A stretch of 64,000 nucleotides of DNA, taken from the NCBI GenBank assembly GCA_963971425.1, contig OZ020519.1, positions 21,535,397 through 21,599,396 of the forward strand, read 5' to 3'. Position 1 is the stretch's first letter. Each line of letters starts with the position of its first letter. The position numbers and the translations under genes were made by a program. The notes below the pieces were generated by a model. The model was not told where the DNA came from. It saw only the letters and a program-made list of their open reading frames with translations, and made no database searches. Shown piece after piece: positions 1 through 64,000 of the stretch. The DNA comes from Bryoerythrophyllum caledonicum (lineage: Eukaryota; Streptophyta; Bryopsida; Pottiales; Pottiaceae).

Positions 1-1043
1 ATGCGAGAAAAATACGGAAGTTTACAGCATTCAGATAGGACGGATGACAAAGCACTTTAATATTAATGAAGTGGCGTCGACGGGCCGCCGACGAGGAACT
101 AATCGAGTCAGCGGCTTTGAACGCGAAAAGTTGTGCGACCACAAACAGAGTTGTCTACATAGACGAACAGGGGCCCAAAGACAGCGGACGGACGGACAAT
201 CGGACAGTCGGACAGGACGGACAGCACCCTTATCGGACATATGCCTAGAATATTCCAGAGAATATGCTCCAAATATATAGGAATATATCCGAATATACCC
301 GAATATGCCAAAATATTCTAGAATATTCTCTACCGGACGAACAACAGCCTCTATCGGATAGACAGCCGGACGGACGCCGGAACAACCCTGACCACAAACG
401 AGAAGACTGTACTTAGCTGAATCCGAGTTTATTACTAGAAACTGTATATATATATATACAAAATTATCTTTGAGAATAGTGGAAAATTGAGGCATCGTCG
501 ACGCCAGTGGCACGCCGACGCCGATCTACTATCGACGCACTACCCTTAGACGAGGTCTCTCTAGAGACCAGTATGCCTCAATGTACCAAGTATAGTCAGG
601 ATCCGGATAGACACAACACTTCTAGCCCTCAGCAGAATTCGCTTCGCAAAAGGTGGGCACAGGCTCAGCCTTTGCCAAAAGTCAACTGAGGAATGGAATG
701 AGGTGTCTCCTAAGCTCCCCGTGCAGCTCTGTTTCCTAGCCACCACCGGGTTGAGTGGCTGCAAGGGTGAAAGGCTTTGGATGATAAACGTTGAAAGGAT
801 TATTCTTGATGTGGTGGAAGATCATATTGGCCGATGCCACTAGAGCTGCACAAGAAAACCAAACGAGACACGGACAAGGCAAAATGAGAAAAGTTGTCGG
901 CGTCAAGCCGGCTACAATAAATTAAATCGGACATGTGTCCGAGTTAAGGAAATTATACATTTCCTAGGTAGTCCAATTAGTAGCTTAGAAAAACAAATAT
1001 TCATATTGACTACGCGTTTAGCTTTGTGGAGTATCCAAGTACA
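1..1043. other. Non-coding left flank of element X
   Basis: I see no convincing gene. Bases 170-230 contain short CGGAC/GGACA-type repeats and bases 240-345 are rich in GAATAT-type words. One good copy of the GC palindrome lies at 75-93, with degenerate ones near 485-520 and 900-915. Their presence suggests the stretch belongs to the same element as the genes at 1-8 kb and 17-21 kb. The left end of that element was not found and may lie outside the window. Confidence 0.4.
75..93. repeat. Palindromic GC repeat, left-most copy
   Basis: The sequence CGTCGACGGGCCGCCGACG is a near-perfect palindrome of the family seen through 1-8.5 kb and 16.9-21.6 kb. It marks the left-most clear occurrence in the window. 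Confidence 0.75.
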
Positions 1044-2254
1044 CTAACCTCCGTGTGGTTGATTGATCTGCATGGCAATAGGGGGGAGGGAGATAGCGTT
1101 ATATTCGGGCCATCTCCAGCTACGGGGTTCATCGAACCAGCCGACAAGGACTAACCAGCTCCCTTTTGACCCTTCAACTTTGATGCCATAACCTTGGATA
1201 GAGCCCCTGATTTGGCGGACACCTCGCTCTACAGGTGTCGTAGGATCTGTAGTTGGAGAGTTTTCCCGAGTCCGAGCTCGTTGGGACGCCCTATCCTCCT
1301 CCTCCAACTGCAACTGTGTCGCCCGAGGCGTTGGCTTGAAGGTCCGAGCAAACCTTCGACTTCCTAGGATGGTGCCAGCGACTGCATCCGCTGAAAAGGT
1401 CTCCGATGCAGTGGAAACTCGCGAGGCCGTGGAGCGAGAACTGCGTCTAGCCATCGGCGGCCCGCCGATGGCCTTCTCAACTGGTTCGCGGGTGGGCCTT
1501 GCAACCCGAACAATTAACTCGACTAGCGGCGCATCCACAAGCGGAATCGTTAACTCTGTGACGTGCACGGGATTTCTGTTCTGTGGGTCAGACAACCTAA
1601 TCTGCAACAGTTCTTCCAGCTCCTCCTGGGCTTCCTTGTCAACGTGCCGGTCTCCAACATCATCTGACTCCTGAGTGTCGGACACCTCCGGAATATCCTC
1701 GAGAGTTTGAGTCGTGCCCGGGCGATGCAACAGCTTATCAGGTATAGTATTGCCAAGGTCAATGTCGTCAAGGGCCTCCTGCAGACGATCCGCTGAAATA
1801 GGAGCATTCGGATCTGCATCGACTGGAGAGGCCGGATGTCCCAGGAACTGGAGATGTGCGCTTCCAGGAATAAAGGACATAGCCCTTATTCTATTGAAGG
1901 CTTCACGCTGCTGGATGTCATCACGAACGAACTCTACAACAGTAGGATTGTGACGCTGCATTGGAATAGTTTCATCATCAGCATCAAACTTTCGAAACCG
2001 TCGGCGGCCCGCCAACAAATCGAACTGCTCATATCTATCTATGGGAAGTAGCCACCAATCAACACATAAAGACAATGAAACAAAAGTATGAGATAGACTT
2101 ACAAGGGCTAGAGAAGTCACATTGCCACCACCCCATATATTGATGACTCTTAGGGGATGGGGTCCGGATTTGAGCGCACCATTGAGAATCTCCTGAAGCA
2201 ACCCGTATGGCACATGGCGGTCTTCACCGGACCAGTTCTTTGAAGAAGGGCGCG
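1044..2254 (-). CDS. Element X protein 1, C-terminal segment
   Basis: This is the part of the minus-strand gene downstream of the CACTA insertion. Reading across the insertion with one TAA copy removed gives an uninterrupted frame (DPVWDDVT joined to RPSSKNWSGED). The segment runs through HVPYGLLQEILNG and IWGGGNVTSLAL, and a GT donor near 2102 with an AG acceptor near 2039 may mark an intron. After the YEQFDLL stretch the protein is hydrophilic, with acidic and Ser/Arg-rich blocks, ending in SWLVLVGWFDEPRSWRWPEY and a stop at 1044. I recognise no domain. Two palindromic repeats (1452-1470 and 1999-2016) lie in this reading frame and would encode Gly-Pro-Pro and Arg-Arg-Arg rich bits. Confidence 0.5.
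1452..1470. repeat. Palindromic GC repeat inside coding sequence
   Basis: CATCGGCGGCCCGCCGATG, a perfect palindrome. It is read in frame as AIGGPPM on the minus strand, so it may be a late insertion or an unspliced piece. Confidence 0.75.
1999..2016. repeat. Palindromic GC repeat at possible exon edge
   Basis: CGTCGGCGGCCCGCCAAC, one mismatch from the palindrome consensus. It lies within about 40 bp of the possible splice acceptor at 2039. Confidence 0.7.
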
Positions 2255-2650
2255 TAACACTACGGGAAATCGGCCTATAAATGACTACAACACAAATGAC
2301 TAGCCAAAAAACAATTACTACAGAATTACTCAGGATCTGCAAACGCTACCCGGATCTAGCTAGTTAGCTGCCCTAGTCATTTTACAGTAATTTAAGTTTT
2401 TGCGGGCAGAGAGGTGATGAAAACCATGTGACGGCCAACAATGTTCTTATCGTCATCCCAGTGTTTTCATCCATGCTTCATCCGGTAGTGTTGACGTGGC
2501 AAGAAGGTGACTGACTAGGGTTGTGCCTTAGTGATTCATTAGTGATCCGTTTGAAAAGAATTACTCTCTTACTAGAAAATAACTAGCTACAGTAATATAT
2601 GTTAGAACTCAAAAATGACTCATGGGTATTTTTAGAAAATTGCTGAAGTA

Positions 2651-3000
2651 GATGGATGTCTACTTCTCTTGGACATTGCTGATGTGGCAAATAGGTGATG
2701 ACTTGGATTGTAATCCAGTAATTCCTTAGTAATACATTCGGCACAGATCACTGCATCACTAAAATATTACTTGGTGCAGTAATATATTTTATAACTAAAA
2801 AATAACTCGGGGATATTTTTTAAAAAGTTGCTGACGTAGATGGATGTCTACTTCTGTTTGACATTGTTGATGTGGCAAGTAGGCGGTGACTTGGATTGTG
2901 TTTCAGTAATTCTTTAGTGATACCCTTTAGATGAATGTGCCCAACCGGATGAATGTTAGACTTAGGGTGACAAAAGGTGGCGGCTAGGGTTTGAGGGAGT
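2651..3000. repeat. Subterminal tandem units of CACTA copy 1
   Basis: A unit beginning GATGGATGTCTACTTCT at 2651 recurs at 2839, a period of about 188 bp. Homologous units occur in inverse orientation in the second CACTA copy at 61964-62350. They are probably subterminal repeats of the family. Confidence 0.7.
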
Positions 3001-3022
3001 GGCTTGCAAGGGCTGCCCTCCT

Positions 3023-3063
3023 CCCTCTCTCTCTCTCTCTCTCTTCCAAGGTGTGTGTGTGTG
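3023..3063. repeat. CT and GT microsatellites
   Basis: A run of CT dinucleotides (about 3023-3044) is followed closely by a GT run (3051-3063), inside CACTA copy 1. Confidence 0.85.
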
Positions 3064-3185
3064 GAGTATGTGAAAGAATGTAGTAAGTTAGGATTAGAGT
3101 GAGATAGGAGAAGGCCGTGGCTAGATCTACAACTACGGTTGGAGTAAGTAAAAGGTGGAAGTGAGATTTCGAGAAGATCAAGCTT

Positions 3186-3500
3186 ATCAAGCTGACTTTC
3201 CAAAGAGCCTAGGCTCAAAGAATTTGGAGCATTTTCAAGGGAGATATGGCCGCCAAAGCAAGAAGGGGTCCGCCGTCAACACAGACCTTGAGCACTGACT
3301 TTGGAGGACAATATCTTTGAGGTGAGGACGATTCAAGATTTGAAATTTGCGGAGTTTTTGTCTTGTTAAGTTAGCTTTTCAATAAGTCTAGAATCAAAGA
3401 ATTTGGAGCAATAACAACAAAGTTATGGCCAATCAATTGCAAGAGGATTGACTGCCGCAAGATTTGGAAAGCCCGTACTTTGGAGGCTTGTGACTTTTGA
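3186..3500 (+). repeat. Imperfect direct repeat inside CACTA copy 1
   Basis: Two blocks sharing CAAAGAATTTGGAGCA, one near 3217 and one near 3395, each followed by a TATGGCC word. They make an imperfect direct repeat of roughly 100 bp with a spacing of about 180 bp. I see no coding function. Confidence 0.5.
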
Positions 3501-5198
3501 TTGGTAAGGTTTTTTTCAGTGATTTTTTCACGAGCTGAAGTGTATTTCAGCCAGCCTTCATTAAAAGTTTATTTTGTTGAATTTGGAGTCTTCGGTAGGA
3601 AATGGCGTATGTTTTAATGCCAGGGGATGTGCTGCCCCCTTTTTGGTGTTGATTTTCCACTTGCAAGTATTGTTTTCAATGTCCTTGCTATTATCTACAT
3701 GTATGATCTTAGCTTGTGTGGTGAATGTAAGTGAATGATACATGCACGTGCATGTGTATGTTGTCATGGATGTGAAGTGCATAGGTTATGTACGTGATGT
3801 ACATGTGAATGTGGAAGTCAAATTCTTGGTTAGAAGTCCATTGCTTGGAGGCACTTAGGTCACAAACACTCTCCACCGGCCCAAAATTACTAGTCATTTC
3901 ATGTACTATTTATGCTTTCTCTAGTATTTCTGTAGTTGTATTAAAGTCATTGTTTTGTAACTGTTGATCACTTGTTTAGTCATTGTACAAAAATCTTGTT
4001 GTTTAATAAATTTGTATGGATGTGGGCTTGCAGTTCCAAAAGGGGATATTGGTGGATTTGTTGAATCCCAAAAATAAGCGAGAGAAAGGGGCTTGGGGAA
4101 GAGTGACTGGTATTGTAGGGGACAAATGGCAACTTTGTTTTATGTTTGGTTTTTATTGAGCATGCATCACATTGGATGCTAGTAGATGGTTTTTACTGGG
4201 CGTTGTATTTGAGGGGCTTTTGTAGTCATTGCCCTAGCCACCATTTTGTTTATTTCAAAGTATTTCATGATAGAGACATCTTTGATATTATTCATGGTAT
4301 TATAAAAGTGTTATGTAGTTGTACAGGGATTATTTGCATAATTGTGGTAACCATATACTCTCTATGAAATAACTAATACATCTCTGAAATAATGATCAAG
4401 CATAACAACTTAATAACCACCACAATAATTGAGAAATTACTAAATAACACTGCGCAATGACTAATCAATGACTAGATAGTATACATAAATAGCTACAGAA
4501 TAACTACACACAAACCTCACAGCAACCGAATAATGACTAGAGTAGAAGTAGAATTAGTGCTTGCAATCTTATTATAGGCAATTTATTACTACCACAATAA
4601 CTAAGAAATTACTAAACTAACACTTCATAATGACTGAAAATTAACTGCATAATGACTAAACAATAAGTAGACAGTGTACAAAAAGTCTATCAAATAACTG
4701 TAGAATGACTGCATTCAAACCATATGGTTACCAAATAACAACTAGACCAAAACTAAAATTAGTACATGCATATCTATTATGGGTAAATTTACACTACAAG
4801 AATAATTAAGGAATTACTAAACTAACACTGCACAATGACTAAACAATAACTAGGCAGTTCACAAAAAAACTATCATTGTCCATATCATTGTCCACGTCAA
4901 CTGCCACGTTTAATTCCACGTCACACAAAAATCCACATCATCATCCACCATAAATTCCATGTCACACTCAAATCCACGTCAGTAGCCAACTCATCAATGT
5001 TCGAGGATGATGGGCCACATAGGCACATGGATGAGAAGTCTACGTGGCAAAAAGAATGACTACAGAAATCTATTACTCAAAACTATTACTGTGCCCGAAC
5101 AAAAAAAGTTTTAGTCATTCCCTAGTAATACAGGTCATCTATGACTTAACAATGACTAAAATCGCTAGTCATTGATGCCTCGATTTCCCGTAGTGTAA

Positions 5199-6051
5199 CG
5201 TCGTCCCATACAGGATCCAAAGATTTCTTCAACCGCGTCAGATTCTTGAACGGGGTCGTGACGTCTTTATCTTAGGCAGGCTTGTCGAACATTATTGCGA
5301 CACAAATGCAAGGTCGGCTGTCCAGAGGATTCCGCTTGAACTTTGCACCGCTAACGGGAAGGTAGCGGATGGTGTGTACTCTCCAGTGTGCGTTCTTTTT
5401 GCACGATTGTTGCTTCAATATGAAGTTGGCGTACAAGTCTGTAATCCATAGAGATGGAGTCAACATGCTCTTTACTATGTTTTGTTCACCAACACGCGGG
5501 TCGGAGGGACCTTCGTCCGAAGTGAGGTCAAACATTACTCTATCAGTGACAATCTTGATATCATCCGCGCTGATGTACTCCACCTCACCGTCGGGTTTGA
5601 ACCCAAAGACTACGAACATCTCCGCGGAGTGAAGCTCCAACTTCATGGTTCTGTTGGCTCCATTCAGAGAGGCAATGACCTCATTTAGCAAAGTAGCCAC
5701 CCTTGCGTTGAATCTAACCTCAGATTCGGGAAGATCTTCGCCTCGTCGGAGAGCTGTAAATTTCTCCACAACGCGATGATAATCCTCGGGCGGTGGGTCG
5801 ATGGTGGGAGTAATTGGGTTGAATCTCCCCTTGAACCAGGCTCTTCCAGCTTCAGTGCGTTCAATCTTTTGCCGGATATTGGAGATGGATTGGTCAGTGA
5901 TTCCCTTGCTCACCGCAAATTCGTGCCAGTCTTCCTCGGTCCACCTCTTGATCCCTGACCTCGTCACACTCCTGGCTTCCTCAACAGAAAGGCCCGGTAA
6001 ACCAACATAAGCTCGTTCTTGACGATTAGATTGTACTTGAGAGCATGACAC
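5199..6051 (-). CDS. Element X protein 1, middle segment with KRWTEEDW
   Basis: An ORF from about 6051 to the stop at 5272 carries SGIKRWTEEDWHEFAVSKG near its start, followed by an Arg/Glu-rich helix and a region with HSAEMFVVFGFKPDGEVEY. The KRWTEEDW string is SANT/Myb-like in appearance, but I would not assign it. The coding sense continues past the stop (codons for DKDVTTPFKNLTRLKKSLD) to the CACTA insertion, so the stop at 5272 is probably a lesion. Upstream it joins the 6168-6440 segment after a short non-matching stretch. Confidence 0.5.
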
Positions 6052-6167
6052 CAGTCTCTAAACGCAATCCCATCCGCGTCTTTATGGCATTTTCCCGTGA
6101 CTTTGATGTATACTTTGCAGTCAATAATATCGTGGGCAAACCGCTTGATGTCCGCATCCTGTAGACC

Positions 6168-6440
6168 CTAAACCCATTGCAAGTCGTCGAGCGTGATTTC
6201 CCGCTGTGGAAACCTAGGCAACCGATCGATAGGTTTCTTTCCGTCCTCACCAATCAATTGCCCATTGTCCCACATCTGAAAGACAACCTGCCAGAGTTCG
6301 TAAGTATCGTCCTCCACATTTACAAGGGGAGCCTTCCATGTTGTATTTTTGGCACCTGTCCTGTTGAGGTATGGACCAAGAGTTTCCTTCATGAAGTCCC
6401 GCACAGTATACCAATCCAGGGAGTTAGTAGATTTCATGTC
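6168..6440 (-). CDS. Element X protein 1, exon after palindrome-bearing intron
   Basis: The coding-like part reads DMKSTNSLDWYTVRDFMKE through FPQREITLDDLQWV and meets a stop at 6168. After the stop the frame continues with GLQDADIKRFAHDIIDCK. The sequence just upstream (about 6441-6530) ends in CTGCTGCAAG before the DMK codons. It contains a palindrome and looks like an intron, although its donor is not canonical (GATAAGTTC region). Confidence 0.45.
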   Translation of the reverse strand, partial: DMKSTNSLDWYTVRDFMKETLGPYLNRTGAKNTTWKAPLVNVEDDTYELWQVVFQMWDNGQLIGEDGKKPIDRLPRFPQREITLDDLQWV

Positions 6441-6471
6441 TTGCAGCAGCGGCCACCCAACACGATTAAGT

Positions 6472-6490
6472 TGTCGGCGGCCCGCCGACG
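6472..6490. repeat. Palindromic GC repeat in probable intron
   Basis: TGTCGGCGGCCCGCCGACG, 19 bp, located in the non-coding stretch between two coding segments of the minus-strand gene. Confidence 0.75.
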
Positions 6491-6517
6491 AAATGACATG
6501 TAAGGCAACAACAAAAC

Positions 6518-7055
6518 TTAAGAACTTATCATAAATAGCTTGGAGTCCTCGTCCCTGCTCAAACGGCCCTTGGCAATCCATTTGTCTAGAAAATTCTTCA
6601 AAACAGGCCGGTAAGACTCTGACACCACCTTCTCTGACATCTGCGTGTTCAGAATGCTAGAGACCTTGATAAGCGTGTCAGAGCCATGAGAGTGCATCGC
6701 TATGATTTCAAACTGAAGAAGTTTGGCGATTTTATTAGCATTCGGCCTCTCTTTCACCTTCTCTAGCAAACTGTCTGCCACGCTGGCTTCATAGGTGTGT
6801 TGCCCGCCAATGATGTACCAGTGCGACTTCTTGGACATCCACCAGACGACCTGCTCCCCATCCTCTTTCCATGTGGCATTTTTTTCTAGGACCGCCTCGA
6901 GGATCAGATCCATTGCCTTATACGGCCTACTTGTTGTTGGGTCGACAGTTTCCGGCGGCCCTTTCAAGGGAATGGCTCTCAATTCGGGTCGTTTCATGAT
7001 CCCGCCAAGAGCACCATAAAAAACCTTCACCTGCGTAAGTTTCTTTGGAACAATG
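6518..7055 (-). CDS. ParB-like segment of element X protein 1
   Basis: About 180 codons on the minus strand, starting in the frame of VPKKLTQVKVFYGALGG and running to SRDEDSKLFM. The central motif VVWWMSKKSHWYIIGGQHTY is followed about 35 residues later by LLQFEIIAMHS and LIKVSSILNTQMSEK. ParB/Srx-type proteins have a Gly-Gly-x-His or Asp-Gly-x-His motif followed by a strand and a polar helix, and the layout here is similar. Catalytic or nucleotide-binding function cannot be shown from the sequence. It is joined upstream to ELIPYDKIHITPSK by a frameshift near 7050. Structure prediction would settle the fold. Confidence 0.45.
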
Positions 7056-7140
7056 TCCTGTACTTCATCTTACTCGGAGTGATGTGAATTTTGTCGTAAG
7101 GAATCAGCTCATGCAATGCACGTTGCCCGTATGGGAATAC

Positions 7141-7590
7141 CTACTTGAGGTTCTTGTTGAAGCTCTTGTATATTTCAGTGAGCTCGATAGAGTCCGTCTT
7201 GGAGCTGATCTTCGAAGCATTGAGAAGTGCGTCTGCGACAGACATTTGCCTAGGGTCCGTATTTTTCAACTGTTTCTTACTGCCTCCCTTCACGAGCGGC
7301 TTTTTTGTCTTTGGCACTGGTTCCACAGTGCCCGAGGGTTCACCAACCTCAATAATCGCAGGTGGCTTCACCGACTTTTTCTTCCGTGCTGATTTCGGCG
7401 TGGGCTTATGAGAATTCTTGGCCCTGAGCTCATCCCGATTCCTCTTTAGTTCTACAAAGGTGTCGACAAAGTCAATGCCATCTGAAGGCCTCCCGCTACT
7501 CCATTGCAGCCCTTTGTCGTTTGCGTTCAAGCAAAGTGCCATGATGCATCGAAGGGCATCCATCTTCACAACAACAATGATGTCGACAAG
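7141..7590 (-). CDS. Element X protein 1, Lys-rich linker segment
   Basis: The frame reads VVVKMDALRCIMALCLNAND, then SDGIDFVDTFVELKRNRDEL, then a basic stretch (KPTPKSARKKKSVKP) that could act as a nuclear localisation signal. It ends in EIYKSFNKNLK before a stop at 7141. After the stop the same sense continues with VFPYGQRALHELIPYDKIH. The upstream neighbour (7782-7594) is in a different frame, so a one-base shift separates them near 7600. No domain is recognised. Confidence 0.45.
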   Translation of the reverse strand, partial: LVDIIVVVKMDALRCIMALCLNANDKGLQWSSGRPSDGIDFVDTFVELKRNRDELRAKNSHKPTPKSARKKKSVKPPAIIEVGEPSGTVEPVPKTKKPLVKGGSKKQLKNTDPRQMSVADALLNASKISSKTDSIELTEIYKSFNKNLK

Positions 7591-7593
7591 ATC

Positions 7594-7782
7594 TCAGGGA
7601 GAAAGCTTGATCGTTGAAAGCATCGCCACACTGATTTCCGCGTCGCCTTCCTGGACGTTGATGACCTCGACCGTATTTCCACCCGCAAAATCGGTTGCGT
7701 CGACCCGGCGAACGATGCCCAACTCCACCCTCTCGTCTTCCGACCTCCACGTCACTCCCCATGCAACAACAAGTTGGCTCAT
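7594..7782 (-). CDS. Element X protein 1, N-terminal segment
   Basis: Sixty-odd codons rich in Val, Asp and Glu (MSQLVVAWGVTWRSEDERVE to VAMLSTIKLSP). The upstream sequence codes in another frame for ERLVQTWTAIDLMELNPLK and may be the preceding part of the protein. Above about 7890 the sequence has intron-like or leader character and contains several palindromes. The true start codon is not identified. Confidence 0.4.
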   Translation of the reverse strand: MSQLVVAWGVTWRSEDERVELGIVRRVDATDFAGGNTVEVINVQEGDAEISVAMLSTIKLSP

Positions 7783-7936
7783 CTCATATGTTTCAGTGGG
7801 TTCAATTCCATCAGGTCAATCGCGGTCCAAGTTTGGACAAGCCTCTCTGAGAAGTCATTTCACTTTCGAAAGTTTCTTGTTTCTACACAGAGTAGACGTT
7901 GGTTAGAGTGGAGTGGGATGGAGATGTGAGCTTGAT

Positions 7937-8283
7937 CGTCGGCGGCCCGCCGACAATACAGAGAGAAGAAGACGCGGAGAGTAGAAAACAAGAGAAGAAG
8001 GGGATGACGAAATCCGCAATGGAAGATAATGAACAATATACAAGACCGTCGGCGGCCCGCCGACGACTCCATACTGAATGAGAGAATGTAAGATCTAGAT
8101 AAGTGATGCAGACTATAGGAAAGAAGGCAGCCTTCAAATCGTCGGCGGCCCGCCGACGATTCGCAACCAGAATCAAAGGATATCATTACAAATTCTCATA
8201 ATGAGAAGAGAGGAAATTTGAGTAATGGCGTCGGCGGGCCGCCAACACATGACACTGCGTCCTTTATGTCGGCGGCCCGCCGA
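7937..8283. repeat. Cluster of five GC palindromes
   Basis: Copies at 7937-7954, 8047-8065, 8140-8158, 8229-8246 and 8267-8283, all variants of CGTCGGCGGCCCGCCGACG. Spacing is irregular (about 110, 93, 89 and 38 bp) and the DNA between them is unrelated, so this is not a CRISPR or simple tandem array. The cluster lies upstream of the minus-strand gene, in what would be the shared promoter region of the two divergent genes of element X. Confidence 0.8.
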
Positions 8284-8770
8284 AGGAAATGTAACATAGA
8301 CAAAGAAGCATTTAAATTATTAACCAAAAAACCTTAATTCTGGGAGCATACCTGACAGCCATGTCGTCGGCGGGCCGGATAAAAATGTCGGCGGCTCAGC
8401 TTTTCTGTTGCGATAAGTCCCAATACGCGTTGGCGGATGGTAGATGTGTATCGGCAGCTCGCTATAAACGTCGGCGGCTAGCACAAATCCCAAATCTTTA
8501 GCAGAGCAGGAAGACATCAATAGTGCAAGTGATTAATTTGGAGCGCTAAACTTGCAAAAGTAGAATGAATGGATTTAGGTTTTACTTCTCTTAATATGGG
8601 ATCCCGACTGTGGTTTGTCGCGACCGTTAGATTTGATTGGCGGTCATCCAACGGTCGCGAGGATGTAGGGTTTTCCCAATGAATACCTACTAAGCTAGCT
8701 ATACTAGGATATTTGAGTATGATTTGAAGTGTGATTATGATTTGACATGTTGGTTCGAAAAGATGGTACG
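8284..8770. other. Intergenic remnant of element X with degenerate palindromes
   Basis: No gene seen. Half-palindromes of the type GTCGGCGG occur near 8364, 8386 and 8470. An inverted pair, GCGACCGTTAGAT (near 8620) and CCAACGGTCGC (near 8648), forms a short hairpin. The stretch ends at the start of the gag-only element. Confidence 0.45.
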
Positions 8771-9304
8771 TGTGGGACTCCGTTCCCACATGGTGCCGGA
8801 AGTTAAACTTAACTTCCGGCCAAAACAAAAAAATTAGTTAATTAGTTACGATAGTTCGTGTTAGAATACAGCCTATAGTCTTGATATAATCAAAAATTCG
8901 GATGGGCCTGACTGCAAACCCTAATTAAGCCTAAAGTTGCTACAAACAAAGCCGAAGTAGTTACCGGAATTCCGGGTCAGTCAGATATCCGGAACCGTCA
9001 GCCGGAATTGTCACCGTCAACTGTCATCATGATGCCGTACTAATGGCCAGACTACAAAAGGCTGGGGTTCGGTGGGAGACTCTTTCTTCTCACTTCGTCT
9101 TCGCGTGTCGAGTTTTCTCTCCTCTCACTGTCTTTCTTTCTCTCTCTCGTCCTCTCTCACTCTTACGGTTTTTCAAACCACTTGCCATTAGGGTTTGAAA
9201 CTTAGACGGTTAGAACGGAAGTGCGTCCGTTAGGGAGAGTTTTTGTGAGGTTGGTGCGTGCAGGGACAACCATGAGAGACTGTGAGGTGATAGGCAAGTC
9301 TCAT

Positions 9305-9697
9305 GAAGTCTGTGCTGATGGCGAAGAAGAAGAGGACGGATTGGGATAGGCGTGGCCGGAGGGATGAAGAGCCGGTAGTTGCACTCCCTCCCTTAACCCG
9401 CATCCTCCCGGAAATCCCAGAAGACGCGAATGAACTCAGCATGCTGAAGGATAGCCTGAAATATATGGGTTGTGAGGGTTTGCTCGAAGTCCCATGGGCA
9501 TCTGGGAGGGGGTCTACGTCTGAGAACTTGTAGGCACTCCGGACGATAAGTACAAGGGGTTGATGAGAGCCCATCCGGAAGTCTTGGGAGAGTTGGAATG
9601 GTCTCAGGCATACGACTTCCGAGCCGGCTGCACCAAGGTGGTGGAAAGGCGGGACGAGTTTCTCGCGGAGGATTTCGGAGGACCAGCGGACCCGAAG
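9305..9697 (+). pseudogene. Gag-like N-terminal fragment, older copy
   Basis: From ATG codons at 9305 and 9317 the frame reads MAKKKRTDWDRRGRRDEEP and RILPEIPEDANELSMLKDSL, then KYMGCEGLLEVPWASG. It matches KAVLEHYLTNMGCRG and LLDVAWG of the younger copy near 10320-10385. The frame is then lost and continues in another as ..EFLAEDFGGPADPKDG up to the insertion point at 9697. The matching remainder is at 13557 onward. Confidence 0.6.
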
Positions 9698-9702
9698 GAT
9701 GG

Positions 9703-9722
9703 TGTGGGAATCCGTTCCCACA
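9703..9722. repeat. Terminal hairpin of the gag-only element
   Basis: TGTGGGAATCCGTTCCCACA forms an 8 bp perfect stem with a 4 base loop at the extreme 5' end. The older copy has the same structure at 8771-8790 with one changed base. Confidence 0.8.
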
Positions 9723-10216
9723 AGGTTCCGGAAGTTAACCTAAAAATCCGACAAAAAAAAATAAAAAATTAGTGTTAGAATGTTAGAATCATAAGTTTGA
9801 ACTATAGAATAGATAAATAAGAAATAAGACAACCTAGGGGTACCAAGGATCCTTAAAACCGTTTAGGAATTCCCATAAATCCAAGGGATTGGAACCAGAG
9901 ACAACACTCACATCCAGAACCTGCCGGAAGCAACCGGAGCCGGAAGGAAACCAGAGCCGGAAGGAACCCGAATCCGGTGTTGGTTAGGAGCTGGAACCGC
10001 CATTATGACCGTAACAGCCGTCCGTACACCACAGCAAGTATTAAAGCAAGAAGTTAGGTCTGACGCCCCACACTTCTTGGCTTACTCTTTTCCCTTTGCT
10101 CTTGCGTCTTGTCTTCTTGATTTACCTAGAGCGGAAGTATTTCCAGTAGAGAGAGTGTGTGGTGAGGTCAGTGCGTGCAGGTGGTACAGGAGAGACAGTG
10201 AGGAATCTCTGCAGAA
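9723..10216 (+). other. Leader of the younger gag-only element
   Basis: No gene seen. The stretch has CCGGAA-type words (9920-9985) and a pyrimidine-rich part before the ATG at 10217. The older copy has a homologous leader at 8791-9304, ending in a similar GTGCGTGCAGG stretch. Confidence 0.5.
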
Positions 10217-12212
10217 ATGGCTGAAGGAGAACCTTCCCAAGTTCCCGGACTACTCGTGGTACGACGACGCAACCGGCGATTGAGCGGGTAGTCCCGATCA
10301 TACCGACAGACCCGGAGGAGAAGGCCGTCCTCGAACACTACCTCACCAACATGGGCTGCCGGGGCTTCTTGACGTTGCGTGGGGAGCGAAGGAGTCAAAG
10401 CTGGTGGTGGAGTTACTCGGTGCACCGGACAACCAGTACGACGGCACCATACGAGCTCACCCCGAGACATGGGGTATTCCGGAGTGGCAGCGCACCTACT
10501 CTTTTTGTAGCAGAACCGTCAAGACAACGGAGCGGAACGACGTCATCCTCGCGGACGAGTTCACGAAGCAAGCCGACCCCAAGGAAGGCTACACTACTGA
10601 CGACCTCCGGCATCAAGACGCGCAAATTGTGGTAAGATTCTTGAACCCGATCTTTCACCCGGAGAAACCTAAACGGGTGGTGTCTAAATGGGCCACCACC
10701 ATACTAGGTTCGATGAGGGAGAAATTTAGTGTAGATTGGGCCTCACTTATGAGCGAGATGATCAACCAGATGGTGAGAGGGCTCCAGAAGTCGAAGAGGG
10801 CCGACACCCCTCTTCCCTCGTACCTCACTCACCTCTACGCACAACACGATGTGCTTACCTCGGACGAGCAAGATGCATACGAGCTGCTGCTGGAGATCCA
10901 TAACTATGGCGGTCCGGAACCTGGAGACGATAACGAGGTTGGAGAGGACGCGGAGACTTACTTGCCCGAGACAGTTCCCCAAACCCGGAAGCGGAGCAGA
11001 TCTGTACCGCGGGAGTCGACACCAGGACCATCTACATCAATTCAGCCAACGGGTGAGCAACCTCCGCAAGACCCCACGTCCGCTCCACGTGAAGGTCGCA
11101 TTCCTCCGGAGGAACCCCCGCACCTTGTTGGACTCGACGGGCCCGACCTACTGGAGCTCATTCAACATGCAGGTTGGCGTGCGGCGATCGTGTGCCAATC
11201 CGAAGCAGGATTACGAGAGATCTTGGACGGCATCCGGCGGGAGCTAGAGGTGGAGAGGGTCGTGGAGATACCGACAGCGATCCAAGAACTACAGAAGAAC
11301 ACGCTCCGACTCCAAGCTTTGGAGATCCAGCAGGCTGCTATCATCCGGAGTCGAGACAAGTTTGCCGCCACATACGACGAGACGTTTACGGCATTGACAG
11401 CATCCAGGAAGAAGCTGAAGGAAGCTGATGATCAAGCAGACGCTGCCGCACAGGCCTTGACAGAGGTACGCGCAGCATTGGCCTTTCTGGTTGACACTGT
11501 CAACCGGAGTCTTTTCTTCACAGATCAGCTCGAGAAGGAAGGCAAATTGAACCAGATCCAGATCATACGGTTCTTGCACGACCACGGCAAGAAGATGGAG
11601 AAGACATGGAGTCGGATGCAGGAACTGGTGGCCAACCTGCCCACTCAGGGACCGGAGAACCGGAGCACCCAAGCACCAGAGGACATCGCAGTTCGGGTCC
11701 GTATCCGGATGTCTCCAGACGAACCCGGACCTTCAAGCGTACACCCGGAGGCTTCCGGGAAGCAGACGGAGACCCCGACCCCGTCGGAGCCTACTGCACC
11801 CATGACCGGCAGTCCTCCCGGCAATTCGAGCCCCGCTACAGGAAGGCATTGGACGGAGTTACTACCGGAGGTAAGTCAGGGCGAAACCCCATCTCCCATC
11901 CGGCCTGCACCTACTCCTCCCTCATCAGGCCGCGAGAAGTCCACTCCACCACTCGCTAGGCGTTTGGCGACGGATCTTCCTAGTCCCGGAGCCGAATTCC
12001 AAGGCTTTGCCGAAGCTCTGGAGACTATTGTGGTGGATTCCACCTCAGAGCCCCCTCCACCGGCAGCATCACAGCCTCGAACTTCCGGAGCCGGATCACA
12101 AGACCTTCCGGCTGCTTCTACTCCCCAGCGGAGGAGGGCCGGCAAGGCCAAGGCAGAGGCATCTACGAGACGTACCAGTCGTAGATTCAAGAACGTTGGA
12201 TCACCCCCTTAG
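10217..12212 (+). CDS. Gag-like structural protein of the younger gag-only element
   Basis: The main open frame is 10404-12212 (about 600 codons). The N-terminal part starts at ATG 10217 in another frame (MAEGEPSQVPG) and needs two frame changes (near 10275 and near 10365) to reach it. The first half contains TDDLRHQDAQIVVRFLNPIF, then ATTILGSMREKFSVDWASLM and MINQMVRGLQKSKR, a helical pattern like plant retrotransposon gag proteins. Residues roughly 230-430 of the open frame are a long coiled coil (EVERVVEIPTAIQELQKNTL, then LKEADDQADAAAQALTEVRA). The C-terminal 170 residues are Pro/Ser/Thr-rich and end in a basic stretch (RRRAGKAKAEASTRR). There is no zinc knuckle, protease or reverse transcriptase. 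It presumably assembles particles using enzymes supplied in trans (inference). Confidence 0.65.
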
Positions 12213-13551
12213 GTAGGTTAGATTTAGGAGTAGTAGCAGCTTAGGGATCGGAATTAGGTAGCGATTAACGATGGGGCCCAAAGTTGCACCCAGCTACTTA
12301 ATCCGGAAACTAAGTCTTCCAGAAACTTGTAACACTTCCGGAATTTTGCGTACTTTTCGGATGTCCGGAATCCGGACCCGGGAAAATAGGATCTAAGATT
12401 CACTTTTCCGGATTTTTTGGGATAAGATCCTTAACTTTAGGGATAAGATCCCCCGGATTTCTTGTAGATAAGATAAGCCTTAAAATAGGAATAGTTCTAA
12501 GTACTTAGTAGATGGGTTTTGAAAACTCATCGCCTTGTTTCTTTTTTCCTTCACGTTGAATATATTTTCAGAGCTTTCACTGGATTTGCTACCTAGTACT
12601 TGTGAAGAGAGTTATTTTGCGTGTGAGGTTCAAGGTCCGTTACTGTAGTACGTATTTGTACAAGTTTCTTCGGAGAGAAGGTTGTTTTTTTAGCTAAGGA
12701 GTGAACCGGTCTGGATCTTCAGCAGGGGAGTCTCCGGAATAACTGGAGGAGGTTGTAGAGGTGTTCCTGGCCACCTTTAGAAGCCTGGAAGAACCAGGAG
12801 GGGAAGAGATCTATTGCAGAGGTGTTCCTGATAGTCTCTAGGGCACGGACTAGTCTGTGTGAACCCGTATTCCAGTCCAACACCGGAGTTTACCCCCACG
12901 ATAGGAAAAACCTGCTATGTGAGTCTAGAAGGAGTCCTCTCTAGTGAAACTACATCACTATCTTCGGTGGGCTACAAAAGTGCTACCGGAACGTCGTTGT
13001 AGTCGGGACGTACCTCTGCGTGACTGCATCCGGAAGGCCTTCCGGATGTTGTGAGAGTTATGTCTAGGAGCAACACCATACCACGGGTTAGTAGATTAGG
13101 AAGAGAGTGATTGTCCGGTCACTATAAATTCCGGGGCAGTGGGTGTCTAGCCACTTAAAGTCACAAGGCAATGGGGAATCCGGCCACTTACACAAAATAG
13201 GATTAGTGGCCTTCCGGTCACTCGTTTAAACCTTCTGGAAGTCGCTCTGAGGAGGAACATAAGAAAATTAAACTACCCTCCGGGGTCCGGGAAACTATTT
13301 CCGGGAACGGCTGTATATATCTTCCGGAAACTAGTTCCAAAAAGTTTTGCTTGGGTTTCGGAATCCGGAAGGGTCCGGAACTATTACTGAATAGATTAAC
13401 TGACCTAAGTAATGAATAGACTAGTGGCTTTGGGATAATTTGAAAGGATAAATAGATCTCTGTGGGAACGAAACCGGAGTGGTTTACTTTGGAAGCACTT
13501 AGTGACGATTGAGTGCATTCCGGAGGAATATTAACTCTGCAAACTACGACA
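12213..13551 (+). other. 3' non-coding region of the younger gag-only element
   Basis: No ORF seen. It is homologous over its length to 15205-16518 of the older copy, including a distal block (13461-13551) with TGTGGGAACGAAACCGGAG. Motifs like CACTATAAATTCC (about 13121) and GGCCACTTACACAAAA recur in both copies. The last about 90 bp begin with TGTGGGAAC, echoing the 5' terminus, but the similarity does not extend further. Confidence 0.6.
12268..12296 (+). other. Conserved motif downstream of gag stop
   Basis: ACGATGGGGCCCAAAG followed by TTGCACCCAGCTA lies about 55 bp after the gag stop. Related sequences occur at 15276-15302 after the older gag and at 53626-53652 after the integrase stop of the Ty3 element. 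It may be a shared cis element of these retroelements. Confidence 0.55.
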
Positions 13552-13556
13552 GATGG

Positions 13557-15204
13557 CTTCAACCTCCAAGACCTTCGGCACCTAGATGCCGAGCTCGTGC
13601 TAGGGTTATTAAATTCTATCTTCCATCCGAAAAAGCCGAGACGGGTAGTGGCGAAGTGGGCCTGCACTTTCCTCGCAGCACTCCGGGGGAAGATTGTTGT
13701 CAACTGGGGAACGTTGATGACCGAGCTGATCAACCGTCTCGTGGCCAATCTCGAGAAGGTGAAGAAATGGGCGACACCTCTTGCCTCGTATGTGGTGCAC
13801 CTCTATGCTCACCACCAGCAGCTAACTCAGGCGGAAATCCGGAAGTACGACGAAGTCCTTAACTTCCAAAGGTATGGAGGGGACGAGTCGGAGGAAGAAG
13901 AGTCCGTAGCGAAGGAGCCTGTACCGGAAGCAGCAACCACAGGCACTCCGGAAGGCCGGAAGGCTCCAAAGAGACCTCGGGGGAAAGAGCCCGAGGCGGA
14001 GAGTCCAGGCATCCGCAGCTCCTACGCATCATCTGGAGAAGACGAGTCCGGACCCTTAGGAGGGACCAGTCGGAAGAAGAGGAAGGTTGACCAGGACGAC
14101 TGCAGGGGACAGCTTAAACTGATGGATGAGCTCACACGCGATATTGGTTAGAGGGTTGGACTCCTTAAGGAGACCAACTTCATCATCACCACCAGCGTGG
14201 AGTAGATCTTCTGGAGTCTGGACGTCGACCGACTGAAGGACGCCATCAACAGGGTAGAGGAATTCTGGAGTTGGGAGGTGGGCACGAAGGCACTGCACAC
14301 CTAGATCTCTTCCATATACAAGGCCAGTACGGAGATGAAGAGGAAGATAAAGCAGTACCTCGCGGAGGCAGCTCTGGCGGTGACGGCCCGGAAACTAGCT
14401 GAGGCAAAGGCCAATGCGTCCGGAGCGGCTCTGATAGAGGTCCGGGCGGCCCTGGAATTCCCGGTGGATGTGATCAACCGGAGCCGGCTCTTCACCGAAC
14501 TCGTGGAGAAGAAGGAGAAGGTCACCAAGGCCAACATCATCCGGTGTCTCCAAGATCAAGCGGAGAAGATGGGACGGACGTGGGAGCACATGAAGCTGCT
14601 AGTCGATAACATCACCGAGGAACTTTCGGAAGATCCAACAACACCTGGACCGGAAGGCACCACGACACTTACCCGAACTACGGCCCCTCCGGAACCACCG
14701 ACCAAGACCACTCCAGCTTCAGGCACCTCAGCGAATCCGGAGTCTCTCGACACTTCGTTACCTTGGACACCAACGTAGGGTATCGTACTTCCCAATCCGA
14801 ATACGAGTGAGATCCTGAAGAAGCTTCCGGATCTTTTGTTGCCACCTAATATGCACTTGCGAGATCCTCCGGCAGAAGACGAGTTTCCAGTACCACCCAA
14901 GTTGGTGTCCCGGAGGTTGGCGCGCGGACCAAGGAGTCCGTCCGGAAGCTACAGAGATTTGGTCCAAGAGACTAGGTCAGCTTCCGCGACGGAACTGCCA
15001 GCACGGCCGGTTCTAGAAGGATCACCGGAACAACCCCCTCCACCGCCTGACGCCAGGACTCCGGTGGCTGGTGTTACTCCAGCGACCGAACCATCGACCC
15101 GAAAGACCAACATTTTTCGTGCAACATCGAAGAAGGCAAAGGGCAAGCAGCGCGCGCCGGTGGAGATCTCCCTCTCTCGTAGGAGTGGGAGAAATCGGGG
15201 CTGA
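13557..15204 (+). pseudogene. Gag-like C-terminal two-thirds, older copy
   Basis: Resumes the interrupted gag with FNLQDLRHLDAELVLGLLN, matching TDDLRHQDAQIVVRFLNPIF of the younger copy. An open stretch to 14151 ends after LMDELTRDIG. The coiled coil follows in a new frame (14335-14778, MKRKIKQYLAEAALAVTARK), and the Pro-rich tail is in a third piece (14836-15204), ending RRSGRNRG. Stops and frameshifts separate the pieces, so this copy is dead. Order and composition are those of the younger gag. Confidence 0.7.
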
Positions 15205-16518
15205 GGTGCTTCGACTTAGGTTAGTTAGGTTTTGTACTTTTGTTTCAGTAGTAGATTCCGGATCAACAGCAACTAACGATGGGACCCAAAGTGCACCTGA
15301 CTGCTGACGGAATCGACTGCCAGTTTTGTAGTTAGAATAGGAATTTCGGAGACGGAGTTGTTCCGTGATTTCTAGATATGAGATCCGATTTCGAACTATT
15401 CCGGATTTCTCGGATCTTTTAGATAAGATCTAGCGGACTTCCCATAGGATAGCTACAAGGAAAGCTAAGTTTAGAAGGAACTTAGTTAGTACTTAGTAGG
15501 GAGGTTTTGGAAAAAACCTTTTCATCTTGTTCTTCTTACCTGGCAATACACGTGATATTTTCGTACCAGACTTGCTATCTTGTGCTTATGGTGTGACGTG
15601 TGGAACTTGGGAGAGACGGATCGATTCTTGTGTGTATGGTTGCGTGCGTGGTTCTTCCGGAGTGGAGTGATACACTTGTTTTGCTAGAGGAAAATCGGTC
15701 AGGATCTGTGTCAGGAGATCGCGTGGGAGAGTTGGAGGGCTATTGCAGAGGTGTTTCTGGTAGTCTCCAGGGTCTGAAAGTAGCCTGGATGGGAAGAGAT
15801 GAGCTGCACAGGTGTTCTTGGTAATCTCTAGTCACGGAAGATTCTGTGTTAAACTGGATTCCGGTCAGTGCCGGAGTTCTCCCCCAAGATAGGAAAAATC
15901 TTGATACAAAGATCTAGACAGAATACCCATAGCGAGCGGTGAGCCTCTGTTCCGGGGAATTGCAACCTTACTTACGGGAATGCCATTGTAGTCCGGACTT
16001 ATCTTTGTGTGACCGCATCCGGAAGGCCTTCCGAGTGTCGTGAGAGTCTAAGTCTAGCAGCAACAATCCATTCATCTTGTTAGCAGAGTAGGAGAGTGGT
16101 GTTCGGTCACTATAAGTTCCGGATAGTGGGTGCCTAGCCACTTAAAGTCACAAGGCAGTGGGAAATCTAGCCACTTACACAAAACAGGATCAGTGGACTC
16201 CGGCCACTCGCTTAAAAACTCCAGGAGCCTCTCTGAGGAGGAACAAAGACAAATCAAACTACCCTCCAAACTTCCGGAAATTACTTTCCGGAAACTCTTG
16301 TACAAAATCCGGACTCCGGAAGGATCCGGATCTACCCTACGTTAGTAAAAATTATAGGTAACTTATGAACGACTTGTTGTAATAAGTTTAGTAATCCTCA
16401 GTATTTGGAAAAGAACATTAGGTCTCTGTAGGAACGAAACCGGAGCGGTTACTTTGGGAAAGCACTTAGTGACGATCGGATGCATTCCGGAGGGATACTG
16501 TCTCTACAAACTGCAACA
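15205..16518 (+). other. 3' non-coding region of the older gag-only element
   Basis: Diverged copy of 12213-13551, including the ACGATGGGACCC motif at 15276 and the terminal block from about 16427. No ORF seen. Confidence 0.6.
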
Positions 16519-17068
16519 ATATGCCATGATGAAGTGCCATGTCATGACAATGTATGACTTGAAATTTCAAATTATTCAAATCTCAATTGATTACATTGAT
16601 TGGGAGGAGTTTGTATGAACCTTTGCGAGATCAGTAACGGCAGGTTCAAACTTGATTTTTGCGGCCTTTGTTCAAAATTTGTAACTGAGCGCCATTAATG
16701 GCTTGTTGATGTCTATATAAATTTGACCTTTTAAATTCAGTCGTCAGTTATGGACATAATTCTCCAGGGATAGTCCGTTAATGCTACAGACCAGTTAGTC
16801 AAGAACGTCTGGCGTATAGAAGTTTTTTGTTCTAGCTCTCTTCATTTTTCCTTCACACCATTTGTGCACATTAAATCTAGTTACTACCGTCGGCAGATGG
16901 GGTTGACATCATCGGCGGATGACGTCGTATCGACGGCTGGCCTCCGATGGTTGGTGAGTAGTATCTGCTAAGCCTTCTCACGCGTTGGCGGCCGCGGTTA
17001 ATACCGTCGGGGAATTCTGCACACACCTAGCACAAGCCACAAACCCATACTTATCTTCTCACTTGTGT

Positions 17069-17085
17069 CGTCGGCGGCCCACCAA
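17069..17085. repeat. Palindromic GC repeat in probable first intron
   Basis: CGTCGGCGGCCCACCAA, a decayed copy. It lies between a possible donor (about 17064) and a good acceptor, TTTTTTGTCATAG at about 17111-17123, after which the long frame begins. Confidence 0.65.
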
Positions 17086-17123
17086 TGGGCACCACTGTCA
17101 TGATTCTTATTTTTTTGTCATAG

Positions 17124-18910
17124 ACCTTGAGCCGATCCAATTGTTCCAACGGAACAGGAGATTTGGCAGATGGAGGTGTCGCAAAGGAGTCATCGTCGCC
17201 CTCACCCTAGAAGGGTTGTATTATGTTGGTCGCGTTGTTCTTGAGCGCATTATCAGAAGAGTTCCTTTGATTGTGAAGGTCAAAGTGCTCGAAGTTTCGG
17301 ATGAGATACAGATGAACATCCCTTTCCCTCAAACCGGACTCACAAGGTTGAGTCAATGCATGGGTATGTCAATTGCATGGGAGGACGCATACCTGATACC
17401 CTATGCTGATCTCGATGAACTACTGGACGCGACCACTGATGTCATGAATACTTCTTTTGAGGATGTCAAACCCGTCCAGGAATTCCTCAACCTAAGGGTG
17501 GATATGGTGGTTGCGCTACTTATTATCACTAAGGGCAAGAGACATTGTGCAGGCATGGGCGTCATCTCGGAGTGCTCATCCGAGGGTACTTAGGAAGGAT
17601 TCCTTATCCCGCATAGTTTCTTTCTAATTGTTAGAGTCACGTCTGTCCATCCACTATATTGTGACCACGTTGCATATTGCGAATCTCCAGAGATCGATAA
17701 ACTTAGTGATGTTGTTGGTCGTCTGATTCTCTAGAGTGGGTACCAAGCGTGTCCTTTAGTTCTTAATCCTGTTATCACAGACCCTGTCAAAATGGACGAC
17801 TCTGAAGATTTTGTCGAACTTGATAGATCTGACCGACGATATGACGATGATCTCGGTATTAGTGATGAACGTAGAAATCGATACGATCGTCGGCGGGCCA
17901 CCGACGGAACCACGCATATAGATAATTCGAGCAATTTCAACTCTGACAAGGAAATGAAAGGAGCGGATGAAGAAATTCGACGCCGGCTAACAGCTCGTGG
18001 TGACCGTTCCGATCTTCCAAACCCACTGTCGCTTCCTGACCGACACCTATGGAGGAACAAGCACTGTCAACTGTTGAACGATGATTTCTTTGTGTTTTGA
18101 AGGGCAATGATTCTTATTTGTCTGCCTCACGAGGCCTGCGACGAGTTGGTACTTGGTGATACAGACGTCGGTGTCATCTTCGTCTCCGAAGACTGCAATT
18201 ATCAAATGACCACAATGCGTTGGCGTCTCACCCACACCCGCCTTGAAGGAGGTCCCCTTCTGTCCGAGTGCATAGAGTTTTGCTCGAGCAACTCACCAAT
18301 GGCTAATGAGCATGACAGACTAGAAGGAGTTCCTAAGGATCTTTACAGAGGTGTCTACCGTAAACTCCGACCAAAAGACGACCTTCAACCTGGAAAGAGT
18401 CGCCGCCTTTGTCAGCCGGACCTGTGTCGTTCTGTTAGTTCAAAGCCTTGTTTTCCTCAGAGGTGTTGTCAAACGTTTCTCTGGGAGGATACAGTTAGAA
18501 TTCGTCACAAGTTTTACGCGTCTGGCTTCAAAGATCGCAGGGAGGTGGCTTACGCAGTTCAGGGTCAACTGCGTTCTGTGCCTGGGCAACGCAAGCCGTA
18601 TATTACCCTTGCCGGCGTTGATGTCTACGAAGTTGCTTGGTACCGCATTCACGGAATTTCTAAATCCGGCTACCACAGTTACAAGAAGGATGCAAGAACT
18701 GATCGTGTGAATGGTTGCCATGGAAATCGGGGAATAAAACGGCCGAGGCCTCACACAATTCAGGCCCGTGGCACGATTTCCACTTTGATAGATGACAATG
18801 CTGACTAGATGCCAAATGAGTTCCGAGTCATTGGAAAGAAGAGGGTCGGTGCACTGAAGGTTCTTCCCATTGCAATGAACTGGAACCATATGCGCGACAT
18901 GGCTAACTTG
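17124..18910 (+). CDS. DUF7869-type gene, N-terminal exon
   Basis: A single frame runs from the acceptor at 17123 to the donor at 18911, broken only by TAG 17591, TAG 17735, TGA 18098 and TAG 18806. Contents in order: a globular start (YYVGRVVLERIIRRVPLIVK), an acidic-basic spacer (MDDSEDFVELDRSDRRYDDD, about 17792 on), then TFLWEDTVRIRHKFYASGFK and AWYRIHGISKSGYHSYKKD, and finally GIKRPRPHTIQARG. The last motifs are the usual N-terminal companions of DUF7869. The stops could all be former Trp (TGG) or Gln codons. Confidence 0.65.
17888..17905. repeat. Palindromic GC repeat in coding frame
   Basis: CGTCGGCGGGCCACCGACG-type copy with one mismatch, read in frame as RRRATDG in the acidic spacer of the DUF7869-type gene. 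Confidence 0.7.
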
Positions 18911-19049
18911 GTAAGAACTCCCCATGCAATGATCATTGTGTTTTCTTGTTCGATGCCCCTCTTGTTTATTGAATTTCATTTTCCATCGGCGGGCCGTCGA
19001 TGAACTTTCGTCGTCTTGATTACCTCAATGATTGCTTTACATTTATTAG
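18911..19049 (+). other. Intron 139 nt with palindrome
   Basis: Donor GTAAGAACT at 18911 and acceptor TTATTAG ending 19049. Removal joins MANL to VNTRYNGMHVS in frame. It contains CATCGGCGGGCCGTCGATG at 18984-19002, a near-perfect palindrome. Confidence 0.8.
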
Positions 19050-20166
19050 GTGAACACCCGGTACAATGGAATGCATGTTTCTCAGTCAACTGTCAGTCAG
19101 ATGAAGAATAAGTACTTCCAAAATGTTGAGGTCAAGGCCGTCGGTAGTAATTTCTCCAGGTGCACCAAATGCGACTTCCTTGTTGAGTTCATTGCCAAGT
19201 ACCCCCGGGGATTCAACGAATTTCAGAGCCTCACCGAGGAACGGAACCGGCATCTCAACTATCAAAGCGTCTGCCGAAAGGTGTATGCTGGTTGGACTGC
19301 ACCGTCCATTATAAGCCCAACGGAATTCCTGTGCATCATTCACGACAAAATGGATACGTCAAAGACTGCTATTCCAAGAATGCAACGGATTACGAAGGCA
19401 ACGGCCGGTCCGGGTCAAATTCCAATATTCTGCACAAGGATGCTTACTCACGGACATGGTGATGGAGCCTATGCCCATTACTCTACTTTGCTATGGCGCT
19501 GCGACTCAAACTTCACTATATTGTCTCTTTGTCGGGTGTTGAGGGCTTTGGAACGCCCTCCCGTAGCTGATTCCAAGGAGCTCTTTATTGTTCCTCCACA
19601 GAATTCTTTCTTTGAAGCCCTTGTTCATGGGAAGTCCAAATGTAGTTCCTCCATCCCTGAATCCAAGGGAGATCCACCGCCTCACGTTGTTCCTCGTCGA
19701 CCTCAAATTCCACTGCCAAGGAACCTCTATCTCCAACTTGACAACTCCGTCAAGGATAATAAGAACAGATTCGTGATGGCATTCTGCTCTCTCCTTACAG
19801 CCCGACAAATTTTTAAAGAAGTCACCGTGGGCTTCTTGATTGTCGGGCACACTCACGAAGATATTGATGCTCATTTCAGTTACTTATCCAAACACATCAA
19901 GAGAAAAAACACTTACTCTTTGGCTGACCTTATGAAATCCGTCATGGACTCTCAAAAGACTGTGGCTTTCATTCCGGAGTTTGTGCAAGAGGTGGCTGAT
20001 TTTAAGTCTTTTATCAGTGACTTTCATCATGACAGCCCAAACACAATTGTTGGACTGGCGGAACTTCACCTCTTCAAGTTTTACGTCGAAGAAGAAGGCG
20101 ACGACGTTGGCTCGCCGATTATGAGATACAAGAAATCCGCCACGGACTCCTCTTGGCTCCCTCCAG
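19050..20166 (+). CDS. DUF7869-type gene, core exon
   Basis: An uninterrupted exon of about 372 codons. It starts VNTRYNGMHVSQSTVSQMK and includes a Cys pair (FSRCTKCDFL), HDKMDTSKTAIPR, the LQLDNSVKDNKNRF block and GHTHEDIDAHFSYLSKHIK. The exon ends ATDSSWLPPG at a CAG/GTATGC donor. This is the conserved core of the family and is the best preserved part of the gene here. The charged residues D, N, H and E around LDNSxKDNKN and GHTHEDID are the candidates for a catalytic site. Confidence 0.8.
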
Positions 20167-20280
20167 GTATGCCCTTCATTTATTGTCACTCAGCTTCTCT
20201 TTCCGTCGGCGGACCGCCGATGAAATCACCATCCTTTTTCGGTTTCACTCATACATCGTATCATTTTAATTCTTTTCCAG
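20167..20280 (+). other. Intron 114 nt with palindrome
   Basis: GTATGCCC donor and TTCTTTTCCAG acceptor. The length is a multiple of three and the frame stays open through it, but the splice signals are good. It contains CGTCGGCGGACCGCCGATG at 20204-20222. Confidence 0.75.
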
Positions 20281-21170
20281 GTAAGCCCGTTAAGATGTGG
20301 GAGGCCGATGCCGAAGGAAACCCACGTCTACCTGTCGGTGGACCCAAGCCTGTCCGGTTCAAACCCCTCTAGGGTGATTGCACCATAAATTGTAGACAAA
20401 GGAATCAGGACAAGGAAGTTGCTTGGGTTTCCGCGGTCACTGAGAAGAAGACGTTCATCCAGGACAAAATTGCAAAATATATTGATTTATGGAAGTCAGG
20501 TATGTCCCGCAATCAGAGATATGCACTTGACATGGCGCCCTATGTTGACTACTGGACGCGTATTCATAGGGAGATTTATGGTCGCCTTCCTCCTAACCAG
20601 GAAGCTCTTCTTGAGGGATTTTGGCCTTCTAGTGACTGGACAATTGATCATTTCCACAATCATGTTGCGCCAAGGGTGTTCAAATGTGCTCCGGATACTT
20701 TTCCGGAGGACGAAGCTGATCCATACCCCTATTGCGGCCCTGGGAGGAGCCGTCCAAAACAGATCTTCAATCCCATGCATGACGCCCTGCTTGGTGATTT
20801 TGTGCTTGTTCGTCCTTTGGATAAGCACTATCTTCTAGTCTAGATGGATTGAGTCTTGGCAAAGGTCGATACAAACCCAGGGAAGACTTATGGTAACTTC
20901 CAAGTTGAATGGTGGACACCGGCGAGATCGAAGAAGGATAAAAGAAGTACGATCGCTAGAGAATGTTGGACCAGGCCCTGGATAAAGGAAAATGGGATTC
21001 CTCAAATTACAAATTGCAAATCCGTACTCTACTCGCATCGCTCTCCTTCTCACAAGAAGAAAGGACCTCCAATTCATCATCAAATCCCTGAAGAATCAGC
21101 CACAGCCGCAATTGCTTGTTTGGAGGCTGGCGGTGTCTACATGAACCCTGATGAAGACATTGAGGACTGA
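20281..21170 (+). CDS. DUF7869-type gene, C-terminal exon
   Basis: Continues in frame with GKPVKMWEADAEGNPRLPVG, a TAG at 20370, then DKEVAWVSAVTEKKTFIQ, SRNQRYALDMAPYVDYWTRI and a block ending DFVLVRPLDKHYLLV. Two further stops (TAG 20841, TGA 20850) precede KVDTNPGKTYGNFQVEWWTP, after which the frame runs to the natural end at 21170 (NPDEDIED). Trp at all three stops would fit the local sequence. The C-terminal Trp-Trp motif block is typical of the family. Confidence 0.65.
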
Positions 21171-22519
21171 TTCCCTCCACCCGTCGACTTTCCTCACCTC
21201 TACACTTGTGCATTCGTGGGCTTCTAGCAGCCATGCCCTGCAACAGCGCACATGCATCGACAATCGTATGCCTCTGCATTGTTCTCTCCGTGAGCTGCCC
21301 GCCGACGGCTATCCCAAGCATTATTTGGTCTTCTCATGGTCATTGGAATTTGCTTTTCGGCCTCGCCAACCTCCACTGTATTCATTGTGACCACTTTTAA
21401 TTGCAAAATAAAATGGTCACGTCTACTATCAACCGACATGCTCACCTTTGTAAACTGATGTTTTTTGTTATTTGGACCTCTGCACTATAATGATTTCAGT
21501 CTTTTATTGTGTAGCGTTGGCTATTCAGTCCTTTTTTGTGATGTTGTGAAGTGCAGATCGAAATGGTTTCATCGGCAGGCAGCCGACATACTCAGCCTTA
21601 GGTATATCAGAGATCTTCTGACCCAACTCCCGTATGATTATCCAGTTTTTTGACAAATGCCAAGGGCTCCTTGGAAAATTTCCGGAATCTTTAGATTTTT
21701 CTAGAATCAAAGGGTTCTCCGGAATCTTTAGGATCTTCTAGAATCCTCGATAATTTGTACTATATTTGGGGTATAAGAGTTTCGGTTTCTTAAGAATCTT
21801 AAGTGTTTTGAAGCATATTTAGAGTCTAGAAGAATCTTGACCATTTTCTGTAAGCGAGCCGCTTACGGTATTAGTCAATTTTAATGGTTTAAAAGGAAAA
21901 AATATGGCTACTTCATCATTCTTTCTTATGATTTCGGTGCTTTAATTTAGACTCTAAGTTTTTTATTTTGTCCATAATTGATCATTTTGTCTTATGTTAG
22001 TCAAATATCAGTTTCTATTTCAAGATCTTATGGGTAAAACTCCAAAATTTCACTTAAAATGTGATTTCCATGCCTCTTTCTAGTAGAGGCAATTTTGGAC
22101 TAGTTTATGAGCAAAGATATCAAGGAACTTTAGAGTTAAGGTGTGTCAAAGCAACGCTAGCAGTCGCCCTTCAACGCGCCGGCTACCAAACATGTACAAG
22201 AGACAAATTTAGGTTGCGGGTGAGATTCAGCGCTAGGCTCCCCTCCAGCTAGCCAAACCTCACGCCACATTTCGTAGCCATAGAGTTGAATCTTGTCTCC
22301 CTAGGCCACGTCACGACAGATTTTGATTTTTTGCTTTTGAGTTCCATCAACATCACCATGAGTTTACATGGTGCAGTAAATAAGGTCGTCACTAGGAGTG
22401 CTCTAGAGAGAGGTTTTTAAGAGTTGAGGCTAGAGAGTGTTGTGTATGTGAGCTTGTCGGTAGTGTGATTTTTTTATTTAATTATTTTTGTAGAGCCTTT
22501 AGGCACCACCGTGTTTGCA
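21171..22519. other. Non-coding stretch at the right side of element X
   Basis: No gene seen. Degenerate palindromes near 21295 (GCCCGCCGACGG) and 21572 (CATCGGCAGGCAGCCGAC) are the last of the family, so the right end of element X probably lies between about 21.6 and 22 kb. From about 21670 the sequence has repeated GAATCTT and TCTAGAATC words. I could not find matching termini on the left. Confidence 0.4.
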
Positions 22520-23800
22520 ATGGAGCAATGGAGGAAAGAACTAGTCTCCAATTTGGAAGTTGAACTTGAGGATGAGGAGTATGAAGAGTTTGTTAGGGCT
22601 ATGCTTTAGGAACGAATGGGAGATGAAGTTGAGGAAGAGAGAGTAAAAGTTGGTGGTCGTAGATCCGGAAGAGCTCAAAATCTTGACATGCAGTTTAAGC
22701 GTAGGCACAAGCATATTTATCGAGACTATCTTAGTCAAGATCCTTTTTATGGTTCACTTGTATTTAGATGGCATTTTTGCATGAAGAGGGAGCTTTTTCT
22801 GCAAATAGTGCATGCTACTATGGCATATGATGGCTACTTTGTCTAGAGGTCCAATTGTGCAGGAACAATGGAGCTTTTGCCATTGTAAAAATGGACCGCG
22901 GCCATGCCCACCATGCGCATCTTAGCCTACGGAGTTTGAGCAGATGCTACCAACGAGTATTGCCATATTGGAAAGAGCACGGCCATGGAGGTAATGAAAA
23001 GATTTGTACGGCGGTGACGGCATGTTCTAGAGAAACATACTTGAGGAAGCCCACTAGTGGTGACATTGAGACTCGGATGCACATCAACGAGGAAAGGGGA
23101 TTACTAGGAATGTTTGGGTCACACAGTGAGTCTGGAAGAATTGTCCTCTTGCATCGCAAGGACAATTCACAAACAAAGATGGCAAAGCGAGCATTGTTTT
23201 TTGAAGCTATAGTATATCAATCTTTGTGATTTTTGGCATGCATTCATTGGATTACTCGGGGGGGTAATGATGTAAATTTTTTGGTAGATCCAGTGTCGTA
23301 CAGGACATTTTGCAAGGAGTAGGTCATGACTTATCTTTTGATGTGAACGGCAATGTCTATTCCAGGTTTTAATTACTCAATGTTGATGGAATTTATCCAA
23401 AGTAGAGTTGTTCTGTGCAAACAATCGAGAAGCCCCATGAGGAAAAGGGGGCAAACTTTGCAACGGTGCAAGAGGCTACACGCAAAGATGTCGAACGGTG
23501 TTTTGGTGTCTTGCAAACACGTTTTCATACTGTGAAGAATCCATGCCGCAAATGGGACATGGACACCATGTGTGATATCATGTTAGCATGTTGCGTTATA
23601 CACAACATGATTATTGAGGATGAACATGGATTAGAGTAAGAGGATTATTTGAACCCCCTACTAACACCATTATGGAGAGGAGGTTGAATTGGCTTTTCAT
23701 TTGAGGCATGGCTCAAATTGAGCATTCTGGTAGGCATTATGCCTTGAGGAATGATTTGATTGAGCACCTTTGGGAAGTGAAAGAGACAAACATACATTGA
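22520..23800 (+). pseudogene. PIF/Harbinger transposase, decayed
   Basis: From an ATG at 22520 the sequence reads KVGGRRSGRAQNLDMQFKRR, then LVFRWHFCMKRELFLQIVHA, KRALFFEAIVYQSL and, after several frame changes, RKDVERCFGVLQTRFHTVKN and CCVIHNMIIEDEHGLE. These are the hallmark blocks of plant HARBI1-like DDE transposases. The second catalytic Asp can be seen in a GGNDVN remnant (about 23262) and the Glu in IIEDE, but the first Asp region (normally GSIDCMHW) is scrambled. Many stops and shifts show that it is dead. Terminal inverted repeats were not found. Confidence 0.85.
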
Positions 23801-24840
23801 ATTTATTCCTTCTATTATCTATTGTATTGCGTTCTTAAAAATATGTAATTTTATTTCACTTACCATCCACTATGTTTGATAATGTTCACGGAGACTAAAT
23901 TATCTATTCTTATGTTTTTCTTTTGTCAATGAAATGTTGTCATATCATTGGAATATACCAATTGCAATTAATAAAGGAAATTGTTATAAGTTATCTGTAA
24001 TCTGTATGTTTAATACTTCACAAATAAAGGGAATCCTAAACTTGAGTAAATTAATAGTATTTGCGCCATAATTAAATTCACTTGCTTTAGAGAGATTATT
24101 ACTTTTTTAAAATCATGATTACCAAATAAACTTCAAATCCCTATGGATTCATCACAATTGCTTCCACCTAACTTCATCGAAGCAATAAAATTTTCTATAG
24201 GTGTTTATTTGCTCCATTACAAAATTTTGAAATCACTCTTTATTTTCATAAATTTTGTAATGCCCATTTCATTTGCCTTTCAATGTATAGTGTACACAAA
24301 AATTGTGAAGATGTTTTAGAATATTACATCTTCCAATCTCCTATACAGTTCAAATATAGGCTTCCATATATAATGAAAGTTTTATAGAATCTAATTTCAT
24401 TCAACTTTTCCATTACTTATACTTCACAAATTATAGACTTGTATTTTCATTAATATTCTCAATAATTATATCAAAGGAAAGTTCGTTGCAACCTCAATTG
24501 GGTTCATTAGAACCCGAATAAAAATGAAAAAAAATTTCTTCAAAAAAAATAGTTGTATCTATTGAATGAGTTATAATTATTTCAATCACCGTTCAGATAT
24601 TAGATCGAGCAATTAATTATGAATTAAAAAGAATAAATTCCGTAATAGAAGGGCCAGTAAAAACAGAATTCGGTGTCTGTAGAGCTGTAGTTGTTCAATC
24701 GATGTTGTATTGGTGAAACTTTCTTTTCATGTTCGTACGTTGCTCTGTTAAATCTTCTCTAAAACCGTGTACTTTAAAATTTTAAGCGTTGGATTGTCTT
24801 AAACACTGTATTTTTTGCATTTTAACCTTGACCTTTAATT
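23801..24840. other. AT-rich stretch, no gene
   Basis: I see no convincing gene or structured repeat. A short stretch around 24480-24700 has a codon-like feel in one frame, but I could not identify it. Confidence 0.4.
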
Positions 24841-25400
24841 GTATTTTGTTCTTAATGAAATGCAAGACTACAAACCTAGACACAAGGTTACACGTTTTAG
24901 TCAAATGCCATAATCCTCATGTACACGCCCTAATTGTCAAACGCCACAAAAAAGTTGTATGGGCAATTTGCAAATTAATTGTATCATCAAACAAATCTCG
25001 TTGCTTCACCCTCATGAATGCCGGAACTTTTAACGACAACCCACTAAAACGCAAAAAAGCACATGTTCCCTCATGGTTATTACCATGCACATGCGGTACC
25101 AACATGCTATGTACATACTCCTACACAAAAGAAAACTTGAAAACAACCAACCCATCCGAGACATTTTAGACCCCCCTTGAAAACCTACAAAAACTTCATT
25201 GCATTAATCCCCCTAACATCATTCTTGGTTACTTGTTACGTGATACATAGTGTCTACCCTCGAGTGGAGAAAGTAGTTCCATACCACTTACCCATATCCG
25301 GTGGACATGGATTTTGTAGTCGTACAAACAGACACTTTATTCACGCCGGCCCTCTAAGGAACCAAATTTCTTCTTCTGTTTGTAATGAAATGTAATATCA
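24841..25400 (+). pseudogene. LINE-like ORF, C-terminal fragment
   Basis: Codes for TRLHVLVKCHNPHVHALIVK, then IVSSNKSRCFTLMNAGTF and LLPCTCGTNMLC, ending near 25169. The same sequence blocks form the C-terminus of the RNase H ORF at 57214-58116 on the minus strand (HVLLKCQQQHIHALIVKRH, SNKSRCFTLMNAG). This is therefore a 5'-truncated copy of the same retroelement in opposite orientation, truncation being usual for LINE insertions. The zinc motif is only partly preserved. Confidence 0.75.
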
Positions 25401-28389
25401 ATAAAACGCTGAGCAAAATTACAGAAAGCACAAACAACATTCATTTGAAGAGAACGGAGCATTGCACAAAAGCGTAATGTTCCATAATTCGCTTCCAAAA
25501 TTGGGTACTCTTTTGTCCATTATCTACCATCGGATCCTGCAAAATGTGCAGAGATGACAAACAAAGTTGCTTCTCCTCTTCTACACTGAAGTTTTTACCC
25601 TTCTTAACCCTTTAAGGCCGATCAACCATATATGGATTGATTCTTGGCAAAAACCTTTATAGAAAGCGCCACACGCCACCTCAAAGGAAAAAATTGACCA
25701 TGACTTAGAGGTGGAGGAAGATGGGTAACTTTTGAGACCATTGCCACCGCAATCGGTGCAAGCATCGACGAGCTACAATGATTTCTGTGAAACAAGTTCG
25801 TAGAATTTTGTTCTGAAATGTAACCATTGCGTAGATGCCATTCTATATGATTTACAACACTCATAGATCATCATAGGCCAAAAAAGCTCATTGGCCTTGA
25901 AGGATTAAATCTAACCTCCTCTATCTCTAAGACTTGGTCATGGGACGCCATAGCTACAATGACCGTGACAAAAGTGCACAACACTAACGATGAACAATGA
26001 AAAGCAAGGAAAATGAACAGTGCAAGGGTAGTTCAAGGAGGGAACCAACGCACTAGAGGAGAGACTCTTCTTTCTATGAGAGTCTAGTTTTGAAGGGAGC
26101 CTTTCAAAAAGTGCCAAGGGTCAAATCCTTGGTGGAGAGCCATTGTAGATAAAAATGCCACTAAACCATGAGACTTTCCGTTGCAATGACCTTTCTAGAG
26201 CGACCTGCTAGCATTGCTTTCACCCATTACCGTCCACCTTTCATGTACTATCCACCTCTACACCCTTCTCAATATCTTGGAGGAAGTATAGAAGTGGACG
26301 GCAATGGAAACGTGGGCGGTAATGGATTGACATACCCTATATTATTGTGGACCTCAGTAAATCCAAGAAGTCACATTTCAAATGACCATTTTGGCCTCCT
26401 TGGAATGTATATTGTATCTTAGGGCAATTCGCATTTCCATTCAAATAATTATTGTCGGCCACACTATATAGTATATTAACACCCATGGTCGTACATAGCA
26501 AGCCTATCAAAATTATTCCAAGATTAGATAAGAACTCGGAATTTACGAAAACCAAAATATGGAAATCAAATAAGTCATTTTCAGTGATATTTTTTTTGAC
26601 CAACTTTGAAAATAATTTTTTACTAATCTTTTTTTATTCACTAAAATCTATTTACTATCACTAAATCAAAACTCAAGGACTCGACTATCACATGTTCCTA
26701 TCGAAAACCATGATAACAAAACAAAAACTCATATGAAACTAAATCAAATAATTTGCGACCTAACTGAATGTTATGAATCTAGAAATATATTTTGGATCTA
26801 GGACTTTGTGATTTATAGAAGATGGCGCAAAAGAAGTTAGAGCATTCCTTGTCTTAGACCTTGATTTTATATAATACTATAGGTGAATAGAAGATGCAAT
26901 TGTAGTGTTTCTTATGCTTTATATATCTTTAACGTATTCATTACAACTACAAAAGGTTTTGTTAAAAGAAATGACAATTAAAAATATGATTTTGGTGGTA
27001 AATATGTCTTACAACATGTACAAAGTCACTTTTAATAAAGCAATGTTGTTTATATGCTAAAAAATATCCCAATTGGAAATAAATCAGAAAGAAATCAAAG
27101 AAATAAAGAAGCCGGAAGGCCACCAACAAAACCAGCAAAGAGCCCAGATACAATAAGAGCCACAGGCTAAGGCTAGAGCAATGACAAGTAGCAAGGGAAG
27201 AAAAAGACATCAATCAAGCAAATAATAAGGAAGCAAAAAAGAAAACCTCAAGCAAAACTCTAATAGAGAAGAACACATAGAGCCTCAAAAAGAAGAAGCA
27301 TCAATCAGGTTCACGAGCAAAAGAAAAATCTTCAGAATTATCGAAAGAGAGACGCGATATGAGGGGAAGAACCTCATTTATATAGACATGAACTTGACGC
27401 CCAATATGTTGAAGATGATAAATGTCATGAAAGAAAAGAGTGTCATTATGGGAGCAAAAACAAAGAAACGAGAGCTTGACCAAGGTCCTCATTAGGCAAA
27501 GAAGATCTCTATCCTTGAAATTTACCAACCCAAAAATAAGCTTGATCATGAAGATCATAAGCATATTGCAATGAATTGGGAAGAAGAATCGTCTCCTCTT
27601 CCTCTGGGATTAAGTCAACTATAGCCTTCAAGTTGCAAATGATGGAAGCGAGGATATCTTCAACATCAAAATTGGTAGCACCCATACATCCTTCAAAAAC
27701 TTATTGATCAAGAACAAAGGGAAAAAAAACTACGGGTTGAGGCTATGAGGAAGATTCATTCTCAGGAAAAAGAATATGAGTGTCATAATCCTCCATTGGC
27801 AAGCTAGGTTGAGAAAGACTTGAACAAAAGGATTTGTATCTATTAGCAAGGTCACATGGAAGAAAGACTGTCCTTGTGTGGGACTATGTTCCAGCAGAGG
27901 TTCGTCTCATGCCAACATAATATCCCTCCAACACTATGAATTCATCAAGGCTTCTTCCTTTTGTTGATGTTTTGCAAACTTGTATTTGCCCTTGCTGTAT
28001 TTGGTAAGTTTTTTCCTAGGTCCATCCCTCCTTATGGGTATAAGTTCACCAAGGTGTACCACTTTTGACATCCCAGTGTCACACTATTGGAACGAATTTG
28101 TTTAAAGTGTACATAAATGAGGAAATTCACATGCATGAATTTGGTGTAATAATTGACATTACTAATGGATCCTAGGGTCCAAAAGCAATTTGTCATTCGT
28201 AGTCAATATTTGGTTTTATTTATTAAAATCACTGAAAATTGATAATTCAATAGAAAAACAAAAATAAAGTTTTTAATACTATTGTTGGTTGATGGAGGAA
28301 GCTAATAAGATTCTACATGTGGGCCTAATGTTCTAGTATTTTATTTTATTTAGAATAACCCTATACTTAAGTTTAGAACTTTTTTAGTG

Positions 28390-28669
28390 TCACAATGTAC
28401 CTCCCCTCAAGTTTATGTCATTGCATCATCTGACAACTATGATGTCAGACGAGTGCTTTTGAATAAAGGAATGGAGACTTTCATGTGGATGTTGCCCTTT
28501 TTTGAGCGTGGCAAATGACCATACAAGGGTCATAGGACGCAAAGGTGTACACGTTTTGGGCAAAAAAAAGAAATTTAATAAATATTTTTTATAAAGTTAA
28601 CAAGATACTCCTAAACCTAGGTTCCACATGCACATGCACATGCTAAACTTGAGGGGAGGTACATTGTGA
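28390..28669. repeat. Foldback element of about 280 bp
   Basis: TCACAATGTACCTCCCCTCA at 28390 and its reverse complement at 28645-28669 form perfect 25 bp inverted arms around a 230 bp spacer. This is the size and form of a MITE or foldback element. I see no clear target duplication. Confidence 0.7.
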
Positions 28670-29892
28670 AAATTAACCTAGGTTAATGGTTTAGTATGTA
28701 AGGTACATTAACCTAGGTCTATGGTTCTAAAATTACAATAAGTATCAAGGAGTTAGTTCCAAGAATTTCTTGTTGTTGAGGGTTAAAATTTGAGTCCTTA
28801 GAGTTTTCCTAAGTCTAATTTTTGGAGGATGGCCACCTTGTGTCCTAAAAAGACTTGTTGCAACACCTTTTGAGGACCTTGTGTTCTTTTCTAATCACAA
28901 AAGTAGGGTGAGATTTAAAAACAAAAATACTAAGAGGGTGAGGAATCTCACCCTACATTTTTCATGAACCATAGGTTGGCATTCCTTGAATAGTACTATA
29001 GTGTTACATACTCCACCTAGGCTCCTAAACCTAGATTCCACATGCACATGTGCATGATTTCTACATCTCCACATAGCCCCCTCCAAGCATGACTGCACTC
29101 TAAATCCGGCCACACCATCACCTAGTCATCCAACTTTTTTGCATCATAAATTTTTTGAGGCCACATTCAAGCCAACTAATAAAACTAAGGATACAGGATC
29201 TAATCCGAGGTGGCCATACTCGGTACTTTCAGGAAAACTCTCTTATGTGGTGCATTTGGTCAACATGTAGAAAATAAAATTATAGATGAAGTGATTCAAA
29301 CACCTTTTGAAGTGTGAAAAATACTCCACCTTTGGCTTGAAAAGTAATTTATTGTTGATGAATCTAATAGTTGGGTGTTTTCTTAGTTCTAGATGTACTC
29401 TACGTATTATCATCAACTTGGAATACACATATATTAGTACCAAGTATTTTAGAAAAATCCACAAGTACTCTTTATGAAATGAAATGTTAATTTTAGTATA
29501 TTAAAAAAAATGTTGCAGAAATCATTTTAATTTCATCTTCTCTTCTTTCTAAATACTGTAAATATACTATTCAATAAACTATTCAAATAGATATTTACTA
29601 TGATCAACAACCTCAAATAGATATAGGGGAATTGTGTATTGTAATAGGTAACCACAAGATTTTTGACAAAGATGAACGATGCATGAACTTGCTTCAAAAA
29701 AGAAAAAGGGTTTTTTTTAATTGTCTTTGAACCTTAACCCTTAACCCTTAAAGGACCGAGCCTTGTGCATCACCAAAACCACCGCAAAACTGCCACTTTG
29801 AGATGAGACATTATTAGACTTATTCAAAGGATTTTTTACTATTTTCAACCATTGGATCTTCAAACTAACTACTACAAGAAAACACCCTAAAA

Positions 29893-29945
29893 TTTTCATA
29901 AACTTTAACCGTAGAGATTGAAAGATAATTGCATTTGAAGAGTGC
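29893..29945 (-). repeat. Dispersed repeat R1, partial copy
   Basis: A stretch with TTTCATAAACTTTAACCG and GATTGAAAGATAATTGCATT. The reverse complement pattern recurs near 45820 and 54720. Confidence 0.5.
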
Positions 29946-31779
29946 AAAATAGTTTTTTTCTATTGTACCCGGACTGATTCAACATACTTTGACTCAAGAT
30001 AATGGCATATCTTTCCACTACACATTGCATAAACTCAATGGATCTATATTCTACCTTGTGTTAAGTCATCACACGCCCAAAATCACAAGTAATGGAGGTA
30101 TTTACGATAAGAAAAATGGACATGCAACGACTTAGAGTATAGAAAGTGGCTCTTCTCTTAGGTAAGCTATTTTTTTAATACATAAAGAATTGTTGGATCT
30201 AATATCCAAGCGGTGAATAGAATCATTATGTCACATTCTAACAACAGGAAAAATAATTTAAAAAAAAAAGAATCCTTAATTTCCATGTGTTTTTTTACTC
30301 AAAACAATGAAGGCAGCCAAGAACTTTCCTTCACTACTACCCGCCTGAAAAAGGTGCAATTGTAAATTCTACAGTAGCACTATTCATCTCTATAGTATCC
30401 TACCCAACTGCCAAAAGAGTCTAGCTTCTTATGTTTGAAGCATCATAACTTTTTTACTATAAGTCCAAAAATATTTATATATTTATCCTTGCAAAGACTA
30501 CCCATATTTCTGTTAGCAGTAAAAGTTTGAAGAAGTCATCTTAAAAAATAGATTTTTAGGAACATGTCCAAAATTGATTTGTCCTTCGTAGGTACAAATT
30601 GTTCGTTAGGGGTTAAATGGATGAATTGTCCAAAGAGCAATATTTTGAGTACTTGATTGGGCACACCAAGTATTCAAAAAACTAATGTTGATTGTGAGTG
30701 TGATTTTTTTAGACTTTTTTAATTTTATAAATAAGCCATTGTAAGAATTTTATGATAATATATTATTTTTTTCATTAAACATTTGATGAAGATTTGTGCT
30801 TCGCAGTATATAGTATTTGTAAAAAGGTCACATTTGCATGTGACATTTTCAAAAATATGGTATTTGTATGCTAACCCTACTCATGTCTGCAACTCAAGTT
30901 GGTGATGTGAACATTTGTAACTAGTACTAGGAAGTCCATCTTTAGCCACCATAATGCATATGGTCATGCTTTTCAAGCTCGCAAATTAGTTGTTGTGAAA
31001 ACATCATTTATGACATCTTTACATACGATGTGACATTTTTACAAATATTAAGTAGTTTCTCATCAAGGATGGGCGATTTATTTGATTACATGAAGTTTAT
31101 CCATTAACTTTGAGATTTCATTTACAAGTAGCCAACATAACTTTCTTTGAGATTCTACAAAAGAAACTTTCTATGGTGCAAAAATTTCTCTCAAAGAGGA
31201 AAAGAAGCTTTTAAACATGTAGAAAAACATCCCTTTTTTACAAAATTTGAGATTTTATCATTATTTTATAATCTATTTTCGAATAGAAAAAACAAAATCT
31301 TATTAGCGTTGAGATTTGGTAAAGATTGAAATTACAAAAAATATGAAATGTATTCTATTACTCTTTTCACCTACATAACTTTCTTCAAAAATGCTAGTTA
31401 CCTTGGCTATACCTAAACCTTGGTAGACAAGTACTTTACATCATATAGTTTGTGATGGTGTAGAGTTACAACTTTGCATAGCGCAAAGATTTTATCTTCT
31501 GAAGGAAATAAAATAAATCAATCCTGTAAAATTAAGGTTAGAAAAACTACATAACTCATTGCATATGCTATAAGCTTTCAATTTGTGTAGTTAAAAAGTG
31601 TATGAAAAATGCATCCTATGGTTATAAGTGAAATAAGATGGTTTTTTAAGGTTCTATTTCTCAACAACAGTTATACAAATAATGATAAATACAACAATTT
31701 CAAGGTTCATTTTTCAACAACACTTCAAAAGTGCTGATCCTAGTGCAACGAGTAAGAAAAGAAACAAAGACTTTTATTT

Positions 31780-32090
31780 CCAACAAGGATGACAAGATCT
31801 CAATTGAAACTTGTTAAATAACATACTTGCAAAATTTCATAAATTTTTACCGCACAAATTGAAAGATTATAGTGTTTGAAGTAGAGAAAACTGTTCATTT
31901 TCTTCTTTGCTATGAGTTCATTATAAAAATCTACCTTCAAATTAATAGATCATCATAATTAGACTTCACTTGGTGTCAAGTTTTATGCACTGCACAAGGT
32001 CTTATTCATTACCATCATGCTAAGCATGACATTAGTTCCAACTTGTAGACCAATTACAGCAGTAGAGAAGAGGTATATCATATTAAAAAT
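31780..32090 (-). repeat. Dispersed repeat R1, longer copy
   Basis: Contains TTTTTACCGCACAAATTG and CATGCTAAGCATGACATTAG, matching (in inverse order and strand for the first block) parts of 45470-45960 and 54130-54860. Non-coding. Confidence 0.5.
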
Positions 32091-33238
32091 AATTGTGTAA
32101 GGGTGGAGGTTCAAAAATAGTCATTTTATATTTTATTTTATTTTAAAACTTGATATGTTTTTGAACTATACTCCAAATGGTCAACAAGAATTTTGCACCA
32201 CATGTAGTTGTGAAAACAATAAAAAATAAATTTAAATGAAGATCTCTTAGTTTTATGTGGAACACGCAATTAAGCAATTATGCACTTAGCCAAGTGCATT
32301 GGTTGATGGTAGAAAGCCGCAAGTTATTTGCTCATAATTTTAAAAAAATCAAAATTTGGCATCAGTTCAGTATGTTTTTTGTCATAAGATTTTGGTGTTT
32401 GTCGTGTCAAACATTGACATCTTCATACTAATATAAGTAATGTATTTCTTACATTCGCTACCTTTTAAAAAAAGATATATGATTTCTAATCTAGTTTGCA
32501 AATCCTGCTACAAAATTATAATCATGTGCCTAAAGAGAGTATAAATGTGTTTTGAGTTATTATAAGATTTTAGGGTAGTGCACTACAAATACAATGTGTA
32601 AGAGATACAAAAATCTATGCAATTTCCTAAGAGAGTGTAAAGTACCTCACTATATTTTATAATGCAAATACATACATAATCAAGCAATTCCACACTATTG
32701 CTAAGAGATTCTAAAATCAAACATATCATATGGACCACCCAATATATAAATATACACCACCCACCGAACAATAGACACATCTTAAACTGCATTATACTAG
32801 CGTACTTGCCACCTAAACTGCATGCTCTACTATAGTATATAGCTCTAGGTCTCAGAGCTCATCTTCTCGCGCAACAACTCCCTCCACGTGTCCAATGGCG
32901 CTACCTACCATAGCAGACAGTTCATGATCGTGCACTAGACGATCTTCCACATCTTCAATGCTAATGGACGGACACTCAACATATTGGTAATTGCTAGGAA
33001 CACCCTCCCACATATGCCTTATGCTATCATCATTGTAGAAAAAGCCATCCTCTATATTGACGGACATCTCTCGTTCTAAGGAGAAGGCCCCTTGAAATGC
33101 AATGATGTCCTCGGATATGCTAGATCTTGGAACAGAATGCAAACTTGGTCCAGTATCACTCTGAGTACCTTCGAACGTCTCATGTGTCTCCAATACCGTC
33201 TCTCATTGAGAAGGCATCTAAGGCTGTAGAATCCTGCT

Positions 33239-33796
33239 CTACACCAAAAAAAATGCCAAAGAGTTCGATTCTTCTTCCCCCATCTCCAGCCTAGGACCAT
33301 CAAATGTACGCCCCCCTCTTGCCACTGCTGCCAAACTAACATCTACTACATCGGTATTTTGCATCCTCTCTATAGGTGTTGCAAACGTCTCCCCTGAAGT
33401 ATCTCCCACTGCCCGCAGCGTTGATGGAATCCTCTCTCTTGGAGGAGGCTGGTTCACTTCATCTTCATCGCTGTATGAAGTCCTGTAGCTCGGGCTACTG
33501 CGAAATGAGGAATCTTCAGTGGTATCTGAACGTGGCAATCTCTCATGTAAACCACCTCCACCCTCATTGTCGTCTTCATTCCTCACTCCACCAACCGCTT
33601 CTTCGGTTTCATGTACGATATTGCAACCAATACTTGTTCCACCAGTTCTGACCAACAATTGTCCTTGGAAATTATCGGACAACTCATTGTACAGGAATGA
33701 AACTCTGATTGTACAATTGTCAATGATAAAAATCTGAGATCCTTGGAAACCTCCTTGAAGGATGGTGGGAATGGCCGTAGATATGTTACATGCCAC
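33239..33796 (-). CDS. Acidic Ser-rich segment of the decayed gene
   Basis: Begins MACNISTAIPTILQGGFQGS and FIIDNCTIRVSFLYNELSDN, then becomes acidic and low in complexity (HETEEAVGGVRNEDDNEGGG, YSDEDEVNQPPPRE). No domain recognised. It joins the 32852-33193 acidic tail in another frame. Confidence 0.4.
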   Translation of the reverse strand: MACNISTAIPTILQGGFQGSQIFIIDNCTIRVSFLYNELSDNFQGQLLVRTGGTSIGCNIVHETEEAVGGVRNEDDNEGGGGLHERLPRSDTTEDSSFRSSPSYRTSYSDEDEVNQPPPRERIPSTLRAVGDTSGETFATPIERMQNTDVVDVSLAAVARGGRTFDGPRLEMGEEESNSLAFFLV

Positions 33797-33895
33797 TAAA
33801 TTTCAACCATAAGGCAAGTATCAGCCCACTAGTCTTGCCAACTCTGATGGAAATCTCTAAAGTGAATCAACTTCAGAGGGTTGGCGTGCCTCACT

Positions 33896-34490
33896 CTAGT
33901 GATCCAAGAATACAAGTGGAAGTGGAAAGTCTCCAGAAACATAGTTTGGACCAGGAGATGTACCCACAGGGTGCTGCATACAAATCACATCGCCAATTGG
34001 TTGTACTACTTGTTCTAGACGCCCATTCCCTATAAAATCGAGAGCATAGGGATTAACCAAGTTGGGATCAAATGCCCAACATCCACGTTGCATAGTACAT
34101 CCCTCTCGAAGCTTCACCTTTGTGAAAACCTCTTCTTTTGTATATATGGCCGCTGGTAACAAGAAGATGACGTTCCATCGTTCAGTATTTACCATCTATA
34201 ATATCAGTTGTGTAAAAGCTGCGGATAACTGGTCGTCTCTCCAATGTCCATCTCCATGCCTCCTACCGCCAGGTCGACAATCAATCACCCACAAAAATGG
34301 TTTGCCCAGCTCTATGCAGTCGGTGCGGAATAACCCTCTTCTACACCAAATCGGAAGAAGATTCTCTATGTCGTTTTGGCCTGGTCTCCTGACTTCCATC
34401 TACCATTCTCAATTAGCAGTAGCTAACCTTCCCACATCCACAAACAGTCCAATGTATCCACGCCCCCTTGCTGCAATGTCACCATAATAA
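33896..34490 (-). CDS. Best conserved block of the decayed gene
   Basis: Pieces in order on the minus strand: YYGDIAARGRGYIGLFVDVG, a stop near 34399, RRPGQNDIENLLPIWCRRGL, KPFLWVIDCRPGGRRHGDGH, a stop near 34196, then MVNTERWNVIFLLPAAIYTK and RGCWAFDPNLVNPYALDFIG, then QPIGDVICMQHPVGTSPGPN. The two stops could be Trp or Gln positions. The alternation of hydrophobic strands and polar loops suggests an alpha/beta fold. Confidence 0.45.
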
Positions 34491-35252
34491 AACCCGATGG
34501 AAGGGGGGATGAGGTAGCCTATGTCTTCTAGTTTAGAACCTTCTCCCGCATAGGAGCAGTTCAAGTTTTTTTCGTGGTAGCATTCGAAAGCTTTCCAAAG
34601 GTATCAAGTTGTTCGTTACTCCTCGGAAAATACTTCCCTATACGGATAGGAAAAAACTCTCCCATGGAATTAGGTGTACTTTCCTTGTTCTCCACCATCA
34701 ACCAACGGATGGAATTCGCCACAACTTCTCATCTCTGATACCGGTCAACCACACCGGAAATCGTACAAGGATGTGGATTTGGGTCTTTTACACCGTTGAA
34801 ATAATATGCGTGACGAGGTCTTACTCCGTCCTCCTTCACCGGCTTCGCTGCAACAAACTTTGCCAACCGAAGATAATATGGATTAGGAATCCTACCTAAC
34901 AGCCTCAACCAAGTATGGGTCATCTCCTTTCTTGTTGGTCATACGTTCACATTTGGATCCAACTCTTTCTTCCTTGCCATGTCCTTTCACTTGTCATCTT
35001 CCTCTTTGATGTAAAAGAGAATGTCGTCTTCGTAGTCCTTGCATACTTGAATGATAGCTTCAAAGCAATCATTGCTCGGATTCCATGCATGATTGGTCAG
35101 ATCCTCCATATTTTTGTCCAACCTCTTCACCGTGACAACTCCATCCCCTTGGGCAATTTATGGACTGCACTTGTCGCACTCACCAAAGCAACAAACGTGC
35201 GTGCATTGTCCGCACGTAGTGTGCTATCATGCCTCCCATATAGATCCCAAAT

Positions 35253-35687
35253 CTAACAGAGCTTCCTCAAATCCTCCTCCATGGAAGAATATGATTGTCT
35301 TTGGAACTCCCCTACGTTGATCCGCACAGACTCGTCAATGTAAAAGCGACAATCATCATATACCACAAAAGAGGCCTTTTGCCGCTTGAACGTGTCAAGG
35401 TACTCATTTAAAGGCATAATACCATCTCTCTGCTGCTGTTGTGCAAACTTACAAGCTGCTACTATGTATTGCACATCCATAAGTTCCCAAATGATATGAT
35501 CTTGAAGCCAAAAATATTGGGATCCCATGGCACCATGTGCAAAAGCACTCCCGTGTGCAATGAATATGCCCCCAAACTCTCGTGCTGTTGCTACCGACGG
35601 AAATGACAACTCTTCCTTCTCAACGACACCATCATTGGTGGTAGTATGCAGGATGTATCTGATCGGCCGAAGTACCAATCTACTCAC
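35253..35687 (-). CDS. Compact segment of the decayed gene
   Basis: About 140 codons: VLRPIRYILHTTTNDGVVEK, FGGIFIAHGSAFAHGAMGSQ, HIIWELMDVQYIVAACKFAQ and RQKASFVVYDDCRFYIDESV. A well-mixed globular composition without recognised motif, uninterrupted to the stop at 35253. Confidence 0.45.
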   Translation of the reverse strand: MSRLVLRPIRYILHTTTNDGVVEKEELSFPSVATAREFGGIFIAHGSAFAHGAMGSQYFWLQDHIIWELMDVQYIVAACKFAQQQQRDGIMPLNEYLDTFKRQKASFVVYDDCRFYIDESVRINVGEFQRQSYSSMEEDLRKLC

Positions 35688-35718
35688 CTAAGTCGTGGAT
35701 TCTAGGTCTCTTAGGCAG

Positions 35719-36276
35719 TTAAATACTTCTTTGACCCTCTTCTGTGATAAAACCCGGTGGTTCGTTTCCGGATTCTCCAGAGACAATGCGGTCTATGTGT
35801 GCCTTAAACATAAAATTTCCCCACATTGATCCTTTTGCAATCACCTCCGTTGTAGGCACTGGTGATTTTAAATACATTGAAGTTGGAACATTATGTGGTA
35901 TCTCCGCATTGTCTTCAAAATCCTCTGGCACACTATCTGATAGGTTGTAAAATTCTTTTTTTTCCGGTGCTATGTCTGACAAATCAGCTAAATCTCCCGG
36001 TGTAGATGCAGAGGCCCTACGATGACCATTAGACGTCCCAAGCCCCGACCTAGGAACCGTGCCACCCGATCTTACACTTCTTACAATCAACCTCCTCCCG
36101 CTTGGATCCAAACTTGATGGACCTTCTCTTGAACGAGAAGCTACATCACTCTCAACACACCGTGGCCTCTTCGTAGGACGTCTACTCGTTAATGGAGGAT
36201 TAGATAATATTTGTAACTCAGAAGTTGTGGTGGGATGTTGGCCTCCACTTCCCCTTCCCCCTTCAGTGGTCGCCAA
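35719..36276 (-). CDS. N-terminal Ser/Arg-rich segment of the decayed gene
   Basis: Low-complexity start (TTEGGRGSGGQHPTTTSELQ) with a basic patch (SRRPTKRPRCVESD) that could be a nuclear signal, followed by an acidic stretch and VPTSMYLKSPVPTTEVIAKG. Stop at 35719. No domain recognised. Confidence 0.4.
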   Translation of the reverse strand: MATTEGGRGSGGQHPTTTSELQILSNPPLTSRRPTKRPRCVESDVASRSREGPSSLDPSGRRLIVRSVRSGGTVPRSGLGTSNGHRRASASTPGDLADLSDIAPEKKEFYNLSDSVPEDFEDNAEIPHNVPTSMYLKSPVPTTEVIAKGSMWGNFMFKAHIDRIVSGESGNEPPGFITEEGQRSI

Positions 36277-36428
36277 TCCAATTGTAGCGGCTCAGCAAGA
36301 ATTCGATAAACTTCTGTTTCTTTTGGTTCCGCTGGTGGGGCTGAAGTTTTCGCATGTGATGGGTCCCTCTCCCGTAATGCCTCATAACTTTTATGTTCCT
36401 CCATAATCTTCTTAGCCTTCAGCACCAT

Positions 36429-37979
36429 CTCCGGTGATAACGCTAAACAAGCTAAGACGTTATTGTGTCTAGCAGTACTTACAACAAGAGAGATGTTTAA
36501 TCAAAATGTCTGCAATGATTTGAGGAATTTCATTTGACCTGGATTTTGAAGAAGATTCAAAGGGAAAAGTGCAAGAAGCAACTTCTTCAAAAGAGAAGTC
36601 TTCACCTTCGATTGACCTGGACCCACTGCGCAAGTTACGTATACCATATCATCAGGTTAAAGAGTGATTGCCTGGATTTTGCCAAAACTCTTCCTTAACA
36701 CCGATGTATGCTTCTCCATGTCATGGCATATGGCAACGGTGAAGATTAAGTGTCTCTTTAGGGATTGATAGTATAGTTTTATTGTTAGTATAGCCTAAGG
36801 GGGGCCTAGTTAGGACTTAAAGTCACTTAATAGGGCTGAATTAACACTAGGCGAGTTTGGAAGTGTGAAAGGGGTTATTTCAAGACTAGTTTGGGGTGGT
36901 TGTAACCCCAAGCCGCCCATGTCACCTTCATTCTTGTCAAGTTCAGATTTGGGTGTAGAAGAGAGAGTTGGAAGGATGTGTGGCTTGGAGGCTTGTTGAA
37001 AATTGGCGGTTTGCCATGTAATACAAAGCTTAGTCGCGGTTTCTTCTCTTTCTTCACTTTTCTGGACTAATTCTATAGGAATAGAGTAAGAAGAAGGGAT
37101 GTGATCTTCATTACTTGACAAGAATCTAGTTTGATTTAGTTGTTGGAATTTAGTGCGAAAGACGACGTTGCGGATGTACGGAGGACTGTAGATGTTGTAG
37201 AAACACGGCGGAGGTGCTGCGGAGGCGTGGCGACAACGACATCAACAACAATTGGAGCGGCAGCAAAGACAATGGAGCGTCAGAGGTTTTCGGAGCGGTT
37301 GTATTAGGGAGCGGTTGTTTTTGGAGGTATTTTGGAGTTGTTGTCGGCGTTGCAACGTTGATAGAGGAAATTTTGGGAGAGACGAAGTTGACTTTGGAGG
37401 TAAGGGTGACTAGACCGGAAGTTGACTACAGAGATAAGGGTGACTAGACCGGATAAGTGACGGGCAATAGTAACTGGGTAATTATTGTCGGGTAACTGAG
37501 CAATTATTGCGAGGGTAAATAGTGACTAAGTAATTACTGTCGGGTAATAGTAACTGGTAATTACTGTCTGATAACTAGGCAATTACTGTGAGGGTAAATA
37601 GTAACTAAGTTACTATGACAGTAATTAGTAAAAAGATAACAAAGTAACCGGGGGCCAGAAAAAGTAGGGCTCGAAGGCGGAAGGCATTCCGAGCTTCCGA
37701 GCTACCGAGTTACCGAGTTCTGCGGGCTACGCGGGCTACGCGGGCTTCGCGAGGCGAAGCCATGAGAATCTAGGAAATTTCGACCTAGTTGTTCCCTTGG
37801 TCACCCATCCAAGTCCTATTCCTCCCCCATCCCACTTAACCTCAAGGTTCTCAACAACCTATAACCGGCTTCTACTAGCCGTGGTGATGTTCAAGACTTA
37901 GAAGTGAATAACTTTCTACTCATTGCTCCATTTCAAGAACGGTTTGTTGCATGCACATCAAGCTATGATATTTTATTAG
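36429..37979. other. Non-coding region upstream of the Ty3 element
   Basis: No gene seen. Bases about 37440-37640 repeat TAATTACTGTCGGGTAA-type words, and 37690-37760 contain short tandem GCGGGCTAC and GAGTTACC units. A 5' LTR for the Ty3 element is expected here, but I find no copy of the candidate 3' LTR start (TGTGGAATTC, 53809), so its boundary stays open. Confidence 0.4.
37440..37640. repeat. Irregular tandem repeat rich in TAATTACTG
   Basis: Repeated units of about 30-60 bp built from GGGTAA, AATTATTG, AATTACTG and TAGTAACT words. Confidence 0.6.
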
Positions 37980-38255
37980 TTGATGGTACAAACACGTAAG
38001 AAAGACTACGGGTCACCAAAGTATTCATCGATATCCGATAAGGTATATTTGGAGGACATCGACGACGAAGAACTTGAAGAGGGTGCACATACGCCCCTCT
38101 TTGCGGTTGATCCACCTAAACCTTGGGGGTTTAGTGCCTTTGAGGACATCGATGACCACAGTGGTGGATCCATGGTTCGAGATTGATACTCAGGGAGAGC
38201 TGAAGGCATAGCCTTCAACGACTGGAAGACCAGATTTCGATCATAGCAAAGAACA
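37980..38255 (+). CDS. Ty3 element gag, N-terminal piece
   Basis: ATG at 37980 or 37983 opens a frame reading MVQTRKKDYGSPKYSSISDK and an acidic stretch (YLEDIDDEELEEGAHTP), ending at a stop at 38186. Coding sense appears to continue into MKQRNPLFNDWWAIEQL at 38256 in another register, so a small lesion probably separates the two. Confidence 0.5.
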
Positions 38256-39095
38256 ATGAAGCAACGTAATCCATTGTTTAATGATTGGTGGGCCATTGAG
38301 CAATTACCAAACCATTTGGAGTTTGAGGCATTGCAAGCATATGATGCGTGGTTTGAAGACCACATGAAAGATCTTGATGTTGTTGAGGACTACTGGACGC
38401 GACGCGTGGAGTTGGTTACAACATTGAAGGAGGGTGCTGCTATCCCTGCAGCTAGAGCATTGGATGATGATGATGGTGATGATGAGGAAGTCTCGACAAG
38501 TAGAGATGCAGCGCGGATAGCAAGGCTTCAAGCTGCTACAGCCAGGGCTCGTAGGGCTAGAGAGAGCGCCGCCTCAGGGACAACAATCACATTCATATCT
38601 AGATTGTCCAGAGCATCCACAGAGGCCATAGACACTATTGGACCTCCGCCTAACTTTGATCCGTTGGTAGTATTCTTTGAACACCTGGAAGTTGAGTTTG
38701 GTGGGATAAGACGTGATCGTTTGCGCCACATTCAGGATTTCAAGAAAGAAGTTGGAGATACTCCAAGGATCATGTATGCATGCCTTGCAAGGTTTGCTCG
38801 TGAAAGTAGAGATGCATTTACAGAGCAGCAATTGGTGGAGCTTTACATGAGAAAACAAGACAAGAAGATCCGAGAGATGACACATCCTCATATGCTATTG
38901 ATGTATGGAGGTCGAGCTACCTTAGCTCAAGCATTTGCAATAGTAGAACAATTTGACCGAGGGTTGTGCGTGGAAGAAGCTGGAAGGTTATCATCCATTA
39001 TGACAACAACAACAAGTCAACTTAAGGCTACTACCGGAGGTCAAAGCAAGGGCCATGCAAATTCAAAGCCACCTAAGCAAGTTGCAATGGCGTAG
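38256..39095 (+). CDS. Ty3 element gag capsid region
   Basis: About 279 codons. After an acidic-Arg region (DDDDGDDEEVSTSRDAARIA) comes FDPLVVFFEHLEVEFGGIRR, YACLARFARESRDAFTEQQL, VELYMRKQDKKIREMTHPHM and AFAIVEQFDRGLCVEEAGRL, the helical pattern of Ty3/gypsy capsids. The frame ends in QVAMA at 39095. The zinc-knuckle part follows one frame back (minus one), so a frameshift, genuine or mutational, lies near 39090. Confidence 0.75.
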   Translation: MKQRNPLFNDWWAIEQLPNHLEFEALQAYDAWFEDHMKDLDVVEDYWTRRVELVTTLKEGAAIPAARALDDDDGDDEEVSTSRDAARIARLQAATARARRARESAASGTTITFISRLSRASTEAIDTIGPPPNFDPLVVFFEHLEVEFGGIRRDRLRHIQDFKKEVGDTPRIMYACLARFARESRDAFTEQQLVELYMRKQDKKIREMTHPHMLLMYGGRATLAQAFAIVEQFDRGLCVEEAGRLSSIMTTTTSQLKATTGGQSKGHANSKPPKQVAMA

Positions 39096-39949
39096 AAGAG
39101 GCAACACCTGTAAATTCTCGTATAAGGTGTTGGGGATGTGGAGAATTGGGCCATAGCAAGAAGGATTGCCCAAAGCCTTCTGATAGTGTAGGTGGTGCAA
39201 GTGGAAGTAAAGGTAAAGCAGCTGACAAGGGTCAACAAAGGAAGACACAAAGTCAAGGCAAGCCTGCCAACTCTCCTCCTAAATGCTCTCATCCTGCTTG
39301 TAGACGGATAAGGCATACTGAGGCTCAATGTTGGATTAAAAATCCACAGTTGAGACCTCAATCTTTTCAACCACAAGGGAGTGGATCAACCTCCGGAACT
39401 AACAGTTTAGAGGCACGTATGGGTGAATTGCAAAATAGCTTGGCGTTGTTGCTTGCAGCAACAACTAAACAAGCATCTGCAACCTCCAAATCAAGACCGG
39501 CACATAGTGCCTCTCTACAACTAGGGTATGATAGATTTGAGTATGGAATCCAAGGAGAGTTGATGGCAGCTGCAACAACAAGGTCACACTTGAAGATACC
39601 ATCACAGGCATCAAATATACTTCAAGATCCCGTATTGATTGATAATGAGCTTGGTGCACGCCACAAAGGACCTGTGGATAATATTGGACAATCACGATTG
39701 CCCTTGACATTTGGTCTTGCAGATGTGGCAACCAAATCACTTCACAATCAAAGTCCCAATGTGGACAAGATATCTTTGGAGGAGGATATGGTCAAGAAAT
39801 TGGCGCTTAAGGTATTAGAGATCCCATTGTTTTCTGGCATGCAAGTGCAGAGTTTGAACTTTGATGCAGCTATGGTCTATTATATGGCTGGAAAGATAAT
39901 GCAAGGGAAAGTGCAATTACCTGCGAATGTGGCTATGAAGGAAACATAA
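39096..39949 (+). CDS. Ty3 element zinc-knuckle region and linker
   Basis: CWGCGELGHSKKDC at about 39126-39167 is a classical CX2CX4HX4C knuckle of nucleocapsid. A second, variant knuckle CSHPACRRIRHTEAQC follows at about 39284-39331. Downstream is a Gln/Ser/Thr-rich linker and a helical segment (KISLEEDMVKKLALKVLEIP, LNFDAAMVYYMAGKIMQGK). A TAA at 39947 and a TAG at 40026 interrupt the path to the protease in the same frame. Confidence 0.75.
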
Positions 39950-40051
39950 GAGGCTATTGCGACTAAAGATATAGAAGGTGAAAGGAAACAAGCTGTTTCT
40001 CAGGCAATTGATGCACTCATGCACTAGAAGGATTGGAAGAAGGAACCTCCT

Positions 40052-40771
40052 TTGGCAGTAGAGTTTGATAGCGGCCTAGATTTGAATGAGAACCATCTTG
40101 ATTTGGGAGATGATATGAAGGTTGCTACAAGCTACTTGGCTAATATTCCAGCCAGGGCAACTCGTGAGCGCTTACAGATGAAGCCAGGGGTGGTTAAATT
40201 GGCCAATTCAAGCCATGTATTTTCTGTGGCTAGATGTAATGGTTTTAAGGTGTACCCACTAAAGGTTTTATTTGATACAGGGGCTCAACCAATTATGTTG
40301 GAAAAGAACCTAACAGAGAGCCTAGGTATTAAAGCAGGAGACCTTGATCCATGTCCTTTTACAATTGCAACATCTCTTGGGGGCATAGAACATCCAACAG
40401 GGCTCACAAAAGAACCTTTAAGGCTACAATTCAAGGTGGGCAACGATGCATATACTCACATATCTGTAAGATGTGTGATCACGGGTGCCACCACTTATGA
40501 TATACTTTTAGAGCGACATGCATTGTACGCCATTGGTTTTGGTCACGATTGTTGGACTGAGGAGGCATGGTTTAGACCGGGTTGGTTTCAAAGAGATGGA
40601 AGGAAGGATATACTCCGTGTTACCTTTAATGCCAGTGCAGAAATAGTACATGGACAAGTAGCAATGTATGGATGCGTTGCCAAGTGGTTTCCATTTGGTG
40701 ATTTGCTACTTGAGGGAAATATGTCTTCATTGGATTCACCTTCACATTCAGACATGCAAGTGCCAACTTAA
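40052..40771 (+). CDS. Ty3 element retropepsin protease
   Basis: An aspartic protease segment with VLFDTGAQPIMLEKNL (catalytic DTG at about 40270) and a downstream hydrophobic block, TTYDILLERHALYAIGFGHD, that matches the second conserved region. Same frame as the zinc-knuckle ORF, so gag-pol readthrough was probably continuous before the two stops. It releases gag and pol products in the particle. The ORF ends with TAA at 40769, after which the frame continues toward the methyltransferase. Confidence 0.85.
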   Translation: MAVEFDSGLDLNENHLDLGDDMKVATSYLANIPARATRERLQMKPGVVKLANSSHVFSVARCNGFKVYPLKVLFDTGAQPIMLEKNLTESLGIKAGDLDPCPFTIATSLGGIEHPTGLTKEPLRLQFKVGNDAYTHISVRCVITGATTYDILLERHALYAIGFGHDCWTEEAWFRPGWFQRDGRKDILRVTFNASAEIVHGQVAMYGCVAKWFPFGDLLLEGNMSSLDSPSHSDMQVPT

Positions 40772-40904
40772 TTGAGCAAGTTTGTTAGGCATCCAAAGGA
40801 TCCAACGCCACCTTGGACTTCAACAAAAGGCTTGATGGATCAATGCCAAGAATTGGTGAAAAAGATTGATCAACACCTTTGGGAGCCAAAATATACAAGG
40901 CCTC

Positions 40905-41855
40905 TTCTGTAGAAGCTTGTGGAGCTTCACAAAGAGGCTGGGGGCATAATTCTTGTAGAACTATTTGCTGGATTTGGTACAGGATTGGCTGCTGTTTTAG
41001 AAGCTAGATTATCTATACAAAGTTATACATATGTAGATAATAATGCCATTGTCAGCACAATAGCAAAACATCATCTTCAACACTTGTAGATGAGATATCC
41101 AACGCAATTACCCGCAAGTGCTATACAAGGTTGTATGTCACGATTATCATCGGACATTGCTTTGATTGGCTAAGAGAATCTTGAAAGGTTAGGAAGAGTG
41201 GACCTTGTGATGGCTGAATGGGCCAGATCAAAGCCTCCAAGACCCTTGATCTGCTCTATTTTGGGAGCTATTGCGGTTGTTGAAGTGGTGGCAACGCTTT
41301 CAAGCCACTCCTGTGGCCTATATCTTTGAGAATGTCCCACCATTGGAGGTGGTCAATGCACAATTGCGAAATGCTGCAGCAGAGATGTGCTTACATCTTG
41401 GAAAACGAGTACTAGTGGATGTAGCAGCTCTTGGTTCTTATGCACATCGATTGCGGTGGAAATGGACAAATTTGGCTTCTGCACCTGGTATTTCGGCAAC
41501 ATTGAGGCAACTTACACGTCTACAAGGGAGGCATGTTGACCACATTTTAGATGTTGGTCGCTTTTCTCAACAAGTGGTGCAGGTTGATTCAGCCCCATTT
41601 GCCTTGATAAATAATGTAGGGGAGCCTCGTTTGGCTTTGCCTACATTCATGAGTTATCCTCGATCATTCGCATTTCGTGAAGGAGGACCAGGCTTAGTAT
41701 TTGATACTAGCACACAAAGTCTTCGTGAGCCTTGTGTTGATGAACGGGAGAGAGCCATGGGGTTTCTTACAGGTACAATAGCTGGCCCTGGAATTACAGA
41801 GTCTCAACGCCGTCACATCCTTGGACAAGCCATGGATTTAAACTCCATGACTTGA
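40905..41855 (+). pseudogene. DNA cytosine-C5 methyltransferase domain inside the Ty3 element
   Basis: Motif I is clear: IILVELFAGFGTGLAAVLEA (about 40949-41010). Motif IV begins VDLVMAEW (about 41198), but the expected Pro-Cys-Gln loop is missing, and a frame change occurs there. After it, SLQDP, a TGA at 41247-41249 and SALFWELLRLLKWW follow. The motif VI equivalent is YIFENVPP (about 41318-41341), the motif VIII equivalent is ALGSYAHRLRWKWTN, and the motif X equivalent is RRHILGQAMDLNSM near 41850. This motif set and order define C5-methyltransferases of the Dnmt3/DRM-like general type. Stops at 40910, about 41088 and about 41174 add to the damage. The enzyme would methylate element or host DNA in intact copies (inference). 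This copy cannot be catalytic because the Cys loop is gone. Confidence 0.85.
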
Positions 41856-42362
41856 TTTCTAGGGGTTTGTCTAGCAGCTTAAGTGCATCAAAATGGTGGC
41901 TAGGAAGGACATCTGGGGGCAGAGTCTTCAAGCCAAGGGACACATGGTAAAATGACACCTCATGATATTTCAAAAGAGGTTCATCCAGATGCAGAGGTGT
42001 GGCAGGAAAGTAAGCAAGTCTGGGATACAACCCTTAGAGGAATGAAGACACGGGATGGAGGTGCCTTTGAATGGGTTGTAGAAGATGAACTACGAGGTCA
42101 AAGGGTCTTGGCAGCATTGGCCCAAGAATTGGGTAAGGAGAATGCCAAGGAAGTTTTAGCAAGGTATTTTTTGTAAAGAAAGCACCTCTTTTGGCTCATG
42201 TTCATGATAAAAAGATAGCATCTATTGCCTTGGAAAAGGGCAATAGTGCATCTTCATCCAACTAGCAACTAGGAGTGCCAGCATCTATATTAGAGTCTTT
42301 AGGAAAGAATGTAATCTTGCCAGTTCAGAAGGATTGGGAGATGGACATAGGGATGGGACTCA
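41856..42362 (+). CDS. Linker between methyltransferase and reverse transcriptase
   Basis: An open piece at 41952-42176 reads MTPHDISKEVHPDAEVWQES, VWDTTLRGMKTRDGGAFEWV and GKENAKEVLARYFL. Further coding sense (ILESLGKNVILPVQKDWEMD) leads to the GMGL codons at the transposon insertion point. On the far side the reverse transcriptase frame starts again with GMGLTGAEARKV. No domain recognised. Confidence 0.5.
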
Positions 42363-42440
42363 ACGAGGCTAGGGTGTGAGCCATGAGCCATGAGCCATGA
42401 GCCATGAGTGGAGATTTCATGAGCGGTGAGTTGTGATTTA
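42363..42440. repeat. Left terminal inverted repeat with GAGCCAT array
   Basis: CTAGGG at 42369 is followed by four tandem GAGCCAT heptamers (42378-42406) and degenerate units (GAGCGGTGAG). It is the inverted partner of 50414-50481. Confidence 0.85.
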
Positions 42441-42999
42441 TCAAAAATAGGTTTATTTTTCTAAAAATAATGTTATTTGTGTGAGAAAAAATTCTGATTA
42501 AAATATTTTTAATAAATTTTAAGTGCCTATAACCGTGCAATTAGAATAGACTACAATATTTCATGTCCAATTGCAATCAAATTCAAGTAGTGTTGGGTCT
42601 TCCTATTTCGCAAAGTTGAAGGTGTATTGGAGAGATTGTAGGCACTACGAGTTTAGGACCTAGAGAGGATTTTTATACATACGATGCTCTTATTTTGTGT
42701 ATGTATAGTATATATAACGATGGTAGATAATTAAGTTGGTGAAGTATTTTAAAAGTGATGGAGACACAAGTGAAGTAGATGCGGATAGGACAACAAAATC
42801 AACTATAATATAAGAATAAAAAAATCTTTCTATTTTATAACAAATAAGAGGTACATTATCCATATACTAACAACATTCAGCAACAATCCATATGAGTTGA
42901 GCTATAAATGGTATTGATTCATATAGCAATGTCCCTACTTTTGAAGCTACACATCATATAAGCTCCAAGACACCACTGTCCACCACTTTCTTAATCTCG

Positions 43000-43430
43000 T
43001 TGAAGCTTAAGGTAGCAGCATGGATAAAAGCATTGTCCTCAAAATCAAGCTTGCATACCACTCAAAAAATATAGAAGAGATGCTTGCAATGGTACCAAAC
43101 ACCTCTCTTCTTGGATTGAACCACCATGTCCTTGAAGTCGCCGCAAGAGCAATTTGGGAGAGGGCCTATAGTAAGGCGATATTCACTCGTCTTCTGTCCC
43201 TTCTTTGACTGTAGTACAATGATGCATCTGAGGGCGGAGTAGAGAAGCATTGAGATGGAGTTGATGCGGACGTTGAGGTTGTCCGCTGATGCCCATCAAT
43301 TTTTTGTTTAATGAAAACATTTGCCTAACAACGGATACGTCAACCTTCATGCAATGTTGGATAAGAGTCTGTAGCTGCAGGTGCAGGCACAGATGCAACT
43401 TGCACAGTAGGATTGATAGCATCTCCAAAG
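43000..43430 (-). pseudogene. Fragments downstream of the transposase-like gene
   Basis: Short pieces on the minus strand (43428-43183 and 43250-43062) contain QPQRPHQLHLN and SKKRGVWYHCKHLFYIF. They may be the C-terminal end of the transposase-like gene at 44-45 kb, but frames are broken and no motif is recognised. Confidence 0.3.
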
Positions 43431-44084
43431 AGCCGCCTTGGTGACACTTTCCGTCGCTCTTTAAGTTAAAATCCTGCCTCTTCTAGCCTGAGAATCTCAG
43501 CCTTGGCAAGGTTGGTGCCCTTCATCACAGGCCATACATCTGGAACAAGCGGACGGTGATTCACCCACTTCCGCTTTGTTCCCTTACGCACCTTTCAATG
43601 TCATCCAGGCAATGGAAGAACTTGGTAACTTGGTCCTTCAAGAGTCTTCGAAGATGGAGGAGCCTGGTGTATGTAGGAGCAGGAGTGTTTTTTTCCAAAC
43701 GTACAATCTTCTCGATGCACATCTTACCCGTCCTGGCCTGTTTAGCATGTCAACACTTACCGGGAGTCTTCGGGAGCCTTGTAATATGCCATTTATGTAT
43801 GTCACGTCACTTAGATTCTTGAACATTCGTAACATGCATTACTCCCGTAGGTGCTTTAGATGGAGACAACAGTGAGGATACAAGCTTCACATCATCTAAA
43901 GATGAAAATGGGGAGGTTGGAGGCAATGTTATCGCTGGTGAAGAATTTTCTTGGCGTCCCTTCCTGGACCTTGTAGAGGCCTTCGGACAGGAGAAATTTA
44001 TATATCAGGGCGATGACTATCAGGGTTATATATGGTTGTTTGGACTATAAATTGAAATGAAATTACAATCAAATATGATACAAC

Positions 44085-44987
44085 TCATACCAATTCCATA
44101 GATGCTCCCCATTGGCGGTAGCGGTTATGCCAATAGGCAAGCCACTGGTCAAGTTGTCCAAGGGCCTCATCATTTTGGGCACCATAAGTTTGCCACCAAG
44201 CTCTAATGACAAGGTAACAAATCGCAGAGTCTGCCAAATTCTTGGCATCCTTATATTGCTTGCCCACAAGACGGTGCTGGTCTTGGAACTCGCTCTTGAT
44301 ATTCTTGTTCGTGTGGCGGTTCATGGATGTTGTCCAATGAAGTAGACATGTGCGTTCTCGATCTACCATAACCTCTTGGGGATTACCTCAACCATAGACC
44401 GTCCGTACAACATTCCAATTTTGTCATGCGCTATCCGCCATAAAACCTTTGAAATTGACGTTGTCAACCCCGTGCGTCCCTATAACTTCGTTGATGTTCC
44501 TCCACATGATGCATTAGGCTGAATTTGTGTCTTCAGATTGCATGTCGTAAACTGTAATAGTCATAACTCTGCAATACCGAGGGTCGTACACATTGCAACC
44601 CATGGTGGTCCAATTCCTGACCCGCTTTACATGATCAAATATGATCCATGTGTCTTGTAGGTCTCCACCAGGCTGCATATGCAAAACTAGATCGACTCCT
44701 GAACCAGGGCCAATCTTGCACATCTTAAAGACAAATTTTTTTTCCTTGTCGCCTCCTTGACACGGAAACATGTTGCGCTGGATAAATGGCCAAGTCGTAC
44801 AATCTCTCATTTTGCCGATACCGTCCATGGCGCTTGTACGTCCGACTTGCTTGAAGGATGAAATGGTATTTTCAACATTTGGAGATGCCAAGTTAGTATA
44901 CTTCTCCATCACGTCCTTCATATCTTCCATAGTCATAGTCATTTGAATTGGATGGAATTCTAGGATTGAAATGCACACCGATACCAT
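44085..44987 (-). pseudogene. Transposase-like protein of the 8.1 kb transposon
   Basis: Two pieces on the minus strand. The first (44987-44514) has FVFKMCKIGPGSGVDLVLHM, DTWIIFDHVKRVRNWTTMGC and YCRVMTITVYDMQSEDTNSA. The second (44369-44085) has RTCLLHWTTSMNRHTNKNIK, EFQDQHRLVGKQYKDAKNLA and VIRAWWQTYGAQNDEALGQL, ending in WLSFWH-like FRYRQWG residues. I recognise the blocks VMTI.V.DMQSED and CL.HW..S.DRHT as a family repeated in many non-seed plant and algal genomes and believed to be transposase-derived (MULE-like). The Asp after VMTITVY and one in the intervening lost region would be catalytic candidates. Frameshift and missing sequence between the pieces (about 44370-44513) show decay. 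Confidence 0.6.
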
Positions 44988-45469
44988 TTTGTTATGTTGT
45001 AGCTGAGCTCAATTAGTGGAGCGGCGTCAATGGCAATGGCTAAAGACACGGTTGCAAAAGGATCTGAGGTGCCTCTTCATGACCTGACCAAGCTGATTTG
45101 AGATTTTGTTTATGACCATGATTGCTTGGATTTAATAGGTCTCAGTGCCGAGACAATCATTTTGGTCGAAATTGTATTCAGAGATTGTCTTCAAAATTTG
45201 CGTCGTTGTTGCCTATTTTGGATGTTTGGATTAGTTCATCATGATCCCTTAGTCTGTTGTTCTCGATTACCTTCTTATACTCGCGGCTCATGTTGTTTTT
45301 CTCCTTGGATGTTAATAGATTTGATGTTTGAAGTCAATGTGTTAGTTTACAATCTTTGCAATTTTTAGATGTTAACTTTGAGGGTCTCCGGGCCAAGACA
45401 CTCTTTCTCTTGAAATTTTTTTAAGAACATTAAATTTTGACCCCTAAAGAACCATGTGTGACTTGGAAG

Positions 45470-45960
45470 GACAATATAGATTTTTGGCACGTTCCTAAAT
45501 TTTGATTTATTTTTATTTCTAGCTTGTCCTTGATAACAACAGTATGTGATGAGAACCTTCAGATTGGCCGTTTGGATTATTGTTCTTGAGTGTTTAAAGT
45601 TCACAAAGGAATATAACGTGAAATGGCAATTTTTGTATCTCCACTCCATGAACACTTGTTTCCTCCATGCTACACCCCTTCTCTACCTCTAAAAATTGGT
45701 GTATTCTCTACCTCTAAAAATTGGTGTATGCTCAAGATAATGGTTATAGATTTATACCTTGTGTATTGCAAAGTGAAATATATGAATGCTATACCTCTCA
45801 ACGCAAAGAAAAAATGAACCTATTTCTTGACTTCAAACACTATAATCTTTTAATCTGTGCGGTCAATGTTTATGAAATTTTTAGAGTACATTATTTCAAA
45901 AGTCTTAATTGAGATCCTACGGTCAAAAACATAAACATAAGGTTTTGTTTCCATCCTAAC
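45470..45960 (+). repeat. Dispersed repeat R1 inside the transposon
   Basis: About 490 bp with TATAACGTGAA, CCTCTAAAAATTGGTGTAT and TTGAGATCCTACGGT words, homologous to 54390-54860. Part of it (CTCTACCTCTAAAAATTGGT) is locally duplicated near 45690. Non-coding. Confidence 0.65.
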
Positions 45961-47325
45961 TTATTGCACTAAAACCAACAATTTTGAAGTGTGTTTAATG
46001 TGAATTGTCACAATCCTTTAGGGGTTAATCAAATGACCAAGTATATTGATATTGATATTGGTGATCACTTCCATGGATCTTAGTGGCGAGACGTTCTTTT
46101 TTGTCAAAATTTTTTAGAGAGATTGTCATAGAATCTTGTTAGAAACCTTCTTGATTTTAGCTCTTGAATGATCATTACAAGGTGTCTTGGTGCCGAGATC
46201 ATTTGATTTCTATGAATTATTTTGTGGTAGGTCCTAGTCATTTATTTTCAACCTTGATGATTTCAAATTCTTAGAGCTCAATATGAGGTGTCTCAGTGCC
46301 CAGATCATTTTATTATTATGAATTATTTTGTGGTGGGTCCTAGTAATTTGTTGTCACTTTTGATGATTTCAAATTCTTAGAGCTCAATATGAAGTGTCTC
46401 GGTGCCGAGACCCTAATTTGTACAAGAAATTATTGTGAACTCCATATGCATTGGTCACTTTTGGAAACCACATGACAAATTATTTATTTTTCCTTAGAAT
46501 GTGTTACGTCTACAGTGGAAATTACCGAGGCATTGCACGGGTGTCACCAGGGTATTACATAGGTATTACATATACAAATCACGTAACTTTCATCAAACCT
46601 TGGGGCAATAACATTGGTAAAATTCAGCTATACATAAACCGACGTTACAATACCGTAGTATATGATGATAAGTGTATAGTGCAATACGAAAAGCTCACAG
46701 TATAATTCGACGATATAATACGTATATCTGAATTTTACTGCCTAGGTGATTGCCATCCACAGTGGAAAATCACCGAGGCATTGCCGTCCAAAGTATCTCT
46801 GAATAATACCAGAGAATGATACAAGTTGTTGTTCAATAGTCCATATTCTCGTCCAATCGTCATACTCTTGTCCAACCTAACAGTTCTCGTCCAACTTTAT
46901 CACGTTTATGAACCTCAACACCTCCTGCTGGAATCACCGCATTCAATTTTGACAAACTCAATGATCTCAAATTGTGTGTACTCCGTTGCACCAGGGCAGA
47001 GTGGTGACTTTCAATCATGAATCGAAGTTGCGGACTTATGCTTACATTGTTTAGAAGGTCTCGGTTATATTGGTGACAGCCCCTTACTATCTCGGTGCCG
47101 AGGTACGTTGATACAGAAGGGATTGATCTTCGTGGGTTGTCGTGACTGTGTTGGTGACGATCTTCATAGTGCCGAGGTACATTGATAGAGGTGGTATCGA
47201 TCTCCGTGGGTTGTTGTGACTTTGTTAGTGACGATCTTTGTGGGTCGTCGTGACTCGGTTGGTGACGGTCCTTTACTATCTCGGTGCCGAGGTACTTTCA
47301 AAACAGGTTTTAGATAACTCTAGTA

Positions 47326-47567
47326 CAAAAGTGGGAAAAAAAAACCGCCCTACATTTTTTGGAATGTTTGGGTGTGCAATATACTGTTGGAAGCGAATTT
47401 TCAAGACCTTTCCAATGGTGTATTACACTCTCAAAACTTCTAAAAACTGAAGAAGTTATGAGCAAAAAACCGCGGCAGCCCAAACCATGAACAACGTAAC
47501 AAAATTCTGGCAGCATGGTCAAAAGAACGGCAACATGAAAATGAATGCGGTTTTTTTTCCACTTTTG
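47326..47567. mobile_element. 242 bp MITE with TA flanks
   Basis: Begins CAAAAGTGGGAAAAAAAAAC and ends with the near-exact inverse (GGTTTTTTTTCCACTTTTG). Each end is flanked by TA (47324-47325 and 47568-47569). Size, inverted ends and TA flanks fit a Tc1/mariner-type MITE nested inside the 8.1 kb transposon. Confidence 0.7.
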
Positions 47568-47675
47568 TATTAGTGTAAGTGTGTATGGAGAGGTTGGATC
47601 GGAAGCGACGCAACGCCGAGCCACATCAGTCTTCAGCACTTTAGTTGTCACCGAGATCTATAGTTTGGATCGAGT

Positions 47676-49560
47676 TTGATGCGGTGTTGTGAAGAGCACT
47701 TTTGTACTGTCTCGGTGCCAAGACCCTTGTTCAGATCAAAACAGCCGCGCGAACTACGGCCGCGTATATTGGATGCCCCCGAAGTTGCTACGGCACTGAT
47801 AACAACTCAGAAAGGGAATAGAAAGGCAACAACGACAACAAAGGGAACATATTCAACAACAACATCAAAGGCTACAAAGGCAACAAAGTCATCCAAGTCA
47901 TCCAAGGCATCTGAAGCTTCAAAGGTAACTCAGACTTCTATTGCAACTATTATTCATGTGGATGGCAGTCGGGTGATTGCATCACCTAATTTATTGAATT
48001 TGGTAAATTCATCAATTCTTTCTTAGGCCACCAATGCCAACCAAGTTTATCATACCAATATTCAGGCCAAGAAAAATGTCAATGCTACGTGTATTGCTTC
48101 TTCCTCTATGGTCTCTTCAACAAAAATTCTTATTGAAAATACTTCAATTTTCACATTGATGGAATCTGGGAGCAATCATCCTCTTGTGAAGAAGATGCAT
48201 AATTTCGTTCTAACAGTATGTAGCATCACTCATAATCATTTACATTGCTATAACTAGTACTTAATTTGTTATAATTTTCTGGAGTGATTTATTGCCTTCT
48301 TAAGAGTGATAAATTTTTGGAGTGGTTAATTGATGTTTATTATATTTTATATGTGTAGGTTCGAAAGGGTCGAGGAACTTAGGTGCGTTCTGCATTGTGT
48401 CCTCATGATGGATTTGATCTCATCATTATTGATATTCCCGAAGGTTTACCGGTTCCAAAGATTTCATCTCTTATAAATGACATTCCGCAGTGAAATACAT
48501 ATAATGTGTCTGAATTGGAAGCTATCTTTGAATTCGCTCATTACTATTTGCAAAGTCACGCATCTTTACTTATCTTTATGCCTGAATCAATGACCATTCG
48601 AGCAGACGTACGTACATATGCAAAGACTTATGACTTCAAAATCATCAAAGCTTGGTGGGGCATCAATGAGCTCCAATTGACATCTCCAACAAACTAGTCA
48701 ATGTTGGTGTGTTTCCCTATCTCTACTCTTTCTGTGTTATTTTCCCACTTATTTATTTTAACAACAAGATTGTTTTTGGGTAGACATGACGTTTTTGCAT
48801 CTTCCTTTTTGTTCATGATTCGCATCAAGTTCTCAGTTCTCCTTTCAACAAGATTAACCACTGTTGGATGGCAATACCAACCTTGGCAAGGATGATGTTC
48901 TCTTCAACTTTGTATCAGTAGCATCACAACTCATGAATGGAATTGTTCCTTGGAGAGGAGGCCGGGAGAAAGATCCAATTTTATTGCAAATTCTTATTCA
49001 AGTTCTAACCAAGTCAAGTGGTGTCATTCTTGATGCCTATGCTTCTACAGGTAATTTTGATACGTTTGATGTTTAAATCCTTGATGATATAGAGTTTCAT
49101 TAATATTTTCCTTTTAAATTTAGGAGCCTCGATTCATGCTTGCTACTGCTTAAGTCGCCATTTGGTTGCTTTTGAAGCGGATCCTGCTATTTTTGAAGCC
49201 ATCCTCGCACCACTTCAAGAGGCGCCACCATTGGTAGAGATTGTTGTGTCTTTGCAAGTGGATATTGACTTGGAGAGGGATGACATTCATGTCCGTCATG
49301 TTGCAAAACAAAACCATTTGAGTGAGTAAGTTGTGAATTATTATTTTCTTGCATTCTGTTAAATATTTTAAAGTTGAGCGTTGACATTATTGTTTGAATC
49401 ATTGTAGATTGATGGCGGACGCCGAATCACCTCCTAAACTGTTTCTACTTCCTTCGCACATAGAAGACTTAGCTCAATTATTAGCTACTTTACCATCTCC
49501 TAGTCCATTGTATGGGACTTGTTATTATGACCCTCGTATTGTTTAGTTTGTGGACATTGA
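47676..49560 (+). pseudogene. Amino (N4/N6) DNA methyltransferase-like gene with introns
   Basis: Exon 1 (47676-48215) is Lys/Ser/Thr-rich and ends HPLVKKMHNFVLT at a GTATGT donor. Exon 2 (from 48359) has CPHDGFDLIIIDIPEGLPVP, then IPQ, a TGA (48491), and NTYNVSELEAIFEF and ASLLIFMPESM. Exon 3 (about 48864-49050) has KDPILLQILIQVLTKSSGV and ILDAYASTG. Exon 4 (49124-49325) continues ASIHACYCLSRHLVAFEADP. Exon 5 (about 49408) has PPKLFLLPSHIEDLAQLLA. The FDLIIIDIPEG block occupies the place of the DPPY/W motif, and DAYASTGAS...GFEADP matches the S-adenosylmethionine motif (DPFAGSGTT...GIEID). That motif order is the beta-class arrangement. The catalytic tetrapeptide is altered (DIPE) and stops occur, so this copy is probably dead. 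Confidence 0.6.
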
Positions 49561-50413
49561 AGCAATTGAGGCTAGCAAGGATAGTAATGATAGTTTTAAT
49601 TCTACTTTCTAATTTTGCTATATTCATGTACTTCATTTCAAAACTTTCTTTGTTCACTTTGTACGTGTCTTTTACATTGCAGTGTTCCTTTCATATTTAG
49701 TACTTAGTTTCATGTTCTTATTGTCTTCCTAACTTGTAACTTGTATTATTTATATTATCCATTTTATTTTCTATACTTTAATTTTTCAATAGATATTAGC
49801 ATAGCTTGTGAAAGATAAATAGAAAATATCATAATTTAAAATAAAAAATAAATTACATGATTAGTTTGTGAACTCTAGAGAGCATTCTATTAGTATCAAA
49901 TTTCATAGACTCTAGAAATACTACAGTTAATATAGACGTAAATCAAAGCATTTCAAATTTATACCAATTATTGTCTTTTAAAAAATGATATAGGTTAGAG
50001 AAAAATAGATAATTTCATGAACGTAACAAAAAACAATTTGGAAGAATAAACAATAATGAATAATTAATTTTTTTGTCAAATTGATTTATATAATAAAAGG
50101 CAAGGCCATAATAGAAAAAATAAGTAACAAGTATATTCAAAAATATAAGAATGAAATGGTAAAAACATATATCACAACACCTTATAATTGATAGCACTAA
50201 AAGGAGTTGTCAAAATACGGGGACCAATGTGAGACTAAAATGAGAATAGATACTAACACAATGAAATTAGAAGCATATTTACACGGATATAGGCATTACA
50301 TCATATATAGGTCGTACAAATTTTCCACGGATATAGACTTTCATACTGCTTTTTTCCACGGTTCTCCGATCATATACAAAAAAAAATAGAATATTTTTTT
50401 GTGACTATCACTG
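49561..50413. other. AT-rich right flank of the transposon interior
   Basis: No gene seen. The stretch is strongly AT-rich and leads into the right terminal repeat. Confidence 0.5.
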
Positions 50414-50481
50414 CTCATAGCTCACCGCTCACGGCTCACCGCTCATGGCTCATGGCTCATAGCTCATGCCCTAGCAATCAT
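50414..50481. repeat. Right terminal inverted repeat with ATGGCTC array
   Basis: Tandem GCTCAYSGCTC-type heptamers, the inverse of the left GAGCCAT array, end in CCCTAG at 50474 and AATCAT before the 13 bp direct repeat. Confidence 0.85.
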
Positions 50482-51948
50482 GGGATGGGACTCACAGGTG
50501 CAGAGGCACGGAAGGTGCGAGCTTTCATTCGCTCGTACAAGGCCTGCTTTGCTTTCAAGCTCACTGATTTAGAGGGCTATAAGGGCAAGCCAGTAAGAAT
50601 ACAATTGGAAGACGATTATCCAATATTTAGACGTCCATATAAGTTGAGTATTTCTGAGAGAGATGGGGTCAAACTGCGATTCAAGGAGTTGTTTCATGCA
50701 CGTTTGGTGGAGCTCTCAGATGGTGAATATGCATGTGCAACAGTCATGCCAGCAAAGGATATTCTTGGAAATTGGACGGAGAAGCGTATGTGTGGAGACT
50801 ACCGGCTAGTTAACAAGAAGACCAAATCGGATCGCTACCCTATGCCTACACCTGAGGAGTTATTTGATGCAGTTGGAAAAGCAAGAGTCTTTAGTACTTT
50901 GGACTTGAGGTCAGGATACCACCAATTGCCATTGAGAAAAGAAGATCGGGTGAATACAACATTTTTGGGAGTAGATGATGATGGAAGAGATATGCTCTTT
51001 CATTGGAAGTTTTTACCTTTTGGATTAAAAAATGCTCCAGCGGAATTTCAACGTGTGATGGATCAGGTCTTAAAGGGTTTGCCATTTGCTCGGTGTTACA
51101 TAGATGATGTTATTATCTTTAGTGATACACCACAAGAGCATGTAAAACATTTGCAGCAAGTATTTGAAAGGCTGCAACAATGGGGTCTTCGCTTGCATCA
51201 TGGAAAGTGCAGGTTCTTTCATGATCAATTACCTTATTTGGGTCATATGATTACGCCAGGAGGTTTAGGTGTACAGCAAGCAAAGGTTGAAGCCTTAAAT
51301 AGAATTCCAATTCCTAGAGATGTGTCAAGGTTGAGAGCTTTCATGGGTTTAGCAAACTATTACCGTCGATTTGTTCGTGGTTTTAGTCTTTTGGCTAAAC
51401 CTTTGACTCTATTGACACGCTCTGATCAAGAATGGATGTGGGGCCCTGCTCAAGAAGAAGCATTTGAGGCCTTGAAAGGAGCACTAGGTTCAGCACCAGT
51501 GTTGAGGAGGCCAGATGCAAGACGGCCATTCCAACTCCATACATATTGGAGTATGTTGGGAATTGGTGTTATTTTAACTCAAAAAGATGATGATGGAAAG
51601 GAGTATGTCATTGCATATGCTTCTCGAAGTAACAATGATGCAGATGCCAAGTATTCATCCTATGAAGGAGAATATCTTGCGGTAGTATGGGCTGTGGCGC
51701 ATTTTCGTCTATACCTTTATGGGCAAAGCTTCACACTTGTGACTGACCATCAACCTCTGAAGTGGTTGATGGAATCAGACAAGCTTACAGGGAAGTTAGT
51801 CAGGTGGGCATTATTATTGCGAGAATATGATTTTGAAGTAGTCCATAAGGTAGGGTTGCAAAATTTGGATGGAGATGGCTTAAGCCGTAATCCAAGCCCA
51901 TTGCAAGAGGACTTGACCGGTGCTAGGTGGCACGGTACTTCTGACTAA
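50482..51948 (+). CDS. Ty3 element reverse transcriptase and RNase H
   Basis: A continuous frame of almost 490 codons. Reverse transcriptase motifs in order: VRIQLEDDYPIFRRPYKLS, MCGDYRLVNKKT, VFSTLDLRSGYHQLPL (first catalytic Asp), FLPFGLKNAPAEFQRVMDQ, YIDDVIIFSD (the Tyr-x-Asp-Asp box), LPYLGHMITPGGLG and LRAFMGLANYYRRFVRGF. RNase H follows: LHTYWSMLGIGVILTQ, SSYEGEYLAVVWAVAHF, TLVTDHQPLKWLM and NLDGDGLSRNP. In Ty3/gypsy RNase H the first motif normally has Asp where this copy has Tyr (51544-51546), so RNase H is probably inactive. The catalytic Asps of reverse transcriptase are intact. It converts element RNA to DNA inside the particle. The stop at 51946 separates it from integrase. Confidence 0.92.
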   Translation, partial: GMGLTGAEARKVRAFIRSYKACFAFKLTDLEGYKGKPVRIQLEDDYPIFRRPYKLSISERDGVKLRFKELFHARLVELSDGEYACATVMPAKDILGNWTEKRMCGDYRLVNKKTKSDRYPMPTPEELFDAVGKARVFSTLDLRSGYHQLPLRKEDRVNTTFLGVDDDGRDMLFHWKFLPFGLKNAPAEFQRVMDQVLKGLPFARCYIDDVIIFSDTPQEHVKHLQQVFERLQQWGLRLHHGKCRFFHDQLPYLGHMITPGGLGVQQAKVEALNRIPIPRDVSRLRAFMGLANYYRRFVRGFSLLAKPLTLLTRSDQEWMWGPAQEEAFEALKGALGSAPVLRRPDARRPFQLHTYWSMLGIGVILTQKDDDGKEYVIAYASRSNNDADAKYSSYEGEYLAVVWAVAHFRLYLYGQSFTLVTDHQPLKWLMESDKLTGKLVRWALLLREYDFEVVHKVGLQNLDGDGLSRNPSPLQEDLTGARWHGTSD

Positions 51949-51981
51949 GAGGCAGTTCCAGGTTGGCATGCTTCAACTTAT

Positions 51982-53527
51982 TTGGCATGGATGGAAGGGA
52001 AATCTGGCCAAACTATTGAAGAAGCTTTGGGAAATGTTGAGGATGAACAATTAGATGAAAAGGGATCCAGAATCACCGCTGATGTGTGGCGAGATGAAGG
52101 GATTTTGTATCGTCTACAACATGGGGGGTTTCTTCCTAATACCACACCTCAAGAGCGGGACCGGATAGCTCATAGAGTGGCTAGATTTCATTGGGAGGGT
52201 GGACTTATATTTCGGAGATGGCAAGATGGAACACGGAGGGTAGTTCCTAGGCCAGAACAACGTCTTCAGTTGATACAACAAATGCATGAAGAGTTGGGAC
52301 ATTTTGGAGTACGATGCACACTCAATGTTGCGTGGTCAATATTGGTGGATGGGCATGCAACAAGAGGTGGCGACCTATGTGGGGAGGTGTGAAGTTTGCG
52401 ATCGGGTTAGATCAAGCTTCAATACCTTGTCTCCCCAACTACAACCATTACCAATTATGGGATTGGGCTATAGGTGGAGTCTTGATTTTGTTGGACCATT
52501 GATGACCACAAAACGAGGTGCTAAGTATGTATTTGTTATGGTAGAGCATTTCAGCAAGTGGATTGAGCTGGTGGCTTTACCACAAAATTCCTCTGAGCTA
52601 GCAGCGGCGGCATTCCTAGATCGAGTTCTAGCTAGATTTGGAGCCCCTGCAGAGGTGTTGACAGACCAAGGAAGGGAGTTCCTTGGGTCTTTTGAAGAGC
52701 TTTGCACTAAAGCTCTAATTAATAATCGAACAACTTCTAGAGATCACCCAGAGGCAGATGGATTGGCAGAGAGAGTGGTTCAGACAGTCAAACGTGGATT
52801 GCCCAAATATGGATTGCAAGCAGGCAATTATGGAGATTGGGACCTCAAGCTACCGTGGATAGCGATGGATTATCGCTTCAGTCGGCAAGCTTCTCTGGCA
52901 TGTTATAGTCCTTATCAGCTACTCTATGGCAGAGAGCCAGTATTGCCTTCGGTAGTAAGAGAGAAACTAAATCCTGTTGTGGACTTGGATGATCCGAAAA
53001 TTTGGGCACAAGTGTTTCAAGATCGTGCTGAGTATTTTCAGAGGGCCATGCTTATGGCTATGGAGAACTTGGCAGTAGCGCAACATAGAGATAAGTTGCG
53101 TTATGCACGTATTAGGAGTGGGCCTTACAAACCTCAGCTTCGACGTTTTCAAGTGGGCGATTACGTATATTTACAACGTGAGGCACCCACGACCTTGGAT
53201 GTTCAAGCAGGTAGAACCATCTTGCTGGTCAAGGAGATCTTGCCAAGTGGGGTCCTTCTTTTAGAAAGAAAAGATGGACAAGAATGCAGGGACAATACCA
53301 AGAATTGTGCACCTTGTCATTTGCCTATTGAAGGATCAATACATCAAGACATGGCGGTGGTTCCAGCTGGATATAGATGTTTTGTTTGTGGAGAAACCAA
53401 GGGCGCAGCAACTATGTTGTTATGTGACCAATGTCAGAGAGGGTGGCATATGGCATGTCTTCGTCCTCCTCTGGCAATACTTCCTGAAGGAGATTGGAGT
53501 TGCCCACGGTGTAAGAAATCAAGGTAA
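51982..53527 (+). CDS. Ty3 element integrase with C-terminal PHD finger
   Basis: The zinc-binding HHCC part begins in the first frame (QMHEELGHFGVRCTLN) and continues one frame on (QYWWMGMQQEVATYVGRCEV) after a shift at about 52300-52390. The catalytic core has all three acidic residues: YRWSLDFVGPL, VLTDQGREFLGSF and HPEADGLAERVVQTVK. The C-terminal part (RFQVGDYVYLQREAPTTLDV) is the usual SH3-like end, followed by the PHD finger. Integrase inserts the element DNA into the genome. Only the frameshift and the upstream TAA (51946) damage this part. Confidence 0.9.
53374..53524 (+). CDS. PHD finger at the integrase C-terminus
   Basis: CFVCGETKGAATMLLCDQCQ, then RGWHMACLRPPLAILPEGDW and SCPRC give the full Cys4-His-Cys3 signature of a PHD finger, with the usual Trp-His and the Trp before the last Cys pair. 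PHD fingers read the histone H3 tail, so a role in steering integration to certain chromatin is plausible, like the chromodomain of chromoviruses (inference). It is encoded in frame with integrase. Confidence 0.88.
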
Positions 53528-53625
53528 TCCTATGTTACATGGATGAAGTGAGAATGTACCATCATCAAGAGTACCGCTAAGTTGAAAGTAGAGTCTAACC
53601 ACAAAAATGGCGTTGGAAGCGAATG

Positions 53626-53652
53626 ACGATGGGGCTCAATTGTACCCAGCTA
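53626..53652 (+). other. Conserved motif downstream of the integrase stop
   Basis: ACGATGGGGCTCAATTG followed by TACCCAGCTA. It closely resembles the motif after the gag stop of the gag-only elements (12268-12296, 15276-15302). Confidence 0.55.
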
Positions 53653-53798
53653 ACCCCTCTCTTTACAACTTGGTTTGAAGATTCAAATGGACTATTATCA
53701 ACTTCATGTTTGTTATAGTATATTTTGTAGATAGTTATTTACTTCACTAGCTATGTTTTCTTTTGCTAGCTGAGTTGCGAGGGCACTATACTCAGCTA

Positions 53799-53818
53799 GG
53801 GGGGCAATTGTGGAATTC
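53799..53818 (+). other. Possible polypurine tract and 3' LTR start
   Basis: A GGGGGG run (53799-53804), CAAT, then TGTGGAATTC. A purine run immediately before a TG is the usual junction of internal region and 3' LTR. No matching 5' LTR start was found, so this is tentative. Confidence 0.35.
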
Positions 53819-54129
53819 TACATGGTTGCCTTGTATTGTGTGGATTTGGTGATAGTTACATATTATATATGCTTATGATAGGGTAGCTCTTATGAGACTT
53901 GCATAGATCATGAGTATATGTAGTAGTGAAGTGGCTATACGACACATACTATTGATGACATGAAGAGATACGACATCCAGCTCAAAGGAATAATCCGTCA
54001 CCCACAAGAAGGCGCTCGACTCATCCACGTCCACAATCCACCAAGCGTGGCTCTCCCAGATTCCGTCAATTTTTGGTGGTGTCATAACGCTACACTCAAA
54101 AACCTTGTATATCATTACAAAATGGTAGT

Positions 54130-54860
54130 CACTATTAGTATGGAATAAAAAAATTTGAACCTCCACTCATTGCACAATTTTTTTGAATATGCTACTCTTT
54201 TTCTACCTCTAAAAACTTTTGCACTACACAAGATCTAAATCCAATACCATCGTGTTAAGCATGATGTTAGTTCTTTGGTAAAATAGCATATTAATCCAAG
54301 TCAATCATTTTCACACATTGTCACACATTTTCAACCAAGGTACCAAAAACTCTTCTACCTTTCCACATAAAACTTTGAGATCTTTGTATGATTTGATTTT
54401 GATTTTTTCTATGGCATTACGTGATGGAAACCTTCTAATTGACCATTTGGATTCTCATTTAAAACAGTATCAAGTTCACAAAAAAATATAACGTGAATTG
54501 AGAATTTTTGGACCCCTACTCATTGTACAATTTTTTTGAATATGCTACACTCCTTTTCTCCCTCTAAAAATTGGTGTATAACTAACTAACATCATCCTTA
54601 ACATTATGGTTATCAATTGAGACCTTTTATAGTGCAAAAATTGGACACCAATTGAAGTCAAAGTCTGCTAATCCAGAAAATGCAGGGAAGAAAATGAGCC
54701 TTTTCACTACTTCAAACATTATAATCTTTCAATCCGTGCGGTCAAATTTTATGAAATTTTGTGTGTATGTTACTTAATAAGTCATAATTGAGATCCTACG
54801 GTTTAAACTACAAAAAAAGTTTATTTTTTCTTCCATGCTAATTGCAGTAGAACATGCATT
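54130..54860 (+). repeat. Dispersed repeat R1, two adjoining copies
   Basis: Blocks at about 54130-54260 and 54480-54600 share CACTCATTG, AATTTTTTTGAATATGCTAC and CCTCTAAAAA. The second runs on to AATTGAGATCCTACGGTTT and matches 45470-45960. Non-coding. Confidence 0.65.
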
Positions 54861-56545
54861 TTAAACTAGTTTTGGTTGACATATTCTCTACATCATATCT
54901 GCGCCAAGTTCCTGAGGGGATCAATAGTGAGGGTATCACCACCAAGGTATGTTGTCCCGATTTTCAACAAAGCTATCTATATAGGTATCAATTTAGGGTT
55001 TTGGATTAGGGTTTTGGGTATTGAGGGTATCAATCTAGGGTATAGGCTACACCTTTGGGTAGTCCTACCAGGGGTGTGTCTGCGTACACCCCTGCACTAG
55101 TTGTGAGGAAGGCTGTGAGTGTGAGGGAGGTTGTAAGTGAGAGCTTAGGGTTTGGGAAGAGAGACAATGAAGGTGGGGTGAGAGGGGGTTGTGAGGGTGG
55201 AGAGAGGGGGTTTGTGAGGCTGGAAAGAGGTGGAAAGAGGAAGATTATGAGGGTAAAGAGAGGGGGGTTTGGATTTGTGGAGGGCGGGTTGTAAGTGGCT
55301 GGCGCCGCAACGGCGCTGCCAAGGCGGCTCTACGGGCGGTAGGAGCTGCGGTGGGTGGAGTGGTAGATACTACTGAGGGCGTAGCTGAGGGAGCATAATA
55401 CCCTTAATTTTTGTGCATGAGACCCTCCTTTTTGTATGCATAAGACCCTCTTTTTTGTGTGCTTAAAACCCTCTTTGTGTGCATATCTCCTACATATTCA
55501 TTGCTGATCTACAAATGTTTTTGTGCTGGAGGGAGAAAGAGAGTGTTGGAGTAGAGGGTTTTGGGGAGGTTGGGGAGACAGCGGCTATGGGGTTTTGGGG
55601 GAGAGGTTTTGGTGCTTGTGTAGATGTACAATTCTGGAGGACATTTCGGAGATGTGAGGTGGAGGAGCAGCTGTTGAGGGTGTGCGCGCGCACACCTCTA
55701 GTCTATGAAACTCCATGGGATCATTTAGGATCCTATCGGAACGCGACGGCTAGGGTTTTTTAGTTCAGGGTTTGGGTTCTTAGTGGCGGCGGCTAGGGTT
55801 TGGATTTGTGGCGGCTAGGGCTAGGATTTGGGGGCTGATTTGTGTACTCACTGATTCAGCATCACACTATTTACTACACTCACGGCTTCAGTTGTAGTGG
55901 TTTTGATGTCACTCAGTAATTAATATCTCCCATATATATAAATACTCAACTTCTTTTGAATTTGACATTTGGAATATATTTTTTGGTGTCTTTTTTGTGT
56001 GCTCACAGATTGATACTGCCTCACTTTACACTACTGTAAGTTGTAACTATCATTGGATTGATCTTTAGTTATGATGAACCTAAACTTTGAGTTGCCTATT
56101 TCTAATTCAGCAATGAATCAAAGTTAGGGAAGCTTACCTTGTTCACAAAAATTCCCTCGAAGCACAATTTTCCTCCTCCAATCTGCACACCACACGCAAA
56201 GCCCACAGAAATTAGTAAATGAAATAAAAATTGACATGGCTTCAACATGTTTGCGAGAGAATTCACCTTTGAAAGTGGGAAGAGAAGAGAAGTGATCTCT
56301 AGGATTTGTAAAGGAACCTTTTATGCAAGTTCAAACCTTGTACTTCAAGCTGATTTGTCCAATTTTAACCTTTGACTTTGTTTTTTCTATTGTATAATTT
56401 TTTTACATATTTTATTAAATCTTTGGGCTAATAATACATAATACGGAGATACTTGATAGTTTTTATCACATGGTTTTAACAGATCACCATAAAAAATTTA
56501 TGCAGATTTTGCAGGTTTCTTGGAAGAGTAGAAAAACATGTCCAA

Positions 56546-56608
56546 CAAGAAGAAGAAGAAGAAGAAGAAGAAGAAGAAGAAGAAGAAGAAGAAGAAGAAG
56601 AAGAAGAA
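56546..56608. repeat. GAA trinucleotide microsatellite
   Basis: About 20 uninterrupted AAG/GAA units. Confidence 0.95.
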
Positions 56609-57213
56609 CTCCAGCCTCTAGAAGAGGCCAGCGTGAATAAAGTGTCTGTTTGTTCCACTACTAAGGCGATGCCCACTGGACAAAGGTTTAGAAGGATGGA
56701 ACTACTTCCCCCTCTCAAAGGTAGATACTATAAAACAAAACATATCTAATGCTTTGCGGTTGATTATAGTAGTATTGATGGTGGTTGTGGTAAAAATAGT
56801 TTAAGTTAGGAGGTATGTGGGTTGGATAGTGGTTGGTTGTTTTCTAGACGTCTTTTATGGAGGAGGATGGACATTGCATGTTGGATAGCAATGGTGTTAA
56901 AATTTCTAAAAATATTTCTAATGGAGGATTTTGAGATTTAAATTTTTTTTTCGAGTGATTCCATAGACGGAATGTGTGTAGTAGCTCTGGCTCCGGCTGT
57001 GATAACTATTAGTGGGTCCACTTTCCACCCTAATGTACTTATTTCACCTAGAAGGGGTTGATATTTGTTTATCTTGTGCCCTATTATTTTTGGTGAGAAC
57101 CGGTCGTTGCAATAAGTGAATTCTATGAACTGAATTGTGATGTTTGGATCTGGATTTGTTGCTAGGGGATGATTATGTGGTACTCCACGGATGCATAGTA
57201 AATCTGGTTTAAA

Positions 57214-58696
57214 TCAAGCATTGCAGTGGCATCTTTGGGTAGTGCATTTACATGGCACTAGCCATTGTGGGACAGTATTTTCTGGTGAGTTATTTTGAAA
57301 GATACCGGCATTCATTAAGGTAAAACACCTAGATTTATTGGATGATATAAGTAGTTTTCTCATTTCCCATACCGCTTTGTCATGTCTTTTTACAATGAGT
57401 GCGTGTATGTGTTGTTGTTGGCATTTAAGTAAAACATGTAGCCAAGTATCTGGGTCGGTGGAATTACATATTGGGCATGTGATGGAGGGGAATCTTTCGT
57501 GACCAAAGAAGAGTTGTTTCCGGGCATTTCCCATGTATTGGTCTGTTCTAAATTTTATGATACATGTTTTTTGTGAGTCTGTAATAAGGAAGTTTGTCCA
57601 AAATTCATTGGAGAGTTCATTGTCGATGTTTCTATTTCCTGTCCATTTTTCGATTTTTCGGAAATTTCTAGCTAATTCTATTAAGTTGTTGTCTAAATCG
57701 TAGCGTTTAAGGTATTTAGATAAGAATCTCATAGGGCCTTTGTCTGGGGTTTCTTCCATAGATGGCCATTCTTTCCTTTGATAATAGTATGGAGTGGGAT
57801 GGGCGTGTTCATATGGTTCTCTCGCTTCTCTATGTGCTTTTTCTCTACCCATTTTTGCTAGTTCGTCTGCTTTTTCGTTGCCTTCAATGTTCACATGGGC
57901 TCTTACTTTGTGTATTGATATAGGTTGGGTCCTTGTTTGTAGCATTTTCACCATTGATGTTAAGATAGTTTTGTCTGGGTGGCCATTGTGCATAGTAGGA
58001 TGTTGGATTTGTGTGTTTAATAGGTATAACACATTTATGCAGTCTGTAAATATATAGGCAGGCTCATTTGGGTATTTATCATTCAAGTTTCTAAGTGTTT
58101 TATGTACGGCCATCATTTCTGCACTAATGATGTTTTGTAAACCTTGTAGTCGTTTAGCTATTTTAATGTCTTTTGGTGCGTTATATATGCCAAATCCTGC
58201 CCTTTCTCCGTGCCAGTGCCCTGGACTTAATTCTACGGGTTCTTTAAATTATTCGTCTGTGTAGTAGCAATGTTCTGGGTTGAATTTTAGTGGTAAGTTT
58301 GTATTATAGGATGGGGGTGTTGTTGAGGTGTTTGGAGGTGTCTGATTTGTGCTGGGGAGGTTAACTTTGGACCATGTCTTGTTTCGGTTAACTTGAGTGG
58401 GCTCGAGCGTTGGTGGAGCTTAGTTGGCATAGACTTGTTGTATGTTTAGAGTAGTGATTAGTATTTGAAGTTGTTCTATATTTGTTTGGAGGCCTATTGT
58501 ATTGTTTTGGTGGTGTATGCATAGTATTTATAGGGTGGATTTTTCTTTTCTAGGTTTATTTAATTCTTTTGGTATGGTAGGTTCAAAGTATGTTATGGTA
58601 TCTGCAGGGAATAGACATATGATGTGAGAGTCAGGGTAGGGACCACTGTGAGGGATAGAATTTTGGTACCAATTTTCATCTGGTAAGACAAGATAT
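57214..58696 (-). pseudogene. LINE-like ORF: RNase H and C-terminal zinc motif
   Basis: From 58696 down, the frame continues the ORF of 62739-64000 after removal of the CACTA insert (PMNIT joined to YLVLPDENWYQNS). RNase H is recognisable: YYTDE (first Asp, 58252-58263, followed by a TAA at 58249-58251), IISAEMMAVHKTL (Glu), AYIFTDCINVLYLL (Asp) and HKVRAHVNIEGNEKADELAK (last Asp). A spacer follows, then CPICNSTDPDTWLHVLLKC, a CCHC motif like those at the end of LINE ORF2 proteins. The end is RCFTLMNAG...VPQWLVPCKC. From about 58116 to 57214 the frame is open. RNase H would remove the RNA template. The reverse transcriptase must lie beyond the window, upstream. Confidence 0.8.
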
Positions 58697-59475
58697 CACT
58701 ACGGGAAATCGAGGCATCAATGACTAGCGATTTTAGTCATTGTTGAGTCATAGATGACCTGTATTACTAGGGAATGACTAAGAAAATTTTTGTTCGGGCA
58801 CAGTAATAGTTTTGAGTAATAGATTTCTGTAGTCATTCTTTTTGCCATGTGGACTTCTCATCCATGTGCCTATGTGGCCCATCATCCTCGAACATTGATG
58901 AGTTGGCTACTGACGTGGATTTGAGTGTGACATGGAATTTATGGTGAATGATGATGTGGATTTTTGTGTGACGTGGAATTAAACGTGGCAGTTGACATGG
59001 ACAATGACGTGGACAATGATGTGGACAATGATAGTTTTTTTGTGAACTGCCTAGTTATTGTTTAGTCATTGTGTAGTGTTAGTTTAGTAATTCCTTAATT
59101 ATTCTGGTAGTGTAAATTTACCCATAATAGATATGCATGTACTAATTTTAGTTTTGGTCTAATTATTATTTGGTTATTGTGTGGTTTGAATGCAGTCATT
59201 CTATAGTTATTTGGTAGTTTTTTTGTACATTGTCAAATTATTGTTTAGTCATTATGCAGTTTAGGTTGAGTCATTATGCAGTGTTAGTTTAGTAATTTCT
59301 TAGTTAATGTGGTAGTAATAAATTGCCTATAGGCTATAATAAGATTGCAAGCACTAATTCTACTTCTACTCTAGTCATTATTCGGTTGTCAGTAAGAAAC
59401 CAGAGAAAAAGGTGCACACACAAAGATTTAATCGTCTCCTTCGAATATCATAGCTATAAAGAAAACATGGTCAAC

Positions 59476-60076
59476 ATGTCCTTGATTGAACTCAGCTACT
59501 GTGGTTTGTTGTTGTCCCCGAGTGGTGGCTATCCCAGCATTTTCTCCACAAATGGACCGTGCCTGGAGAAACTCGGAGAGACATTCTAAGTGGTTCACAA
59601 AGTTTGCAATAACTCTGGCAGCCGTTCTCCTCTCCACAAAAATGATACACTTCACGTCCTTTTGTAATCTGTGAACAACGCCAATATACTTATCAGACGA
59701 AGCAAACAAAGGTCAAAATGTAAGAGCAACATTAAATAACAGAAAATGATGTCTCACCTTTTCCGGAAAAGAATCACTACCAACTGATAGGCCTTTGGAA
59801 TCAGATAACCTCTGTCCACTGCGCCCTGAAGTTCTTGTGCCGAGGAAGCTGTATTCCAGCCTGAGAAAAATTAAGACGCTACCTGGGTAAGATTCAACAA
59901 AATCAAGATATGATGCATAAAATTATATAAAGAGAGACAGACAAACCTTCGGGTACAGCTGATTGCAAAGAGTCCTTCAGCAATGAGTCTCTGTTGCGTT
60001 TCAACCAATGTGCAGCATCTCCAAGCCCCTCAAAGTCATTCAATCTTGAATCCACATTGAATGTGTATTCAACAGC
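59476..60076 (-). pseudogene. Captured Dicer-like helicase fragment, three exons
   Basis: Exon a (60076-59947) reads AVEYTFNVDSRLNDFEGLGD and ends in SAVPE. Exon b (59860-59758) reads WNTASSAQELQGAVDRGYLI and KAYQLVVILFRK. Exon c (59668-59476) reads LQKDVKCIIFVERRTAARVI, then SICGENAGIATTRGQQQTTV and AEFNQGH. Acceptors (GTGCAG, TTTCTCAG, TTCACAG) and donors (GTTTGT, GTGAGAC, GTTGAC) are in place, and the reading phase is kept across both introns. KCIIFVERRTAARV and the following spacing match the helicase C-terminal domain of plant-type Dicers. The piece lacks the rest of the gene (RNase III, PAZ and most of the helicase). It was therefore captured as genomic DNA, not cDNA. Transcripts could give small RNAs against the parent gene (inference). 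Confidence 0.75.
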
Positions 60077-60079
60077 CTG

Positions 60080-60442
60080 CACAATCACCACGCAATCACC
60101 ACGCAACAAAACCAAGATATGACTATCCGATCACCACACAGGAACTAGACAATCACCACACAATCACCACGCAATCACAACACAATTACAACACGAGCAC
60201 TACCCAATCACTACATAATCGATTTACAATCACCACACAATCACTACACAATCACTACACAATCACTACATAATCGATTTACAATCACCACACAATCACT
60301 ACACAATCACTACACAATCACTACACAATCACTACACAATCACTACACAATCACTACACAATCACTGCACAATCACTACACAATCACTGCACAATCACTG
60401 CACAATCACTGCAAAATCACTACACAATCACTACACAATCAC
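60080..60442. repeat. Minisatellite of AATCACTACAC units
   Basis: Decamer or undecamer units AATCACTACAC and variants (AATCACCACAC, AATCACTGCAC), more than 25 copies. It begins inside the intron upstream of Dicer-like exon a. Confidence 0.9.
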
Positions 60443-60575
60443 TAGGGCAGACCAGATACGGTTCTTCAAGAGCAGTTTGGCTATTCATAAACTAGGTAGA
60501 ATTTCTGGCAACTCACCTTCCATCTTCGAAAATTCCATCACCAAGAACCAAATTATTTCTATCAAATCACAATTG

Positions 60576-61031
60576 CTATTTCCCCTCAACATCAATGCAA
60601 CGAAGATGCGCATGAGATACAAACTTACTTGTTAACTGATTCAAAGCTGATCTTCCGTTGCGGTTCAACTCCTTGCTTGCCGCCAGCTCCTGCAACGGCT
60701 TCTCCCACGCCGCCGCAAAAGCTCTCACCGCGCCGTCACCTCCGCCTCCCCTCCCGCTCGTCCGCAATGCACCTCCGAAACCCACTTCTTCCAAATTCAC
60801 CGCTTCGAGATTTTGAAAGAGAACTATCTCAAACCCTATCTCATTATTGCCTTTGATTGTCCCCAAATTGAGGTGCTTCGGAAGCCCACAGATCGTTCCA
60901 ATACCAACCCACACAACCCTCACAAACCTTGCTTGAATCAAGGCAGACACACGCATACACGACTTCACAAAACCCACGCCCTTAGAGAAGCTTCGCCACC
61001 AACAACCACACGCATACAACGGCGGGCGCAA
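60576..61031 (-). pseudogene. Second captured coding-like fragment in CACTA copy 2
   Basis: Minus-strand frame with LQELAASKELNRNGRSALNQ and LTSKFVSHAHLRCIDVEGK near its end, and a Gly-rich part (SGRGGGGDGAVRAFAAAWEK) before it. The base composition is clearly richer in GC than the flanking transposon, which suggests capture from a host gene. It is not recognised. It could be the 5' region of the same Dicer-like gene or an unrelated one. Confidence 0.4.
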
Positions 61032-61376
61032 AGAGACAGAAAACTAGTGAAGGCCACAACGTCCACGGTTGATGCGATGGCAGATCCAGCAGGCAAGAGA
61101 AGCAACAACAGCAAGCAAGAGAAGCGACAACACCTTCCTCGTCACCGGCTGCACATTGCCGCCGTGAGCTTGGTGGTCTAGCGGCGTTGGACCAACACAA
61201 GTCCCCCTCGCAAATGCACACTCTAGAAGCGTGTTGGGAAATGCCACGAGCTTGATGGCTAAGTAGTGCAAACGGCAGCCTCCAGGAGCTTTTGAGAAGA
61301 AGAAAACCCTGGTGGACAAGGTGGCGACTAAGTAGTGGTAGTAATTTTAATGTAAAAAAATCAGCCTAACAAAATT

Positions 61377-61720
61377 GCTCATAACTTTTGCAATACGACG
61401 AATTAGAAGATTTACCGTATACCAATGGAATCTCCTTGAAAAAATACATAAGCCGGTCACCTCACTCGATAGAATTGGTGCGAAATTGATAAAGATATGC
61501 CTCCTCAAACTTTCAACCAAAACTCAAGAAATCTGCCCAAAAATATTTGCTATAACTTTTTATTTGAGACGAATTTGAAGATGGGTAAGGTGCCATTGGA
61601 AGTGTCTTTTCAAATCAGTTTAGATAGGCACCAGAAACTCTCAAATTGGACAAAAATTGCCCCCGAAATCATCATTTGAAAATTCAACCTTGAAAAAATC
61701 AGTCCAACATGGAAGGTTTG
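61377..61720. repeat. Imperfect direct repeat in CACTA copy 2
   Basis: Two blocks share ATAACTTTT, GACGAATT and AGAAGATT/GAAGATGGG words with a spacing of about 170 bp. This is reminiscent of the direct repeat at 3186-3500 in copy 1. Non-coding. Confidence 0.5.
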
Positions 61721-61963
61721 CTTTTGACATGTGGCGAGATTTGGGTGACTTGCAATGAAATGTGGCATATGATATTGTTACATAACCAACACTAAATGTC
61801 AATATGTTAAAATGTAATAAGGGCAAAAGCTACAGAAATTGACAATTAGTGTTTAAATTGACATTTAATGTTGTTACATTAATAGGGTAATTGACATTTA
61901 GAGTTTAAGTTCCTAAATAGTGTTGCGAACACTAATGAACATCATTAGTGTAGTGGCAACTAA

Positions 61964-62350
61964 GTAGATATCCATCTACGTCAGCAACTTTCTAAAAAGT
62001 ATCCTCAAGTTAGTTATAAAATATATTACTGCACCAAGTAATATTTTAGTGACGCAGTGATTTGTGCCGAATGTATTACTAAGGAATTACTGGAATATAA
62101 TCCAAGTCATCACCTATTTGCCACATCACCAATGTCCAACAAAAGTAGACATCCATCTACGTCAGCAACTTTCTAAAAAGTATTCCCGAGTTATTTTTTA
62201 GTTATAAAATATATCACTACACCAAGTAATATTTTAGTGACGCAGTGATTTGTGCCGAATGTATTACTAAGGAATTACTGGAATACAATCCAAGTCATCA
62301 CCTATTTGCCACATCAGCAATGTCCAAGAGATATAGACATCCATCTACTT
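61964..62350. repeat. Subterminal tandem units of CACTA copy 2
   Basis: A unit starting near ATCCATCTACGTCAGCAACT recurs at about 61964, 62148 and, diverged, 62336, with a period of about 185 bp. It is the inverse of the units at 2651-3000. Confidence 0.75.
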
Positions 62351-62738
62351 AAGCAATTTTCTAAAAATATCCATGAGTTATTTTTAAGTTCTAACATATA
62401 TTACTGTAGCTAGTTATTTTCTAGTGAGAGAGTAATTCTTTTCAAACGTATCACTAATGAATCACTAAGGCACAACCCTAGTCAGTCACCTTCTTGCCAC
62501 GTCAACACTACCGGATGAAGCATGGATGAAAACACTGGGATGACGATATGAACGATGTTGGCCGTCACATGGTTCTCATCACCTCTCTGCCCGCAAAAAC
62601 TTAAATTACTGTAAAATGACTAGGGCAGCTATCTAGCTAGATCCGGGCAGCGTCTACAGATCCTGAGTAATTTTGTAGTAATTGTTTTCTGGCTAGTCAT
62701 TTGTGCTGTAGTCATTTATAGGCCGATTTCCCGTAGTG

Positions 62739-64000
62739 TATGTTATGTTCATCGGGTTATTTTTTGCTGCAAGTCTGGCCCAATGTAATGATTGTTGGGC
62801 CTCTTCTTTGTTTTCTAGATGGGCATAACCTATGCCTTCCCATTTGTAATCGAAGGCTTTGCCAAGTGAGCCAAAGATTTTGTCTCTAGAGAAGGGTGAG
62901 AAAATTTTTGTTATCTTGGTGGAGCATGTGACCGGAGATGAGAAATAAGAGTGTTGAATGTTGTGTGTTGTGGTAAGAAAGTCAAGTAGTTCCGTTGATA
63001 TGGTGTAGTGTGTTTGTTTGAGGGGGTCCGTTTTAGGTATTCTGTATTTGTATCTTTGATAAAGCCAGACAACTTCAGTTTCAAATGGTTGGATTGTCGG
63101 TTCTAAATTGTGTGGGGTATTTAGTCCTTGGTGATATAGGTTCCAGAGCCATTCGAGCCTTACGGTGGGGATAGTTATTAGGTATTTTCCATCATTTTCA
63201 TAGATATATGCTTCGTTTCGTTGAATTTGGATGGTATGTTGTTGTGTGGTAATGTCTTTTTGTGGATTACATTCAGTGATAGATATTTTTGCTAAAGGGA
63301 TTTGTGTGGGGGGTGTGACGGATCTTGTGTCTCTGCATTGAGCTTGTGGGTGGTGTGCTTGTATGATGTTATGATGGAATTTATTGGCTTTCTCTTTATA
63401 GTATTTTTTTAGGCATGTTAGGTTGTGGGATGCGGTATTAGGGTCATGCCATGGGAATAGGGTTGTGTGTGTGTGCCATTGACTATAAGTATTTTCTTGG
63501 GTTTTCCATTGGCAAAGGTATGAAGTTTTTTCTATTTTGATGTCATTAGTGTCGTAGTATGTACGTTGTTTATGTTGTACTATTGCATACAGTGGGTATG
63601 TTGTGGGGTTTTTTAGTATATATGGAGGCGGTTTTGAATGGCGTGGGCAGGGTAAGTCTGGTGGATAGATAGGTGAGTTGGGAATATGGAGGATATTATT
63701 GTTGTTGGGGCAGATATATATTTCTTTAAGTGTGCAATGATTTGGGTGTTAGTTGCAAGGGCGGGGGCATGTGTCAAGACGCTCAGGGAGACAAGAGAGT
63801 TGTTTCGCTAGGTTTAGTGCACTTTTTATTAGTCTTGAGGGTTTGAAATGATATTTGTGGAATTCAGTCTCGTTCATTAAATGTGAGCCATTTGGTAGGG
63901 TGATTTGGCTAAGTGTTGTGATGTTTGCGGTGAATAGTACTTGTAGTGATTTCATAGATGTTTGCTCAGTTAGGTGTCGAAGTGTTGGGGCTTCGCTTCT
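62739..64000 (-). pseudogene. LINE-like ORF, part upstream of RNase H
   Basis: On the minus strand the coding sense enters from beyond the window and reads FHKYHFKPSRLIKSALNLAK, AYIYENDGKYLITIPTVRLE, then TKIFSPFSRDKIFGSLGKAF and QSLHWARLAAKNNPMNIT up to the CACTA insertion. The frame is mostly open apart from scattered stops (for example at 63749). Reverse transcriptase motifs are not visible in this part. The block before RNase H (FSPFSRDKIFGSLGKAF to ITYLVLPDENWYQNS) seems conserved but I cannot name it. A similar layout, with a domain between reverse transcriptase and RNase H, would make this an unusual LINE. Confidence 0.55.

What the first reader, a model, noticed from the sequence alone, without database searches (positions are those of the whole stretch)
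37980..53820. Ty3/gypsy retrotransposon encoding its own DNA cytosine methyltransferase and a PHD finger
Seen: gag, CCHC knuckles, DTG protease, a C5-methyltransferase with motifs I, VI, VIII and X, reverse transcriptase, RNase H, DDE integrase and a Cys4-His-Cys3 PHD finger on one strand in one element. Known: retrotransposon-borne C5-methyltransferases were described in dinoflagellates and the charophyte Klebsormidium. A combination with an integrase-linked PHD finger would pair a writer of DNA methylation with a reader of histone marks in one mobile element. Inference: the element may steer integration to chosen chromatin and methylate itself to limit damage or detection.
Basis: partly seen in the sequence, partly recalled or inferred. 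Interest (0 to 1): 0.9.

Follow-up and report, generated by a model that had tools for sequence, protein, structure and literature searches.

The report
Jumping gene carrying DNA-methylating enzyme
This is an old, broken copy of an abundant plant retrotransposon family whose members carry their own DNA-methylating enzyme and a histone-reading finger, and whose layout suggests that they insert from a DNA circle.

Summary
The window copy is dead: four frame breaks, in-frame stops, the methyltransferase's catalytic motif IV lost, an 8.1-kb nested insertion. Its true bounds are 36719-53975 (TG...CA ends, 4-bp duplication TCCA). DNMT is DNMT3-class and under purifying selection (dN/dS 0.04 between subgroups). 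Named relatives: Marchantia, Riccia, Sphagnum, Closterium, Volvox; the published Klebsormidium Dnmt3-gypsy is the closest known kind. What appears new: (1) DNMT lies upstream of an in-frame UAG in the CARYYA readthrough context (UAG 20/20, CARYYA 19/20), so it should be made at Gag level; (2) the likely primer site pairs with the element's own 5' region, with compensating differences in three subfamilies; (3) the repeats A-body-B-GC-A-B read as a two-LTR cDNA circle opened at a palindrome inside the LTR by a DDE integrase; (4) relatives carry DNMT at a second place, between RNase H and integrase. Self-methylation, readthrough, circle integration and chromatin targeting are inferred, not shown.

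The parts
36715..36718 (.). left copy of the 4-bp target-site duplication TCCA
36719..37112 (+). terminal segment A1 (starts TGTCATGG); right limit approximate
   Evidence: homology with two other subfamily-C copies, end motif
36930..36942 (+). site inside A complementary to the primer-like site (ATTCTTGTCAAGT)
37113..37125 (+). primer-like site directly after A (ACTTGACAAGAAT), complementary to 36930-36942
   Evidence: 13 nt perfect complement; a 12-nt one at this place in 2 of 2000 shuffles
37983..39089 (+). gag, broken (stops at 38184 and 38244, frame break at the end)
   Evidence: tblastn to P0103, stops
39125..39175 (+). CCHC zinc knuckle
   Evidence: Pfam PF00098 2.1e-4
40232..40372 (+). 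aspartyl protease core (DTG)
   Evidence: Pfam PF13650 4.4e-4
40950..41870 (+). C5 DNA methyltransferase, DNMT3-class, dead in this copy (motif IV lost, stops, frame break near 41220); limits approximate
42263..42265 (+). ORF1 stop UAG in readthrough context UAG-CAA-CUA
42363..50481 (.). nested 8.1-kb insertion, not part of the family; flanked by GGGATGGGACTCA (42350-42362 and 50482-50494), inverted arms GCTAGGG...
50482..51945 (+). reverse transcriptase and RNase H (ORF2)
   Evidence: Pfam PF00078 8.2e-32, PF17917 4.7e-34
52234..53280 (+). integrase (H2C2 zinc finger and DDE core), frame break near 52318; limits approximate
   Evidence: Pfam PF17921, PF00665
53378..53512 (+). PHD finger, C-terminal to the integrase in the same frame
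   Evidence: Pfam PF00628 1.4e-10; PDB kin
53797..53805 (+). polypurine tract before B (TAGGGGGGC)
   Evidence: read; same place in L018
53806..53975 (+). terminal segment B (ends ATACGACA); no A2-B2 follows in this copy
53976..53979 (.). right copy of the target-site duplication TCCA

Best explanation
The window holds a dead copy of an abundant Ty3/gypsy-class retrotransposon family that encodes Gag-protease-DNMT and then, after a leaky UAG, RT-RNase H-integrase-PHD. SHOWN by sequence: conserved domain order, copy number, purifying selection on DNMT and PHD, the UAG-CARYYA junction, TG...CA ends with 4-bp duplications, the repeat layout, the complementary primer-like pair. INFERRED: most ribosomes stop at the UAG, so DNMT is made and packaged at Gag level while RT and integrase-PHD come from readthrough. 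Reverse transcription is primed by the RNA's own 5' region. By the rule that an LTR ends before the primer site and begins after the polypurine tract, the LTR is B-GC-A. The cDNA closes into circles with one or more LTRs, and the DDE integrase cuts the palindrome ACGACA-GC-TGTC inside the LTR, giving A-body-B-GC-A-B (two LTRs) or A-body-B (one LTR). DNMT methylates this cDNA. The PHD, most like fingers that read unmodified H3K4, guides insertion to chromatin without H3K4 methylation, where a premethylated copy does least harm.
For: Linkage: DNMT 20/20 and PHD 17/20 in an RT-picked sample. UAG 20/20, CARYYA 19/20; 18/20 in the DNMT-picked set; CAATAGCAACCAAGG 234 times in the genome, reversed control 0. 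dN/dS between A subgroups: DNMT 0.040, RT-RNase H 0.021, integrase 0.025, PHD 0.12, linker behind DNMT 0.36. DNMT3 class by sequence and fold. Long form with duplications 3 of 3; short form with duplications 4 of 5; junction CACGACAGCTGTCANG 190 times, control 0. Primer pair in three subfamilies with compensating differences.
Against: No expression, methylation or readthrough data. L026 (CAG) and L013 are open across the junction. The short form, and the extra unit of L016, could come from recombination between B copies instead of circles; C642 has no matching duplication. A tRNA primer was not excluded. The published Klebsormidium DNMT gave no detectable methylation in yeast, which its authors call inconclusive. 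Some relatives lack a recognised PHD. Selection within subgroups looks weaker (DNMT dN/dS 0.14 and 0.16, PHD 0.38; few changes).
Confidence: 0.6

Rival explanations
1. Same element, but DNMT acts on the host genome rather than on the element's own cDNA: made in Gag-like amounts, it alters host methylation, for instance to silence competing elements or to saturate the host's marking of foreign DNA.
For: Gag-level expression predicted by the UAG position would supply more enzyme than cDNA marking needs; de Mendoza et al. discuss host-wide effects in Symbiodinium (section 11).
Against: DNMT sits in a polyprotein that should be packaged; K. nitens, with a related element, has a methylome like that of land plants.
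Confidence: 0.2
2. The catalytic domain is kept for nucleic-acid binding (cDNA, RNA or chaperone role), not for methylation.
For: The published Klebsormidium DNMT showed no detectable activity in yeast, called inconclusive there.
Against: Motif IV PCQ is kept in 20 of 20 fetched copies and motif X in 20 of 20; PCQ and ENV are kept across distant relatives; dN/dS 0.04.
Confidence: 0.12
3. Integration uses linear cDNA with ordinary ends; the A-body-B-GC-A-B layout is a by-product of template switching or of recombination between LTR copies, and the short form arises by B1 x B2 recombination.
For: B1-B2 recombination would turn the long into the short form with the same duplication; L016 has an extra unit.
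Against: The permuted layout is standard: 15 of 20 copies; primer-like site and polypurine tract sit at A and B, not at the integrated ends; the GC-spaced palindromic junction is conserved in two 55%-divergent subfamilies.
Confidence: 0.25
4. Chance neighbours: unrelated MTase, gypsy and PHD fragments lie side by side in this window only.
For: The window copy alone is broken and split by 8.1 kb.
Against: Copies with both frames full carry all domains in two consecutive frames; linkage 20 of 20 and 17 of 20 in the RT-picked sample; relatives in other species.
Confidence: 0.01

Closest known systems
KnitGypsy-Dnmt3 of Klebsormidium nitens (de Mendoza et al. 2018, PMC5890265; abstract, sections 9-11 and passages read)
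   Same: Gypsy domain set, intronless Dnmt3-class DNMT, purifying selection on DNMT, repeats in the DIRS-like order A-coding-B-A-B.
   Different: There DNMT is described in the Pol polyprotein ORF; here it ends ORF1, before a UAG. No PHD is mentioned in that main text ('PHD' 0 hits). Figures were not seen and its sequences were not compared. End structure, duplications, priming and readthrough were not found in the passages read.
SymbioDIRS-Dnmt3 of Symbiodinium (same paper, passages)
   Same: Retrotransposon DNMT of the Dnmt3 class, A-coding-B-A-B repeats, more than one domain order.
   Different: Tyrosine recombinase instead of a DDE integrase; dinoflagellate hosts; tested DNMTs were active in yeast.
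Chromoviruses (Ty3/gypsy with an integrase chromodomain; PMC3350952 seen in listing and one search for terms)
   Same: A chromatin-reading module at the C-terminus of a gypsy integrase.
   Different: PHD finger instead of a chromodomain; no chromodomain found by Pfam; DNMT added.
Self-priming LTR elements of the Tf1 kind (recalled; self-priming PBS also named in a passage of PMC6317226)
   Same: Primer site complementary to the element's own 5' region.
   Different: Here the complementary site lies about 150-190 nt upstream in a hairpin (A, B); the RNA start is unknown and the LTR is permuted.
Circle-forming insertion sequences with a DDE transposase, such as IS911 and IS30 (recalled)
   Same: DDE enzyme acting on ends joined with a short spacer.
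   Different: Analogy only; here the circle would be cDNA.

Membership tests
Ty3/gypsy (Metaviridae-like) | polyprotein order protease-RT-RNase H-DDE integrase | tested here: met
   Pfam
Ty3/gypsy (Metaviridae-like) | TG...CA ends and short fixed target duplication | tested here: met
   4-bp duplications in 7 of 8 copies whose both ends were read: L010, L015, L018, window, C836, L012, L026; C642 without
Ty3/gypsy (Metaviridae-like) | two identical full LTRs at the ends of the integrated copy | tested here: not met
   A-body-B-GC-A-B or A-body-B
KnitGypsy-Dnmt3 kind | gypsy domains plus Dnmt3-class DNMT plus A-B-A-B repeats | tested here: met
KnitGypsy-Dnmt3 kind | DNMT inside the Pol ORF | tested here: not met
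   DNMT ends ORF1 before the UAG in 18 of 20 copies; 2 copies are open across
KnitGypsy-Dnmt3 kind | sequence clade with the K. nitens copies | not tested
   no K. nitens sequence was among the proteins returned
DIRS/PAT/Ngaro | tyrosine recombinase | tested here: not met
   rve DDE integrase found, no recombinase family among the Pfam hits
DIRS/PAT/Ngaro | split direct repeats | tested here: met
Chromovirus | integrase chromodomain | tested here: not met
   none in Pfam scans; PHD instead
DNMT3 | motifs in the order I-IV-VI-VIII-X, nearest to DNMT3A/B | tested here: met
   motif order; PDB; Foldseek
DRM | rearranged motif order | tested here: not met
Type I (CARYYA) readthrough | UAG followed by CARYYA between in-frame coding regions | tested here: met
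   19 of 20 RT-picked copies, 18 of 20 DNMT-picked; consensus from PMC5382211 passages
Type I (CARYYA) readthrough | measured readthrough product | not testable with these tools
   -
Self-priming retrotransposons | primer site complementary to own 5' region | tested here: met
   12-13 nt in three subfamilies with compensating differences; use as primer not shown, tRNA primer not excluded

The most novel reading that the evidence does not exclude
A retrotransposon lineage spread through green plants and green algae integrates from circular cDNA with a DDE integrase that cuts a palindromic junction inside its LTR, makes a DNA methyltransferase in Gag-like amounts by a leaky UAG, and so delivers methylated circles to chromatin chosen by an integrase PHD finger; in one branch of relatives the methyltransferase sits instead between RNase H and integrase.
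Probability: 0.33. Interest if true: 0.92.

Novelty: new variant of a known kind. Interest (0 to 1): 0.74.

Why it matters
The role of retrotransposon-borne DNMTs is open. This genome offers many young copies with a conserved UAG, primer pair and junction, so the amount of DNMT (Gag-level), the form of the cDNA (circle or linear) and PHD targeting become directly testable. A DDE integrase working on circular retro-cDNA would blur the usual split between LTR elements (linear cDNA, DDE integrase) and DIRS elements (circle, tyrosine recombinase). It also speaks against a printed statement that DNA-methylase transposons are absent from land plants (PMC6338049, passage seen, cut off after the word 'land'): Marchantia, Riccia and Sphagnum proteins match, several with RT in the same protein.

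Tried and rejected
Chance-neighbour reading: rejected. Ordinary LTR pairs: none in the three copies held with both flanks; the A/B layout instead. A and B repeats inside the window by self-comparison: none, because this copy is the short form. ORF1-ORF2 link by frameshift: rejected, same frame. Viral contigs: one weak DNMT match, L035, not pursued. Structure model of Marchantia P0118: mean pLDDT 58.1, good only in parts; used only to confirm a DNMT3-like fold. Root of the DNMT tree and host origin of the DNMT: not settled; the only outgroup was a DNMT3B fragment on a very long branch, so one capture with a move, or two captures, both remain open. Junction-codon tallies with patterns ACCAAGNNNCAATCACCGG and CAANNNCAACCAAGG did not complete, so 234 exact TAG junctions have only the reversed-pattern control. 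Host not identified; nearest named kin of the window's side of the tree are bryophytes, so 'bryophyte' is a guess. Literature searches showed no report of DNMT plus PHD in a gypsy element; most subscription papers are not held and no bioRxiv library is held.

Full report
What is in the window. Pfam finds CCHC, aspartyl protease, RVT_1, RNase H, H2C2, rve and PHD on the + strand. The DNMT frame has 92 relatives at E<=1e-3. Against P0103 (ORF1) and P0146 (ORF2) the copy reads as pieces in changing frames with in-frame stops, an 8.1-kb insertion at 42363-50481, and no motif IV cysteine (AEWARS for AGWPCQ). Homology to two further copies of the same subfamily, C642 and C836, sets the left end at 36718/36719 and the right end at about 53976; the ends are TGTCATGG at 36719 and ACGACA at 53975, flanked by TCCA.

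The family. The genome has 437 Mb in 894 contigs. PF00145 scored 123 of 1058 candidates, a number of them with open frames over 1300 aa. I took 20, chosen mostly for long frames, hence biased to intact copies. They form subfamilies A (two groups about 24% apart in ORF1 DNA) and B (55% from A); the window belongs to a third, C, and its RT-IN is nearest P0146 (90%). Ten of the 20 have a full second frame of 1041 or 1047 aa. Layout: ORF1 gag-CCHC-protease-DNMT, ORF2 RT-RNase H-integrase-PHD. In this sample the PHD is found in 19 of 20, not in L014. DNMT motifs by pattern: IV and X in 20 of 20, I in 17 (not L011, L014, L015), VI and VIII in 19 (not L028).

The refutation test. A search with the window's own RT scored 143 of 4446 candidates, the window copy first. 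I sampled 20 of the other 142, exactly every seventh row of that listing. DNMT lay directly upstream in 20 of 20; the PHD was in the expected 600 bp in 17 of 20, and the other three (L057, L069, L072) were not followed further. Five of the 20 are C-like and 15 B-like by best DNMT match; one, on C872, is a near-duplicate scaffold of C847 (L028). The sample says nothing about gypsy elements too distant to be scored.

The UAG. In 18 of 20 DNMT-picked copies the two frames are one frame split by TAG; L026 has CAG and L013 is open across the junction. In the RT-picked sample TAG is there in 20 of 20 and TAG-CARYYA in 19 of 20; L078 has TAGTAACTA. The next two codons are CAA-CCA (A), CAA-TCA (B, once CAG-TCA) and CAA-CTA (C and the window): the second amino acid changes while CARYYA stays. 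That is the type I readthrough signal of plant RNA viruses (PMC5382211, passages). CAATAGCAACCAAGG occurs 234 times in the genome, its reversed control 0 times. So DNMT should be made in Gag-like amounts; this is inferred.

Repeats and ends. L010, L015 and L018, held with flanks, read A-body-B-GC-A-B with ends TGTCA...ACGACA and 4-bp duplications CCTC, ATGC, AGCA. Of 20 copies 15 end B-GC-A-B, L016 has a further unit, L012, L017 and L026 end at B, and L014 shows no B end. Short forms carry duplications too: window TCCA, C836 GTTT, L012 AACT, L026 CCGT; C642 shows none, and L017's left end was not reached. CACGACAGCTGTCANG occurs 190 times, control 0. A polypurine tract precedes B and a primer-like site follows A, so by the usual rule the LTR is B-GC-A and the integrated copy is a circle opened inside the LTR. 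Two-LTR and one-LTR circles would give the two forms; B1 x B2 recombination could also turn the long form into the short one, so the short form alone does not prove circles. A-repeat copies of one element are 98.6-100% alike, so some insertions are recent.

Priming. The site after A pairs with a site inside A: 12 nt in subfamily A, 13 in B, 13 in C, including the window (36930-36942 with 37113-37125) and C642 and C836. Sites CTTGAGAAAGAT, ACTTGACAAAGAC and ACTTGACAAGAAT differ from each other, and the partners differ to match. A 12-nt match at this place arose in 2 of 2000 shuffles of the window stretch. In A and B the inner site sits in a stable hairpin (z -4.26, -3.69, -3.15). Use as primer is inferred; tRNAs were not searched.

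Selection. Between the two A groups (L009 against L010) dN/dS is 0.040 for DNMT, 0.021 RT-RNase H, 0.025 integrase, 0.051 gag, 0.18 protease, 0.12 PHD and 0.36 for the linker behind DNMT; several synonymous distances exceed 1, so the values are rough. Within groups the ratios are higher on few changes: DNMT 0.138 (L009-L024) and 0.161 (L027-L018), PHD 0.377.

Kinship. DNMT is nearest DNMT3B/3A in the PDB by sequence (1.3e-8); a predicted model of Marchantia P0118, weak overall, is nearest DNMT3A/3L by Foldseek. Relatives of the DNMT include Marchantia, Riccia, Sphagnum fallax and Closterium. The integrase-PHD search gave 437 proteins, of which 120 are listed. Of these 120, 45 also hold DNMT, 35 show RT next to integrase without DNMT in the same protein (as our ORF2 would), and 40 are too short to tell; 119 have the PHD. 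Volvox reticuliferus P0227 and Marchantia P0170 each hold DNMT, integrase and PHD in one protein; Haematococcus P0148 and Chromochloris P0195 show integrase and PHD only. Of 13 DNMT-picked proteins with a full integrase, 8 have the PHD by profile; P0117 and Closterium P0131, P0132, P0136 do not, and P0143 has a Cys-rich PHD-like tail. DNMT sits before RT (7 tree rows) or between RNase H and integrase (38 rows, 27 of them with RT in the same protein). One branch separates the two in the DNMT tree (100/99), 25 rows of unknown placement and one outgroup not counted; in the RT-IN tree the second type is one clade (SH-aLRT 100). So DNMT and polymerase diverged together, with one move or two captures.

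PHD. The nearest solved fingers are CHD4, PHF12, DPF3, KMT2D, ATXR5, KDM5B/A and PHF21A; several of these read unmodified H3K4 (recalled). Targeting away from H3K4-methylated promoters is my inference.

Comparison and novelty. KnitGypsy-Dnmt3 (PMC5890265: abstract, sections 9-11 and passages read; figures not seen) shares gypsy domains, Dnmt3-class DNMT and the DIRS-like repeat layout, but is described with DNMT in the Pol ORF, and 'PHD' does not occur in its main text. A 2025 paper repeats that DNMT3 is embedded in streptophyte and dinoflagellate retrotransposons (PMC12344493, passages). I therefore file this as a new variant of a known kind: the writer-reader combination, the Gag-side DNMT behind a leaky UAG, the self-complementary primer site and the circle-opening layout with a DDE integrase were not found in print in searches.

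Noticed in passing
window 42363-50481: 8.1-kb insertion inside the element, flanked by a 13-bp repeat GGGATGGGACTCA and inverted arms beginning near GCTAGGG; looks like a DNA transposon, not identified.
   Followed up: partly
L010:617-1255 and L009:614-1252: Subfamily A has a further 213-aa frame (ORF0) before ORF1, conserved in protein while synonymous sites are saturated, without a Pfam match; not seen in subfamily B.
   Followed up: partly
L001 (G000:C14:16016358-16017317): Intact bacterial-type cytosine methyltransferase (TIGR00675, 2e-69) near an IS5-like transposase frame (my reading) on a chromosome-size contig: contamination or transfer.
   Followed up: partly
L016:8698-10000: Extra tandem B-GC-A unit (599 bp, 100% identical) at the 3' end of one copy.
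   Followed up: partly
window 19050-20369: 440-aa frame with DUF7869 (6.9e-42), perhaps part of another mobile element.
   Followed up: no
window 57217-58248 and 62696-63748, - strand: Frames with RNase H (5e-11) and with PCIF1_WW (8.6e-9).
   Followed up: no
window 45540-45951 and 54415-54830: Two direct repeats of 165 and 181 nt, 71-75% alike, one copy inside the nested insertion and one just right of the element.
   Followed up: no
window 60064-60484: Repeat array with an 11-bp spacing.
   Followed up: no
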